The translations under genes and the position numbers were made by a program. The notes beneath the pieces were generated by a model. The model searched no databases. It was not told where the DNA came from and saw nothing but the letters and a program-made list of their open reading frames with translations. From the NCBI GenBank assembly GCA_030536755.1, contig JAUNPJ010000022.1, positions 1 through 48,527 on the forward strand: DNA of 48,527 bases, given 5' to 3'. Below are positions 1 through 48,527 of the stretch, in pieces. The stretch is from Eubacteriales bacterium. GTDB taxonomy: Bacteria > Bacillota > Clostridia > Lachnospirales > Lachnospiraceae. Positions within the stretch are counted from its first letter, which is position 1; each line of letters opens with the position of its first letter.

Positions 1-1
1 A

Positions 2-220
2 TCGACATGCCTGGGCGGTGGTATCCCTCCCGGGCGAGTGGCGGTCATGTGGAAAGACTCCGGAAATAAGGAACCGAAAACTGTGCCGTTTGAAAGTGTT
101 CCGTTGACCAGGAAAGCGGTGCACATACAACCCTACAAACAGGAATTGAGAAAGGTGCGTATAGCTTCCGGACAGATGCCTGTCCCCTGTCCTAGAGCAG
201 ATAATTCTGTACCGATGTGA
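2..220 (+). CDS. 3' end of an unidentified gene, cut by the window edge
   Basis: An open frame runs from the left edge to a TGA at 218-220 (about 72 codons visible) with plausible codon use over its first two thirds. I do not recognise the protein; visible landmarks are GGGIPPGR near the start and a basic stretch KQELRKVR. The last 14 codons lie in sequence related to the palindromic repeat at 3035-3095 (179-192 is half of that repeat) and then run 29 bp into the end of the converging trxB. The original C-terminus may therefore have been replaced by repeat sequence. It could also be non-coding. Confidence 0.35.
   Translation, partial: STCLGGGIPPGRVAVMWKDSGNKEPKTVPFESVPLTRKAVHIQPYKQELRKVRIASGQMPVPCPRADNSVPM
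179..192. repeat. half copy of the GGGACAGG palindromic repeat
   Basis: The 14 bases 179-192 are identical to part of the right arm of the large palindrome at 3081-3094. The copy sits directly behind the trxB stop codon, at the 3' end of two converging reading frames. Only one arm is present, so it looks like a truncated copy of the same repeat family. Confidence 0.5.
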
Positions 221-1097
221 CAGCGCACGCTCCGTCTGCCGCCGCTGTCACAATTTGGCGAAGTGGTTTCGTGCGTACATCCCCGACCGCAAAAATGCCC
301 GGCTCGCTGGTGACGCAGTCCTCACCTGCCACGATGTAATTTCCCTCATCCATTGTGACAAGCCCCTGAAAATCTTCTGAATTCGGGAGAATGCCCACAG
401 CGATAAAGACCCCATCCAGCTTGATATGGCCTGCCTCTTGTGTTTTTACATTTTTGATGCGGATACCTTCGACCTGCCCGTTCCCCTGGATTTCTTCTAC
501 GACCGTATCCCAGAGAATCTCCACATTGTCCAGTTCTTTCAGGCGTTTCTGCAGCACCTGTGCGCCGCGGAATTCATCTCTTCGATGAATGACATAGACT
601 TTCTCGCATCCTCTGGCAAGGAAAATCGCATCCTCCAAAGCTACATCACCGCCGCCCACGACGGCCACCGTTCTTCCTGCAAAAAATGCTCCATCACAAG
701 TCGCACAGTAGGAAACGCCCATCCCTGACAGTTCCTCTTCTCCAGGAACTCCGAGGTGTCTATGACGCGCTCCCGTGGCAATGATGACGGATTTTGTCTG
801 ATAACATTCATTTTTCGTTTCAATGATAAAATGGTCATCGGCTTTTTTCACTTCCCGAACCTGCCCTCTTTGATGTACAAGCCCCATTTTATCCGCATGA
901 TTCTCAAAAGCCTCTGCAAGCTCCATACCGGAAATGCCTGGCAGTCCCGGATAATTGTCCACTTCATACGTGTTGATGACTTGTCCTCCGGTCACGTATC
1001 CTTTTTCCAGAAGCAACGTGTTCAACATTGCTCTCTGTGCATAAATTCCTGCCGCCATCCCCGCAGGGCCGGCACCAATAATAATCAGATCGTACAT
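192..1097 (-). CDS. trxB: thioredoxin reductase
   Basis: NADPH-dependent flavoprotein that reduces thioredoxin in the cytoplasm. The 301-residue product opens with the FAD-binding motif GAGPAG (about residues 9-14), has the redox centre CATC in the middle, the NADPH-binding GGGDVALEDA segment right after it, and the C-terminal FAD motif GDVRTKPLRQ. Length is normal for the family. The start at 1097 is chosen because AAAGGAGAAG lies just upstream and the family N-terminus (MYDLIIIGAGPAG) begins there; a longer in-frame reading to 1241 runs through the promoter. It is divergent from the DUF885 gene at 1275. Confidence 0.95.
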   Translation of the reverse strand: MYDLIIIGAGPAGMAAGIYAQRAMLNTLLLEKGYVTGGQVINTYEVDNYPGLPGISGMELAEAFENHADKMGLVHQRGQVREVKKADDHFIIETKNECYQTKSVIIATGARHRHLGVPGEEELSGMGVSYCATCDGAFFAGRTVAVVGGGDVALEDAIFLARGCEKVYVIHRRDEFRGAQVLQKRLKELDNVEILWDTVVEEIQGNGQVEGIRIKNVKTQEAGHIKLDGVFIAVGILPNSEDFQGLVTMDEGNYIVAGEDCVTSEPGIFAVGDVRTKPLRQIVTAAADGACAVTSVQNYLL

Positions 1098-1172
1098 TTT
1101 TATCTTCTCCTTTATATCGTAGTATTTTCTAACTTTGCAGTAAATATACTCTACATACCATCGTATTTTATC

Positions 1173-1201
1173 ATTATAGTCTTTTCTTCTGTCCGATTCA
1201 A
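1173..1201 (-). promoter_or_regulatory. sigma-A-type promoter of trxB
   Basis: On the minus strand TTGAAT (1196-1201), a 17-bp spacer and TATAAT (1173-1178) make a near-consensus promoter. It gives a leader of roughly 70 bases before the trxB start. Confidence 0.7.
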
Positions 1202-1274
1202 CGCATTTTCCGGAGTCTGCATACTCGCGCTCCCTTTGCAATAAAATAATATGAATGAATCTTGAGGAGCTTTT

Positions 1275-3020
1275 ATGAAAATCTCCGGCTATCTCAGACG
1301 CTTTTTTCTTCCTCTTATACTAATCTTCTCCTTTCTGGCCGGCTCCGGTGTCGGTCTGCTCTCCCGGCAATATGTCCTGAATGAAGACAGGAAATTCAGC
1401 CACTATACACGGCAGATTTTCCTGAGCGAAATCACTTCCAGCACCTTAAATCTTCACTATACACTTGCCCACCCCGAAGATTACGGAATCCGTGCTGCTT
1501 CGGTATCTCTGGGCGAAATCAAAACAGAGGATGCGGCCGCCTGCAGTATTTTGGAAAATTATGAGCAGGGAATCCGAAATTTCTCTTACGGAAAACTGTC
1601 TGAAGAAAATCAGATTACCTTTGATACACTTCTCCTGTATTTTCATACATTGCAGGAATCAAAAAACTATCCATACATGGAAGAAATACTCAGTCCGAGC
1701 CTTGGCGTTCAGGCGCAGCTTCCTATTCTCTTTGCAGAATATACCTTTTACGATAAGCAGGATGTCGAAGACTATCTCGCTCTTCTCTGCCAGACAGACT
1801 CCTATTTCCAGTCTATTATCGAATACGAAGAAGAGCGGTCCAGGCGCGGATATTTCATGAACGATGCATGCTTAAACGGCATTCTGAAACAATGCAATGA
1901 ATTTATCAAACAACCCGAAGCGAATTATCTGCTCAAAACCTTTGAAGATAAAATACAAACTGCTGATTTTCTGTCCCAAAAAGAGAAACAGGATTACATA
2001 GAGCAGAATCAGTCTGCGGTCTCAAAACACCTGATTCCTGCTTATCAGCTTCTCATAAAAAATCTGGCACAGCTGCAGGGAACTTGCCAGAACAAAAAAG
2101 GACTCTTTTATTTTCCAAATGGAAAGGAATATTATATATATCTTCTGAAAACACAGGTTGGCGTCTATGATTCGCCGGACTCCATCCGCCAGCAGCTTTT
2201 TGCCCAACTGGCAGAAGACTACACGGAGATGGGGCAGCTTCTGTCCCAAAAACCTTCTCTTGTATCCGATGCACTTCATAGCACTTATCAAGTAGAAAGT
2301 CCGGAAAGTGCTCTGAAAGAACTGCAAAAATCATATTCCTCCGATTTTCCATCATTAAGTGCAGAATATCAAATCAAGTATGTGGATGATTCTCTGGAAG
2401 ATTTTTTAAGTCCTGCTTTTTATCTGACACCACCAGTCGATACCATGTCACCAAATACCATTTATATCAATCAGGCGAACCGCACCAGCGACCTGGAATT
2501 ATATACGACGCTCGCACACGAAGGTTTTCCCGGTCATCTGTACCAGACACAATATTTTCATCACTCTGAACCGAATCTGAGTCGGTATCTTCCCAATTTC
2601 AGCGGTTACATCGAAGGCTGGGCCACCTATGTAGAACCTTACGCCTACTCCTATGCACAGGAAGATGAGGATCTGACACGTTTTCTGTGGCTGAATCGTT
2701 CCATCAATCTATGCCTGTATTCTATGATTGATCTTGGTACACATTACTACGGATGGTCTCTCGAAAACGTCAAACACTATCTGCAGAATTTCGGCATCAC
2801 CAATGAACAGATTGTCGAACAGATTTACCAGGCAATTCTGGAAAATCCAGTCAACTATATGAAATATTACCTGGGATATCTCAATTTCAAACACTTGCGC
2901 GAGGAAATGCAGGCTCTGCAAGGCGATTCCTTTAGTCTGAAAAAATTTCATGAACAGGTACTTTCCATCGGCCCCACCCAGTTTCCTGTATTGCGCAAAC
3001 ACTTGGGTCTTTCTTTCTGA
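1275..3020 (+). CDS. DUF885 family membrane-anchored metallopeptidase-like protein
   Basis: A 581-residue protein with an N-terminal hydrophobic segment (about residues 8-29) that should anchor it or export it, then a long helical region. The signature is HEGFPGH at residues 415-421 (the HExxxGH-like zinc motif of DUF885 proteins), followed by GYIEGWATY, where the Glu is the likely third ligand. Family members resemble zinc carboxypeptidases; substrate is unknown. ATG at 1275 follows a good TTGAGGAG site. It is the only long plus-strand gene in the left 37 kb, divergent from trxB. Its end is followed by the palindrome at 3035-3095, which may act as terminator. Confidence 0.85.
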   Translation: MKISGYLRRFFLPLILIFSFLAGSGVGLLSRQYVLNEDRKFSHYTRQIFLSEITSSTLNLHYTLAHPEDYGIRAASVSLGEIKTEDAAACSILENYEQGIRNFSYGKLSEENQITFDTLLLYFHTLQESKNYPYMEEILSPSLGVQAQLPILFAEYTFYDKQDVEDYLALLCQTDSYFQSIIEYEEERSRRGYFMNDACLNGILKQCNEFIKQPEANYLLKTFEDKIQTADFLSQKEKQDYIEQNQSAVSKHLIPAYQLLIKNLAQLQGTCQNKKGLFYFPNGKEYYIYLLKTQVGVYDSPDSIRQQLFAQLAEDYTEMGQLLSQKPSLVSDALHSTYQVESPESALKELQKSYSSDFPSLSAEYQIKYVDDSLEDFLSPAFYLTPPVDTMSPNTIYINQANRTSDLELYTTLAHEGFPGHLYQTQYFHHSEPNLSRYLPNFSGYIEGWATYVEPYAYSYAQEDEDLTRFLWLNRSINLCLYSMIDLGTHYYGWSLENVKHYLQNFGITNEQIVEQIYQAILENPVNYMKYYLGYLNFKHLREEMQALQGDSFSLKKFHEQVLSIGPTQFPVLRKHLGLSF

Positions 3021-3034
3021 TTGAAGTGGGACAG

Positions 3035-3095
3035 GGGACAGGGGACAGGTCTGTGTCCGGATTTGAAATCCGGACACAGACCTGTCCCCTGTCCC
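3035..3095. repeat. large perfect palindrome with GGGACA units (REP-like)
   Basis: Two perfect 30-bp arms (3035-3064 and 3066-3095) flank a single central base. The outer part of each arm carries repeated GGGACAGG / CCTGTCCC units, and the left side has one additional unit before the arm. It lies between converging genes (DUF885 and marR), where it could fold as a very stable hairpin in either transcript, but there is no T-run. A half copy occurs at 179-192. The form fits REP/BIME-like interspersed intergenic repeats. Confidence 0.75.
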
Positions 3096-3105
3096 ACACC
3101 ACTCC

Positions 3106-3546
3106 TTAGTGTTCATACTGTCTGAAAAAACTACTCAGTTTCTTCAATGCATTCGTCAAAACAAGTGTCTCTTCCTGATTCAGATCTTCTAAAACCGCCT
3201 CCACCATTTTCTGGTGGAACCGGCGATGATGTTCATAAGCCGCTTTGCCCTTCTCAGACAAAGAAATCAGCACAACTCTTCGGTCTTCCTCGCTGCGCAC
3301 ACGCATCACGTATCCCTTTTTTACCAGGTTATTGATCGCAATCGTCAGTGTTCCCACCGTGACATCAATCAACCTGGCAACGGAAGACATATTTTTTGGC
3401 TTCTCGATTCCGATTGCCTCCATAATATGCATGTCATTGACTGATATATCTTTAAACTGTTCTGTAATCAACGCCTTTTCTTCAATATCCCAGATTTCAT
3501 TAAAAAGATTTACCAGAATGTCGTTGATAGTCTCATAATGGCTCAT
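3106..3546 (-). CDS. MarR family transcriptional regulator, FabT-like
   Basis: 146-residue winged-helix DNA-binding protein. The MarR core is clear: helix-turn-helix around MSSVARLIDVTVGTLTIAI (residues 53-71), then the wing with RVRSEEDRRVVLISLSEKG, and a C-terminal dimerisation helix. It is closest in style to FabT, the fatty-acid synthesis repressor of Firmicutes, and the dyad TTTGATATTCAAA overlapping its own promoter agrees with the FabT operator pattern. No fab genes are adjacent, so the target is inferred. The ATG at 3546 has GAGGAGGTC upstream. Confidence 0.85.
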   Translation of the reverse strand: MSHYETINDILVNLFNEIWDIEEKALITEQFKDISVNDMHIMEAIGIEKPKNMSSVARLIDVTVGTLTIAINNLVKKGYVMRVRSEEDRRVVLISLSEKGKAAYEHHRRFHQKMVEAVLEDLNQEETLVLTNALKKLSSFFRQYEH

Positions 3547-3567
3547 ATTACGACCTCCTCAAACCTT

Positions 3568-3596
3568 ATTATACACGATATATTTTGATATTCAAA
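3568..3596 (-). promoter_or_regulatory. promoter and self-operator of the MarR regulator
   Basis: TTGAAT (3590-3595), a 16-bp spacer and TATAAT (3568-3573) on the minus strand. The 13-bp dyad TTTGATATTCAAA (3584-3596) covers the -35 box, which is the expected position for autorepression. Confidence 0.65.
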
Positions 3597-3605
3597 GTTG
3601 TTTTT

Positions 3606-4382
3606 CTACATTTCATCAATCCGAAACAATTTTCTTGCATTTTGTCTGGTTACTTCGATCACTTCATCATAATCAATGGCTTTGATCATGGCAATTTCAT
3701 GCGCAATATATGGGATATTCAAAGAACTGTTGCGCTTACCTCTTTTGGGAACTGGCGCAAGGTAAGGGCTGTCTGTCTCAAGCAGAATCCGATCAAGCGG
3801 TGCATACGCCACAACTTCTTTGAGCTTGCGTGCATTGGAAAACGTAACAACTCCGCCAATGCCAAGGTACAAACCCATATCCAGATATTTTCTTGCTTCT
3901 TCCACAGCATAAGAAAAACAGTGAATGACACCACCCTCCATCCTGTCCGCCTTCATTTCTTTGAGCACATCATAGGTATCTTTTGCCGCTTCCCGACTAT
4001 GAACGATAAATGGCATTCTTTCATGCTTTGCAAGCTCCAGCTGTTCACGAAACCAGTGTTTCTGAACAAGATGATTTTCTTTGTCCCAATAATAATCCAG
4101 ACCAATCTCTCCTATGGCAACTGTCTTCGGATGACGGCAAAGCTTCTGCAATTTTTTTATCACATCCTTATTCATAGCCCCTGCATCATCCGGGTGAACT
4201 CCAACAGCCCCATATACAAAAGGATATTTTTCCATCAAAGCAACCGTATTGTCAATATCCTGCACGGCGGCACAGACATTCACAATCGTTTCAATGCCAT
4301 TTTCCTGCATGCTTCCCAGAAGTTCTTCGCGGTCCTGGTCAAACGCATCGTCATCATAATGGGCATGGCTTTCAAAAATCAT
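3606..4382 (-). CDS. TatD family metal-dependent hydrolase (DNase)
   Basis: 258-residue TIM-barrel hydrolase of the TatD/YcfH family, which act as metal-dependent 3'-5' exonucleases. Visible metal ligands: HAH near the N-terminus (ESHAHYDD), E in GEIGLDYYWD, H in FIVHSREA, H in VIHCFSY and D in LETDSPYLAPVP. Start at 4382 has GGAGGAAAAAAC just upstream; a longer frame from 4424 would overlap the gene before it without a ribosome site. It is the last gene of a moaC-mogA-tatD run, 28 bp after mogA. Confidence 0.92.
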   Translation of the reverse strand: MIFESHAHYDDDAFDQDREELLGSMQENGIETIVNVCAAVQDIDNTVALMEKYPFVYGAVGVHPDDAGAMNKDVIKKLQKLCRHPKTVAIGEIGLDYYWDKENHLVQKHWFREQLELAKHERMPFIVHSREAAKDTYDVLKEMKADRMEGGVIHCFSYAVEEARKYLDMGLYLGIGGVVTFSNARKLKEVVAYAPLDRILLETDSPYLAPVPKRGKRNSSLNIPYIAHEIAMIKAIDYDEVIEVTRQNARKLFRIDEM

Positions 4383-4410
4383 GTTTTTTCCTCCAAAATT
4401 ATCTGCACCG

Positions 4411-4902
4411 TTATTTTCTGGCACAATTTGATGCCTCTCCTGTCAATATATCAATTCCATGCGCAAGGCTGTCAATGATGTATTCCAGACATTCCCGGAC
4501 AGCTTTCGGACTTCCCGGAAGATTCACAATCAGAGTCGTCTTACGGATTCCCGCTGCTGCTCTTGTGAGCATCGCGCGCTTGGTAAACTGCATGCTGTAC
4601 GCGCGCATTGCCTCTGGAATTCCCGGCACACGACGTTCAATCACATCTTCCGTAGCCTCAGGAGTACAGTCTCTTGTTGAAAATCCTGTTCCTCCCGTTG
4701 TAAGAATCAATTCTGCCTGATTTTCATCCGCAATCTTTTTCATAGCCTCCGAAAGCATCTTGCGATCATCCGGAAGTATCTGCATAGACACCACCTCATA
4801 GCCGTTTGCCTCCACGATTTCCCGAATTGCCGGACCACTCAGGTCTTCTCGTTCTCCACGATATCCGGAATCACTGGACGTAATAATCGCTACTCTTTTC
4901 AT
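4411..4902 (-). CDS. MogA/MoaB family molybdenum cofactor protein
   Basis: 163-residue protein of the MogA/MoaB fold that adenylylates molybdopterin before molybdate insertion. It shows the MPT-binding LTTGGTGFSTRD loop at about residues 68-79 and the VNLPGSPKAV segment near the C-terminus. Whether it is functionally MogA or MoaB cannot be told from sequence alone. The ATG at 4902 shares its A with the moaC stop codon (TGATG), so the two are translationally coupled, with GGAGGAAT inside the moaC end. Confidence 0.9.
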   Translation of the reverse strand: MKRVAIITSSDSGYRGEREDLSGPAIREIVEANGYEVVSMQILPDDRKMLSEAMKKIADENQAELILTTGGTGFSTRDCTPEATEDVIERRVPGIPEAMRAYSMQFTKRAMLTRAAAGIRKTTLIVNLPGSPKAVRECLEYIIDSLAHGIDILTGEASNCARK

Positions 4903-5402
4903 CAATATTCCTCCTCTCTGGAGCCCTGATAATAGAAATCACCGCTCTTTCCGCCGCTCTTTTTCACAAGATGAACCTGACCGATCTCCATTCCTTTGTC
5001 AATCGCCTTACACATATCGTATATGGTAAGAAGAGCTACGGTCGCTCCTGTCAGTGCTTCCATCTCGACACCTGTCTTTCCCTCGGTTTTCACCGTGCAA
5101 AGTGCCTTAATCTCTCCGTAATCTTCATCAATCCGAAAATCTACACTGCATTTCTGAAGAATCAGCGTATGACACATCGGAATCAGCTCCGACGTTTTCT
5201 TCACTGCCATAATACCAGCTACACGCGCAACTCCAAGTACATCCCCCTTCTTGGACGTTCCGTTCATAATCGCTTCCATAATTTCTTCACAGACATGAAT
5301 TGTGCCGGTGGCAACTGCCACACGCTCTGTCACGTCCTTGTCAGAAATGTCAACCATGATTGCATTTCCCTCTTCGTCAAAATGATTAAAATTTTGTCTC
5401 AT
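4902..5402 (-). CDS. moaC: cyclic pyranopterin monophosphate synthase MoaC
   Basis: 166-residue enzyme converting the MoaA product to cyclic pyranopterin monophosphate, the first committed Moco intermediate. Family motifs are intact: [14 protein letters not shown] near the start, [13 protein letters not shown] in the middle and [23 protein letters not shown] later. Start at 5402 is preferred over 5441: it has AGAGGAACG upstream and the family N-terminus [14 protein letters not shown] follows. It heads an operon with mogA and tatD. No moaA, moaE or molybdoenzyme lies in the window. Confidence 0.95.
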
Positions 5403-5430
5403 ATCGTTCCTCTTTTCCTGTAATACCTTT

Positions 5431-5459
5431 ATTATAATCAATTTTTTCAGTCAATACAA
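5431..5459 (-). promoter_or_regulatory. promoter of the moaC-mogA-tatD operon
   Basis: TTGTAT (5454-5459), 17-bp spacer and TATAAT (5431-5436) on the minus strand, about 30 bases before the moaC start. Confidence 0.6.
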
Positions 5460-5486
5460 GCAAAAAGGGCTCATGCGTCAGGGTTA

Positions 5487-8093
5487 TTACGCATTTTTTG
5501 TGCGAAAAAATTTCAAAAGCTGAATAATCGGAAGATTCAAAAGTGCCAGACCATACACAGTCAATAATTGCGTGAGATTCAGCGTCTGAACCTGAAATAC
5601 TGTATGCATCGCCGGAATCAGCAGCACTCCATTCAGCAGTACAAATCCAACCAAAAATGCACCCTGCAGGAATTTATTATTGAAAAATCCTTTCCGAAAC
5701 AGCAGCGGTTTTTTGGCTTTGCAATTGTATCCATGCACCAGACGACCCAAACACAAGGAGGCAAATGCCATCGTAGAGGCCAGCAGGCTGCTGCCATCCC
5801 GATAGCCAATGTAGAAGGCTGCCATCGTCGTACATCCAATCACAAACCCTTCCACGCCTACGCTGCACAGGAAATCCTTCGTCAAAATCGATTCCTTTGC
5901 CGGTCTTGGCTTTTCATCCATCACCTCTCTGCGGTGCGGCTCCAACCCAAGTGCAATTGCCGGCAGACTGTCCGTCAGCAGATTGATAAACAGAAGATGT
6001 ACCGGAGCAAACGGAAGCGGCAGTGACATCACAGACGCATACAGAACTGCTAAAATACCTGCAAAATTGCCCGACAGCAAAAACTGAATGGAATTTTTGA
6101 TATTGGCATACACGTTTCTTCCGTTTTCCACCGCTTTCACAATCGTAGCAAAATTGTCATCCGTCAGAACCATGGATGCAGCATCCTTAGATACTTCACT
6201 TCCCGTAATTCCCATAGCCACTCCGATATCCGCCTGTTTCAGTGCCGGTGCATCGTTGACTCCATCGCCGGTCATCGCCACAATATTTCCCTTGTCCTGC
6301 CATGCCTTTACAATTCTGATCTTATGTTCCGGTGATACGCGAGCATACACGGAAGTATGCTCTACAAACTGCCGGAGTTCTTCGTCGCTCATACTGTCAA
6401 TCTCAGAACCCTCACAGGCTTCGGACATATCTTTTAAAATACCGATTCTTTTGGCGATAGCTGCCGCCGTGATCTTGTGATCGCCGGTAATCATGACCGG
6501 TTTGATTCCTGCACGGATACATTCAGCAACAGCTGCTGCACTTTCCTCCCTCGGCGGATCCATCATGGAAATAAGCCCAAGAAAGACAAATTCCTGTTCA
6601 TCCTCCAATGTAATCTGTCTGGATGATTCAAATTTTCGATAGGCAATTGCCAATACACGAAGACCGTTTCTGGAAAATTCGCGGTTCATTTCCTCTATCT
6701 CTCTTCGGTCAATATCCGTAATCGGCCGAATCGCGCCTTTATCCTGAATATAAAGAGTTTTCGGGAGCAATGCATCCACCGCTCCTTTGGTAATCATCGT
6801 ATAGCCATCCTTCAACTCATGGAACGTAGACATCAGCTTTCTGTCACTGTCAAACGGAAGCTCACTGATTCGTGGATATACATTTCGCACTCTCTGGGCC
6901 GGAACACCAAGCTGATCACTGAGATTGATCAATGCTGTTTCTGTCGGATCACCAATTTCCACTCCATCAATATTCGAAGAATCGTTACAGAGAATACTGC
7001 AGCGCATCAACTGCTTGTGAAGTGGATTGGACGGATTAATTTTTGCTGCCGGAATACGCTCTCCCTCTGCAAAATAATCTTCGACGGTCATTCTATTCTG
7101 TGTCAGCGTTCCTGTCTTGTCAGAACAGATCACCGATACACTTCCCAATCCTTCTACCGCCTGCAATTTTCGAATGATCGCACCTTCCTTTGCCATCTTC
7201 TGCGTTCCAAACGAGAGCACAATCGTTACAATCGAACTTAATGCCTCCGGAATAGCTGCCACCGCCAATGCCACTGCAAACAAAAAGGCCTGTGTCGGAC
7301 TCTCTCCTCTGAATACGCTGAGTCCAAACAAAAGTCCGCAGAAAATAAGAATAATCATCGACAGCTTCTTTCCAAACTGATCGAGATTTACCTGCAGAGG
7401 CGTTTTCTTTTCTTCCGCCGCTTTCAGCAGAGAAGCAATCTTTCCCACTTCCGTGTTCATCCCCACTTCTGTTACAAGAAATGTACCGCGTCCGTAAGTC
7501 AGAAAGCTTCCGGAGTACACCATATTTGTCCTGTCTCCCAAAGGTACCTCTCCGGCAATGGCTTCTGTCGTCTTCTCCACGCCAAGACTTTCCCCCGTCA
7601 GAGCACTCTCATCCACTTTCATACTGGCATTTTCAATAATTCTTCCGTCTGCCGGAATATAATCCCCGGCTTCCAGGTGTACCTCATCACCTACCGTCAC
7701 TTCACGGCTTGGAATTTCCACAATCTGTCCGTCGCGAAGCACCTTCGCAACAGGCGCCGACAGCTCTTTCAGACTGTTCAATGAGTGCTCTGCTTTCACA
7801 GTCTGTACTGTGCCGAGAATGGCATTGATTGTAATGACAACCAGAATCACTGCCATACTCTCCACATCATCCAGAAATCCGGATACCACAGCCGCGATAA
7901 TCAGAATAATCACAAGAAAATCCTTAAACTGCTCCAGAAAAATAACAGGAATACTTTTTTTCTTTCCCTCTACCAGTTCATTCATGCCATACTTTTTCTG
8001 ATTCGCTTCCACCTGCGTTTTCGTCAGAGGTTCCATAGAACCATTGACTTCCTGACGTACCTGCTCCATCGTTTCATTGTAATACGCTTTCAT
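5487..8093 (-). CDS. P-type cation-transporting ATPase, probable Mn2+ (or Ca2+) exporter
   Basis: 868-residue P2-type ATPase in the membrane. Seen in order: N-terminal cation-ATPase domain, TGES actuator loop (166-169), PEAL in the fourth membrane helix (282-285), phosphorylation motif DKTGTLT (Asp325), TGDGVNDAP hinge, and C-terminal membrane helices with NLLTDSLPAIALGLEP. By homology it belongs with SERCA/PMR1-like Ca2+/Mn2+ pumps. The yybP-ykoY riboswitch directly upstream argues for Mn2+ export, as with YoaB of Lactococcus. The start at 8093 has AGGAGGG seven bases away; ATG at 8099 is too close to that site, and longer readings run through the riboswitch. Confidence 0.9.
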   Translation of the reverse strand: MKAYYNETMEQVRQEVNGSMEPLTKTQVEANQKKYGMNELVEGKKKSIPVIFLEQFKDFLVIILIIAAVVSGFLDDVESMAVILVVITINAILGTVQTVKAEHSLNSLKELSAPVAKVLRDGQIVEIPSREVTVGDEVHLEAGDYIPADGRIIENASMKVDESALTGESLGVEKTTEAIAGEVPLGDRTNMVYSGSFLTYGRGTFLVTEVGMNTEVGKIASLLKAAEEKKTPLQVNLDQFGKKLSMIILIFCGLLFGLSVFRGESPTQAFLFAVALAVAAIPEALSSIVTIVLSFGTQKMAKEGAIIRKLQAVEGLGSVSVICSDKTGTLTQNRMTVEDYFAEGERIPAAKINPSNPLHKQLMRCSILCNDSSNIDGVEIGDPTETALINLSDQLGVPAQRVRNVYPRISELPFDSDRKLMSTFHELKDGYTMITKGAVDALLPKTLYIQDKGAIRPITDIDRREIEEMNREFSRNGLRVLAIAYRKFESSRQITLEDEQEFVFLGLISMMDPPREESAAAVAECIRAGIKPVMITGDHKITAAAIAKRIGILKDMSEACEGSEIDSMSDEELRQFVEHTSVYARVSPEHKIRIVKAWQDKGNIVAMTGDGVNDAPALKQADIGVAMGITGSEVSKDAASMVLTDDNFATIVKAVENGRNVYANIKNSIQFLLSGNFAGILAVLYASVMSLPLPFAPVHLLFINLLTDSLPAIALGLEPHRREVMDEKPRPAKESILTKDFLCSVGVEGFVIGCTTMAAFYIGYRDGSSLLASTMAFASLCLGRLVHGYNCKAKKPLLFRKGFFNNKFLQGAFLVGFVLLNGVLLIPAMHTVFQVQTLNLTQLLTVYGLALLNLPIIQLLKFFRTKNA

Positions 8094-8128
8094 CAACATC
8101 CCTCCTGATCTTTTTGTTTTTAGTATGC

Positions 8129-8178
8129 AAAAAAGCGAGGCTTTTATTGCATACCAATCATGCAATAAAAGTCTCGCT
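8129..8178 (-). terminator. riboswitch-controlled intrinsic terminator
   Basis: On the minus strand a 19-base arm (8160-8178) pairs with 8134-8152 with one mismatch around a 7-base loop, followed by a T-run (8129-8133). It lies between the aptamer and the ribosome site of the ATPase gene. Its first arm contains CTTTTATT, which alternatively pairs with the start of the aptamer. Confidence 0.85.
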
Positions 8179-8269
8179 GTTTCATTACGACACGGATGGT
8201 CAGCGGCCATCGAGATTGACGACATCGCAAACATTCTGTTAGGACAGATGCCAGCTACTCCCTTTTATT
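8164..8269 (-). promoter_or_regulatory. yybP-ykoY type Mn2+ riboswitch aptamer
   Basis: Reading the minus strand, the leader begins AATAAAAGGGAGTAGC, with the GGGAGTAG signature of the yybP-ykoY class. It then has a stem region, the GTCGTCAATC element and a GGCCGCTGACC segment. The outer stem P1 forms between AATAAAAG (8262-8269) and CTTTTATT (8164-8171). The second strand is also the 5' arm of the terminator, so folding of the aptamer excludes the terminator. This predicts an ON switch: Mn2+ raises expression of the downstream exporter. The class assignment is by motif recognition and needs a covariance-model check. Confidence 0.8.
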
Positions 8270-8276
8270 AAATAAC

Positions 8277-8305
8277 ACTATAAGCAAAGAATTCTTCTTT
8301 GTCAA
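8277..8305 (-). promoter_or_regulatory. promoter of the riboswitch-ATPase transcript
   Basis: TTGACA (8300-8305), 17-bp spacer and TATAGT (8277-8282) on the minus strand. Transcription should begin near 8270, exactly where the aptamer stem P1 begins. The -35 box overlaps the stop codon of the upstream deoR-type gene. Confidence 0.75.
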
Positions 8306-9054
8306 CTTCTATTTTTTATTTCAATGATGTTGTCACAATCCTGATAACCTTCCGGTCTTCGATTCGTCAGGATCACTGCATCATGCAGCGCAGCAAACGT
8401 CACAGAACTGACATGATCAAATTTTGAAGCATCACTCAATATGTATCCTTTTCGGCACTGTCCAAGCGCAGTCTTCTTGATCAGAGCCTCATTGGCATCC
8501 GGCGTTGTAAAGCCTGCCTTTTTGGTAATGCCATTCGTTCCGAAGAACCCTTTTGTAAAATGGTATTGATACAGAACTTCCATAGCCTGATTTCCTACAA
8601 CGGCCTCCGTGGAACTCTTTAGTTCTCCACCAACCAAAAACACTTTTATACCATAGGCAGCCAGCTTCTGTGCATGCGCCACAGCATTCGTCACAAAAGT
8701 CGCCTTCTTTCCGATAAGACAATCCAGCATATAACCAGTCGTTGTTCCTGCATCAAGATACACAAAATCATCTGTCTCAATCAATGAAGCCGCATATCGG
8801 GCGATCAACCTTTTCTCTTCTTTATTTACCGCAATCTTCTGTGCAACAGTGGGTTCCTGCGGTGTAAAAGTATTCTCAGCAGCCACGGCTCCTCCAAATA
8901 CCTTCACCAGCTTTCCCGCATTATGAAGGGCTGTAATATCTCTGCGCACAGTAGATTCGGAAGTGTGAAGCAGTTCCTTTGCCTCAGATACAGTAATACT
9001 TTTTTTCTGCTTCAGAAGTTCTAATATCAGTTCATAACGCTGCTCTGTTAACAT
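8302..9054 (-). CDS. DeoR family transcriptional regulator of the fructose operon (FruR-like)
   Basis: 250-residue regulator with an N-terminal DeoR helix-turn-helix (ITVSEAKELLHTSESTVRRDI, split around residues 20-40) and a C-terminal sugar-phosphate sensor domain with YLDAGTTTGYML, VGGELKSSTEAVVG and SDASKFDHVS. As the last gene of the fruK-fruA-ptsH-ptsI run, it most likely senses fructose-1-phosphate and represses the operon. In many Firmicutes fruR is the first gene, so the order here is reversed. Candidate operators lie at 13916-13968. Confidence 0.88.
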   Translation of the reverse strand: MLTEQRYELILELLKQKKSITVSEAKELLHTSESTVRRDITALHNAGKLVKVFGGAVAAENTFTPQEPTVAQKIAVNKEEKRLIARYAASLIETDDFVYLDAGTTTGYMLDCLIGKKATFVTNAVAHAQKLAAYGIKVFLVGGELKSSTEAVVGNQAMEVLYQYHFTKGFFGTNGITKKAGFTTPDANEALIKKTALGQCRKGYILSDASKFDHVSSVTFAALHDAVILTNRRPEGYQDCDNIIEIKNRS

Positions 9055-9075
9055 GGCAGCACCTCCAAGATCTAT

Positions 9076-10728
9076 TTATTCTGCTTTTCTCTTCTTGTAA
9101 TCTGTTACATTTGTCTCCAGCACAATTTTACGGATTGGTAAAATACTTCCCGGAGAAACAGACAATTCATCAATACCCATGGCAAGGAATTCCTGAGTAA
9201 GTGTGGTGTCCGCACCAAGTTCTCCACAAATACCTGCCCAGATACCAGCCTTATGTGCATTTTCTGCTACCATAGCTATCATACGCAGAACCGCCGGATG
9301 ATGTGCATCGTAAAACTCATCCAGTTTTGTATTCTGACGGTCAATTGCAAGGGTGTATTGTGTCAAATCGTTCGTTCCGACACTGAAAAAGTCCACCTCT
9401 TTTGCCAGCTCGTCGCTGACCATTGCAGCTGCAGGAGTCTCAATCATAATTCCCTGCTCCGGTATAGCAAATTCAATTCCCTGTTCCGTCAGCTCTGCCT
9501 TTACTTCCTCTACGATTTCTTTAATTCTGTGCACTTCTTTCACACTGGTAATCATAGGATACATAATCGCAAGCTTTCCATAAGCACTGGCACGGAACAG
9601 CGCACGAAGCTGTGTCTTAAATATTTCAGGACGTGTCAGACAAATACGGATTGCACGGTATCCCAAAGCAGGATTTTCCTCATGCTCCATATTAAAATAA
9701 TCACACTGCTTATCTGCACCGATATCCAAAGTACGGATGATGACACGCTTACCTGCCATGGTCTCAGCAACCGTCTTATAAATCTGGAACTGCTCTTCCT
9801 CAGTCGGATAATCTTCTCTCTCCAGATAAATAAATTCACTTCTGAAAAGTCCAATTCCTCCGGCATCATTCTGAATCACAGTTGCCAGATCTTTAATATT
9901 GCCAATGTTCGCATACAGCATTACTTTCTGGCCATCCAGAGTAATATTTTCTTTACCCTTTAAGGTCTGAAGGAGCTGTTTTTTCTCCAGATCTTCCTGC
10001 TGTTTTGCTTTCATTTCCGTTAAAATATTTTCATCAGGATCCACATAAATTTTTCCATTAAAGCCGTCTACAATTCCCAGTTTACCGTCCACAGAGGCGT
10101 CAAGGGGAAGCGCCTCTGTTCCGATAAGAGCCGGAATCGCCATTGTTCTGGCAAGAATCGCTGTATGGGAATTCAATGATCCATGGACTGTCACAAAGGA
10201 CAGAACCATGTCTTTGTCGAGCTGTACAGTCTCAGACGGCGCAAGGTCATCCGCTACAATGATAACCGGTTCATTCGTATCGACCTTGTTACTGTCAGCT
10301 CCATGGAGAATTGCCAGCAGACGTTCAGAAATATCTTTTACATCGGCTGCACGTTCTTTCATGTAGTCATCATCCATAGATGCAAACATCTGAGCAAAAT
10401 TGTCTGCTGTAGCAGCCACCGCATATTCTGCATTTACCATCTGGGTGCGAATAATATTTTCTACAGATTCATTGTAGTCATCGTCATCAAGCATCATCTG
10501 ATGGATTTCAAAAATAGCCGCATTGGCTTCTCCAACCTCTTTTAAAGCCTTATCATACAGCTTTTGGAGCTGCTCAACGGCAGCATCCTTCGCAACTGCA
10601 TAACGCTCCATTTCCGCATCTGCATCTGCAATCTTTACTCGCTTTACCTGCTGCTCCCCCTTCTGGTAAACACTGATCTTTCCTATGGCGATACCGCCAA
10701 ATACACTTTTTCCATTATAAACCTGCAT
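9076..10728 (-). CDS. ptsI: PTS enzyme I (phosphoenolpyruvate-protein phosphotransferase)
   Basis: 550-residue cytoplasmic enzyme that passes phosphate from PEP to HPr. The N-terminal half carries the active-site histidine in VHGSLNSHTAILART (family form GGxTSHxAIxAR, here slightly diverged). The C-terminal PEP-binding half has GIGLFRSEFIYLER, IGADKQCDY and the catalytic cysteine in GICGELGAD, where most members have MCGEMAGD. It is somewhat shorter than the usual ~570. The ATG follows GGGGAAGAG and lies 18 bp after ptsH. The residue differences suggest a version tuned to the atypical HPr encoded just upstream. Confidence 0.93.
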   Translation of the reverse strand: MQVYNGKSVFGGIAIGKISVYQKGEQQVKRVKIADADAEMERYAVAKDAAVEQLQKLYDKALKEVGEANAAIFEIHQMMLDDDDYNESVENIIRTQMVNAEYAVAATADNFAQMFASMDDDYMKERAADVKDISERLLAILHGADSNKVDTNEPVIIVADDLAPSETVQLDKDMVLSFVTVHGSLNSHTAILARTMAIPALIGTEALPLDASVDGKLGIVDGFNGKIYVDPDENILTEMKAKQQEDLEKKQLLQTLKGKENITLDGQKVMLYANIGNIKDLATVIQNDAGGIGLFRSEFIYLEREDYPTEEEQFQIYKTVAETMAGKRVIIRTLDIGADKQCDYFNMEHEENPALGYRAIRICLTRPEIFKTQLRALFRASAYGKLAIMYPMITSVKEVHRIKEIVEEVKAELTEQGIEFAIPEQGIMIETPAAAMVSDELAKEVDFFSVGTNDLTQYTLAIDRQNTKLDEFYDAHHPAVLRMIAMVAENAHKAGIWAGICGELGADTTLTQEFLAMGIDELSVSPGSILPIRKIVLETNVTDYKKRKAE

Positions 10729-10746
10729 GGCACTCTTCCCCTTATA

Positions 10747-11004
10747 TTACAGATTTTCCTGCATAAATTTGCTTACTGCCTCGCATGCTGCCTCTTCATC
10801 AGCACCATCAAAGCTAAATGTTACTTCATTGTCTTTTTTTACTCCAAGACCCATAACACCAAAGATTTTCTTACAGTCTACAGCTTTTCCGTCTTTTGCG
10901 ATTTTCACACCACACTCAAAACTTTTTACCAGTTTAACCAGTTCTCCTGCCGGACGAGCGTGAATTCCCTCTGCATCTGTGATTACATACTTAAATTCTT
11001 TCAT
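10747..11004 (-). CDS. ptsH: HPr-like phosphocarrier protein lacking Ser46
   Basis: 85-residue phosphocarrier. The active-site histidine is at position 15 in GIHARPA, as in all HPr proteins, so phosphotransfer from EI to EIIA should work. The regulatory serine (Ser46 of Bacillus HPr, in the KSIMGVMSLG segment) is replaced by lysine: here the segment reads KKIFGVMGLG. HPr kinase should therefore not phosphorylate it, and it should not act as CcpA co-repressor. The ATG at 11004 has GGAGGAAAAC upstream; an ATG at 11019 is part of that ribosome site. It lies between fruA and ptsI. Confidence 0.92.
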   Translation of the reverse strand: MKEFKYVITDAEGIHARPAGELVKLVKSFECGVKIAKDGKAVDCKKIFGVMGLGVKKDNEVTFSFDGADEEAACEAVSKFMQENL

Positions 11005-11036
11005 TTTGTTTTCCTCCATTTTTTATTGTTTACTTG

Positions 11037-12947
11037 TTACTGCTCTACTTTTTTCTTCAGGATACCAAGAAGCACTGCGGAAATAACCGTTCCTGCCACA
11101 AGTGCTACCACATACATCATTGCATTACCCACTACAGGGAATACGAAAATTCCACCGTGAGGAGCCATAAGTGTACAGTTAAATGCCATAGATAATGCAC
11201 CCGCTGCTGCAGATCCAATAATACAGGATGGAAGCACATGAATCGGATCAGATGCAGCAAAAGGAATCGCACCTTCTGTAATAAATGCAAGTCCCATAAT
11301 GAAGTTCGTAGGGCCTGTCTCTCTCTGCTCTTTTGTAAATTTGTCTTTGAACAGCAGTGTTGCAAGAGCAATCGCACATGGAGGTGTCATTCCTCCAATC
11401 ATAACTGCTGCCATGATATCATAATTTCCTGCGGCAATAGCAGCTGTTCCAAATACGTAAGCAGCCTTATTGAAAGGACCTCCCATATCAATCGCCATCA
11501 TGCCGCCAAGAATCATTCCTAAGATTATTTTACTAGAGCCGCCCATTCCAGTCAAGGCATTATTCAATCCAGTGTTAATACCACCCATAATCGGCTCTAC
11601 GATAAATGTCATGAACAGTCCCATAATCAGGATACCCACAACCGGATAAATTAATACCGGAGCAATTTTCTCAATCGCCTGCGGCAGTTTGTCACAGACC
11701 TTACGAAGAAGAACAATGATATATCCTGCTACAAAACCAGCTACCAGTGCACCGAGGAAACCGGATTTTCCATTGGCAGCCATCATACCACCGACAAAAC
11801 CAATAGCAAGTGCCGGTCTGTCGCCAATTGCCATAGCAATGAATCCAGCCAGTACAGGAAGCATAAATCCAAATGCAGTTCCACCGATTCCCTTAAGCAA
11901 TGCAGCTACCGGAGTAATCGTACCAAAATTTGCTCTCTGGTCAGCAGGAAGGGAATTTAAATCAACACTTAATCCGTCAATCAGGAATGCAAGAGCAATC
12001 AGAATACCACCACCAACGACAAAAGGAAGCATGTGAGATACACCGTTCATCAACTGTGTGTAAATCTGATGACCTTTTCCGCCGCCTGTTTTTGTGCTGC
12101 TGGTCTGACGTCCGTTCGCTGCATGATAAACAGGTACATCACCTGTCATGGCACGTGCCACCAGCTGATCCGCTTTACTGATACCGTCTGATACCTGGCA
12201 TTCAATCAGCTTCTTGCCGTCAAAACGATCCATCGGAACCTGTGCGTCAGCCGCAACAATAATGCAGTCTGCCTCATCAATCTCTTTGTCTGTCAGCACA
12301 TTTTTTGCTCCGCCAGAACCTCTTGTCTCAATTTTTACGAAACATCCTTTTGCTTTTGCTGCCTTCTCAATTCCTTCTGCAGCCATATAAGTATGTGCAA
12401 TTCCAGTCGGGCAGGAAGTAACTGCCAGAATTTTAAACTGTCCTGCCTCAGCTGTTCCTGTGTCTGCCAGACGCTCATCAATGTCACTTTTTTCATCGTC
12501 AGCCTTGTCAACGATTTCCATAAATTCATCTACAGATTTTGCATTGCGCAGCGCCTCTGAAAATTCTTCATCCATCAACAATACAGATAATTTACTGAGT
12601 ACATCCAAATGAACATTATCTTCTGTATTTGGTGCTGCAATCAAAAACATCAGTGTGACAGGCTCACCATCCAGTGAATCAAAATCTACACCGTTTTTGA
12701 TTACCATTGCTGCCAGTCCCGGTTTATTTACCGCATCACATTTTCCATGAGGAATGGCAATTCCCTCACCGATTCCTGTAGTACTTTCCTCTTCTCTGGC
12801 ATATACCTGTTTTCTGTAAGCTTCCTGATCATTAATCTTACCGCTTTTTGTCATAAGGGCCACGATCTGATCCAGCGCTTCATTTTTACTGCGCGGAGCC
12901 GCATTCAATGAAATACTGCGCTTATCCAGTAAGTCTGTGATTCTCAT
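11037..12947 (-). CDS. fruA: PTS fructose transporter, fused EIIABC
   Basis: 636-residue membrane protein that imports fructose and phosphorylates it to fructose-1-phosphate. Domain order is A-B-C: EIIA (residues 1-150, phospho-His67 in GIAIPHGK), EIIB (about 170-270, Cys179 in AVTSCPTGIAHT), then the EIIC membrane domain from about 300 with many helices and GGxMxAIDMGGPFNK. The start codon shares its A with the fruK stop (TAATG), with GAGGAGGAG upstream, so translation is coupled to fruK. Confidence 0.95.
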   Translation of the reverse strand: MRITDLLDKRSISLNAAPRSKNEALDQIVALMTKSGKINDQEAYRKQVYAREEESTTGIGEGIAIPHGKCDAVNKPGLAAMVIKNGVDFDSLDGEPVTLMFLIAAPNTEDNVHLDVLSKLSVLLMDEEFSEALRNAKSVDEFMEIVDKADDEKSDIDERLADTGTAEAGQFKILAVTSCPTGIAHTYMAAEGIEKAAKAKGCFVKIETRGSGGAKNVLTDKEIDEADCIIVAADAQVPMDRFDGKKLIECQVSDGISKADQLVARAMTGDVPVYHAANGRQTSSTKTGGGKGHQIYTQLMNGVSHMLPFVVGGGILIALAFLIDGLSVDLNSLPADQRANFGTITPVAALLKGIGGTAFGFMLPVLAGFIAMAIGDRPALAIGFVGGMMAANGKSGFLGALVAGFVAGYIIVLLRKVCDKLPQAIEKIAPVLIYPVVGILIMGLFMTFIVEPIMGGINTGLNNALTGMGGSSKIILGMILGGMMAIDMGGPFNKAAYVFGTAAIAAGNYDIMAAVMIGGMTPPCAIALATLLFKDKFTKEQRETGPTNFIMGLAFITEGAIPFAASDPIHVLPSCIIGSAAAGALSMAFNCTLMAPHGGIFVFPVVGNAMMYVVALVAGTVISAVLLGILKKKVEQ

Positions 12948-13864
12948 TATATCTCCTCCTCAATAATACTTTGGTATACAGTTTCAATCTCCTGCTTCGT
13001 TGCCAGATTTTCCGAAAAAGCACTGGCACTGCCTGATGCCAATCCCATGTGGAAGGCATATTCATAATCCTGCTTCTGCATCCAGCCTGCCATAAATCCT
13101 GCAACCATGGAATCACCTGCTCCCACACCGTTGACCAGCGTTCCCTTCGGTGCCGGAGACTGGTAGACTTCTCCGTTTTCTGCAACCAGAACTGCACCCT
13201 GACCGGCCATGGATACCAGTACATTTCTGGCTCCTTTTTCCTGCATTTTTCTGGCATAAGGAATGACATCCTCTCTTGTTTTCAGTTCCACCTGGAAAAT
13301 TTCACCCAGTTCATGATTGTTTGGTTTAATCAAGAATGGATGATACTGCAAAACATTCATCAGCAGATCCTTTGTCGCATCCACCACAATGCGAATCCCT
13401 CTTCCCTGCAGCTTCTCCATGATACTACTGTAAATATCATCCGGCATGGATGACGGGATACTTCCGGCAAGAATCAGAACATCGCCCTGCTGAAGCTTCT
13501 GAAGCTTGTCCATCAACACCGCAACCTTCTCAGCACTGATGTGCGGACCACAGCCATTAATCTCCGTTCCGTCGATAGACTTTAACTTCAGGTTAATCCG
13601 GGATATTCCCTCTTCGATCTGAATGAAATCAGAGATCACTCCCATCTCTTCCAGTCTTCGGACAATTTCATCCCCTGTGAATCCTGCAACAAAACCAAGA
13701 GCTGTACTCTCAATTCCCAGATTCATCAGCACGGTAGAGACATTGGTTCCCTTACCACCTGGAAGAATCAGCTCAGAACTTGTACGGTTCGTCAAGCCCA
13801 GTCTGAAGTCTTCAACAGAAACGATGTAATCCAATGATGGATTAAACGTTACCGTATAAATCAT
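12947..13864 (-). CDS. fruK: 1-phosphofructokinase
   Basis: 305-residue PfkB-family sugar kinase that converts fructose-1-phosphate to fructose-1,6-bisphosphate. Visible motifs: TFNPSLDYIV at the N-terminus, LPGGKGTNVS (substrate-binding region), and NGVGAGDSMVAGF near the C-terminus with the catalytic Asp. Its pairing with fruA makes 1-phosphofructokinase more likely than tagatose-6-phosphate kinase. Start at 13864 follows GGGAGGGAAG; the longer frame to 13924 overlaps the promoter. First gene of the fructose operon. Confidence 0.94.
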   Translation of the reverse strand: MIYTVTFNPSLDYIVSVEDFRLGLTNRTSSELILPGGKGTNVSTVLMNLGIESTALGFVAGFTGDEIVRRLEEMGVISDFIQIEEGISRINLKLKSIDGTEINGCGPHISAEKVAVLMDKLQKLQQGDVLILAGSIPSSMPDDIYSSIMEKLQGRGIRIVVDATKDLLMNVLQYHPFLIKPNNHELGEIFQVELKTREDVIPYARKMQEKGARNVLVSMAGQGAVLVAENGEVYQSPAPKGTLVNGVGAGDSMVAGFMAGWMQKQDYEYAFHMGLASGSASAFSENLATKQEIETVYQSIIEEEI

Positions 13865-13895
13865 TTTCTTCCCTCCCTGTTTCTTTTGTAATTGT

Positions 13896-13924
13896 ATTAT
13901 AACGCCAAATTCATTTAAAATCAA
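13896..13924 (-). promoter_or_regulatory. promoter of the fruK-fruA-ptsHI-deoR operon
   Basis: TTGATT (13919-13924), 17-bp spacer and TATAAT (13896-13901) on the minus strand, about 30 bases before the fruK start. Confidence 0.72.
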
Positions 13925-13968
13925 TCATACTATTCCACAAATATGACGGTCGATTTTGATTGAATTTG
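13916..13968. promoter_or_regulatory. paired FruR-like operators
   Basis: The 12-mer TGATTGAwTTTr occurs twice in inverted orientation: TGATTGATTTTA on the minus strand (13916-13927, covering the -35 box) and TGATTGAATTTG on the plus strand (13957-13968), with 29 bp between them. The arrangement suits repression by the DeoR-type regulator encoded at the end of the operon, perhaps by looping or cooperative binding. Confidence 0.55.
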
Positions 13969-14022
13969 CACAAAATATGTTTTATCGTTCATATTCATTT
14001 ACTATCTTTCAATTTCACTCAA

Positions 14023-14078
14023 AAAAAAGCTGTTGCAGTATTTCAGTGATTATCTGAAAATTCTACAACAGCTTTTTA
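14023..14078 (-). terminator. bidirectional terminator after metG
   Basis: GCTGTTG (14029-14035) pairs with CAACAGC (14066-14072) with further pairing inside the loop, flanked by an A-run on one side and a T-run on the other. It would end metG transcription before the fructose promoter. Confidence 0.75.
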
Positions 14079-14139
14079 TTGCATCACTTATCATCTCATG
14101 TGGACAATAAGTATTCTTTTATTCTGTTTTTGATTACAT

Positions 14140-16098
14140 TTAGCAGATTTCTGCTCCTGCAGGCATATCTTTCTCCGGTTTTACAAGCGCAAGGTTTCCT
14201 TCTGCATCCTCTGCACACAAAATCATTCCTTCAGAAAGAACTCCCGCAAGCTTCGCAGGTTTCAGATTCACAAGAACCATCACCTTCTTGCCTACCATCT
14301 CTTCCGGTTTGTAATGTTTGGCAATTCCGGATACAATCTGTCTTACCTGGCTTCCGATGCGAACCTGAGAGCAAAGCAGCTTTTTAGACTTCGGTACCTT
14401 CTCACATTTGATGATCTCTCCTACCTGGAACTGCAGTTTTTCAAAATCATCAAACGTAATCTCTTCTTTTGCTTCAATATCAATCACAGGTTCCTGCGGC
14501 GCTTCCTCTTCTTCCTTTACAGGCGGATGCAGTTCTTCCACTTTTTTCAGAACATCTTCCACTTTCAGACGTGCAAACAGAATTTCCGGCGCATCTGTTA
14601 CTTTTGTGCCGGACTCATAAAGTCCAAATGTATGAAGAGTATCAAAATCTCTCTTCTTCGCATTCAACTGTTTCAGGATGCGCTCTGTTGTCTCAGGCAT
14701 GAATGGCTCGAGCATAGAAGCTCCCATGCTGATTCCCTCTACCAGATTGTACATAACAGTCGCAAGCCGGTCTTTCTTATCCTCATCTTTGGCAAGTGCC
14801 CATGGCATTGTCTCATCAATGTATTTATTCAGACGTTTGAACAGCGCGAAGATTTCTGTCATAGCATCTGCCACACGCAGATCTTTCATCTTGGCTTCCA
14901 CTTTGTCAATCGCTGCAGTAGCCACAGCTTTCAGGTCATCATCAACCGACTCACATACATTTTTATTTGTCACTACACCGTCAAAATACTTATTGGACAT
15001 GGAGATGGTACGGTTTACAAGGTTACCCAGTGTGTTGGCAAGCTCAGAATTCATACGTTCCACCATCAGCTCCCATGTGATCACGCCATCGTTCTCAAAC
15101 GGCATCTCATGAAGCACGAAATAACGGACAGCATCTACGCCAAAGAAATCTACCAGCTCATCCGCATACAGCACATTTCCTTTGGATTTGCTCATCTTGC
15201 CGTCACCCTGCAGAAGCCACGGATGACCAAATACCTGCTTCGGAAGCGGAAGATCCAGTGCCATCAAAAAGATTGGCCAGTAAATGGTATGGAAACGGAT
15301 GATATCCTTTCCAATCAGGTGAAGATCAGCCGGCCAGTTCTTTTTAAACAGATCAGAACTCTCTCCGTCACACTCATATCCGATACCGGTAATATAGTTG
15401 GTAAGTGCATCCAGCCATACATAAACAACGTGCTTTGGATCAAAATCTACCGGAATTCCCCATTTGAAAGAAGTTCTGGATACACACAGATCCTGCAGGC
15501 CCGGAAGAAGGAAGTTGTTCATCATCTCATTCTTTCTGGATACCGGCTGAATAAACTCCGGATGTTCATTGATATACGCAATCAATCTGTCTGCATATTT
15601 GCTCATTCTAAAGAAGTATGCTTCTTCTTTCGCAGGTTTTACTTCACGACCACAATCCGGACATTTTCCGTCTACAAGCTGTGATTCTGTCCAGAAGGAC
15701 TCACAAGGTGTACAGTACAATCCCTCATAAGAGCTCTTATAGATATCTCCTTGATCATAAAGTTTTTTGAAAATTTTCTGTACCTGCTTCTCATGATCTT
15801 CGTCCGTTGTTCGAATGAATTTATCATAGGAAGTATTCATCAAATCCCAGATTCTGTGAATTTCACCGGATACATTGTCTACGAATTCCTTCGGTGTAAT
15901 TCCAGCTTCCTGTGCTTTTAATTCGATCTTCTGTCCGTGCTCATCGGTTCCTGTCTGGAAAAACACATCATATCCCTGCAGTCTTTTGAATCTTGCAATA
16001 CTGTCTGCCAGAACGATCTCATAAGTATTGCCGATATGCGGCTTACCAGATGTGTAAGCGATGGCTGTTGTAATATAATACTTTCCCTTATTCTCCAT
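14140..16098 (-). CDS. metG: methionyl-tRNA synthetase
   Basis: 652-residue class I synthetase charging tRNA-Met. Catalytic signatures are HIGN (21-24, the HIGH motif) and KMSKS (301-305). A zinc knuckle is formed by Cys129, Cys132, Cys146 and Cys149. The C-terminal ~105 residues are an EMAP/Trbp111-type tRNA-binding and dimerisation domain (from about 545), joined by an acidic Glu-rich linker. Length is full. ATG at 16098 follows AAGGAGAAGAG. Its own promoter and a leader terminator lie upstream. Confidence 0.96.
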   Translation of the reverse strand: MENKGKYYITTAIAYTSGKPHIGNTYEIVLADSIARFKRLQGYDVFFQTGTDEHGQKIELKAQEAGITPKEFVDNVSGEIHRIWDLMNTSYDKFIRTTDEDHEKQVQKIFKKLYDQGDIYKSSYEGLYCTPCESFWTESQLVDGKCPDCGREVKPAKEEAYFFRMSKYADRLIAYINEHPEFIQPVSRKNEMMNNFLLPGLQDLCVSRTSFKWGIPVDFDPKHVVYVWLDALTNYITGIGYECDGESSDLFKKNWPADLHLIGKDIIRFHTIYWPIFLMALDLPLPKQVFGHPWLLQGDGKMSKSKGNVLYADELVDFFGVDAVRYFVLHEMPFENDGVITWELMVERMNSELANTLGNLVNRTISMSNKYFDGVVTNKNVCESVDDDLKAVATAAIDKVEAKMKDLRVADAMTEIFALFKRLNKYIDETMPWALAKDEDKKDRLATVMYNLVEGISMGASMLEPFMPETTERILKQLNAKKRDFDTLHTFGLYESGTKVTDAPEILFARLKVEDVLKKVEELHPPVKEEEEAPQEPVIDIEAKEEITFDDFEKLQFQVGEIIKCEKVPKSKKLLCSQVRIGSQVRQIVSGIAKHYKPEEMVGKKVMVLVNLKPAKLAGVLSEGMILCAEDAEGNLALVKPEKDMPAGAEIC

Positions 16099-16128
16099 CT
16101 CTCTTCTCCTTCTTTATATTTAGAAAAT

Positions 16129-16162
16129 AAAAAACGTCCTCCCTTATAATTAAGAAAAGACG
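16129..16162 (-). terminator. terminator in the metG leader (possible attenuator)
   Basis: On the minus strand a 28-base hairpin (16135-16162; 12 pairs including several G-T) is followed by TTTTTT (16129-16134). It lies between the metG promoter and the ribosome site, so some transcripts should end here. No T-box (AGGGUGG-like element) or known aptamer is evident. A 7-codon reading frame (16150-16173, MKTLVFS) starts almost at the predicted transcript end and stops inside the hairpin. Confidence 0.6.
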
Positions 16163-16181
16163 AGAGTTTTCATATGACAGT

Positions 16182-16210
16182 AGAATAGCATAATTTTGAT
16201 TTTTTGTAAA
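16182..16210 (-). promoter_or_regulatory. promoter of metG
   Basis: TTTACA (16205-16210), 17-bp spacer and TATTCT (16182-16187) on the minus strand; transcription would begin near 16175. Confidence 0.6.
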
Positions 16211-16244
16211 GGCTTAGAAGAATTGCACGCCCCAATTTCTACAT

Positions 16245-16275
16245 AAAAAGGCATGTCGGATTACTCCAACATGCC
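16245..16275 (-). terminator. terminator of the rubrerythrin gene
   Basis: GGCATGT (16250-16256, plus strand) pairs with ACATGCC (16269-16275), with more pairing inside, and is followed on the minus strand by TTTTT (16245-16249). Confidence 0.85.
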
Positions 16276-16302
16276 CTTAAAATTCTCTATTCTGACCGCT
16301 TC

Positions 16303-16845
16303 TTAGCCGAAGTATCTCTTTAACAGACCAGCAAATGCTTTTCCGTGACGAGCCTCGTCTCTTGCCATCTCATGAACTGTGTCATGGATTGCATCCAGGT
16401 TCGCAGCTTTTGCACGTTTAGCCAGATCTGTTTTACCAGCTGTAGCTCCGTTCTCAGCCTCTACTCTCATCTGCAGGTTTTTCTTTGTGCTGTCTGTTAC
16501 AACTTCGCCAAGTAACTCAGCGAATTTTGCTGCATGCTCAGCTTCTTCATAAGCAGCTTTCTCCCAGTATAAACCGATCTCTGGATATCCTTCTCTATGA
16601 GCAACGCGAGCCATAGCCAGGTACATACCTACTTCTGAACACTCACCTTCAAAGTTTGCTCTTAAGTCAGCTTTGATATCTTCCGGAACATCACTTGCAA
16701 CACCAACTACGTGCTCAGCTGCCCATGTCATTTCGCCTTCCTGTTTTACGAATTTTTCTGCAGGAGCTTTACAGATTGGACATGCCTCTGGAGCTGCCTC
16801 GCCTTCATAAACATAACCGCATACGCTACATACAAATTTTGCCAT
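16303..16845 (-). CDS. reverse rubrerythrin (NADH-dependent peroxidase)
   Basis: 180-residue cytoplasmic non-haem iron protein that reduces H2O2. The domains are in the order typical of clostridial reverse rubrerythrins: an N-terminal rubredoxin-like knot ([10 protein letters not shown] ... CPICKAP, residues 6-26) and then a four-helix di-iron domain with [25 protein letters not shown] and [12 protein letters not shown] supplying Glu and His ligands. ATG is preceded by AAAGGAGAAC. A consensus promoter and a Per-box-like dyad stand upstream, and a perR-like gene is next door, so peroxide control is likely. Confidence 0.93.
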
Positions 16846-16897
16846 TGTTTTGTTCTCCTTTTCTTTATAATAAATAATTTTATTTTGTTCCTCGTTA

Positions 16898-16915
16898 GTA
16901 ACTAATAATAGTAAC
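16898..16915. promoter_or_regulatory. Per-box-like operator of rubrerythrin
   Basis: The 18-bp imperfect dyad GTAACTAATAATAGTAAC (14 of 18 positions symmetric) lies just downstream of the -10 box, at about +7 to +24. It resembles the AT-rich Fur/PerR operators and the dyad before the perR-like gene. Confidence 0.6.
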
Positions 16916-16928
16916 TTTTACTGATATT

Positions 16929-16957
16929 AATATACCACACTGTTTTTTGCTTGTCAA
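16929..16957 (-). promoter_or_regulatory. promoter of rubrerythrin
   Basis: TTGACA (16952-16957), 17-bp spacer and TATATT (16929-16934) on the minus strand, a near-consensus strong promoter. The -35 box overlaps the stop codon of the perR-like gene. Confidence 0.8.
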
Positions 16958-17364
16958 GGCATTTCGTTTTCTTTCTCTACTTTTTTCATACAATTTACAC
17001 AAAGTCCATAAAAATTTGTAATATGCCCTTCTATTTTTCCCGAAAAAGTCAACGCTGCTTTTTGATCAAGCTCACTGTCTTCCTCTATATCCAGGTCGAT
17101 CACACTATGACAGTTTCTACAGATAAAATGGTTATGAGGACTTGTTCTGGCATCATAACGATCGGGTCCGTTACTTACAGTCACTTTCGTAATCTCACCG
17201 ATGTCTGCCAGAAGTGACAGATTTCTATATACTGTTCCAAGACTGATATTGGGAAATACCACTCTGAGATTCTCATACACAGTATCGGCAGATGGATGGT
17301 CATAGCGTGAGTTTAAAAACTCTTTGATTGCCTCTCTCTGTCGGCTGTATTTTAATGCTGCCAT
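16954..17364 (-). CDS. Fur family regulator, PerR-like
   Basis: 136-residue metal-dependent repressor. N-terminal winged helix with HPSADTVYENLR and ISLGTVYRNLSLL (DNA recognition); C-terminal dimerisation domain with the regulatory-site residues RYDARTSPHNHF and two structural zinc pairs, CRNC and CVNC. The residues and the rubrerythrin neighbour favour PerR over Fur or Zur. Start at 17364 has AAAGGAGGAAAG directly upstream. A dyad on its own promoter suggests autoregulation. Confidence 0.9.
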   Translation of the reverse strand: MAALKYSRQREAIKEFLNSRYDHPSADTVYENLRVVFPNISLGTVYRNLSLLADIGEITKVTVSNGPDRYDARTSPHNHFICRNCHSVIDLDIEEDSELDQKAALTFSGKIEGHITNFYGLCVNCMKKVEKENEMP

Positions 17365-17379
17365 CTTTCCTCCTTTCAA

Positions 17380-17394
17380 TAACAATAATTGTTA
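17380..17394. promoter_or_regulatory. Per/Fur-box dyad before the perR-like gene
   Basis: TAACAATAATTGTTA is a perfect 7-1-7 dyad at the predicted transcription start, just after the -10 box. This is the expected autoregulatory operator position. Confidence 0.65.
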
Positions 17395-17402
17395 CTGAAA
17401 CC

Positions 17403-17431
17403 ACTATATCATATTGTACCGTTTTTGTCAA
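17403..17431 (-). promoter_or_regulatory. promoter of the perR-like gene
   Basis: TTGACA (17426-17431), 17-bp spacer and TATAGT (17403-17408) on the minus strand. Confidence 0.78.
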
Positions 17432-17445
17432 GTATGGCAAATCTG

Positions 17446-18564
17446 CTATTCTGCTGTTCCATCGGATACAGTTTCTTCTTCTGCTGCCGCATCATCTTCC
17501 GTCTCATCTGTGTCAGCCTGTTTAAAAGAATACTTATCGTTATCCGTTACCTTCAACGTTTTCAGGACCTTTTTATTCTGAGTTATCTCAGAATCTTCGC
17601 GCCATTTCCCTGTTGTCTCATCATACAAATCCTGCTGTCTGTCATTGATAATCATCTTCTTCTCATCTTCCGTTGCATCCTTATCAAATGCCGCATCCAA
17701 ACGAACTACATAATATGCACCGTCAGCTTCTACCAGATTGCTGGCTACCTCTCCGTCTGTCAGATTTTTGACTATATCGCGCACCTCCTGCGGTACTGCT
17801 GTACTGTCCTCTTCCTCTGCAGAAGAACTGGTTGCAAAATGAGTCGTTGTCGCACTGAGATCTTCATCTACACCTTTTGCGATTGCATCCATATCCGCAT
17901 CTGCTGTAGCCATCACTTCATCCAGAACCTGCTGTGCCGTCGTCTTTGCATCTGTTTTCGTTTCTTCAGAGTCATCCTGCTCTTCCTCACTGTCAGCTAC
18001 TTTTACGAAAGTAACCCCTGTCTGGGCAGCCTCATCATCCGAAACCTCGGTATCTGCCTCCGCAGTGATCGGATCATACATTTTTTCTTTATAATAAGAT
18101 AATTCCAGCACTTCCTCAACCATATCCTGATTCACACCCAAATAGGTAAGTGTTTCCTCATCGTTTGCTTTTATAAACTTTTCTGCAGCTTTCTCAATCT
18201 TCTCTTTTTCCTCATCGGAAACCGTCACATCATAATCAGCCGCGTGCTGACGCAGGATGACCATATCCTCCATCTGTTCCATGACATCGCTCAAAGTCTG
18301 TTCACCGTAGGTCTCTCCGCTCTCTTCATCCGCCACCTGACTCCAGATTCCTGCAGAGCCTCCAAAATACATCTCATACATCTGAGCTGTCTGCGCCTGC
18401 TGATAACGCAGCATAAAGTTTACAGTTCCAAGTTTTATGTCCTCATCATTTACGGTAGATACCGTTTTATTTCCATCAATATTTTTTGAACAGCCTGTCA
18501 TACTTACCGCCGCCAGTGTTGTGGCAACGGCACAAATGGCTGCCTTTTTTAAATAGTTTTTCAT
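17446..18564 (-). CDS. PrsA/SurA-like foldase lipoprotein
   Basis: 372-residue exported lipoprotein. The N-terminus is a lipoprotein signal (KKAAICAVATTLAAVSMTGC; lipobox SMTGC with the acylated Cys). The body is helical and acidic, like the SurA-N/PrsA chaperone region, with a divergent parvulin-like segment around the GEVASNLVEADGAYYVVRLD stretch, and ends in an Asp/Glu-rich low-complexity tail. It should help fold exported proteins; isomerase activity is uncertain. Start 18564 has GAGGAGGAAG upstream; a reading from 18624 would run through the promoter. It follows mfd, a common order in Clostridia. Confidence 0.85.
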   Translation of the reverse strand: MKNYLKKAAICAVATTLAAVSMTGCSKNIDGNKTVSTVNDEDIKLGTVNFMLRYQQAQTAQMYEMYFGGSAGIWSQVADEESGETYGEQTLSDVMEQMEDMVILRQHAADYDVTVSDEEKEKIEKAAEKFIKANDEETLTYLGVNQDMVEEVLELSYYKEKMYDPITAEADTEVSDDEAAQTGVTFVKVADSEEEQDDSEETKTDAKTTAQQVLDEVMATADADMDAIAKGVDEDLSATTTHFATSSSAEEEDSTAVPQEVRDIVKNLTDGEVASNLVEADGAYYVVRLDAAFDKDATEDEKKMIINDRQQDLYDETTGKWREDSEITQNKKVLKTLKVTDNDKYSFKQADTDETEDDAAAEEETVSDGTAE

Positions 18565-18595
18565 TTCTTCCTCCTCTAATGCGTTCATACTTTTG

Positions 18596-18624
18596 AGTAT
18601 AAACTTTTTTCTTTTTTCGGGCAA
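18596..18624 (-). promoter_or_regulatory. promoter of the foldase gene
   Basis: TTGCCC (18619-18624), 17-bp spacer and TATACT (18596-18601) on the minus strand, in the gap after mfd. Confidence 0.6.
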
Positions 18625-18662
18625 GGTTTCTATTCAAATTTCAGAAATTCTTCACATTTGTA

Positions 18663-21600
18663 TTACTCTTCTACCAAGAGCAGAATTTTTTCCAACAATT
18701 CCCGAATAGAATCCAGTTTTTTCCTGTCAATCTGAAACAGAAAATATGGATTTGCTTCTACTTTAAAGTCCAGCTGTCGATTGTATTCCGTCAACAATGG
18801 AGGTATGCCAGCCGGATTCACTTTGGCCCGCTCATACATCGTCATTTTCACCGTATTTCCGCGCTGCTTTACTTCTATCATATAAGCTTTATGTGCCAGC
18901 GCCTTCAGATTTGCAATAAACAGAAGATTCATGACTGCCTTTGGCGGCTCTCCAAAACGATCCAGAAGCTCTTCCAGCATATCTTCGTATTCTTCCTGAT
19001 TCTCAATTCCCGCAATTCTTTTATAAATATCCAGCTTCTGCATCTCATTGGCAATATAACGCTCCGGAATAAACGCATCAATATCCAGATCAATGGTCGT
19101 CTCAAAATCCTCCATCTGCGGGATTCCTTTTGCTTCCTTGACAGCCTCGCTGAGCATTTTGCAATACAGATCATATCCTACGGATTCCATATGTCCATGC
19201 TGCTCAGCTCCCAGAAGGTTACCCGCTCCGCGAATCTCCAGATCTCTCATGGCAATCTTGAATCCGCTTCCAAGCTGCGTAAATTCCCGAATAGCAGACA
19301 AACGTTTCTCTGCTGTCTCCTGCAGCAATTTGTCCCTCCGATACATCAAAAAGGCGTAGGCAAGACGATTGGAACGTCCGATTCTTCCTCTCAGCTGATA
19401 TAACTGAGAAAGTCCATAACGGTCCGCATCATGAATGATCATCGTATTCGCATTGGAAATATCCAGCCCCGTCTCAATGATCGTAGTCGATACCAGCACA
19501 TCAATGTCTCCATTAATAAAATCAAACATAATCCGCTCGAGCTGGCGTTCATTCATCTGGCCATGCGCATACGAAACGACCGCATCCGGAACCAGCTGCT
19601 GCACTTTTCCAGCCACATCTGCAATATCATTGACCCGGTTGTACACATAGTAGACCTGACCGCCTCTGTTCAGCTCTCTCGTAATCGCCTCGCGCACCGT
19701 CTCCTCATCATATTCCATCACATAAGTCTGAATCGGCATACGATCCATCGGCGGCTCTTCCAAAACACTCATATCGCGGATACCGATCAGACTCATATGA
19801 AGAGTACGCGGAATCGGTGTAGCCGTCAGTGTCAGAACATCCACATTCTTTTTTAATTTTTTGATTTTTTCCTTGTGTGTGACACCAAAACGCTGTTCCT
19901 CATCAATGATCAGCATACCCAAATCCTTGAATTTTACATCCTCCGATAAAATACGATGTGTTCCGATCACAATATCCACCAGACCTTTTTTCAGATCCTG
20001 CACCGTCTTCTTCTGCTCTGTCGAAGAACGAAAACGGCACAAAAGATCCACACGCACAGGGAAATCCTTCATTCGCTGAGCAAACGTGTTGTAGTGCTGC
20101 TGCGCCAGAATGGTCGTCGGCACAAGATAGGCCACCTGTTTCCCTTCCTGAATTGCCTTGAACGCGGCACGGATCGCAATTTCTGTCTTTCCGTATCCAA
20201 CATCTCCGCAAATCAGGCGATCCATGATCTTGTGGCTTTCCATGTCTCTCTTCGTATCCTCAATGGCCTGAAGCTGGTCTTCTGTCTCCTCATAAGGAAA
20301 CATTTCTTCAAATTCCTTCTGCCAGACGGTATCCGGCTCGTAGGCATAGCCATCCGTTTCCTGACGGGCAGCGTACAATTCCACCAGATCTCTGGCAATA
20401 TTTTTCACAGCCCCCTTCACCCTGGACTTCGTTCTATGCCACTCCTGTCCTCCCAGCCGATTCAGCTTCTGACGTTTGGCATCCGCCCCTGCATATTTCT
20501 GCAGTGTGTCAAGCTGTGTAGCCAGAATATAAAGATTGCTGCCGCCGCTGTACTCAATCTTAATATAATCTTTGACGACCTTGTCCACCTCTACCTTTTC
20601 GATGCCCCGGTAAATTCCGAGTCCATGATTTTCATGAACCACATAATCTCCGACAGACAACTCCGCAAAATCCTGAATTTTCTGTCCGGAATACTGGCGG
20701 CGTTTTTTCTTTTTTCGCTGTTCATGTCCGAAAATATCCGACTCGGTAATAACCACAAACTTAATCATCGGATATTCAAAACCTTTGCGGGCATGTCCGT
20801 ATACCACCATAATCTCTCCCGGCTGGATCAGACGGTTTTCGTCCTCCGTATAAAATGCATTCAAATCATTATCGCGCAGGTCCTCTGCCAGACGTGCCGC
20901 TCTGGTTCTGGATCCAGACATGAGAACTACCTGATATTTTTTTCTCTTCCATACGGCCAGATCTTTTACCAGAAGATCAAAGCTGTTGTTATAAGAGCTG
21001 ACCGACTGTACCGTCAAATCATATTTTTCTATGATTTTCCATTCCTTTGGACTCTGCTCAATCGTACAAAGAGCCGCACAGGGACGACTGTTGAGTTTCT
21101 TACAAATTTCTTTGTAATCACAAAGCATATCTTCTGTCAGATCACAGTATCCACGTGCCTCCCGATTGTACATACTTTCCCGAAATTCCTGTTCAATCTG
21201 CGTGGCAGCCTCTGTCAGACGATTTGGCTCATCAAGATAGATGATTGTCTCCTTTTCCGAAAAATAATCCAGAAACGAAACCCTGCCGTTTTCCTCTTCT
21301 TTCTCAGCAGCAGGATAAATGGTAATTTGTTCCAGATTCTCCAGAGAACGCTGGCTTTCCACATCAAAACTGCGGATTGAATCGATTTCATCTCCCCACA
21401 ATTCCACACGGACAGGATTTTCCTCTGTCAAAGGGTAAATATCAACAATATCTCCGCGCACGGCAAATTGCCCAGACATTTCTACCTGGGCTACCCGCTC
21501 GTATCCTGAAGATACCAGATCTTTTTTTAATTGTTCCAAATCAATGACTGCAGCACTTTGCAGACAACTCAGGCTGGCTTTTATCCGCTCCAGTGGTCTT

Positions 21601-21977
21601 AGATAATCCATACAACCATTGATACTGGTAAAGACAACCGGCTGTTTTCCTTCCAATAAAGCCTTTACCACCTGCATCCTCTGCCTGATCAGAAGATTTC
21701 CATGAATATCCGTCCGATAAAAAAGCAAATCCTTGCCTGGATACAGCATGGCTGATTTTGAATAGAAGCGGTAATCCTCATACAAATCTCTGGCTTTCTG
21801 ATCATCTGCAGCAATGATCAGCTGGCTTTTGGAACACTGGGAGAGTCCATACAGCAAATGTGCCTTCTGCGAATCCATGCACCCGGAAATCTGCACAATT
21901 CCCTGTCTTTTTCCCAGTTTTCCTGAAAGCTCCTCAAACTCTGCCATCTTCCGCAGCGGCTGGATAAATGCTTTCAT
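18663..21977 (-). CDS. mfd: transcription-repair coupling factor Mfd
   Basis: 1104-residue ATP-driven translocase that removes stalled RNA polymerase from DNA lesions and recruits UvrA. In order: N-terminal UvrB-like domains, CarD-like polymerase-interaction domain (VGDYVVHENHGLGIYRG), helicase motor with Walker A (CGDVGYGKTE), DEEQ box (IIDEEQRFGV) and motif VI (QLRGRIGRSN), and the C-terminal TRCF domain. Length is normal. ATG at 21977 follows GAGAGGATAG; pth lies 15 bp before it. Confidence 0.97.
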   Translation of the reverse strand: MKAFIQPLRKMAEFEELSGKLGKRQGIVQISGCMDSQKAHLLYGLSQCSKSQLIIAADDQKARDLYEDYRFYSKSAMLYPGKDLLFYRTDIHGNLLIRQRMQVVKALLEGKQPVVFTSINGCMDYLRPLERIKASLSCLQSAAVIDLEQLKKDLVSSGYERVAQVEMSGQFAVRGDIVDIYPLTEENPVRVELWGDEIDSIRSFDVESQRSLENLEQITIYPAAEKEEENGRVSFLDYFSEKETIIYLDEPNRLTEAATQIEQEFRESMYNREARGYCDLTEDMLCDYKEICKKLNSRPCAALCTIEQSPKEWKIIEKYDLTVQSVSSYNNSFDLLVKDLAVWKRKKYQVVLMSGSRTRAARLAEDLRDNDLNAFYTEDENRLIQPGEIMVVYGHARKGFEYPMIKFVVITESDIFGHEQRKKKKRRQYSGQKIQDFAELSVGDYVVHENHGLGIYRGIEKVEVDKVVKDYIKIEYSGGSNLYILATQLDTLQKYAGADAKRQKLNRLGGQEWHRTKSRVKGAVKNIARDLVELYAARQETDGYAYEPDTVWQKEFEEMFPYEETEDQLQAIEDTKRDMESHKIMDRLICGDVGYGKTEIAIRAAFKAIQEGKQVAYLVPTTILAQQHYNTFAQRMKDFPVRVDLLCRFRSSTEQKKTVQDLKKGLVDIVIGTHRILSEDVKFKDLGMLIIDEEQRFGVTHKEKIKKLKKNVDVLTLTATPIPRTLHMSLIGIRDMSVLEEPPMDRMPIQTYVMEYDEETVREAITRELNRGGQVYYVYNRVNDIADVAGKVQQLVPDAVVSYAHGQMNERQLERIMFDFINGDIDVLVSTTIIETGLDISNANTMIIHDADRYGLSQLYQLRGRIGRSNRLAYAFLMYRRDKLLQETAEKRLSAIREFTQLGSGFKIAMRDLEIRGAGNLLGAEQHGHMESVGYDLYCKMLSEAVKEAKGIPQMEDFETTIDLDIDAFIPERYIANEMQKLDIYKRIAGIENQEEYEDMLEELLDRFGEPPKAVMNLLFIANLKALAHKAYMIEVKQRGNTVKMTMYERAKVNPAGIPPLLTEYNRQLDFKVEANPYFLFQIDRKKLDSIRELLEKILLLVEE

Positions 21978-21992
21978 TTCTGTCTATCCTCT

Positions 21993-22562
21993 CTATTCTT
22001 TTCTGTTATATTCATTCATTGCGGCATCCGGGCCCTCTTCCACGATCATGGCTACAGCCTTTGATGCTCTTACAATCGCCTCATCAATGTGCTTCCTCTC
22101 TTCGCCGGAAAATCGTCCCAGAACATAATCAGCCAGATCCCAGCCTTTCGGTTTGGCTCCCACACCAACTTTTACTCTTGTAAAATTCTGTGTTCCAAGT
22201 TTTTGAATAATATCTTTCATGCCATTATGGCCTCCGGCACTTCCCTTTTTGCGAATGCGAAGCTGACCGGGTTCCAGATCAATGTCATCGTAGACGACGA
22301 TCAATTCTGATTCCGGATCAATTTTAAAATAATCCACCATTGCGCGGATGGGACCTCCGCTTAAATTCATAAAAGACAAAGGTTTTACAAGGATTACTTT
22401 TTCACTGCCAATTCTTCCTTTGCCATACATAGCATCAAACTTTACTCCGGATCCCGGAACATTATATTCCTCTACCAGTTCATCTATGACATCAAAGCCC
22501 ATGTTATGTCTTGTTTTCTCGTATTTGCTTCCCGGATTTCCCAATCCCGCAATTATATACAT
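21993..22562 (-). CDS. pth: peptidyl-tRNA hydrolase
   Basis: 189-residue enzyme that frees tRNA from prematurely released peptidyl-tRNA. N-terminal IAGLGNPGSKYEKTRHNMGF holds the catalytic-region Asn and His; the LVKPLSFMNLSGG and GSAGGHNGMKDI signatures follow. Full length. The start has CAGGAGATTAC upstream. It lies 35 bp after the GTPase-like gene and 15 bp before mfd, so all may be co-transcribed. Confidence 0.95.
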   Translation of the reverse strand: MYIIAGLGNPGSKYEKTRHNMGFDVIDELVEEYNVPGSGVKFDAMYGKGRIGSEKVILVKPLSFMNLSGGPIRAMVDYFKIDPESELIVVYDDIDLEPGQLRIRKKGSAGGHNGMKDIIQKLGTQNFTRVKVGVGAKPKGWDLADYVLGRFSGEERKHIDEAIVRASKAVAMIVEEGPDAAMNEYNRKE

Positions 22563-22597
22563 ATTGTAATCTCCTGTTTTCTTCTATAATAATTATA

Positions 22598-23551
22598 TTA
22601 ACTGAAATAAACCATCTCTTCTTCCAGAGGTTCACAGATTTCCACTTTCTCAGCATGAATTACCGGACCATATCCATGATAGGCTGCCTGTTTTTCCACA
22701 GCAATCGTACCCGTCACCTCTACCCAGTCATCAGACTTTAACTTGGAAGCATAAGGGCTCTTGCAGATATAGCCGATAAACGTCGTATCATCTGCACAGC
22801 AGGTCATCGCAATTCTTCCAGGTACAAAACACTTGGAATTCATACCGGTCGGCTTCAATACTCTACCCTTAAACTTTACTGTTTTTCCTTCATATTTATC
22901 CGGATGATCGAGCGCATCCACATACCAGATTCCATAATCCTCCGGCAAAATATCAATCACCGGTGCATCCAGATCAAAAGGAAGCGACTCTGCAAAAACA
23001 TCAATTTCTCCCTCTTCATCCTCAAAAATAATTTCTGAGCTCTGGTTGACCACTTTAATGCTTCTTCGATATGCGGCAAGCGGATCGCTCTCCTTGCACC
23101 GATTAAACAGCACCAGCTCCGCATGACGTACCATCTCCATAAACAGAGACTTCATATTATTCATATACATCTGGAAGGTACTTCCATCTACCGTTGTGAT
23201 ATGCTGTACGATTCCCCATCCGGAAGGAAGATGCATCTCCTCAAAACGTTTTACAGACCACATACCATTGTACTCAATCAGCACACGTCCCGGATTGTGC
23301 GCAATCTCCAATGCCATCAGATATTCCGGTGTCAGGTCTTCTTCATTTTCCACCACTTCCACTACAGTATTGCACGCTTTCAGGCTATCCGGATCGTACT
23401 CCTCCTCACCTTCCTCACACAAAATCAACAATGTTTTCTCAGGAATCGCAAAATAATCCTGCTCTATGGTAAATCTCAAAAAACTGGTCTTTCCGCTCTC
23501 CAGAAAACCTGTCATAAGATATATGGGAACTCTTACTTCTTCTTCCTGCAT
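22598..23551 (-). CDS. G3E-type GTP-binding protein with C-terminal OB-like domain
   Basis: 317-residue protein. The first 190 residues resemble a CobW/G3E GTPase: P-loop GFLESGKTSF at 15-24 and a later NRCKESD that may serve as base-recognition segment. It lacks the CxCC motif seen in its neighbour. The C-terminal 120 residues (DALDHPDKYEGKTVKFKGRV ... DDWVEVTGTI) look like the C-terminal OB-like part of YcgQ/TIGR03943 proteins, normally linked to a membrane permease. Exact role unknown; metal handling is inferred from its place 24 bp after the CobW-like gene. Confidence 0.75.
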   Translation of the reverse strand: MQEEEVRVPIYLMTGFLESGKTSFLRFTIEQDYFAIPEKTLLILCEEGEEEYDPDSLKACNTVVEVVENEEDLTPEYLMALEIAHNPGRVLIEYNGMWSVKRFEEMHLPSGWGIVQHITTVDGSTFQMYMNNMKSLFMEMVRHAELVLFNRCKESDPLAAYRRSIKVVNQSSEIIFEDEEGEIDVFAESLPFDLDAPVIDILPEDYGIWYVDALDHPDKYEGKTVKFKGRVLKPTGMNSKCFVPGRIAMTCCADDTTFIGYICKSPYASKLKSDDWVEVTGTIAVEKQAAYHGYGPVIHAEKVEICEPLEEEMVYFS

Positions 23552-23575
23552 CGTCTCACACTCCTATATCTTTCT

Positions 23576-24643
23576 TTAAGCATTTACGCCAAACAATTTT
23601 GCAAGCTTCTGCTCCTGAAGTTTCGAACCAATGACACAGATTCTTCCTGTGTAATCCGGTTCTCCGTTTCGCACGTCATCTTCTCCCGGAACCATATCAA
23701 AATAAATCCACTGTCCGTCAGCGCCCTCTACCATTCCTTTGCTTCTCAGGATCACACCATACTCTTCGCTCTCAGACAAAGTATCCAGAATATTCTCAAT
23801 CTGCTCTTTTGTAAAAGTCTTCGCAGTCTCACATCCCCAGCTTGTGAACACTTCATCTGCATGATGATGGTGATGGTCGTGACCGCATCCACACTCGTCA
23901 TGGTCGTGATGATGCTCATGGTGGTGTTCATGTTCGCATCCACACTCATCATGGTCATGATGATGCTCGTGTTCATGGTGATGCTCATGATGACCTCCAC
24001 ATACAGGGCACACTTCTTCATTCATCAGTTCATCCGCCAGTGATACCGTCTTTTCCATTGCTTCCAGTAATTTTGCTCCGCTTAATTTCTCAATTGGAGT
24101 CGTAACCAGAGTTGCATCCTCTTTCATTTTTTCTTTCAAAAGCTCAATCGCCTCATAAATTTTCTTATCATCTGCAACATCCGTTCTGCTGAGAATGATC
24201 GTGCTGGCATTCTCCACCTGATTTTCAAAGAATTCACCGAAGTTGCGCAGATACATTTTGCATTTTTTCACATCAACAACCGTAGTCAGGCTGTTGATTG
24301 TAATATCTGCCTCTTTCTCTACAGAAAGCACAGCCTTTGTCACATCAGACAGCTTGCCCACACCGGATGGCTCAATGATAATTCTGTCCGGATGATACTT
24401 ATCAATGACTTCTTTCAGCGCAACACCAAAATCTCCAACCAGAGAACAGCAAATACATCCGGAATTCATCTCACGGATTTCAATTCCTGCCTCTTTCAAA
24501 AAGCCGCCGTCAATACCAATTTCTCCAAATTCATTTTCAATCAGAACCACCTGTTCTCCAGCCAGACTGTCCTTTAATAATTTTTTGATTAATGTTGTTT
24601 TTCCGGCTCCCAGAAATCCGGAAATAATATCTACCTTTGTCAT
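23576..24643 (-). CDS. CobW/COG0523 family GTPase metallochaperone with His-rich segment
   Basis: 355-residue G3E GTPase. P-loop GFLGAGKTT (9-17), the metal-binding CICC (63-66), Walker B region IIIEPSGVG and SRTD as base-recognition variant. Residues 212-261 form a metal-binding stretch made almost only of His, Glu, Asp and Cys (CPVCGGHH, then runs of HHEH/HHHD with DECGC twice). The CobW C-terminal domain follows. Zinc delivery or storage is the best guess from COG0523 members, though nickel or cobalt cannot be excluded. AGGAGGAAAATT precedes the ATG. Confidence 0.9.
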   Translation of the reverse strand: MTKVDIISGFLGAGKTTLIKKLLKDSLAGEQVVLIENEFGEIGIDGGFLKEAGIEIREMNSGCICCSLVGDFGVALKEVIDKYHPDRIIIEPSGVGKLSDVTKAVLSVEKEADITINSLTTVVDVKKCKMYLRNFGEFFENQVENASTIILSRTDVADDKKIYEAIELLKEKMKEDATLVTTPIEKLSGAKLLEAMEKTVSLADELMNEEVCPVCGGHHEHHHEHEHHHDHDECGCEHEHHHEHHHDHDECGCGHDHHHHHADEVFTSWGCETAKTFTKEQIENILDTLSESEEYGVILRSKGMVEGADGQWIYFDMVPGEDDVRNGEPDYTGRICVIGSKLQEQKLAKLFGVNA

Positions 24644-24687
24644 AATTTTCCTCCTGTTTTTTTCGATTAACAGATTCGTCTTTGGCT

Positions 24688-24715
24688 ATTATAGCACAAA
24701 ACAAATCCTGTGCAA
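24688..24715 (-). promoter_or_regulatory. promoter of the CobW-like gene
   Basis: TTGCAC (24710-24715), 16-bp spacer and TATAAT (24688-24693) on the minus strand. No clear Zur-type dyad was seen around it. Confidence 0.6.
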
Positions 24716-24738
24716 GGTTTCAAAATTTCAGAAATGCC

Positions 24739-24773
24739 AAAAGGGACGAAAGTACCATTGATACTCTCGTCCC
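24739..24773 (-). terminator. terminator of the 77-residue protein gene
   Basis: GGGACGA (24743-24749) pairs with TCGTCCC (24767-24773) and AGTA with TACT inside, followed on the minus strand by a short T-run (24739-24742). Confidence 0.75.
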
Positions 24774-24800
24774 CGCATTCACCATAAATTCTCTTACTGA

Positions 24801-25034
24801 TTAGCCGTTGATCATGAAGTTCATCAGACGGTCAACATCTTCTTTCTCAGAAGCAATGATCTCCAGTTCAGGAATCTCACCATTGGAAAAAATATTTGCC
24901 AGAGAAACATACTGAGATAATTTGGATTTAAGATTTAATCTATCGCCTTCGCCTGTTACTAATTCAACTCTACCAGTACAACTGTCAACTACATCGAAAA
25001 ATTTCTGAATGTCTTTAATATTTGATACTTTCAT
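24801..25034 (-). CDS. conserved small protein of unknown function
   Basis: 77 residues, starting MKVSNIKDIQKFFDVVDSC. No domain is recognised with confidence. It looks like a soluble alpha/beta protein with a CTGRVELVTGEGDRLNLKSKL segment and an acidic C-terminal half. AAAGGAGATTTCC precedes the ATG at 25034; the longer frame from 25133 crosses the promoter. It has its own promoter and terminator, so it is a monocistronic unit between glgB and the CobW-like gene. I have an impression that similar small proteins occur in Lachnospiraceae, but could not search. Confidence 0.75.
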   Translation of the reverse strand: MKVSNIKDIQKFFDVVDSCTGRVELVTGEGDRLNLKSKLSQYVSLANIFSNGEIPELEIIASEKEDVDRLMNFMING

Positions 25035-25065
25035 TTTGGAAATCTCCTTTCTTTTATCTACGGCT

Positions 25066-25094
25066 ATTATACTATCACTTCCTGAAAAAGGCAA
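25066..25094 (-). promoter_or_regulatory. promoter of the 77-residue protein gene
   Basis: TTGCCT (25089-25094), 17-bp spacer and TATAAT (25066-25071) on the minus strand. Confidence 0.6.
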
Positions 25095-25190
25095 TTGGCG
25101 AATCCTCCTAAACCTTTTGCGCATCATTTTCAAAAGCTATACAAATTTTCTAACACATTTTTCCAAATATCCGAATTCCGGTATACAATT

Positions 25191-27080
25191 TTAATACTGG
25201 AATACCGCAATACCGTATGGAGGCAACTCATAACCAATCGAATAATCGCGATTATCCATATTGATTTTTTCTGCTTTGAATACCTGTGGTTCACACATAC
25301 CCTTCTCGGTAAAGATCAGCTTATACTGTTTCTTCTTCGGCACACCTACGCGATATTCCGGTCTTGCCACTGGCGTAAAGTTGCATACAAACAGCAGATT
25401 GTTTCTCTTCGTCGGCGATTTACGCACAAAGCTAAAAATACTGCGGTCTCCATCTTCCGGATTGATCCACTCAAATCCTTCCGGATCATTGTCCATCGCA
25501 TAAAGAGCCGGATATTTGCGATAAAGTTCCAGAAGCTGGTGTACAAAACTCTTCAGATCACGGTGATTGTCTTCGCCAAGCAGGAACCAGTCAAGCTCTC
25601 TCTCCTCGCTCCATTCACGAAGCTGTCCGAACTCCTGTCCCATAAACAGCAGCTTTTTGCCCGGATGTCCGAACATAAATGTATAACCCACCTTCAGATT
25701 CTTAAATTTATCATCCAGTTCACCCGGCATCTTATTGAGCATCGAACATTTCAGATGAACCACCTCATCATGAGACAATACCAACACATATTTCTCACTG
25801 TAAGCATACATCATGGAGAAGGTCATCTTATTGTGGTTGTATTTGCGGAAGTAAGGATCCTGTTTCATGTATTCCAGGAAGTCATTCATCCATCCCATAT
25901 TCCACTTGAGACTGAATCCAAGACCACCATCCTCCGGAGTTCCGGTTACCAGCGGCCATGCCGTAGATTCCTCTGCAATCATCTGCACACCTTTGTTTCT
26001 TTTACGCACCAGCGAATTCAGGTGTCTGAAAAATTCAATTGCTTCCAGGTTCTTGTTATCGCCGTATTTATTGGCAACCCACTCGCCGTCTCTCTTTCCA
26101 TAATCCAGATACAGCATCGATGCAACTGCATCCACACGCAGACCATCCACATGGTACTCTTCGATCCAGTAGAGTGCATTCGCAATCAGGAAGTTCTTTA
26201 CCTCCGGTTTTCCATAATTGAAGATTTTTGTTCCCCAATCCGGATGCTCTCCCTGACGCGGATCCTGATGTTCATAAATACAGCAGCCGTCAAACTGTGC
26301 CAGCCCATGTCCGTCTTTCGGGAAATGAGCCGGTACCCAATCCAGAATGACACCGATTTTCTTTTTATGTAAGTAGTTCACCAGATATTTGAAATCAATT
26401 GGTGAACCATAACGAGCTGTAGGAGCGTAATATCCGGTAACCTGATATCCCCAGGATCCATCAAACGGATGCTCCGCAATACCCATCAGCTCAACATGCG
26501 TATATCCCATTTCCAGAACATAATCCGCCAGTTTATGTGCAAACTCACGGTAATTATAGAAGCCATTCTCATCTTCCTCTGTAATCTGATGCTTCATCCA
26601 GGAACCCGGATGCACTTCATAAATAGACATAGCAGATTTTGTCTCATCAAACTCCTGGCGTTTCTTCATCCATACATTATCTGACCATTTAAATTGAGAG
26701 ATATCCACCGTTTTTGAAGCATTGCCCGGACGCAGCTCAGAAGCATTGCCATAAGGATCTGCTTTATACAGAAGCTCTCCATGCGCACCTTCGATAAAAT
26801 ACTTATACAGTTCTCCTTCTCCAAGACCTGGAATGAAGGTTTCATAAACACCGATATCCCCAACTTTCTCCATTGGGTTTGCTGTGATATCCCAGTTATT
26901 AAAATCACCCACAACACTGACTGATCTCGCATTTGGTGCCCATACTGCAAAATAAAAGCCATCTTTTTTTCTTACTGTCATTGGATGTGCGCCGAGTTTT
27001 TTATAAATATCGTAATTGGTTCCTTCCCCAAATAAATACTGATCCAATTCTGTAAATTTGAATTTTTTCTTTCTGGCCAT
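25191..27080 (-). CDS. glgB: 1,4-alpha-glucan branching enzyme
   Basis: 629-residue GH13 enzyme that makes alpha-1,6 branches in glycogen. N-terminal CBM48 domain (FYFAVWAPNARSVSVVGDFNNWD), then the catalytic barrel with DGSWGYQVTGYYAPTARYG, nucleophile region DGLRVDAVASMLYLDYG, acid/base region MIAEES and the final HDEVVH; C-terminal all-beta domain. Start set at 27080 because AGGGGG is seven bases away from it but only one base from the ATG at 27086. No other glycogen genes are adjacent, so it is a stand-alone glgB. Confidence 0.95.
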   Translation of the reverse strand: MARKKKFKFTELDQYLFGEGTNYDIYKKLGAHPMTVRKKDGFYFAVWAPNARSVSVVGDFNNWDITANPMEKVGDIGVYETFIPGLGEGELYKYFIEGAHGELLYKADPYGNASELRPGNASKTVDISQFKWSDNVWMKKRQEFDETKSAMSIYEVHPGSWMKHQITEEDENGFYNYREFAHKLADYVLEMGYTHVELMGIAEHPFDGSWGYQVTGYYAPTARYGSPIDFKYLVNYLHKKKIGVILDWVPAHFPKDGHGLAQFDGCCIYEHQDPRQGEHPDWGTKIFNYGKPEVKNFLIANALYWIEEYHVDGLRVDAVASMLYLDYGKRDGEWVANKYGDNKNLEAIEFFRHLNSLVRKRNKGVQMIAEESTAWPLVTGTPEDGGLGFSLKWNMGWMNDFLEYMKQDPYFRKYNHNKMTFSMMYAYSEKYVLVLSHDEVVHLKCSMLNKMPGELDDKFKNLKVGYTFMFGHPGKKLLFMGQEFGQLREWSEERELDWFLLGEDNHRDLKSFVHQLLELYRKYPALYAMDNDPEGFEWINPEDGDRSIFSFVRKSPTKRNNLLFVCNFTPVARPEYRVGVPKKKQYKLIFTEKGMCEPQVFKAEKINMDNRDYSIGYELPPYGIAVFQY

Positions 27081-27145
27081 TTTCATTCCCCCTAATCATT
27101 CTCCGTCATTTTCAACCGACACTACGCCGAATTGCTAGTGTATTT

Positions 27146-27173
27146 ATTATACCATTTCTTGTTGTTTATGCAA
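27146..27173 (-). promoter_or_regulatory. promoter of glgB
   Basis: TTGCAT (27168-27173), 16-bp spacer and TATAAT (27146-27151) on the minus strand. Confidence 0.65.
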
Positions 27174-27174
27174 A

Positions 27175-27207
27175 GAAAAAGGTGCAAGATTTCTGCAATC
27201 TTACACC
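27175..27207 (-). terminator. terminator of the deacetylase operon
   Basis: GGTGCAAGATT (27181-27191) pairs with AATCTTACACC (27197-27207) with one mismatch; the minus-strand T-run is 27175-27180, and there is also a T-run on the other side, so it works in both directions. Confidence 0.82.
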
Positions 27208-27248
27208 ATTTTTTCTTTATCAAAGGAAAAGTCTAATTCACTTTCCTG

Positions 27249-28484
27249 CTACTCTTCAACCACAGCATCTTCTGAAGAATCTTCATATGAAGAAGAATCT
27301 ACAGAAACATCCTCTGAAGAATCCTCACTGCTGTCATAGGAACTGTCTTCCTCTGAATACTCTTCATCCGAAGAAGAATCAGAACTGGAACTTCCCAGCA
27401 AAGCTGCTACTGTACTGTCGCAAAAATCTGTATAAGATTTTCCTGCTTCCAAAGTAACTCCCTTTGCCCTGGCAAGTTCACTGACCGTAACCAGCTTGTA
27501 CCCCTGTTCAACAAGAGCAGGAATAATTCTCAAAGAAGCCTGTACCGATGGCTCATGAATGTCATGCATCAGAACAATGTCACCGTCTGACACGTTATCC
27601 ATCGTCACGTTATAAGTATTGTCCGCATCTTTTGTCTTCCAATCTAATGTATCAATATTCCACATAAAGCATGGCATTCCAATATAAGACAAAATATCTT
27701 CATCCTGAAGACCAAATGGAGTTCGTGCAACTGTCGGTCGTGAACCACAGGCATCCTCAATAATGCTGCTTGTCTTCTCAAACTGCTCTTTTACCTGATC
27801 AGGACTTAAAGTAGGGAGCTGCGGATGATCGTAAGAGTGATTTCCAAGTTCACATCCGATTTCTTTCATTTTCTTAATTTCGTCCGGATACTGCTGTGCA
27901 TTGATTCCCTGCATAAAGAACGTAGCGCGTGCATCATTTTCCTCCAGACAATTCAACAGTTCCATGGTATATTGTCCCGGTCCATCATCAAAGGTCAATG
28001 CAACCATCTTCTTATGTTGATTTGGATCATAAACTCCATTGTTATTAAACATGTAATCTACTCCATCAATTGTGACCCAGCCGGTCTGCATGTATCCATT
28101 TTCGTCAAAACAATATGTACTGCCGTCAATTTCGGCCATTCCGCCGGCGTAAAATGTACCATCTGCATTCTGGTACCAGCGTCCGCCCTCATCCTCCTGC
28201 CAGCCGACTGTCATAACACCTGCCTTCGATGTACTGCCGCTGTTTTTTACAGGAACCCGATCTGCATGTGTCTCATCTTCCTTAACAGTCTCTGCCTTTA
28301 CTTCCTGAACTGCACCGCCGCCTTTGCCTGAAATCTTTCCTGCCAGAGGACTGATCACAAAGTTAAACAGCAAAGTCAGCACCAACACAGTAGCTGCAAC
28401 ACAGGATACCAGTCTCATTACTTTCCTCATGAAAAGCTGACGACGCTTTCGCTTCATACGTTGTTGTATTATTCTTCTATCCAT
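27249..28484 (-). CDS. membrane-anchored polysaccharide deacetylase with cell-wall-binding repeats
   Basis: 411-residue surface enzyme. A basic N-terminus and one membrane helix (about 22-45) anchor it. Residues 94-150 contain choline/glucan-binding-type repeats (GRWYQNADGTFYAGG, GYMQTGWVTIDG). The NodB-type CE4 domain follows: TFDDGP (164-169), HSYDH with metal ligands His216 and His220, and ARTPFG. The tail from about residue 362 is a Ser/Asp/Glu-rich repeat. It probably removes acetyl groups from peptidoglycan or another wall glycan. Its ATG directly follows the stop of the upstream gene with no gap. Confidence 0.9.
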   Translation of the reverse strand: MDRRIIQQRMKRKRRQLFMRKVMRLVSCVAATVLVLTLLFNFVISPLAGKISGKGGGAVQEVKAETVKEDETHADRVPVKNSGSTSKAGVMTVGWQEDEGGRWYQNADGTFYAGGMAEIDGSTYCFDENGYMQTGWVTIDGVDYMFNNNGVYDPNQHKKMVALTFDDGPGQYTMELLNCLEENDARATFFMQGINAQQYPDEIKKMKEIGCELGNHSYDHPQLPTLSPDQVKEQFEKTSSIIEDACGSRPTVARTPFGLQDEDILSYIGMPCFMWNIDTLDWKTKDADNTYNVTMDNVSDGDIVLMHDIHEPSVQASLRIIPALVEQGYKLVTVSELARAKGVTLEAGKSYTDFCDSTVAALLGSSSSDSSSDEEYSEEDSSYDSSEDSSEDVSVDSSSYEDSSEDAVVEE

Positions 28485-29507
28485 TTATACCTCGACCTTT
28501 TTTATCCATTTTTTCATGTATCTTACTATTATTATACAACAAACAGCCAGAAGATACAACGGCAAATAAGAAATATTTAAAACAGATTTTTTCTTTATCT
28601 GAGTTATCTCTTTTTCCGGTATTTTACTGGATGTTTCCTCAATTTCAGAGGAGAGCGCCCGGAACTGTGCCTCTGCAGTTTTTTCCATTTCTTCTGTCTC
28701 TTCTTCCGCTTCTTTCACTTTATTCTCCTGCTCTAAAACAGCCGGCTTTTCATCTTCTGTCCTTTTGCCGTCGGTTCCTTCTGCACTCGACTTCTTTTCT
28801 GCTGGCTCCTTCTCTACTGTTTTCTTCTCTTCCGGTTCCTTTTCTGCCGATTCCCCAAACTTGCTGACTTCTTCATTTACAGGCATTTCTTCCGATATGA
28901 TTTCATCTACACGTTCCGGCCCTCCTGTCTGTACAGCAGCATTCTCCAACACATCTACAGTATTTTCTTCTGAAACAGAAGCTTCTTTCTCCTCATTCAG
29001 ATAAGTAACTTTTACTTCATCTGAAATAGCACTGACTGAATTTTTGCCCGAATCAGGAATTCTGCTGTCTTTAAACAATTCATTTCTCGTGCTGTTCTGC
29101 ATTTCCTCAGCTTGAATATAACCAATCGAAATTTCTGTAAAGCTTTCCGTCATTAGAATCTCATACACTCCATTTTCCGAGTTAATCTGATTTTGATTTA
29201 CTTTCACAAAATCTACCTGATAACCCGAAAGAGGATGTATCTCCAGCCTGCATAAAGCTCCCATCGGAATCTCATATTCGGAGTAATCACATTGTATTGT
29301 ATCGTGGTTATCCATGTAAAACAGATCAACAATCCCAAAATTCCCCTGATTATCCAAAACAACAATTCCGTTCTCTGCCTGTTCCTCTGTCGATATATCC
29401 TCTTTCTCCTGTTCCATTGTTTCTGTCAAATCCTGCGCCATAATCTGATTCGGCTTCATTCCCAAAGCCAAAACACCAACTGCCATAACCGCCAGATACT
29501 TTTTCAT
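28485..29507 (-). CDS. secreted, membrane-tethered acidic/lysine-rich protein of unknown function
   Basis: 340 residues: N-terminal signal peptide (MKKYLAVMAVGVLALGM), a folded-looking part to about residue 135, a long disordered Glu/Lys-rich spacer with degenerate EPxEKK repeats, and a C-terminal membrane helix (about 314-333) followed by a Lys-rich stop-transfer end. No catalytic motif is seen. It resembles a wall-spanning stalk. It is directly coupled to the deacetylase (stop followed at once by the next ATG), so they may act together at the cell surface. Confidence 0.75.
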   Translation of the reverse strand: MKKYLAVMAVGVLALGMKPNQIMAQDLTETMEQEKEDISTEEQAENGIVVLDNQGNFGIVDLFYMDNHDTIQCDYSEYEIPMGALCRLEIHPLSGYQVDFVKVNQNQINSENGVYEILMTESFTEISIGYIQAEEMQNSTRNELFKDSRIPDSGKNSVSAISDEVKVTYLNEEKEASVSEENTVDVLENAAVQTGGPERVDEIISEEMPVNEEVSKFGESAEKEPEEKKTVEKEPAEKKSSAEGTDGKRTEDEKPAVLEQENKVKEAEEETEEMEKTAEAQFRALSSEIEETSSKIPEKEITQIKKKSVLNISYLPLYLLAVCCIIIVRYMKKWIKKVEV

Positions 29508-29603
29508 TTCTTTTCTCCCACCCTGCTAATTTTTTACCATTCTAGCATTTTCAGCTAAAAATCAGTAGCAACCTAACAGGTATTTAACAGAAACAAAAAC
29601 TTC

Positions 29604-30017
29604 TTATTTTTCCGCAAACAGAACTTCCTCTGCAAATTTTGCTGCGTCACGAATGCAATCCGGACACTTGCGAAGAACTGTTCCAGTATTTACTCCTTTT
29701 AAATCTTTGCACGCAACGGCACCGTTCTGCGCCAGGAATTTTTCAACAATCGCTCTTGACAGCTTGTAAGAAGAACCCTTGCTGTCCGGTGCATCCAGAT
29801 TACAGGTACTGTTTTGAAAGCCAGCCAGCAGACATGCTCCTGAAACTGCTCCGCAAGTACCTTCCATACCTCCCATACCAAGTCCAAGTGCCTCTGCAGC
29901 TTTAAACATGGTCTCTTCATCCACCCCTACCAGATCACAGTAGGTACAGGCAACTGCCTGTGCACAGTTGTAGCCTTTGTCATGTTTCTCAATTGTTTTT
30001 TCAATACGTGTTTCCAT
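29604..30017 (-). CDS. C_GCAxxG_C_C family protein
   Basis: 137-residue protein with the family signature: NCAQAVACTY near the start, EGTCGAVSGACLLAG in the middle and KCPDCIRDAA near the end, giving a set of conserved cysteines likely to bind a metal or redox cofactor. The family is common in anaerobes and has no settled function. Start 30017 has AAAAGGAGTAGAAAG upstream. Confidence 0.88.
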   Translation of the reverse strand: METRIEKTIEKHDKGYNCAQAVACTYCDLVGVDEETMFKAAEALGLGMGGMEGTCGAVSGACLLAGFQNSTCNLDAPDSKGSSYKLSRAIVEKFLAQNGAVACKDLKGVNTGTVLRKCPDCIRDAAKFAEEVLFAEK

Positions 30018-30046
30018 CTTTCTACTCCTTTTCTTTTTTATATTTT

Positions 30047-30511
30047 TTATAAATGGCGTTCTTTTTTTATGTACTTCAGCAGTCCCTGACATCCTGCAAG
30101 CACATCCTCGTACGTTGTCTGGAAATCTCCCGTGTACCACGGATCCGCAATATCTCTGTCCAGTCCCGCAAATTCCGATAACATCCAGATCTTACGTTCT
30201 TCATCTCCTCCCGCAATGCGCTGCATATTACGGATATTCCAGCTGTCCATCCCTAGAAGATAATCGTATTCCTCATAGTCACGACGCTCCATTCTTCTTG
30301 CCGCTCTTCTCTCATATGGAATATGATATTTATTCAAAATTGCTTTTGTTCCCCTGTGAATGTCATTTCCGATCTCCTCCATGCTCGTTGCAGCAGAGGC
30401 GATGGAAAATTCATATTCCAGGTGTTGTTTTTTTACTAAATCTTTCATTACGAACTCAGCCATCGGCGAACGACAGATGTTGCCGTGGCAGATGAAAAGT
30501 ACTTTTATCAT
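30047..30511 (-). CDS. low-molecular-weight protein-tyrosine phosphatase
   Basis: 154-residue cytoplasmic phosphatase. The N-terminal P-loop FICHGNICRSPMAE carries the catalytic Cys and Arg (CxxxxxR-S), and the general acid lies in DIADPWYTGDF. Such enzymes often counter a tyrosine kinase in polysaccharide synthesis; none is nearby. ATG at 30511 is preceded by GGAGG at ten bases. The sequence before it borders the mobile element, so its native promoter may have been altered by the insertion. Confidence 0.93.
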   Translation of the reverse strand: MIKVLFICHGNICRSPMAEFVMKDLVKKQHLEYEFSIASAATSMEEIGNDIHRGTKAILNKYHIPYERRAARRMERRDYEEYDYLLGMDSWNIRNMQRIAGGDEERKIWMLSEFAGLDRDIADPWYTGDFQTTYEDVLAGCQGLLKYIKKERHL

Positions 30512-30710
30512 GTGTTTCAACCTCCATATTTTGCTCGATTTTGCCAAGAAATGCCTTATTTCCAAGGGTTTGAGCATTTTCATGTTTTTATGCTCTTCTG
30601 GCGTATCTTAGCAAGATTTTGCATATCTTTTCCTTTGAGTGTGGGAAATTCAACTGGTTTTCCCACAGTTAGTCTGCCATGGATGAAATCCCTTAAAACT
30701 GCCTAAAACA
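30512..30710. other. left junction region of the integrative element
   Basis: About 200 bp without a gene between the phosphatase and the integrase end. It contains a hairpin with 8-bp arms (GTGGGAAA 30641-30648, TTTCCCAC 30659-30666) and the stretch AAACCCTTGGAAATAAGG on the minus strand (about 30556-30573). That stretch looks to me like the conserved core next to integrases of related elements. The left attachment site should be here, but its edges cannot be fixed without the right end. Confidence 0.4.
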
Positions 30711-31907
30711 CTAGGCATTGACTAACTTCAGTTTCTGTAATTCTTCCTTCGCATCTTCAAATCTTACATGAGTATATGTGTTAAGAGTAACACTGATATC
30801 CGCATGTCCCATCAGATACTGTAAAGACTTTGGATTGATTCCTGTCTTTGCCATGTTGCTGCAGTAAGTATGACGACATACATGAGGTGTCACTTTTGGC
30901 ATCTGGATTCGATAAATCTTATTGTATTTTTCGCGAATATGCTGAAAATACTTCTGCCAGTGAAGTGCTACCACAGGTTTTCCATTCTTATCCAAATATA
31001 GGAAACCAGCTTTCCCATCCACGATCGGTTCCACTTTGGGTTTCTTCCTGTTTTCCAAAATGGTTTTAAAACACTCATAAACCTCATTGGTCATCGGAAG
31101 TACTCTGGTTCCTGATGTGGATTTGGTATCTTCAATGATGTACTTCATTCCCGAAGTGCGAAGTAATTGATGATCAATATTGATGGTCCGCTCTCTCATA
31201 TTGATATCAGATATCGTCAATCCACAGAACTCAGAGATCCTCATACCGGTTTTGAAAAGAATGTATATTGCCTCATAATATCTTGAGAAGTGCTTATCAT
31301 TCTTCACAAACTCCAAAAACTGTCTCTCCTGCTTTCTGGTAAGAGCTTCTCTCGTTTCTGAATCATTTACCAGAATAGTAGCAAGTTCAAAGGCAAATGG
31401 ATTTTTATCTAAGATATCATCTTCTAATGCCATCTGAAATGCAGGTCTTACCACACCTCGAATGGTATGAATCGTGCTGTATTTCTTACCATTTTCCTGC
31501 AACTCAATCAGCCACAGCTTAGCATCAGAAATACGAATCTCATCAATAAATCTTTCTCCAAACGGATCCTTTTTCAAAGTATTTATCACTGTCTTATAAC
31601 CGGCTCTGGTACTTTCACGTACACCCTGCTTTTGCTTGATATAACGCTCTACCAATTCATTTACTGTCATTTTAGGACAATTCGGTTTCCCCAAGAGCTG
31701 TTTCTTCAGAATCTCTTCTTCCATTGTTCTCAGAGCAACACAGTCTCTCTTTCCAGCGGGCAGCTTATCTGTCGGTTCTAACTTCCAGCTATATACATCC
31801 TTTCGTTTTCCGTTTTCTAAATAACTATATCTGTAACGACCATCCTTGCATTGGCTCTCTCGATCGCGTAATACACGTTTTTTGCTATCACGTCTCTTCT
31901 GACTCAT
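30711..31907 (-). CDS. int: Tn916-type tyrosine integrase
   Basis: 398-residue site-specific recombinase. N-terminal arm-binding domain (QCKDGRYRYSYLENGKRKDVYSW), core-binding SAM-like domain, and the catalytic domain with Arg in GMRISEFCGL, HVCRHTYCS (His-x-x-Arg), LMGHADISVT and the nucleophile Tyr in NTYTHV. Length agrees with Tn916 Int (405). It catalyses integration and excision together with the Xis encoded upstream. GGAGG lies nine bases before the ATG. Confidence 0.95.
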   Translation of the reverse strand: MSQKRRDSKKRVLRDRESQCKDGRYRYSYLENGKRKDVYSWKLEPTDKLPAGKRDCVALRTMEEEILKKQLLGKPNCPKMTVNELVERYIKQKQGVRESTRAGYKTVINTLKKDPFGERFIDEIRISDAKLWLIELQENGKKYSTIHTIRGVVRPAFQMALEDDILDKNPFAFELATILVNDSETREALTRKQERQFLEFVKNDKHFSRYYEAIYILFKTGMRISEFCGLTISDINMRERTINIDHQLLRTSGMKYIIEDTKSTSGTRVLPMTNEVYECFKTILENRKKPKVEPIVDGKAGFLYLDKNGKPVVALHWQKYFQHIREKYNKIYRIQMPKVTPHVCRHTYCSNMAKTGINPKSLQYLMGHADISVTLNTYTHVRFEDAKEELQKLKLVNA

Positions 31908-31929
31908 ATGTGCTAACCTCCTTTTGAAC

Positions 31930-32005
31930 AGTATATCGCTTGCGATATACTCCGCTTAGAGAGCCTCTGCCATAGCACACAGTTAGTATATCATGAAGAG
32001 GCTCT
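31930..32005. repeat. two inverted repeats between xis and int
   Basis: AGTATATCGC (31930-31939) and GCGATATACT (31942-31951) form a tight 10-bp dyad. AGAGCCTCT (31960-31968) pairs with AGAGGCTCT (31997-32005) over a 28-base loop. Neither has a T-run. They may tune read-through from xis to int or bind a regulator. Confidence 0.55.
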
Positions 32006-32017
32006 TTGCGTAATCCC

Positions 32018-32224
32018 TTAAATTGCTGATGTTTTATCCAAAAATGACTCGAATTTTTTCCTCTTAATTTGGACACGATTGCCGTTATAAAGGATAAAAT
32101 CAGCACCTTCGTGGTCAGCCACAATCTGACGCAATTTCTTCTGCCCGATTCCAAAGTAATCCGCAGCCTGTTCTATACTTAATGAATATTTTTCAAAAAT
32201 CGGTGTTTCATAATTACGATTCAA
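32018..32224 (-). CDS. xis: Tn916-type excisionase
   Basis: 68 residues, very close in layout to Tn916 Xis (67): a PIFEKYSLSIEQAADYFGIG winged-helix beginning, QKKLRQIVADHEGADFILYNG and the basic end VQIKRKKFESFLD. The start is inferred to be TTG at 32224, with AAGGAGATACAT upstream; no ATG fits the family length. It directs excision by bending DNA at the element ends. The tandem xis-int order is as in Tn916. Confidence 0.88.
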   Translation of the reverse strand: MNRNYETPIFEKYSLSIEQAADYFGIGQKKLRQIVADHEGADFILYNGNRVQIKRKKFESFLDKTSAI

Positions 32225-32330
32225 ATGTATCTCCTTCACTTCCTTATTATGTTCTATTCCCCTTTGGCAACTGGCAGGCAGGCAAGGTATCCGGGAATTC
32301 TTACCAACCCGACCAGTGCCTTTGCCAAAC

Positions 32331-34298
32331 TCACTTCCTAAGACAAACTGTTTTCTTGGAATTCTCGAACCCATAATCCAGTTCGTCTTCTAATTTTCTT
32401 CTTGCATCTCGCATGGTTCGATCTGAGATTTTAAATTTCTTGCCCTCTGCATCCAAATCTGCCACGTACATAAGATTTCTTGTTGTCAGGACTTGTCTTA
32501 TCAATTTCATTGCCTGCTCCAACTTTGTCTCCTTCTGCTTTCCAGCTTTTCCTGACATCAATTCCTGCTCGGTGATTTCATATTCACCAATCCACTCCAA
32601 CTTACTGTTTTCCAATGTAAATGCGACCGGTGTAGGTTTTGGTGCCAGTGAACTTTTTGTTTGAATCACTACTCGCACATCCCTTTCGGTTTCTTTCTCC
32701 ACTTTTCCGACTAATAAAATACTTCTTACAGCAGCTGAAATATCTACCGATCCAAGACCTCGATAATTGGCATGTGTTCCGGCATTCTTATTCAAGTGTC
32801 CAATCAGAACAATTGCTGCACCTGTTCGTTCTGCCACTCCCCCTAGATATCGAAACAATGGACGAATCTCATTTGCTCTGTTCATATCCACATCCGGTCC
32901 AAGATAAGCCTGAATCGGATCCATGATTAGAAGCTTTACATTGTTCTGCTTAATTGCCAGTTCCAATCTCGGATCAGTAAGAGACAGCATGGCATCATCT
33001 TCTACAATGACACGCACACGTTCCATATCTGCTCCACATTGCATCAGCCTCGGTTTAATCGTATCTCCAATTCCATCTTCTGCGGTCTGGTAAAACACAT
33101 TGAAAGAATCCATCGGGAGCTCATTCGGCAGTTCCTTTCGATTGGTACACGCTGCAGCCAGATGCATGGCAAGCCATGTTTTTCCCTGTCCCGGATCACC
33201 CTGAATCAAAGTAACCTTTCCAAACGGAATAAACGGATACCATAACCATTCCACTACCGTCTCTTTAATCTCTGTCATCTTTCTGACTGGAATCATTTTT
33301 TCACCGGAACCCCGAAGTTCCACATCTGATATGTAATACTTCTCGCTCGGATCTCCACTTCGATTCATCAGCACTTCATTCCAATCTTTTTTGCTTGGCA
33401 CCAGTTGGTTCACTGCATATCGTGATGGAATCGCATCAAATAACTTAGCACATGCTTCATGACCGGCTTTATCATTATCCAGGCAGAGAATGATTTGTTC
33501 TACTTCAGAGCGTTCAGAAAGAAAAGTCTTAAGTGCTTTCGCACTGACTCCACCCAGTGACAAATAATGATTCTCATGCCAGTACTTTGGATAAAGTGTA
33601 ATAAAAGACAGTAGATCAATGGGCGATTCAAATACATACAACTTTCTCGCAGATCTTTTTCTTTGCTTATCCTCATCCCAGAATGCTACGCTTTTAAAAC
33701 CATATTCCTTTTGCGAGCCAGATACATCTCCACGTAATTGTTCTTCTCCTGCATTTCTCCAGCTGGCATATCGTGGATTACCTTCGGAGTCTCTACCAAC
33801 AAAAACAACTCTTTGATTGTCTTTCTCCTGGAAAATATCTCCTCGTTTGATAAATTCACTCACAATATCTTTATCCAGTTTTCGTTGATCAACCAGATAC
33901 TCCATAATGTAATCTTGATTCTCATCTGCTTCAGGAAGCGCCATCTCCTTTGTGGGGATGGGGGCTGCTACTGCAAAGCCACCATCCTCCACATAGGAAA
34001 CTGCCCTTTTCTCAGAAAAAGAGGTTTTCAAACCATCCATGGCTTCCTCTCCATCCAGTAATTCTTTTACTGCATCTGGAAAACTCAAGCCAAAAAACTC
34101 CATCATAAAATCAATCGGCCATCCACCTTTGCCCTGACTGTGCCGATACCATTTATTTTCACAAATGGTCACACTGTCATGCTTTTCCCAACGATATTCT
34201 CTGCCTGCTTTCTTGAAGCGTTCTCCTCTTGTAAAAAGAAATCGAACCAGATTCACTTCGTTAGCTCTTGCAATCTGATCCTCCGTATATTTTTCCAA
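32331..34298 (-). CDS. toprim/DUF3991 primase-like and RepA-type helicase fusion
   Basis: 655 residues. The N-terminal part resembles CHC2/DUF3991 (EYRWEKHDSVTICENKWY) with a toprim domain (FESPIDLLS about 224-232, LCLDNDKAGHEA about 271-282). From about 340 there is a RecA-fold hexameric helicase like RepA of RSF1010: Walker A GDPGQGKT (367-374), Walker B KLLIMDPIQAYLG and an IGHLNKNAG motif. It probably supports replication of the excised or transferred element. The start is TTG with GAAGGTG upstream; mobA ends 15 bp before it. Confidence 0.85.
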   Translation of the reverse strand: MEKYTEDQIARANEVNLVRFLFTRGERFKKAGREYRWEKHDSVTICENKWYRHSQGKGGWPIDFMMEFFGLSFPDAVKELLDGEEAMDGLKTSFSEKRAVSYVEDGGFAVAAPIPTKEMALPEADENQDYIMEYLVDQRKLDKDIVSEFIKRGDIFQEKDNQRVVFVGRDSEGNPRYASWRNAGEEQLRGDVSGSQKEYGFKSVAFWDEDKQRKRSARKLYVFESPIDLLSFITLYPKYWHENHYLSLGGVSAKALKTFLSERSEVEQIILCLDNDKAGHEACAKLFDAIPSRYAVNQLVPSKKDWNEVLMNRSGDPSEKYYISDVELRGSGEKMIPVRKMTEIKETVVEWLWYPFIPFGKVTLIQGDPGQGKTWLAMHLAAACTNRKELPNELPMDSFNVFYQTAEDGIGDTIKPRLMQCGADMERVRVIVEDDAMLSLTDPRLELAIKQNNVKLLIMDPIQAYLGPDVDMNRANEIRPLFRYLGGVAERTGAAIVLIGHLNKNAGTHANYRGLGSVDISAAVRSILLVGKVEKETERDVRVVIQTKSSLAPKPTPVAFTLENSKLEWIGEYEITEQELMSGKAGKQKETKLEQAMKLIRQVLTTRNLMYVADLDAEGKKFKISDRTMRDARRKLEDELDYGFENSKKTVCLRK

Positions 34299-34313
34299 CG
34301 CATCACCTTCTCT

Positions 34314-35852
34314 CTATAGTTCCATACCACGATTCCGTTTCTTTGGTTTCGCAGCTTCTCTTTGTTTTACTTCCACTTGTTTTTTCTCAAGTGCTTCTAA
34401 AACAGAGTTCTCATTTTTATCATCCAAAACAGATTCAATGTTTTTCTGTATCTTCTGATATGTTTTCAGCTCTCTGAACAGAGCATCTTTCTCTTCTTTC
34501 AATGTAGCTATCTCACCGGGTAAAACAGATTTATCGTATTCCCACTTATGAACCGGAACCTTTCCATCATCATTTCGTTTTTCCTGCAACACTCGCCTGG
34601 CACGATAATATCGATTCAGCTCTGACTTGTGTTCCTCTTTGTATTTCTCCTTAAACCATTTCTTCTGATTCAGCTCATCATATATCGGCTGCATTTTCTG
34701 ATATTCGTCCCAGGCATGGATTCCTTCTTTTGCTAAAAATAGCGTTGCTGCCTTGTCCTCTATTTCTTTCTTTTTCTCCCGAATTAATTTTTCTAATGAT
34801 TGCATCCTTGCTGTCAGTTCATCCGGAGTATCAATGTGTTCTCGCTGTAGAAATGAAATGATGGTTGTAAATTCTTTCAGATTTGTTGTCTTTGCCTTTT
34901 GTGTTCCATATGCAAATGTCTCTGCCACTTCATTTCTCTGCTCATAATATTCCATCAAATACTCTGCAATGGTAGGTTTCTTTGTAAGCAGCATTTTTTC
35001 CTGTAGCTGACCTTCCTGAAACATTGCTCTCCACAAAAGTTCTTTTGCATCTTGAAGCATCTGATTAAATTTACGGATCATTCGATTCAAGCTTCCAAGA
35101 GCAGTTTCCATTCCTTTTGCTTCTAGAGCTTGAACCGTTGGTCCTTCGTGAACGGTTGGTATCTGGTTCACACCAAGTTCTTCATAAGAACGCCAGTCTA
35201 CTCTTTGTGGCAAACCTTTTTCTTCATAAAGCTCGTTACACAGATCTGCCCATGCCTTCCGAAGCTCCATCAAAGTTTCCTTACTGCTCCAATCATTTAC
35301 CGGCACAGCTTTCATTTTTGGTTTGCCATTTTTATTTAAAACCGGTGTTCCATCTTCATTCAGAATCGGAATCTTTTTCTGCTTTACATCCCATGTCCCA
35401 TCTTCCTTTAAAGGACGGATTGGAACCATGATATGCATGTGAGGATTTGGTTCTTTATCATCTGATTGCTTTGGATCATGAATCGCCAGATCCACCATCA
35501 TACCTCGACTAACCAACTGTTCCCGGACAAATCTTCTTGCCAGTTCGATATTTTCTTCCATTGAAAATTCATTCATAAAAGCAATATCAAAACTGTGTGC
35601 CAGCTGTGCTTTCTTATTTGACTCTTCCCACTCCAGTTCATTCCAGAGAGTTTCTCTGTCTTTAAATCTTTCAGGAGCATGATCGGGCAAATGAATTTCT
35701 GAAAGAATCACTCCACCTTTTCTTGTGTAGTCATTTGTTTCTCCGTAATAACTACTGTAAAGTTTTTCACCGGAACGATATGCCGCACTTGCGATTGCTG
35801 ACTGTCCATGTCCTCTGGATAGCTGCGTTAAATGAAAATGATAACATCCCAA
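34314..35852 (-). CDS. mobA: MobA/MobL-type (MobQ) relaxase
   Basis: 512-residue DNA nicking enzyme. The N-terminal relaxase domain shows HFHLTQLSRGHGQSAIASAA, YRSGEKLYS (tyrosine region) and the metal-binding NPHMHIMVP; the C-terminal half is a long, charged coiled-coil-like region rich in Lys/Glu. It should nick the oriT at about 36332 and lead strand transfer. The start is TTG at 35852 with GAGGAGGAGTAAT upstream, one base after the stop of the DUF3847 gene. Confidence 0.9.
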   Translation of the reverse strand: MGCYHFHLTQLSRGHGQSAIASAAYRSGEKLYSSYYGETNDYTRKGGVILSEIHLPDHAPERFKDRETLWNELEWEESNKKAQLAHSFDIAFMNEFSMEENIELARRFVREQLVSRGMMVDLAIHDPKQSDDKEPNPHMHIMVPIRPLKEDGTWDVKQKKIPILNEDGTPVLNKNGKPKMKAVPVNDWSSKETLMELRKAWADLCNELYEEKGLPQRVDWRSYEELGVNQIPTVHEGPTVQALEAKGMETALGSLNRMIRKFNQMLQDAKELLWRAMFQEGQLQEKMLLTKKPTIAEYLMEYYEQRNEVAETFAYGTQKAKTTNLKEFTTIISFLQREHIDTPDELTARMQSLEKLIREKKKEIEDKAATLFLAKEGIHAWDEYQKMQPIYDELNQKKWFKEKYKEEHKSELNRYYRARRVLQEKRNDDGKVPVHKWEYDKSVLPGEIATLKEEKDALFRELKTYQKIQKNIESVLDDKNENSVLEALEKKQVEVKQREAAKPKKRNRGMEL

Positions 35853-35853
35853 A

Positions 35854-36204
35854 TTACTCCTCCTCTACAATTCCCTGTCTGCCCTGCACCATATCGGCTA
35901 CACGCAAATGAAACCGCAGCTCTGGAATATGCAACACTTCGTCCATCAATTCATAAAACTCCGATTCCATCAGATACTGTGTATCTTTGCAGATTGCTTC
36001 GATCGCAGCACCCTTAGTAATCAGACGATGTACTCTGGCCTTATCTTTTTTCTTTCTCTGGTAGGCGAGCTGATTTTCTGCCCGCCTAATACAATGCTCT
36101 GCCTGCAACTGCTTTAATCTTGCATCTTCAATCTGCTGTTTGATTTTTTCCTGTTCTCTTAAATTTTCTTCTCGATACTCTTCAAATGATTTCTTTCTTG
36201 CCAT
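35854..36204 (-). CDS. DUF3847 family mobilization accessory protein
   Basis: 116 residues, strongly charged and helical (REENLREQEKIKQQIEDA, coiled coil over about residues 8-55). This family is regularly found directly before MobQ relaxase genes in Firmicutes elements. It may act like MobC, helping the relaxase open the oriT, which lies just upstream of this gene. Function is inferred from context. Confidence 0.75.
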   Translation of the reverse strand: MARKKSFEEYREENLREQEKIKQQIEDARLKQLQAEHCIRRAENQLAYQRKKKDKARVHRLITKGAAIEAICKDTQYLMESEFYELMDEVLHIPELRFHLRVADMVQGRQGIVEEE

Positions 36205-36266
36205 ATGTAAATAACCTTTCTATAAAACTTTCTCTTCATCGGATTTCTAATCTGCAAAACCTTCTC

Positions 36267-36337
36267 TGAAATGACTTTCAGAACGATTCGCTCTGGAGAA
36301 CGCACATACTTTGCTAAAAGTATATAAGTGCGCTCTT
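36267..36337. other. candidate origin of transfer (MobQ type)
   Basis: Lies in the 150-bp gap between ssb and the mob genes. A hairpin with 7-bp arms (ATACTTT 36306-36312, AAAGTAT 36317-36323) is followed two bases later by TAAGTGCGCTCTT (36325-36337), which matches the conserved nic region of RSF1010/pGO1-type plasmids (TAAGTGCGCCCT). By analogy the nick falls between 36332 and 36333. A further dyad CTGAAA/TTTCAG sits at 36267-36282. The neighbouring relaxase is of the matching family. Confidence 0.78.
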
Positions 36338-36354
36338 CAGCCTTGCTTCAGAGA

Positions 36355-36774
36355 TTATTCAAACGGTAATTCTTCACCTTCCGGAACTTCCATGAATCCC
36401 TCACTGTCTGTTTTAGTTTCCTGTACATCATCTGCTTCAGCAGCTTTGCTTTCCGCAAAATAATGCTCATCTACAACGATCTCTGTGGTATAAACCTTCC
36501 TATCATCCTTACCGGTATAACTACCAGTCTGGATTCGGCCGCACACAGCAATTTTCATTCCCTTCTTCAACCACTTCATGGCAAACTCAGCCCCCTTGCC
36601 ATAAACCACACAATTGATAAAATCAGAAGCGGTGCTGTTGCTTCCACGATATCTACGATCAACTGCAAGCATGTACTTCACCATCAGAGTGTCACCGGAA
36701 CCTCCAACATATTTTGATTCGGGATTTCTTGTCAATCTTCCCATTAACTGAACCTTATTCATATAATTCACCAT
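36355..36774 (-). CDS. ssb: single-stranded DNA-binding protein
   Basis: 139-residue OB-fold protein: MNKVQLMGRLTRNPESKYV start, FINCVVYGKGAEFAMKWLKKG and ICGRIQTGSY-like segments, and an acidic tail ending in ELPFE that resembles the partner-binding DDDIPF tip. It is an element-borne copy that should coat the transferred strand. AAAGG precedes the ATG; MNKVQ four residues later is an alternative start. Confidence 0.93.
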   Translation of the reverse strand: MVNYMNKVQLMGRLTRNPESKYVGGSGDTLMVKYMLAVDRRYRGSNSTASDFINCVVYGKGAEFAMKWLKKGMKIAVCGRIQTGSYTGKDDRKVYTTEIVVDEHYFAESKAAEADDVQETKTDSEGFMEVPEGEELPFE

Positions 36775-36786
36775 TTTAACCTTTCG

Positions 36787-37083
36787 CTAAATGCGAAGCA
36801 GATATTCTGCTTCATGTCCTGTTATGTCACTTAATACCGTCAGATATTGATCCCTGGCAGCCTTTCTTGCATCATCTTCTGCGCGTATGTCAAAAAACAT
36901 ATCTGTATAGATTGATGCATATTCTTCCATATTCAATTTTCGCAATAATCCGAAGACCAATTTTCTAAAATCTTCGTCGGTTGCATATAAGCCAACCATT
37001 TTGAGTCGCCTCTTTGTGAATTCAAGGTTTTCACAACCAAACCACACAAGGAGCTTCTCTTCATCCAATGACAAAAGTTCCAA
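36787..37083 (-). CDS. small element-encoded protein of unknown function
   Basis: 98 residues, acidic and helical (LLSLDEEKLLVWFGCENLEFTKRRLK at the start). It is not recognised. The start is TTG at 37083 with AGGAGGAATTA upstream. It sits 12 bp before ssb, so it is the first gene of the ssb-mob-rep-xis-int run. Confidence 0.65.
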   Translation of the reverse strand: MELLSLDEEKLLVWFGCENLEFTKRRLKMVGLYATDEDFRKLVFGLLRKLNMEEYASIYTDMFFDIRAEDDARKAARDQYLTVLSDITGHEAEYLLRI

Positions 37084-37296
37084 TAATTCCTCCTATACTT
37101 TTCTTATTCCTTTCCTCTTTGCTAAATCAACAAGTTATAATCGCACACTTCCACCTCAACGTTCCCTGCATCAGATTTAACCGAAACGTATGCACTGATC
37201 AGACACTCAGGATGAAAATTCCCAAAAACACATTCAGATTAAGTATCCTCTTGCAAAAGAACTATGAAGTTGTCAAGATGTGGTGAGGAGATGTAG

Positions 37297-37452
37297 ATTT
37301 CTATTCATGTCCAGAATGAAAATGAATTTGATGAAATAAATTATTCTCTAAATGCTCCTCTACCTATATGGGAATGGAAAAGGTCTTATACAACATTTTT
37401 TGATAAAAAGTTTCAAAAGTTTGCAAATTGTTATCCCTACCATCCCTTTTGA
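37297..37452 (+). pseudogene. remnant of an open frame in the 37.1-37.4 kb gap
   Basis: The gap between the small gene and the first silent hsdS cassette has no intact gene. A 51-codon open stretch here reads like real protein (FDEINYSLNAPLPIWEWKRS, then FDKKFQKFANCYPYHPF) but has no start codon or ribosome site, and an upstream stop precedes it. It may be the end of a gene broken when the RM locus was joined to the element. I could not identify it. Confidence 0.3.
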
Positions 37453-37481
37453 ATAATTACCTATACACTTTTTATACCGAT

Positions 37482-37546
37482 AATTTGCATTATGAGAAGT
37501 TCCCTGATAGCAGCGTAAAATGTATTGAAGATGAGATACCGTTTGA
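37482..37546 (+). repeat. IR1, silent copy (65-bp inverted repeat)
   Basis: Identical over 65 of 65 bases to the reverse complement of 41623-41687 in the active hsdS. Both copies are read in the same codon frame (NLHYEKFPDSSVKCIEDEIPF), so inversion exchanges everything after residue ~66 of HsdS in frame. Confidence 0.97.
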
Positions 37547-38225
37547 GTTGCCTGCGGGGTGGAGTTGGGCAAGAATATTTTCCATAACAGAAGAGCTTCC
37601 ATATGGTACCGCAAAAAAATCATCACCGACAGGTCTTGTTGCTGTATTGCGTATGGGAAATATTCAATCCGGTGAAATTGACTATTCAGATCTTGTGTAT
37701 TCCTCAGATAGAGATGATATTGTAAAGTATACTCTTATAAAAAATGACTTGCTTTTTAATAGAACCAACAGTGCAGAATGGGTAGGTAAAACCGCTATTT
37801 ATCGTGGAAATATGCCGGCTATCTATGCAGGCTATCTCATCAGGATAAGAACTTTTATTAATGCAGAATACTTGAATGTAGTAATGAATAGCGGTTATGC
37901 AAAGTCGTATTGCAATTCAGTAAAAACTGATGGTGTAAATCAGTCGAACATCAACGCACAGAAATTAGGCAATTTCTTGGTCCCAATTCCATCTTTCGGT
38001 GAGCAACACCGTATTTCATCAAATATTGCTGACATTCTTCCAAGAATTTCGATAATTCAAGATGAAAAAGACTATATAACAGATTTGATACAGAAAACGA
38101 AATCAAAAATCCTCGATCTCGCCATTCGTGGTAAGCTTGTACCACAAAATCCGGATGACGAGCCTGCTTCTGTTCTATTGGATCGTATCCGTGCTGAGAA
38201 AGAAGAACTCATCAACCAGGGAAAA

Positions 38226-38284
38226 ATCAAGCGTGATAAGAAGGAATCTGTCATCTTCCGTGGTGAGGATAACTCTTATTATGA
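38226..38284 (+). repeat. IR2, silent copy (59-bp inverted repeat)
   Basis: Identical over 59 of 59 bases to the reverse complement of 40906-40964 in the active hsdS, in frame (IKRDKKESVIFRGEDNSYY). It lies in the central conserved spacer, and weaker similarity extends ~120 bp upstream. Inversion here swaps only the second TRD. Confidence 0.97.
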
Positions 38285-38841
38285 TGACATCCCGGATGGC
38301 TGGGAAATCTGTTATCTTGGAGAGCTCTTTAATGTTTGTTCTGCTAAACGTGTCAAACAATCTGATTGGCGCACTGAAGGTGTTCCATTTTATCGAGCAC
38401 GTGAAATAGTAAAGCTATCCAATAATGATTTTGTAGATAATGAATTGTATATTTCTGAAGACCATTATCAGCAAGTAAAAAAAGAATATGGTATCCCTCA
38501 ACCAGGAGATTTAATGGTTTCGGGTGTTGGGACAATTGGTAAAGTATACGTTGTAAAAGATACAGATCATTTTTATTATAAAGATGCAAGTGTACTTTGT
38601 TTTGAAAATAGAAATGGGATTATCGATTCTCAATATGCTAAATATATGTTAATGTCTGAATTTATTCAGAACCAAATGAGAGAAAACTCCAAGGGAACAA
38701 CGGTAGATACAATAACTATTTCTGCTGCAATGAATTATATTTGCTTCGTCCCTCCGGCAAATGAGCAAAAACGTATTGTTTCAGCTATAGAACAAATTTT
38801 GAATCATCTAAAAATCATAGAATTGGCATTGTTGTAATTTT

Positions 38842-38875
38842 CAGCCGCCTTCGTTGCGAGGGCGGCTGTTCTTTT
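38842..38875 (+). terminator. terminator between silent hsdS and the recombinase gene
   Basis: CAGCCGCC (38842-38849) pairs with GGCGGCTG (38861-38868) with extra pairs inside, followed by TTCTTTT. It separates the converging cassette and recombinase gene. Confidence 0.8.
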
Positions 38876-39683
38876 ACCATGTTACAATTTTATCTACAAG
38901 TGCTTGCTGTTCGCTGGCGGTACGTCGCAAATATATACGAGTGGTTTCGATGCTTTCATGTCCCATAAGGTCGGCAAGCAAAGCAATATCATTGTACTTT
39001 TCGAGAAAATTCTTTGCATAACGATGGCGGAAAGAATGAGGATAAACCACTTTTTTATCAAGCCCATATTTATCGGCATAATTCTTTAATTGCTGTGAAA
39101 TACCACGGGTGGTGATGCGATCTCCATAACGGTTTAAAAACAAATAACCGGAAGAACGTCCTGTTTCCTCCAGCCATGCTATAGTTTCTTCTCTCAATTT
39201 CTTAGGAATAAACAATCGACGAAGCTTTCCACCTTTCGTATACAAATCAAAGTAACCAAGTTCCACATGTTCGATTTTGATGTGAATAAGCTCGCTAACA
39301 CGGGCTCCGGTAGCAGCGAGATACCAAACGACAAAATACCACTCCATATTCCCATCTTTCTTCAACTGACGTTTCAAAAATTTGTAATCGGCATTGCTGA
39401 TTACATTTTCCAAAAAGCTTTTTTGTTGGATTTTTACAGCTTTGAGCCTGAGTTGTGGTTTTCCAAGATAATCAAGATACTTGTTCATAGCCTGTATTCT
39501 CAGATTAACTGTTTTGGGCTTAAATCGTTCCATCAGAAAACCTTTGTACGCAAGCAAATTTTCTGACGATACATGTTCATAGTTTGCAGTAAAATAATTG
39601 ACTGTCCACAGGTAAGAGTCGATAGTGTTTTCTGTGAGATTCTCTTTTTTCAGATATTCCTCAAATGTAATTTTTGTCTTCAT
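38874..39683 (-). CDS. tyrosine recombinase of the hsdS inversion system
   Basis: 269-residue XerC/D-like recombinase. N-terminal SAM-like core-binding domain (residues 1-85), catalytic domain with Arg in GARVSELIHI, HSFRHRYAKNF (His-x-x-Arg), LMGHESIETT and the nucleophile Tyr in RIYLRRT. It lacks the arm-binding domain of the element's Int, as expected for a DNA invertase acting on short sites. It lies between the silent hsdS cassettes, like the recombinases of the pneumococcal ivr/SpnIII locus, and inside the segments that IR1 and IR2 invert. GGAGGTGTC precedes the ATG. Confidence 0.9.
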   Translation of the reverse strand: MKTKITFEEYLKKENLTENTIDSYLWTVNYFTANYEHVSSENLLAYKGFLMERFKPKTVNLRIQAMNKYLDYLGKPQLRLKAVKIQQKSFLENVISNADYKFLKRQLKKDGNMEWYFVVWYLAATGARVSELIHIKIEHVELGYFDLYTKGGKLRRLFIPKKLREETIAWLEETGRSSGYLFLNRYGDRITTRGISQQLKNYADKYGLDKKVVYPHSFRHRYAKNFLEKYNDIALLADLMGHESIETTRIYLRRTASEQQALVDKIVTW

Positions 39684-39736
39684 AAAAAGACACCTCCATG
39701 ATTTATTTGCGATAATTCGCTGAATAAATTATAGCG

Positions 39737-40336
39737 GTGCAATGTGTGAAATCCTCTTATTATGAGAAGATTAGTGATATAACAGAAAATATTGATGATA
39801 TTATTCCATTTGAAATTCCAGTCACATGGCAGTGGTGCAGAGGTTATACTTGTTTTGCAGGAATGGAAAGCAAAAAACCTACAGGTGACTTTTTTGATTA
39901 TATTGATATTGACTCTATTGATAACAATAATCACAAAATCAAAGAGCCCAAACATATTCCTGTTTCTGAGGCGCCAAGCCGTGCCAATAGAGCAGTACAG
40001 AATGGAAGTGTCTTATTTTCGCTTGTGAGACCGTATCTTGAAAATATCGCACTTATTGATGAAAAATATTCTAACAGTATTGCATCAACGGGCTTTTATG
40101 TTTGCAATTCTACAGGTGCACTATATCCTGTATATATGTTTTTCTTAATGGTCTCAGGATATGTAGTAAAAGGGTTAAATCGATTCATGAAAGGTGATAA
40201 TTCGCCATCCATTAACAAGGACAATATAGAAAATTGGTTATATCCTATTCCACCATTTGAGGAACAAAAGATAATTTGTCAAAAAATAAAATCGATGTTC
40301 TCCGAAATTGAAGTAATAGAAAAAAGCCTCAGCTGA
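39737..40336 (+). pseudogene. silent hsdS half cassette (third version of TRD2)
   Basis: 199 codons matching only the last part of an HsdS: the short shared beginning SSYYEKI, one TRD (PFEIPVTWQWCRGYT to YPIPPFEEQKIICQKI) and the C-terminal helix ending IEKSLS. The 16 bases 39754-39769 equal the reverse complement of 40902-40917 in the active gene, in frame. Its last codons overlap those of the active gene in a perfect palindrome. Inversion would give a 515-residue HsdS with this TRD as the second domain. It has no convincing start signals of its own. Confidence 0.85.
39754..39769 (+). repeat. 16-bp short inverted site before the third TRD2
   Basis: CTCTTATTATGAGAAG here is found inverted at 40902-40917 in the active hsdS. 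The core ATTATGAGAAG also occurs in both IR1 copies, so it may be the recombinase recognition core. Confidence 0.75.
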
Positions 40337-40349
40337 GGCTTTTTTCTAT
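40316..40349. repeat. 34-bp perfect palindrome shared by two converging hsdS ends
   Basis: 17-bp perfect arms with no spacer. Read on either strand it encodes the C-terminus (I)EKSLS and the stop, so the active gene and the half cassette end with the same residues in the same DNA. With its A-run and T-run it should also work as a two-way terminator. It is close to the symmetry centre of the 16-bp inverted sites. Confidence 0.9.
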
Positions 40350-41882
40350 GTCACGCAATCGAGACAATAGTTCACTAATTCTATTTACAATTCTTTCTTG
40401 CTCCGATATTGGAGGAAACGGAATTAAGGCTCTCTTCAACATGTCCTGAGTTAGCTGATTGATGGCTGTAGAATTTCCATCGTCAAATACATTTCTGAAT
40501 TGACTTGAACGCAGATAGTGCAAAACATATTTGTAATAATCTGTTTTATAAACAGCCATAAATGCACCAAAGGATGCAGGTTCTTTTAGTTCATCAATGA
40601 GTGCACATTTCCCAACCAATGCCTTGCTACCATTTCTTGCGCATATTAGAATATCATTAGGCTGAACATACTGATTTTCTCGTATTTTCGTTTTTACACG
40701 GACCAAATCATTCAAATCTATTTCATCATCAACGATATTGTTTGAACGCAAAACCATTGTGCCAGTAGGATCAATGTCTGTTGGTCTATACGTAAGGCCG
40801 ATATTAGTTGTTCCAATCATTGATAGATTACACCATTCCCATCCATCTGGCAATTCAAATGGTAACTCATCTTCAATGGAACGGCATTTACCATCAGAGA
40901 ACTTCTCATAATAAGAGTTATCCTCACCACGGAAGATGACAGATTCCTTCTTATCACGCTTGATCTTTCCTTGCTTGATGAGTTCTTCTTTCTCTGCGCG
41001 AATGTGTTCCAGAAGAACAGAAGCCGGTTCGTCATCTGGGCTCTGAGGGACAAGCCGGCCACGAATAGCAAGGTCAAGAATCTTCGACTTTGTGATTTGA
41101 ATAATTTCTTTCAGATCACCTTTATTACTATCTATATCGTCAATAATGTGAAGTGAATTGTCTGTACTTTTACATATTTTCTCTTGCTCACTGAGAGGAG
41201 GTAGTGGCAAGTAGGCCCCCAATACAATTTCGCGACGAATTCCTGGAATAATTCCATTTGCCTGTGCTGTAATATCACTGAGCATTGCAGAGATCGCTAT
41301 ATACAGATATTGAGGCGTAATAGCATTTGTACATCTTAGAGCCATGATCTGCCTTGCAATATGGGCATCTATAATATCACAAAAAGCCATCTTACCTACG
41401 CCGGATCCTTTAACCGTCAGAAGAAGATCGCCTATGGTTGCGTGCGTTGTAGGTGTAGTAGTCCAGCGATTGATAATAACCTTCCCGTGTTCAAGATTAC
41501 TTGCTCCTGTTATATACGGAATACCCTCGCCAATATCATTGTACCGATTAGGAGTTAAGTCTTGTCCTGAATATAGTTCAATTACATCTGCGTAATGGCA
41601 CCACGCCCATCCCTCCGGCACATCAAACGGTATCTCATCTTCAATACATTTTACGCTGCTATCAGGGAACTTCTCATAATGCAAATTGTCCTCACCAACA
41701 AAGATAACGGAATCATTTTTAATGTCTTTCTTTTTTAGCTTTCCTTCCTTAACCATCTGTTGCTTCTGTTCACGGATTCTTTCCAAAAGAACCGATGCCG
41801 GTTCATCATTCGGATCCTGCGGAACAAGCTTACCACGGATAGCAAGGTCAAGAATCTTTTGTCGTAATGCCTTGGTATCCAT
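40329..41882 (-). CDS. hsdS: type I restriction-modification specificity subunit HsdS (expressed copy)
   Basis: 517 residues that choose the DNA target for the HsdM/HsdR complex. Layout: N-terminal conserved helix region (ILDLAIRGKLVPQDPNDEPAS), TRD1 (about 90-245), central conserved region repeating the N-terminal one (ILDLAIRGRLVPQSPDDEPAS, from about 268), TRD2 (about 335-500) and the end EKSLS. It is the only hsdS-like sequence with a proper start: ATG at 41882 shares its A with the hsdM stop. IR1 spans residues ~66-87 and IR2 residues ~307-326, which makes both TRDs exchangeable. Confidence 0.95.
   Translation of the reverse strand: MDTKALRQKILDLAIRGKLVPQDPNDEPASVLLERIREQKQQMVKEGKLKKKDIKNDSVIFVGEDNLHYEKFPDSSVKCIEDEIPFDVPEGWAWCHYADVIELYSGQDLTPNRYNDIGEGIPYITGASNLEHGKVIINRWTTTPTTHATIGDLLLTVKGSGVGKMAFCDIIDAHIARQIMALRCTNAITPQYLYIAISAMLSDITAQANGIIPGIRREIVLGAYLPLPPLSEQEKICKSTDNSLHIIDDIDSNKGDLKEIIQITKSKILDLAIRGRLVPQSPDDEPASVLLEHIRAEKEELIKQGKIKRDKKESVIFRGEDNSYYEKFSDGKCRSIEDELPFELPDGWEWCNLSMIGTTNIGLTYRPTDIDPTGTMVLRSNNIVDDEIDLNDLVRVKTKIRENQYVQPNDILICARNGSKALVGKCALIDELKEPASFGAFMAVYKTDYYKYVLHYLRSSQFRNVFDDGNSTAINQLTQDMLKRALIPFPPISEQERIVNRISELLSRLRDIEKSLS
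40902..40917 (-). repeat. 16-bp short inverted site, active copy
   Basis: Reverse complement of 39754-39769, in the codons for SYYEK just before TRD2 of the active hsdS. It overlaps the end of IR2 by 12 bases, so both TRD2 swaps use nearly the same point. Confidence 0.75.
40906..40964 (-). repeat. IR2, active copy
   Basis: Reverse complement of 38226-38284 without mismatch; encodes IKRDKKESVIFRGEDNSYY in the central spacer of HsdS. Confidence 0.97.
41623..41687 (-). repeat. IR1, active copy
   Basis: Reverse complement of 37482-37546 without mismatch; encodes the residues just before TRD1 of HsdS. Confidence 0.97.
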
Positions 41883-43312
41883 TATTCTTCCACCTCTCCA
41901 ATTAATGCTTCCAGTTCTGCAACTGCCTTTGCTATGTTATTAGACTTTTCCTTGATCATATCAAGTAATTCTGCCAGAGTATAATCATCTGTTCCGGAAT
42001 CAGCTTTCATCCATGTAATATCCAGACTTGTTTTATCACGAGCCAAAATATCTTCAATAGTGAATTTACGCCATCTGCCGTTTGGATTATCTTCGCTGTA
42101 CGTTTCTTTACGCTTGCTCAGATCACCATCTGCATAGCATTCCACAAAATCATCAAAATGTTCTGATTTCAAAGGATTTGTCTTACCGAAAGAAGGCATT
42201 TCATTTCTCAGGTCATAAATCCACACTTCTTTTGTGTTATGCTTATCAGTTTTTCCACGTGTAAAGAACAATACATTAGTTTTAACGCCCTGCGCATAGA
42301 AAATACCGGTAGGAAGACGCAAAATTGTATGCAGATTACATTTGTCCATCAAGTCAAGACGGATACGCTCACCATCGCCGTCAGCAAACAAGACATTATC
42401 CGGCAGTACTACTGCAGCACGTGCTTTACCGTTAGTTTTCAAACTACGGTAAATATGCTGAAGGAAATTCAGCTGTTTATTGCTGGTAGGAAATGTAAAG
42501 TCATCACGTGTCGCACGCTCACCGCCTTTTTTTGTACCAAAAGGTGGATTTGTCAATACAACATCATAATCTTTCATGCTCATGCCTACACTGGACAAAG
42601 TATCGCCTAAAATGATTTTGCCGTCGATGTCATGCAGCATGGCATTCATCAAAGCCAAACGGTGTGTATCATGTACCAGTTCACAACCTGTAAACGCTTC
42701 TTCTCTTTCAAATTTAGCCATATCTGCATCCAGATCAAAGAAATCATCTGTCTGTGAACGAACATACTGGCTTGCAGAAATCATAAAGCCAAAAGTACCG
42801 CAAGCAGGATCATTACAACGTTCACCCGGCTGTGGCTTCACCAATTTGGTCATAACATCAATCAGTACACGTGGTGTGAAATACTGACCTGCGCCGGATT
42901 TCTTTTCGTTAGCGTTCTTTTCCAAAAGGCCTTCGTAAAGATTGCCAAGACCTTCTTCCCTCGCTGAAAACCAATCCAGCCCGTCAATGGTTGTAATGAT
43001 TTTTTCAAGGTTTTTAGGCTCATCAATATTTGTTGACGCACCTTGATAAATTTCACGGACACGTCCTGTACAGTTTTCCCCAAGATGAGCAAGTAATTCT
43101 TTATAGAACTTTTTCAGCTCAATACCACTCTTGGATGTGAGATTGTCCCAACGATAGGCTTCCGGGATCTGGGATTCAGCACCAGTTTCCTTCGCCATTT
43201 TCAGAAACAAAATATATGTTAATTCGGTTACATACTGATGATATGTGATACCATCATCTCTGAGTACATTACAGAGATTCCAAAGCTTTGAAACAATTTC
43301 TTGTGTTGTCAT
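41882..43312 (-). CDS. hsdM: type I restriction-modification DNA methyltransferase HsdM
   Basis: 476-residue N6-adenine methyltransferase. N-terminal helical domain (QEIVSKLWNLCNVLRDDGITY), SAM-binding motif I DPACGTFGF (168-176) and catalytic motif IV NPPFGTKKG (from 255); the AGQYFTPR loop before motif I is typical of HsdM. The C-terminal helix contacts HsdS. It overlaps hsdR by 4 bp (ATGA) and hsdS by 1 bp, so the three are translated as one coupled operon. It also protects host DNA, so the methylome should change with each hsdS inversion. Confidence 0.96.
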   Translation of the reverse strand: MTTQEIVSKLWNLCNVLRDDGITYHQYVTELTYILFLKMAKETGAESQIPEAYRWDNLTSKSGIELKKFYKELLAHLGENCTGRVREIYQGASTNIDEPKNLEKIITTIDGLDWFSAREEGLGNLYEGLLEKNANEKKSGAGQYFTPRVLIDVMTKLVKPQPGERCNDPACGTFGFMISASQYVRSQTDDFFDLDADMAKFEREEAFTGCELVHDTHRLALMNAMLHDIDGKIILGDTLSSVGMSMKDYDVVLTNPPFGTKKGGERATRDDFTFPTSNKQLNFLQHIYRSLKTNGKARAAVVLPDNVLFADGDGERIRLDLMDKCNLHTILRLPTGIFYAQGVKTNVLFFTRGKTDKHNTKEVWIYDLRNEMPSFGKTNPLKSEHFDDFVECYADGDLSKRKETYSEDNPNGRWRKFTIEDILARDKTSLDITWMKADSGTDDYTLAELLDMIKEKSNNIAKAVAELEALIGEVEE

Positions 43313-46300
43313 GCAACTCTACCTCCGTCATCATAAAGATACTCATTCAATTCAAGTACGATATTTTCCAGTTTATTCTGGAATACTTTGTTGATTTTTG
43401 CAAATCCTCCGTAACTCTTAAAACGACTATCTTCATCAAATACCTGGACGTTCAACACGGATTCTTCCATCAAATATTTTTCCATACGTCCAATCCAGCT
43501 CATCTCCTGTTTTGAGAAGTTATGAGCTTTTTTCAATTTGTCTACTGCTCTGCGTATTCTTGCTTCATGGCTGATCAATGCAGAACCAATAGCATATCTG
43601 CGAATAAGACTGATAATATCAGCGGCAATTTCTTCATTGGTAAGCTCTGATATTGCCGTATTCAACTGTTGTGTAGTAAATCCCTCTCTATCGAGAGTTA
43701 ATCTTAACGATTTCAGCGCATCTCTTGTCAGATCTTTTGGTCTGGTACAAACAATGCTCAACGCAGCAATCTCATTCATATGAGTCTTAACATATTCAGA
43801 GAAAGCATCAAGATAATCTTCCGGTTTATCGGAATTACCGTATCCTCTTGTATGTCCGGTCAAAATATCTTTTTCGTCAGAAATAACTACTGGATTACCT
43901 CCATTCGCCTTTGTTTGCTGAATATATGTAAACATTTCTCTATATGCCAACAGACGTTTTTTTGCATCTTCAGGATTTCGCTTTTCGATGTCTATAATGA
44001 ACTGGGTTGGATCCATACCATCGGTCATACTGATAAACTGCTCCATAGTCTTGTCGTCCATACGGCGTTTTTTACGCTGGAGTTTTGCAATAATCTGGTT
44101 AATCTGAGCCCGTATTACCTCCTTGTCTTTCACTTCTTCTAGGCCATCCAGAATCTGTGTAAAAGTAGTAGTCGGATTAGTTACGACAGGCTTCATAGTA
44201 TTTACCGGTTCCAGAGAATCATAAACACCAACAGGATCATAAATCTCAAAATGAGTTTTATGAATCTTAGGACACAATCTGGTAGCTCGTCCCATCATCT
44301 GTTCAAAGAGGATACGAGATTTTACTCTGCGCATAAATACCAGTGTTGTAATTTCCGGTACATCAATACCAGTTGTAAGTAAATCAACCGTAACAGCTAT
44401 ACTAGGAAATCTCTCGTTTTTAAAACGCTTGATTGCTTCTGCTACTTTCTTAGGATTACCACCACCTACACTGCCAGTAATCTTCATAATAGCATCATTG
44501 TCAACACCAGTTTCTGAATAGATTTCCTTTAGAATAGAAACAATCATATCTGCGTGCTGGTCATCAACGGCATAAATAAGAGTCTTTCCTTGTTCTTCAG
44601 GATTTTCAGGGTCTATATCTCTTGCAATCTCAGTCAGCACAGTTCTGTTGAAATTCTCTGTAATAACCTGTTTATTGAAATTTTCAATATCAAAATCCAG
44701 TTCATCTTCCAACAATTCGCTATTTGTTATTTCTCCGGTATTAGGATCATAAATCGTAACTGTCTGACCTTTCTTAATATGAATACCGCCCGTGCTGAGT
44801 TTTGTTTCCAGATGATGTGGTGCATCATGGTCTACCAGATATCCTTCTATGACAGCTTCTCTATATGTATATTTGAATACTGGCTGTCCAAAAATTTCTG
44901 TTGTATGTAATGCGGGTGTCGCAGTAAGTGCGATTTTTACAGCGTCAAAATATTCTACTACTGTACGGTATTTACTCTGATAATCACGCTGGTCACGATA
45001 CAGAATTTCTATATCGCCCATTTCTTTATCCAAAATATAACCACGATGTGCCTCGTCAATAATAATCAAGTCAAAATCTGTTACTGCTGGCATTACATCA
45101 CTTTCGTTATAAAGGATACGTTTTACCATGCTCTGAACAGTAGCGACCTGAATACGAGTTTCTTTATCTACTGTTTTCTCATCTAATCCCTTAATATTAT
45201 AGATTTCATCAAGAGTCATCAGTTCTTCAAGTTTTACTTCTTTAAAAACATCTGAAGCCTGATCTCCCAGAGAAGTTCTATCGACAAGGAACAAAATACG
45301 CTTGAAACGATTTGTCTTTAAAAATCGATAAATCATGCCAAGAACAGTACGAGTTTTACCTGTACCTGTTGCCATTGCAATCAGCACTTCTCTCTGTCCA
45401 TCAATAACTGCTTTTTCGGCTGCTTTGATCGCTTTCACCTGATATTCACGCAGATTCAGACCATCTTTATCTGTTAATAAGTCATACGGCATTGCCTGCA
45501 ACGCATCATTACCCGCCTGAATATCCTTTTCCAATCGTTCCATAATACCATTCGGGCTAATCCAGCCATGCAATGCCATAGGAGCATTAGACGGTTCTCT
45601 TAAATCCAAAAACCAGATACCTGATTTCGTTTTGAACTGTTCCAAATAAGGTCTGCCATTTGTTGCAAATGTAAGCGGAACCTTAAACTCTCCCCACGTA
45701 CCAATCTGATATTCAGCATCTTCTTTACGAATATTTCTCGGATAATCTTTACCCTGATAATCAATTACAGATGGAATATCTTTATGTTCAGCTTTCGCCT
45801 CAATAATACCAACAAGTTTTGTTCCCACAAACAACGTATAATCTGCATAGCCTTTTTTGCTAACAGTAGAATCTGTTGGCCATTCAGCAATCGCCATGTT
45901 ATGACCTTTTGCAGGTCTTGCACCTTTTGAATAGCGGATTTCCTGCGTATTGGCTTCCCAGCCAACCTGGCGCAGCTGCTCATCAATCATATAGCGAGTT
46001 TCAGCCTCAGACTTTTGACGTTGACTTGCCATTTTATTTGCCTGTTTCAGACGAACTTTCTTATCAACCTGTTCCGCCCGTTCAGCACATGCAATTGCAG
46101 CTTTTGTAAGCTCTTCCTCTTTTTCTTCTTCCTGAGTTTTATTGAAAACAACAATCTTTTCTGTTTTCTTTTCTTCCTTTACAGGCATAACAAAATCCCG
46201 ATGCTGATAATTCCAGTCACCATATGTCTGCATAAACCATTCAGCCAAACTATATGTCATCTGTAAGAAAACAGGACAATCTGATGCTTCTGAATAATTT

Positions 46301-46587
46301 TCATGAACAGCTTTATTTCTTACTTTACGAAGTGCATGCAAAATGTCAGTTAAATCTCTTGTTAAGAGGCCTTCCGAAGATAATACATTGATTCGATTCA
46401 CTGCAGAGTTATCATAAGGAACAGGAATCTTATCGTAAGTAAACATCAGATTTACGATTGTTTCTCCAATCATTCCCAGTTTCATCAAGCACGAGTTCGG
46501 ATCTGTGTAACAATACTGCTCTGCTAAATTCCCAAAATTCGCCAAAACCGGAAATTCTGTTTCTAAAAATTTAAAATTGGAAGCCAT
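43309..46587 (-). CDS. hsdR: type I restriction endonuclease subunit HsdR
   Basis: 1092 residues, EcoEI/EcoAI-like. N-terminal DUF4145-like domain (about 1-125), nuclease domain with Asp249 (GYADYTLFV) and IIEAK (Glu263-x-Lys265), then the SF2 motor with Walker A ATGTGKT (406-412), DEAH (511-514) and ILFEQMMGRATRL as motif VI, and a C-terminal EcoEI-type helical domain. All key residues are present, so it should cut. GAGGGGGACG lies before the ATG. First gene of the operon. Confidence 0.95.
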   Translation of the reverse strand: MASNFKFLETEFPVLANFGNLAEQYCYTDPNSCLMKLGMIGETIVNLMFTYDKIPVPYDNSAVNRINVLSSEGLLTRDLTDILHALRKVRNKAVHENYSEASDCPVFLQMTYSLAEWFMQTYGDWNYQHRDFVMPVKEEKKTEKIVVFNKTQEEEKEEELTKAAIACAERAEQVDKKVRLKQANKMASQRQKSEAETRYMIDEQLRQVGWEANTQEIRYSKGARPAKGHNMAIAEWPTDSTVSKKGYADYTLFVGTKLVGIIEAKAEHKDIPSVIDYQGKDYPRNIRKEDAEYQIGTWGEFKVPLTFATNGRPYLEQFKTKSGIWFLDLREPSNAPMALHGWISPNGIMERLEKDIQAGNDALQAMPYDLLTDKDGLNLREYQVKAIKAAEKAVIDGQREVLIAMATGTGKTRTVLGMIYRFLKTNRFKRILFLVDRTSLGDQASDVFKEVKLEELMTLDEIYNIKGLDEKTVDKETRIQVATVQSMVKRILYNESDVMPAVTDFDLIIIDEAHRGYILDKEMGDIEILYRDQRDYQSKYRTVVEYFDAVKIALTATPALHTTEIFGQPVFKYTYREAVIEGYLVDHDAPHHLETKLSTGGIHIKKGQTVTIYDPNTGEITNSELLEDELDFDIENFNKQVITENFNRTVLTEIARDIDPENPEEQGKTLIYAVDDQHADMIVSILKEIYSETGVDNDAIMKITGSVGGGNPKKVAEAIKRFKNERFPSIAVTVDLLTTGIDVPEITTLVFMRRVKSRILFEQMMGRATRLCPKIHKTHFEIYDPVGVYDSLEPVNTMKPVVTNPTTTFTQILDGLEEVKDKEVIRAQINQIIAKLQRKKRRMDDKTMEQFISMTDGMDPTQFIIDIEKRNPEDAKKRLLAYREMFTYIQQTKANGGNPVVISDEKDILTGHTRGYGNSDKPEDYLDAFSEYVKTHMNEIAALSIVCTRPKDLTRDALKSLRLTLDREGFTTQQLNTAISELTNEEIAADIISLIRRYAIGSALISHEARIRRAVDKLKKAHNFSKQEMSWIGRMEKYLMEESVLNVQVFDEDSRFKSYGGFAKINKVFQNKLENIVLELNEYLYDDGGRVA

Positions 46588-46614
46588 TTAATACGTCCCC
46601 CTCTCGTTTATCAT

Positions 46615-46645
46615 ATGTTCTGATAATAAAGTATTATCGGAACAT
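46615..46645. promoter_or_regulatory. inverted repeat upstream of hsdR
   Basis: ATGTTCTGATAATA (46615-46628) and TATTATCGGAACAT (46632-46645) form a 14-bp dyad with one mismatch in the 70-bp gap before hsdR. It lacks a T-run, which favours a protein-binding operator over a terminator. A clear promoter for hsdR was not found. Confidence 0.5.
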
Positions 46646-46657
46646 CATTGGTAAAAA

Positions 46658-47317
46658 TTAAAATCCTATTCGAGCTCTAATATCATTTAACCATTCGCCT
46701 TTATATTTAAAAAATCTTGGACCTGCAATTGAATATTTCTTCCCAGATATGAGTTTTGCAGCAGCCGTCAGCGACATTTCTTTTCCTTGATATTCAACTT
46801 TCCTATCACCGACAACCTTACACTTAATATTTGGATCATCATAGTATTCAATTTCTTCTCCCACAGGAATCTGACATTTGATAAAGGAAAAGTTCTCCGC
46901 TTTTTCATGGCTTTCTGTGTCAATTTCCTGCGCCAACTGTTCCTCCTGTGCTTCTACATCACTCAGAGCAACTAATCTCAGATTCTCTTTACAATCATGG
47001 ATTTCTGCCATTGCCTCCAAAATTGCATAGGCTTCTTCCGGCTTCATTGCGTAGAATTCACGGATCCTTTTCTGGCCATTAAAGTCATCAATAGATCGCA
47101 AGTCTGGATTCAGCTTATCAATAATCGTATGTAGCTTCAAATCTGACAATCTTGAGTTCACTTCATACGTCGCATATACTCGGAACGCAAACGGAATACA
47201 CTCACTGCGATTTAATTGCTTCAATCTTTTATTTATATCATCTGCATAACCTATTTTCACATAATCTGGGAAAGACGGATTTGTGAGGATGTATATTACC
47301 CCTCTTTTATCACTCAT
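46658..47317 (-). CDS. GIY-YIG/T5orf172-type nuclease-like protein with RAMA-like C-terminus
   Basis: 219 residues. The N-terminal ~110 match the T5orf172 branch of GIY-YIG nucleases (VIYILTNPSFPDYVKIGYADD, then LKLHTIIDKLNPDLR and IREFYAM). The C-terminal 60 (KVEYQGKEMSLTAAAKLISG ... FFKYKGEWLNDIR) look like a RAMA/DUF4357 module, often linked to restriction and modified-DNA recognition. It may be a modification-related nuclease serving the RM locus. It lies between fic and hsdR on the same strand. Activity is not proven. Confidence 0.78.
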   Translation of the reverse strand: MSDKRGVIYILTNPSFPDYVKIGYADDINKRLKQLNRSECIPFAFRVYATYEVNSRLSDLKLHTIIDKLNPDLRSIDDFNGQKRIREFYAMKPEEAYAILEAMAEIHDCKENLRLVALSDVEAQEEQLAQEIDTESHEKAENFSFIKCQIPVGEEIEYYDDPNIKCKVVGDRKVEYQGKEMSLTAAAKLISGKKYSIAGPRFFKYKGEWLNDIRARIGF

Positions 47318-47388
47318 ATACTTTTTCTCCGTTTATAATTCAAATCTTTGCTTACTTTTTTAATGTAATTTTTGCCCTTTGCACTGTT

Positions 47389-47415
47389 TCCAAAGTGTCA
47401 AATTGACACTTTGGA
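47389..47415. repeat. perfect 13-bp-arm palindrome between fic and the nuclease-like gene
   Basis: Arms 47389-47401 and 47403-47415 (TCCAAAGTGTCAA and its complement) around one base. No T-run follows on either strand, so it may be an operator, or a stable RNA hairpin that shields the fic transcript end. A related TTTGATACTTTGAAAA lies 10 bases further on. Confidence 0.6.
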
Positions 47416-47447
47416 GCAAGCGTTTGATACTTTGAAAACAGACTTGC

Positions 47448-48338
47448 TTAATAAGCAATCTTGAAATAGTCCAAATACGTTTTATATTTATCCTGTGCGG
47501 TCAGACAGGTATCAGTCAAATAACCCTTTTCATTATTCCATTCTTTCAATCCTCGGTAGTAGAACATTTTCAGATTATCCTCAATGATAAACGGAACAAT
47601 ATTATATTTCAGGCATTCTTTGAACATAATCAATCTACCTACACGACCGTTGCCATCCTGGAACGGATGGATTCGCTCAAACTTCACATGGAAGGCCAGA
47701 ATATCTTCAAAGGTCTTTTCTTCCTTGGAATTGTATTCTACTAATAGCACTTTCATCTTATCGGCAACTTCTTCCGGAATGGCGGTATCCATACCACCAA
47801 CCTCATTTGGAAGTTTCTTGTAGTCGCCAACAGCGAACCAATCTTTTCTGGAATCGCTGGTTCCGTTCTTTAAAATTAGATGAAGCTCTTTGATAAACTT
47901 CTCTGTCAAAGCGGCTTTCGCATTATCAATAATCATATCAATGCAACGGAAATGATTTGCCGTTTCAATCACATCGTCAACATTGAGAACTTCATTTTCT
48001 ACACCAATCGTGTTGGTTTCAAAAATATACCTGGTCTGATCGTGAGTCAAACGGCTTCCTTCAATATGGTTGGAATTGTACGTTAAATCAATCTGTGTCT
48101 TATGGTAAATGCCTCCGGAATACTTACTTACTTTCTGTTCCTGCAGAATATCAAGCAAAGTAATAGGCTGTTCTTTCTTCTTGTTGGAACGCTCCGGTTT
48201 TTCTGCATTTTCAGGAATATTCCAAGTCTTGCCGGTAAGAAAGGCACCATTTACACGCCCATGTGCACAGTAGTTTCTAACACTGCGTTCCGACACATCC
48301 CATTTTTTTGCTATTTCAGCAACTGAAAGGTATCGCAT
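47448..48338 (-). CDS. class II Fic family protein (probable AMP-transferase)
   Basis: 296 residues. N-terminal helix-turn-helix-like domain (YLSVAEIAKKWDVSERSVRNY), then an inhibitory motif SNHIEG at 89-94 ([S/T]xxxE[G/N], class II self-inhibition) and the Fic core with HPFQDGNGRVGR at 224-235 (catalytic His, phosphate-binding GNGR). It should transfer AMP to a protein target unless held off by Glu93. Fic genes are often seen inside type I RM loci; here it lies upstream of hsdR. Start 48338 has GGAGGAG upstream; ATG at 48362 is a weaker choice. Confidence 0.9.
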   Translation of the reverse strand: MRYLSVAEIAKKWDVSERSVRNYCAHGRVNGAFLTGKTWNIPENAEKPERSNKKKEQPITLLDILQEQKVSKYSGGIYHKTQIDLTYNSNHIEGSRLTHDQTRYIFETNTIGVENEVLNVDDVIETANHFRCIDMIIDNAKAALTEKFIKELHLILKNGTSDSRKDWFAVGDYKKLPNEVGGMDTAIPEEVADKMKVLLVEYNSKEEKTFEDILAFHVKFERIHPFQDGNGRVGRLIMFKECLKYNIVPFIIEDNLKMFYYRGLKEWNNEKGYLTDTCLTAQDKYKTYLDYFKIAY

Positions 48339-48389
48339 CTGCTCTCCTCCGTTATAAATCAAATCTATATTTACATTTTACTACAGTAT

Positions 48390-48418
48390 AGCATATCACA
48401 TTATCGGCAAAATATCAA
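48390..48418 (-). promoter_or_regulatory. promoter of fic
   Basis: TTGATA (48413-48418), 17-bp spacer and TATGCT (48390-48395) on the minus strand. The rest of the right edge (48420-48527) shows no gene, only a small hairpin GGGTGT/ACACCC around 48480-48495. Confidence 0.55.
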
Positions 48419-48527
48419 TTTTTTCGCTACATCATCATTACTATTTTTTGCCGTTTTTGGTATTTATATATTTATGATTCGGGTGTCAAAACACCCATTT
48501 TATAGTGATTCATTCACTTGCGTTCCT

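Follow-up and report, generated by a model that had tools for sequence, protein, structure and literature searches.

A type I restriction-modification locus in a Lachnospiraceae genome with an hsdS gene probably reshuffled into six versions by an adjoining PsrA-family recombinase

The window, a 48,527-nucleotide stretch of DNA from a Eubacteriales bacterium, has a type I restriction-modification set in one locus, where hsdR and hsdM are accompanied by a single complete hsdS and by silent copies of hsdS. The restriction endonuclease subunit gene hsdR (43309..46587, minus strand; 1092 aa) scores above the cut-off of NCBIfam NF008521 and displays the Pfam domain EcoEI_R_C. The N6-adenine methyltransferase subunit is encoded by hsdM (41882..43312, minus; 476 aa; Pfam N6_Mtase and HsdM_N), whose end overlaps the start of the expressed-slot hsdS by one base. 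This hsdS (40329..41882, minus; 517 aa; Pfam Methylase_S), which carries TRD1a and TRD2a and was aligned to EcoKI HsdS 2y7c, adjoins hsdM and is the only complete copy in line with hsdRM. On the plus strand are two silent copies, both with Methylase_S matches and both joining in frame when fused in silico. One has TRD1b and TRD2b (37479..38837), within an open reading frame at 37428-38837 (469 aa) in which hsdS homology begins at 37479. The other is a TRD2c half cassette (39754..40336; open reading frame 39737-40336, 199 aa) that begins at a 16-bp site. A tyrosine recombinase gene of the PsrA family (38874..39683, minus; 269 aa; Pfam Phage_integrase) lies between them. The initial annotation had described a minus-strand hsdS, two plus-strand cassettes and an intervening tyrosine recombinase, and each is found where it had been placed. 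A terminator-like hairpin (38842..38868, plus) separates TRD2b from the recombinase gene. A perfect 34 bp palindrome (40316..40349) carries both convergent C-termini, those of TRD2a and TRD2c, and is a possible two-way terminator for the two. A scan for promoter-like matches was uninformative, with 34 found and a shuffle mean of 35.8.

The recombinase is 67.3% identical, over 98% of its length, to an S. dysgalactiae protein annotated as PsrA. Its gene is open, and the motif residues R128, K150, H216, R219, H242 and Y251, which we take to be the catalytic residues, are all present. A XerC/XerD role in dimer resolution was rejected, the scores being 97.7 and 93.2 bits against NCBIfam equivalog cut-offs of 335 and 330.

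Perfect inverted repeats of 65 and 59 bp and a 16-bp site had been reported for this locus, and all three are exact. The 65-bp repeat has a silent copy at 37482..37546 (plus) and an expressed copy at 41623..41687 (minus), with a 16-bp core, TTTGCA followed by TTATGAGAAG, at 37484-37499 and 41670-41685, respectively. The expressed copy of the 59-bp repeat is at 40906..40964 (minus). Its silent copy, at 38226..38284 (plus), has the spacer CTCTTA at 38273-38278 but is without the outer right arm (TTATGATGACA); in its arm region (38273-38284) the outer part of the core is absent and only ATTATGA remains. Exchange of TRD2b may therefore be rare or take another route. The 16-bp site, CTCTTA followed by TTATGAGAAG, is found in the half cassette (39754..39769, plus), some 70 bp upstream of the start of the recombinase gene, and in the expressed gene (40902..40917, minus), where it overlaps the 59-bp repeat. 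The exact 16-mer has two copies in the 3.84-Mb assembly, both at this locus, and the letter-reversed control has none. The sequence ATTATGAGAAG occurs four times in the window, where 0.06 occurrences are expected, and thus the repeats are not due to chance. The crossover site appears to consist of a 6-bp spacer and a 10-bp arm. Among the matches listed in a literature search for the letters of TTATGAGAAG, all were unrelated by title.

Inversion in silico bears out the claim that all three inversions are in frame, yielding HsdS proteins of 516, 509 and 515 aa. Iteration of the three gives eight arrangements and six HsdS proteins. Eight arrangements and six alleles have also been reported for the pneumococcal cod/ivr/SpnIII (Spn556II) system and its recombinase PsrA (IvrR, CreX). 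Both systems have hsdRM, three hsdS genes with one in the expressed position, a recombinase within the locus and three repeat pairs; the repeats are 65, 59 and 16 bp here and 85, 298 and 15 bp in pneumococcus. All pneumococcal repeats have a common 10-bp core, ATTATGGGAA, whereas the core here is ATTATGAGAA, one letter different and present at four of the five sites. Comparison of relatives sharpens the reported core in all repeats to a defined 16-bp site that includes the spacer. The likeness to PsrA is to the annotated S. dysgalactiae protein (67%), and the pneumococcal locus was compared by its reported features. The ivr/SpnIII-type layout proposed in the initial annotation is supported by the hsdS set, the repeat pairs, the recombinase and the numbers of arrangements and alleles, and in part by the core; the locus is a new instance of this already known type of switch. 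It carries the six-way switch of the pneumococcal type into a genome of anaerobe type, and the nearest switch relatives are mostly in Clostridia.

Other relatives display variations on this plan. In seven Streptococcaceae loci (L135-L140 and L144) the half cassette and the recombinase point the same way, whereas here they are divergent. Ruminococcus albus plasmid pRUMAL02 has the same gene order as the window. This plasmid and the E. faecalis plasmid loci share the recombinase family (82% and 71%, respectively), the same right arm and the presence of two spacer classes. In E. faecalis the spacers read TTTACA or TATCCA in one class and CGCCTA in the other, and half-cassette-like sites are situated on both sides of the recombinase gene. 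Invertible hsdS arrays of Bacteroidales (L084, L101-L104, L106 and L112) have a related recombinase (68-73%) and the same or nearly the same arm, with paired spacers TTCCTA/TTCCCA and CAAGTA; the recombinase gene is outside the hsdS array and oriented as hsdM in seven of seven. Spacer letters elsewhere vary from the TTTGCA and CTCTTA classes found here, but pair up within each locus.

Mobilization genes and candidate defence genes are present beside the switch locus. On the minus strand are a Tn916-type integrase (30711..31907; Pfam Integrase_DNA and Phage_integrase), a Tn916-type excisionase, Xis (32018..32374; Pfam Tn916-Xis), and a MobQ relaxase (34314..35852; above the NCBIfam NF041496 cut-off); an SSB gene beside these also adjoins the restriction-modification locus. 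The left end of the element is probably near 30540. In a genome of the same genus this target is occupied by a related integrase, and a 66-bp repeat lies at the far side. In the window, a search for a second copy of the left-end stretch revealed only partial matches of 15-22 bases; the contig ends at 48527. In a set of 27 relatives with at least 20 kb, the integrase, the Xis, the primase-like protein and the SSB of the window are all without homologues and MobQ has one in a single locus (L050), and therefore the switch usually resides in other surroundings. The suggestion that the switch is carried on a mobilizable element is thus borne out as to the adjoining genes, but not by a far-side repeat or by the neighbours of relatives; it is partly supported and unproven.

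It is very likely that the locus is a switch driven by a PsrA-like recombinase, in which inversions between sites of the same spacer swap TRD1 and TRD2 to give six HsdS proteins. The recombinase would cut and rejoin DNA at short sites, a 6-bp spacer plus the 10-bp arm, inside the hsdS coding sequence. Inverted pairs with a common spacer would recombine: TTTGCA sites would exchange TRD1 and CTCTTA sites TRD2 with the silent cassettes. Sister cells of the strain would then methylate and restrict different DNA motifs, the presumed benefit being phage defence and/or gene regulation.

Comparison of TRD1 site pairs in 34 loci, letter by letter, shows no mismatches across the 16 positions of spacer and 10-bp arm. 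In the four bases to the left of the spacer 24 of 135 letters are unlike, and in the seven bases preceding those four, 161 of 224. For TRD2, 31 pairs of a half and a free site show identity over about 16 bp and no further. Spacers of the same class match in 34/34 loci for TRD1 and 39/40 for TRD2, and the two classes are unlike in 44/45, under a stricter rule that was set after exceptions were known. This rule specifies an arm starting TTATGAG and disallows late matches in half genes; by design it drops L041, L064, L046 and L047, and it drops half-site copies without the right arm as well. A looser site rule gives 32/34, 43/46 and 50/51. The exceptions under it were judged to be chance TTATG matches within TRDs (the four loci named) and a single misfiled gene that lies in two overlapping frames (L101). 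The pattern fits what would be expected of an address code, in which the spacer may play the part that overlap identity has for other tyrosine recombinases. Such a comparative sequence rule would allow the invertible hsdS segments of PsrA-type loci to be predicted.

The sole direct-repeat pair flanks the recombinase gene and consists of complementary half-sites, one without the left arm and the other without the right. Perhaps these guard against self-deletion of the recombinase gene, although the indication is weak and post hoc. When half sites are scored by reading rows and 2/35 loci are left out, the Fisher test gives p = 0.011. With automatic flags, intact copies are found in 2/8 loci without a half site and 0/27 with one (p about 0.05, calculated by hand). 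This p value and the direct pairs of E. faecalis lower the odds of a two-part PsrA-family address code, in which the 6-bp spacer would keep swaps TRD1-to-TRD1 and TRD2-to-TRD2 and the half-site pair would prevent self-deletion; it is a tentative proposal, somewhat below an even chance. Among the papers listed in literature searches that covered few subscription journals, none dealt with half-sites or with a spacer code for the inversion of hsdS.

Orientation of the recombinase gene relative to hsdM, in 31 loci with hsdM and a recombinase inside the array, is opposite in 17 and the same in 14. On an HsdM tree of 28 loci there are 10 changes, close to the shuffle mean of 9.36, and orientation is thus without a trace of descent. 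Between species, such differences are evidence of evolutionary change but not of how fast it proceeds.

The silent cassettes might instead be an evolutionary store, exchanged by rare RecA-dependent recombination and not by programmed switching. The length and similarity of the linkers (79% over 233 bp) are in keeping with this, and 16 of 41 TRD families are found in the TRD1 slot as well as the TRD2 slot, which shows that slow domain movement takes place. Yet about 16 bp of identity, where that of half and free TRD2 sites ends, is too short for ordinary homologous recombination; the open recombinase gene with its intact motif residues and the orientations without a trace of descent also argue against a store, which is unlikely. 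That the locus is locked, with a fixed arrangement and the repeats as relics, is the least probable reading. The assembly has a single arrangement, no alternative having been found elsewhere in it, and the silent 59-bp site is degenerate, but the 65-bp and 16-bp sites are letter-perfect, the frames are open, the recombinase residues are retained and relatives are in mixed states.

Hardly more probable than a locked locus is switching by another recombinase, either host XerC/D or the integrase of the neighbouring element. The inferred crossover site resembles dif in layout. Purified PsrA inverts all three pneumococcal repeats in vitro, but pneumococcus without CreX/PsrA still shows inversion at its two longer repeats, with the 85-bp one unaffected. 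This partial independence from CreX favours another recombinase and is also a point against the preferred explanation. On the other side, 26 of 80 loci (genome contigs) have the exact 16-mer a short way upstream of the recombinase gene; in the 27 loci with at least 20 kb it is present in 12, and homologues of the window's integrase are present in none. Reshuffling of hsdS into six versions is probably the work of the adjoining recombinase.

A near-identical sister of the window was not found in the order search (7/392 genomes), the class search (1/391; each count includes the window's own genome; E <= 1e-110) or the viral contigs (one locus), and E. faecalis plasmids were therefore used as the close-relative comparison. 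Closely related plasmids of this species differ from one another by inverted blocks at least 99% identical, with ends at such sites or within about 20 bp of them. In L039, the window's TRD2a/TRD2c segment is inverted relative to the recombinase gene and ends at the 16-bp site, and in L040 TRD1b occupies the expressed slot. The 34 bp palindrome is identical in L039 and near-same in L040.

The type I restriction-modification locus has hsdR (43309-46587), hsdM (41882-43312) and hsdS (40329-41882) on the minus strand. A two-domain hsdS cassette (37479-38837 by extent of homology) and a one-domain cassette (39754-40336) are on the plus strand, and the tyrosine recombinase gene (38874-39683, minus strand) lies between them. 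The initial annotation described inverted repeats of 65, 59 and 16 bp, and exact copies of all three are found where it placed them. The in-frame products it predicted, HsdS proteins of 516, 509 and 515 amino acids from an inversion at each repeat, are also reproduced in silico. Iterated in silico moves at same-spacer sites yield eight arrangements and six distinct HsdS proteins (517, 516, 509, 515, 524 and 522 amino acids).

A 34-bp perfect palindrome at 40316-40349 encodes the final residues of both convergent hsdS genes. It is identical in the related locus L039, and L040, L042, L050, L053 and L059 have long palindromes similar to it; at other hsdS junctions palindromes are shorter, different or nearly absent. 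On the 5′ side of hsdR are a T5orf172 gene (46658-47317) and a Fic gene (47448-48362), which match the candidate defence families PDC-S57 and PDC-S04 (PADLOC). DNA similarity of the window to L040 and L041 extends through the T5orf172 gene.

A Streptococcus dysgalactiae protein carrying the annotation 'tyrosine-type DNA invertase PsrA' shares 67.3% identity with the recombinase. The locus is real and probably active, and belongs to the cod/ivr/SpnIII kind. Published accounts describe, in pneumococcus, eight arrangements formed via inversions at 15-, 298- and 85-bp repeats (PMC4948785), six HsdS proteins (PMC7394358) and a 10-bp core, ATTATGGGAA, common to all the repeats (PMC6620402). Loss of CreX (PsrA) abolished exchange at the 15-bp repeat, lowered it at one other and left it unchanged at the 85-bp one (PMC6620402). 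A REBASE survey includes Ruminococcus species among the organisms with such loci (PMC7394358), and genes for HsdS, recombinases and relaxases are reported to be over-represented in an inverton group of gut bacteria (PMC11892184); further sources are PMC7096588, PMC5903667 and PMC12324116. Such loci, their occurrence in gut bacteria and their proximity to mobilization genes have therefore already been published. What is new is the comparative site rule, not the locus itself.

In the reading direction of HsdS, the site consists of a left arm, a 6-bp spacer and the right arm TTATGAGAAG, a layout we take to resemble that of dif (ATAA/6 bp/TTAT). In the window the spacer is TTTGCA at both sites of the first target-recognition slot (TRD1) and CTCTTA at all three of the second (TRD2). 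Of the 80 genome_contigs loci, 26 have the exact 16-mer CTCTTATTATGAGAAG immediately upstream of the recombinase gene, and the rest have variants of it or none. Among loci with recombinase identity of at least 68% (L009-L014, short loci of which several duplicate others, were omitted), spacers agree within class in 34/34 TRD1 pairs and 39/40 TRD2 sets, and are distinct between the classes in 44/45 loci. The sole exception is L101, where the first hsdS, spread over two overlapping frames, was misfiled. Across different loci, TRD1 spacers agree in just 283 of 1378 comparisons; by a looser matching rule 32 of the 34 pairs agree, against a shuffle mean of 8.9.

The 34 TRD1 pairs have no mismatches across spacer and arm, 24 differing letters out of 135 in the four bases left of the spacer, and 161 out of 224 in the seven bases preceding those. 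In 31 half-versus-free TRD2 pairs, identity stops after about 16 bp, and the four spacer mismatches, one each at positions 0-3, are the pattern expected from the misfiled pair of L101. In loci added once the rule had been set, the two TRD1 spacers match in all 19 cases where both are readable, eight of these loci being near-identical plasmids. In one of the 19, L149, both TRD1 copies read TATCCA; its near twins read TTTACA.

In L140, L142 and L144 the final spacer letter is C, not A, in both classes (GAAACC, CTCTCC) at the listed sites, excepting one chance match inside a TRD, which may point to a recombinase variant that has a site of its own. Sixteen of 41 TRD families are found in both first and second slots, indicating evolutionary movement between slots (window positions 37489-37499, 39759-39769, 40902-40912 and 41670-41680); this runs counter to a spacer code, which should forbid such exchange.

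Relatives differ in arrangement. In 31 loci, window included, the array contains the recombinase and hsdM is present; the recombinase is opposite to hsdM in 17 of them and in the same orientation in 14. In 13 remaining loci (11 same, two opposite) hsdS flanks the recombinase on one side only, in some because the contig is cut. Orientation bears no trace of descent, since it changes 10 times across the 28-locus HsdM tree, close to the shuffle mean of 9.36. Relative to the recombinase, segment 39754-40917 is inverted between the window and L039 (recombinase 97%) and is bounded on either side by the 16-bp site; in L040 (96%) the silent TRD1b occupies the expressed slot. The comparison also took in nine Enterococcus faecalis plasmid records (recombinase 71%), with L148 as reference. 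Block 7823-8858 of L148 is inverted in five of the eight others, L154 additionally has 11028-12038 inverted, and hsdRM is on the opposite side in three (L149-L151) of the seven others whose stretch includes hsdM. The inverted blocks are at least 99% identical and end at, or about 20 bp or less from, listed sites.

The TRD2 copy converging on the recombinase 3′ end retains its left arm and spacer, and its right arm is mostly gone. At 35 convergent sites with a recognisable left arm (5 of 40 genes, lacking one, were omitted), the right arm has 0-1 mismatch in two (L065, L067), two mismatches in two and at least three in 31. By one rule of at most two mismatches applied to all, the arm is present in 5/40 convergent genes, 36/40 other full-length hsdS and 34/49 half genes. 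The window's only same-class direct pair, 38279 and the half-cassette site 39760, encloses the recombinase gene, and the half cassette lacks a left arm; such a complementary half-site pair could protect the gene from deletion. No half site adjoins the recombinase in L065 and L067. None does in L064 and L068, yet these have lost the right arm, which weakens a strict protection rule, and a general one is disfavoured because in E. faecalis the recombinase lies within direct pairs that keep both right arms intact. A simpler reading is that long left homology renders the right arm unnecessary at the convergent site.

The hsdS-recombinase block seems, from tree comparison, to have swapped hsdRM partners over time. 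For 25 loci sorted into backbone classes by HsdR size, two backbone changes fall on the HsdM tree and seven on the recombinase tree, where shuffles average 9.07 with a minimum of 7; resolution of the latter tree is weak, with 15 of 25 inner branches open. The recombinases of L050 and L061 are 95% identical and their HsdM proteins 42%; between the window and L061, HsdM is 96% and the recombinase 82% identical. A near-same recombinase beside a very different HsdM is seen in other loci as well.

The locus had also been described as apparently carried on a mobilizable element. Genes for an integrase, Xis, a primase-like protein, MobQ and SSB do adjoin it (30711-36774), and this element possibly carries the switch here. 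The integrase probably targets the 5′ portion of a phosphatase gene (30047-30583), because a same-genus genome has a 69%-identical integrase at the equivalent place and, about 5.9 kb further on, a 66-bp stretch matching 30474-30539 at 89%. The window and its genome yielded no second copy of 30474-30539. At identity of at least 35% and E ≤ 1e-8, the integrase, Xis, primase-like and SSB proteins have no homologue in the 27 relatives with at least 20 kb of sequence, and MobQ has one, in L050. In a same-family genome (L171, 9151-12565; window 30426-36493), element pieces 90-98% identical are scrambled in order and orientation and abut almost to the base, either by assembly error or by real rearrangement.
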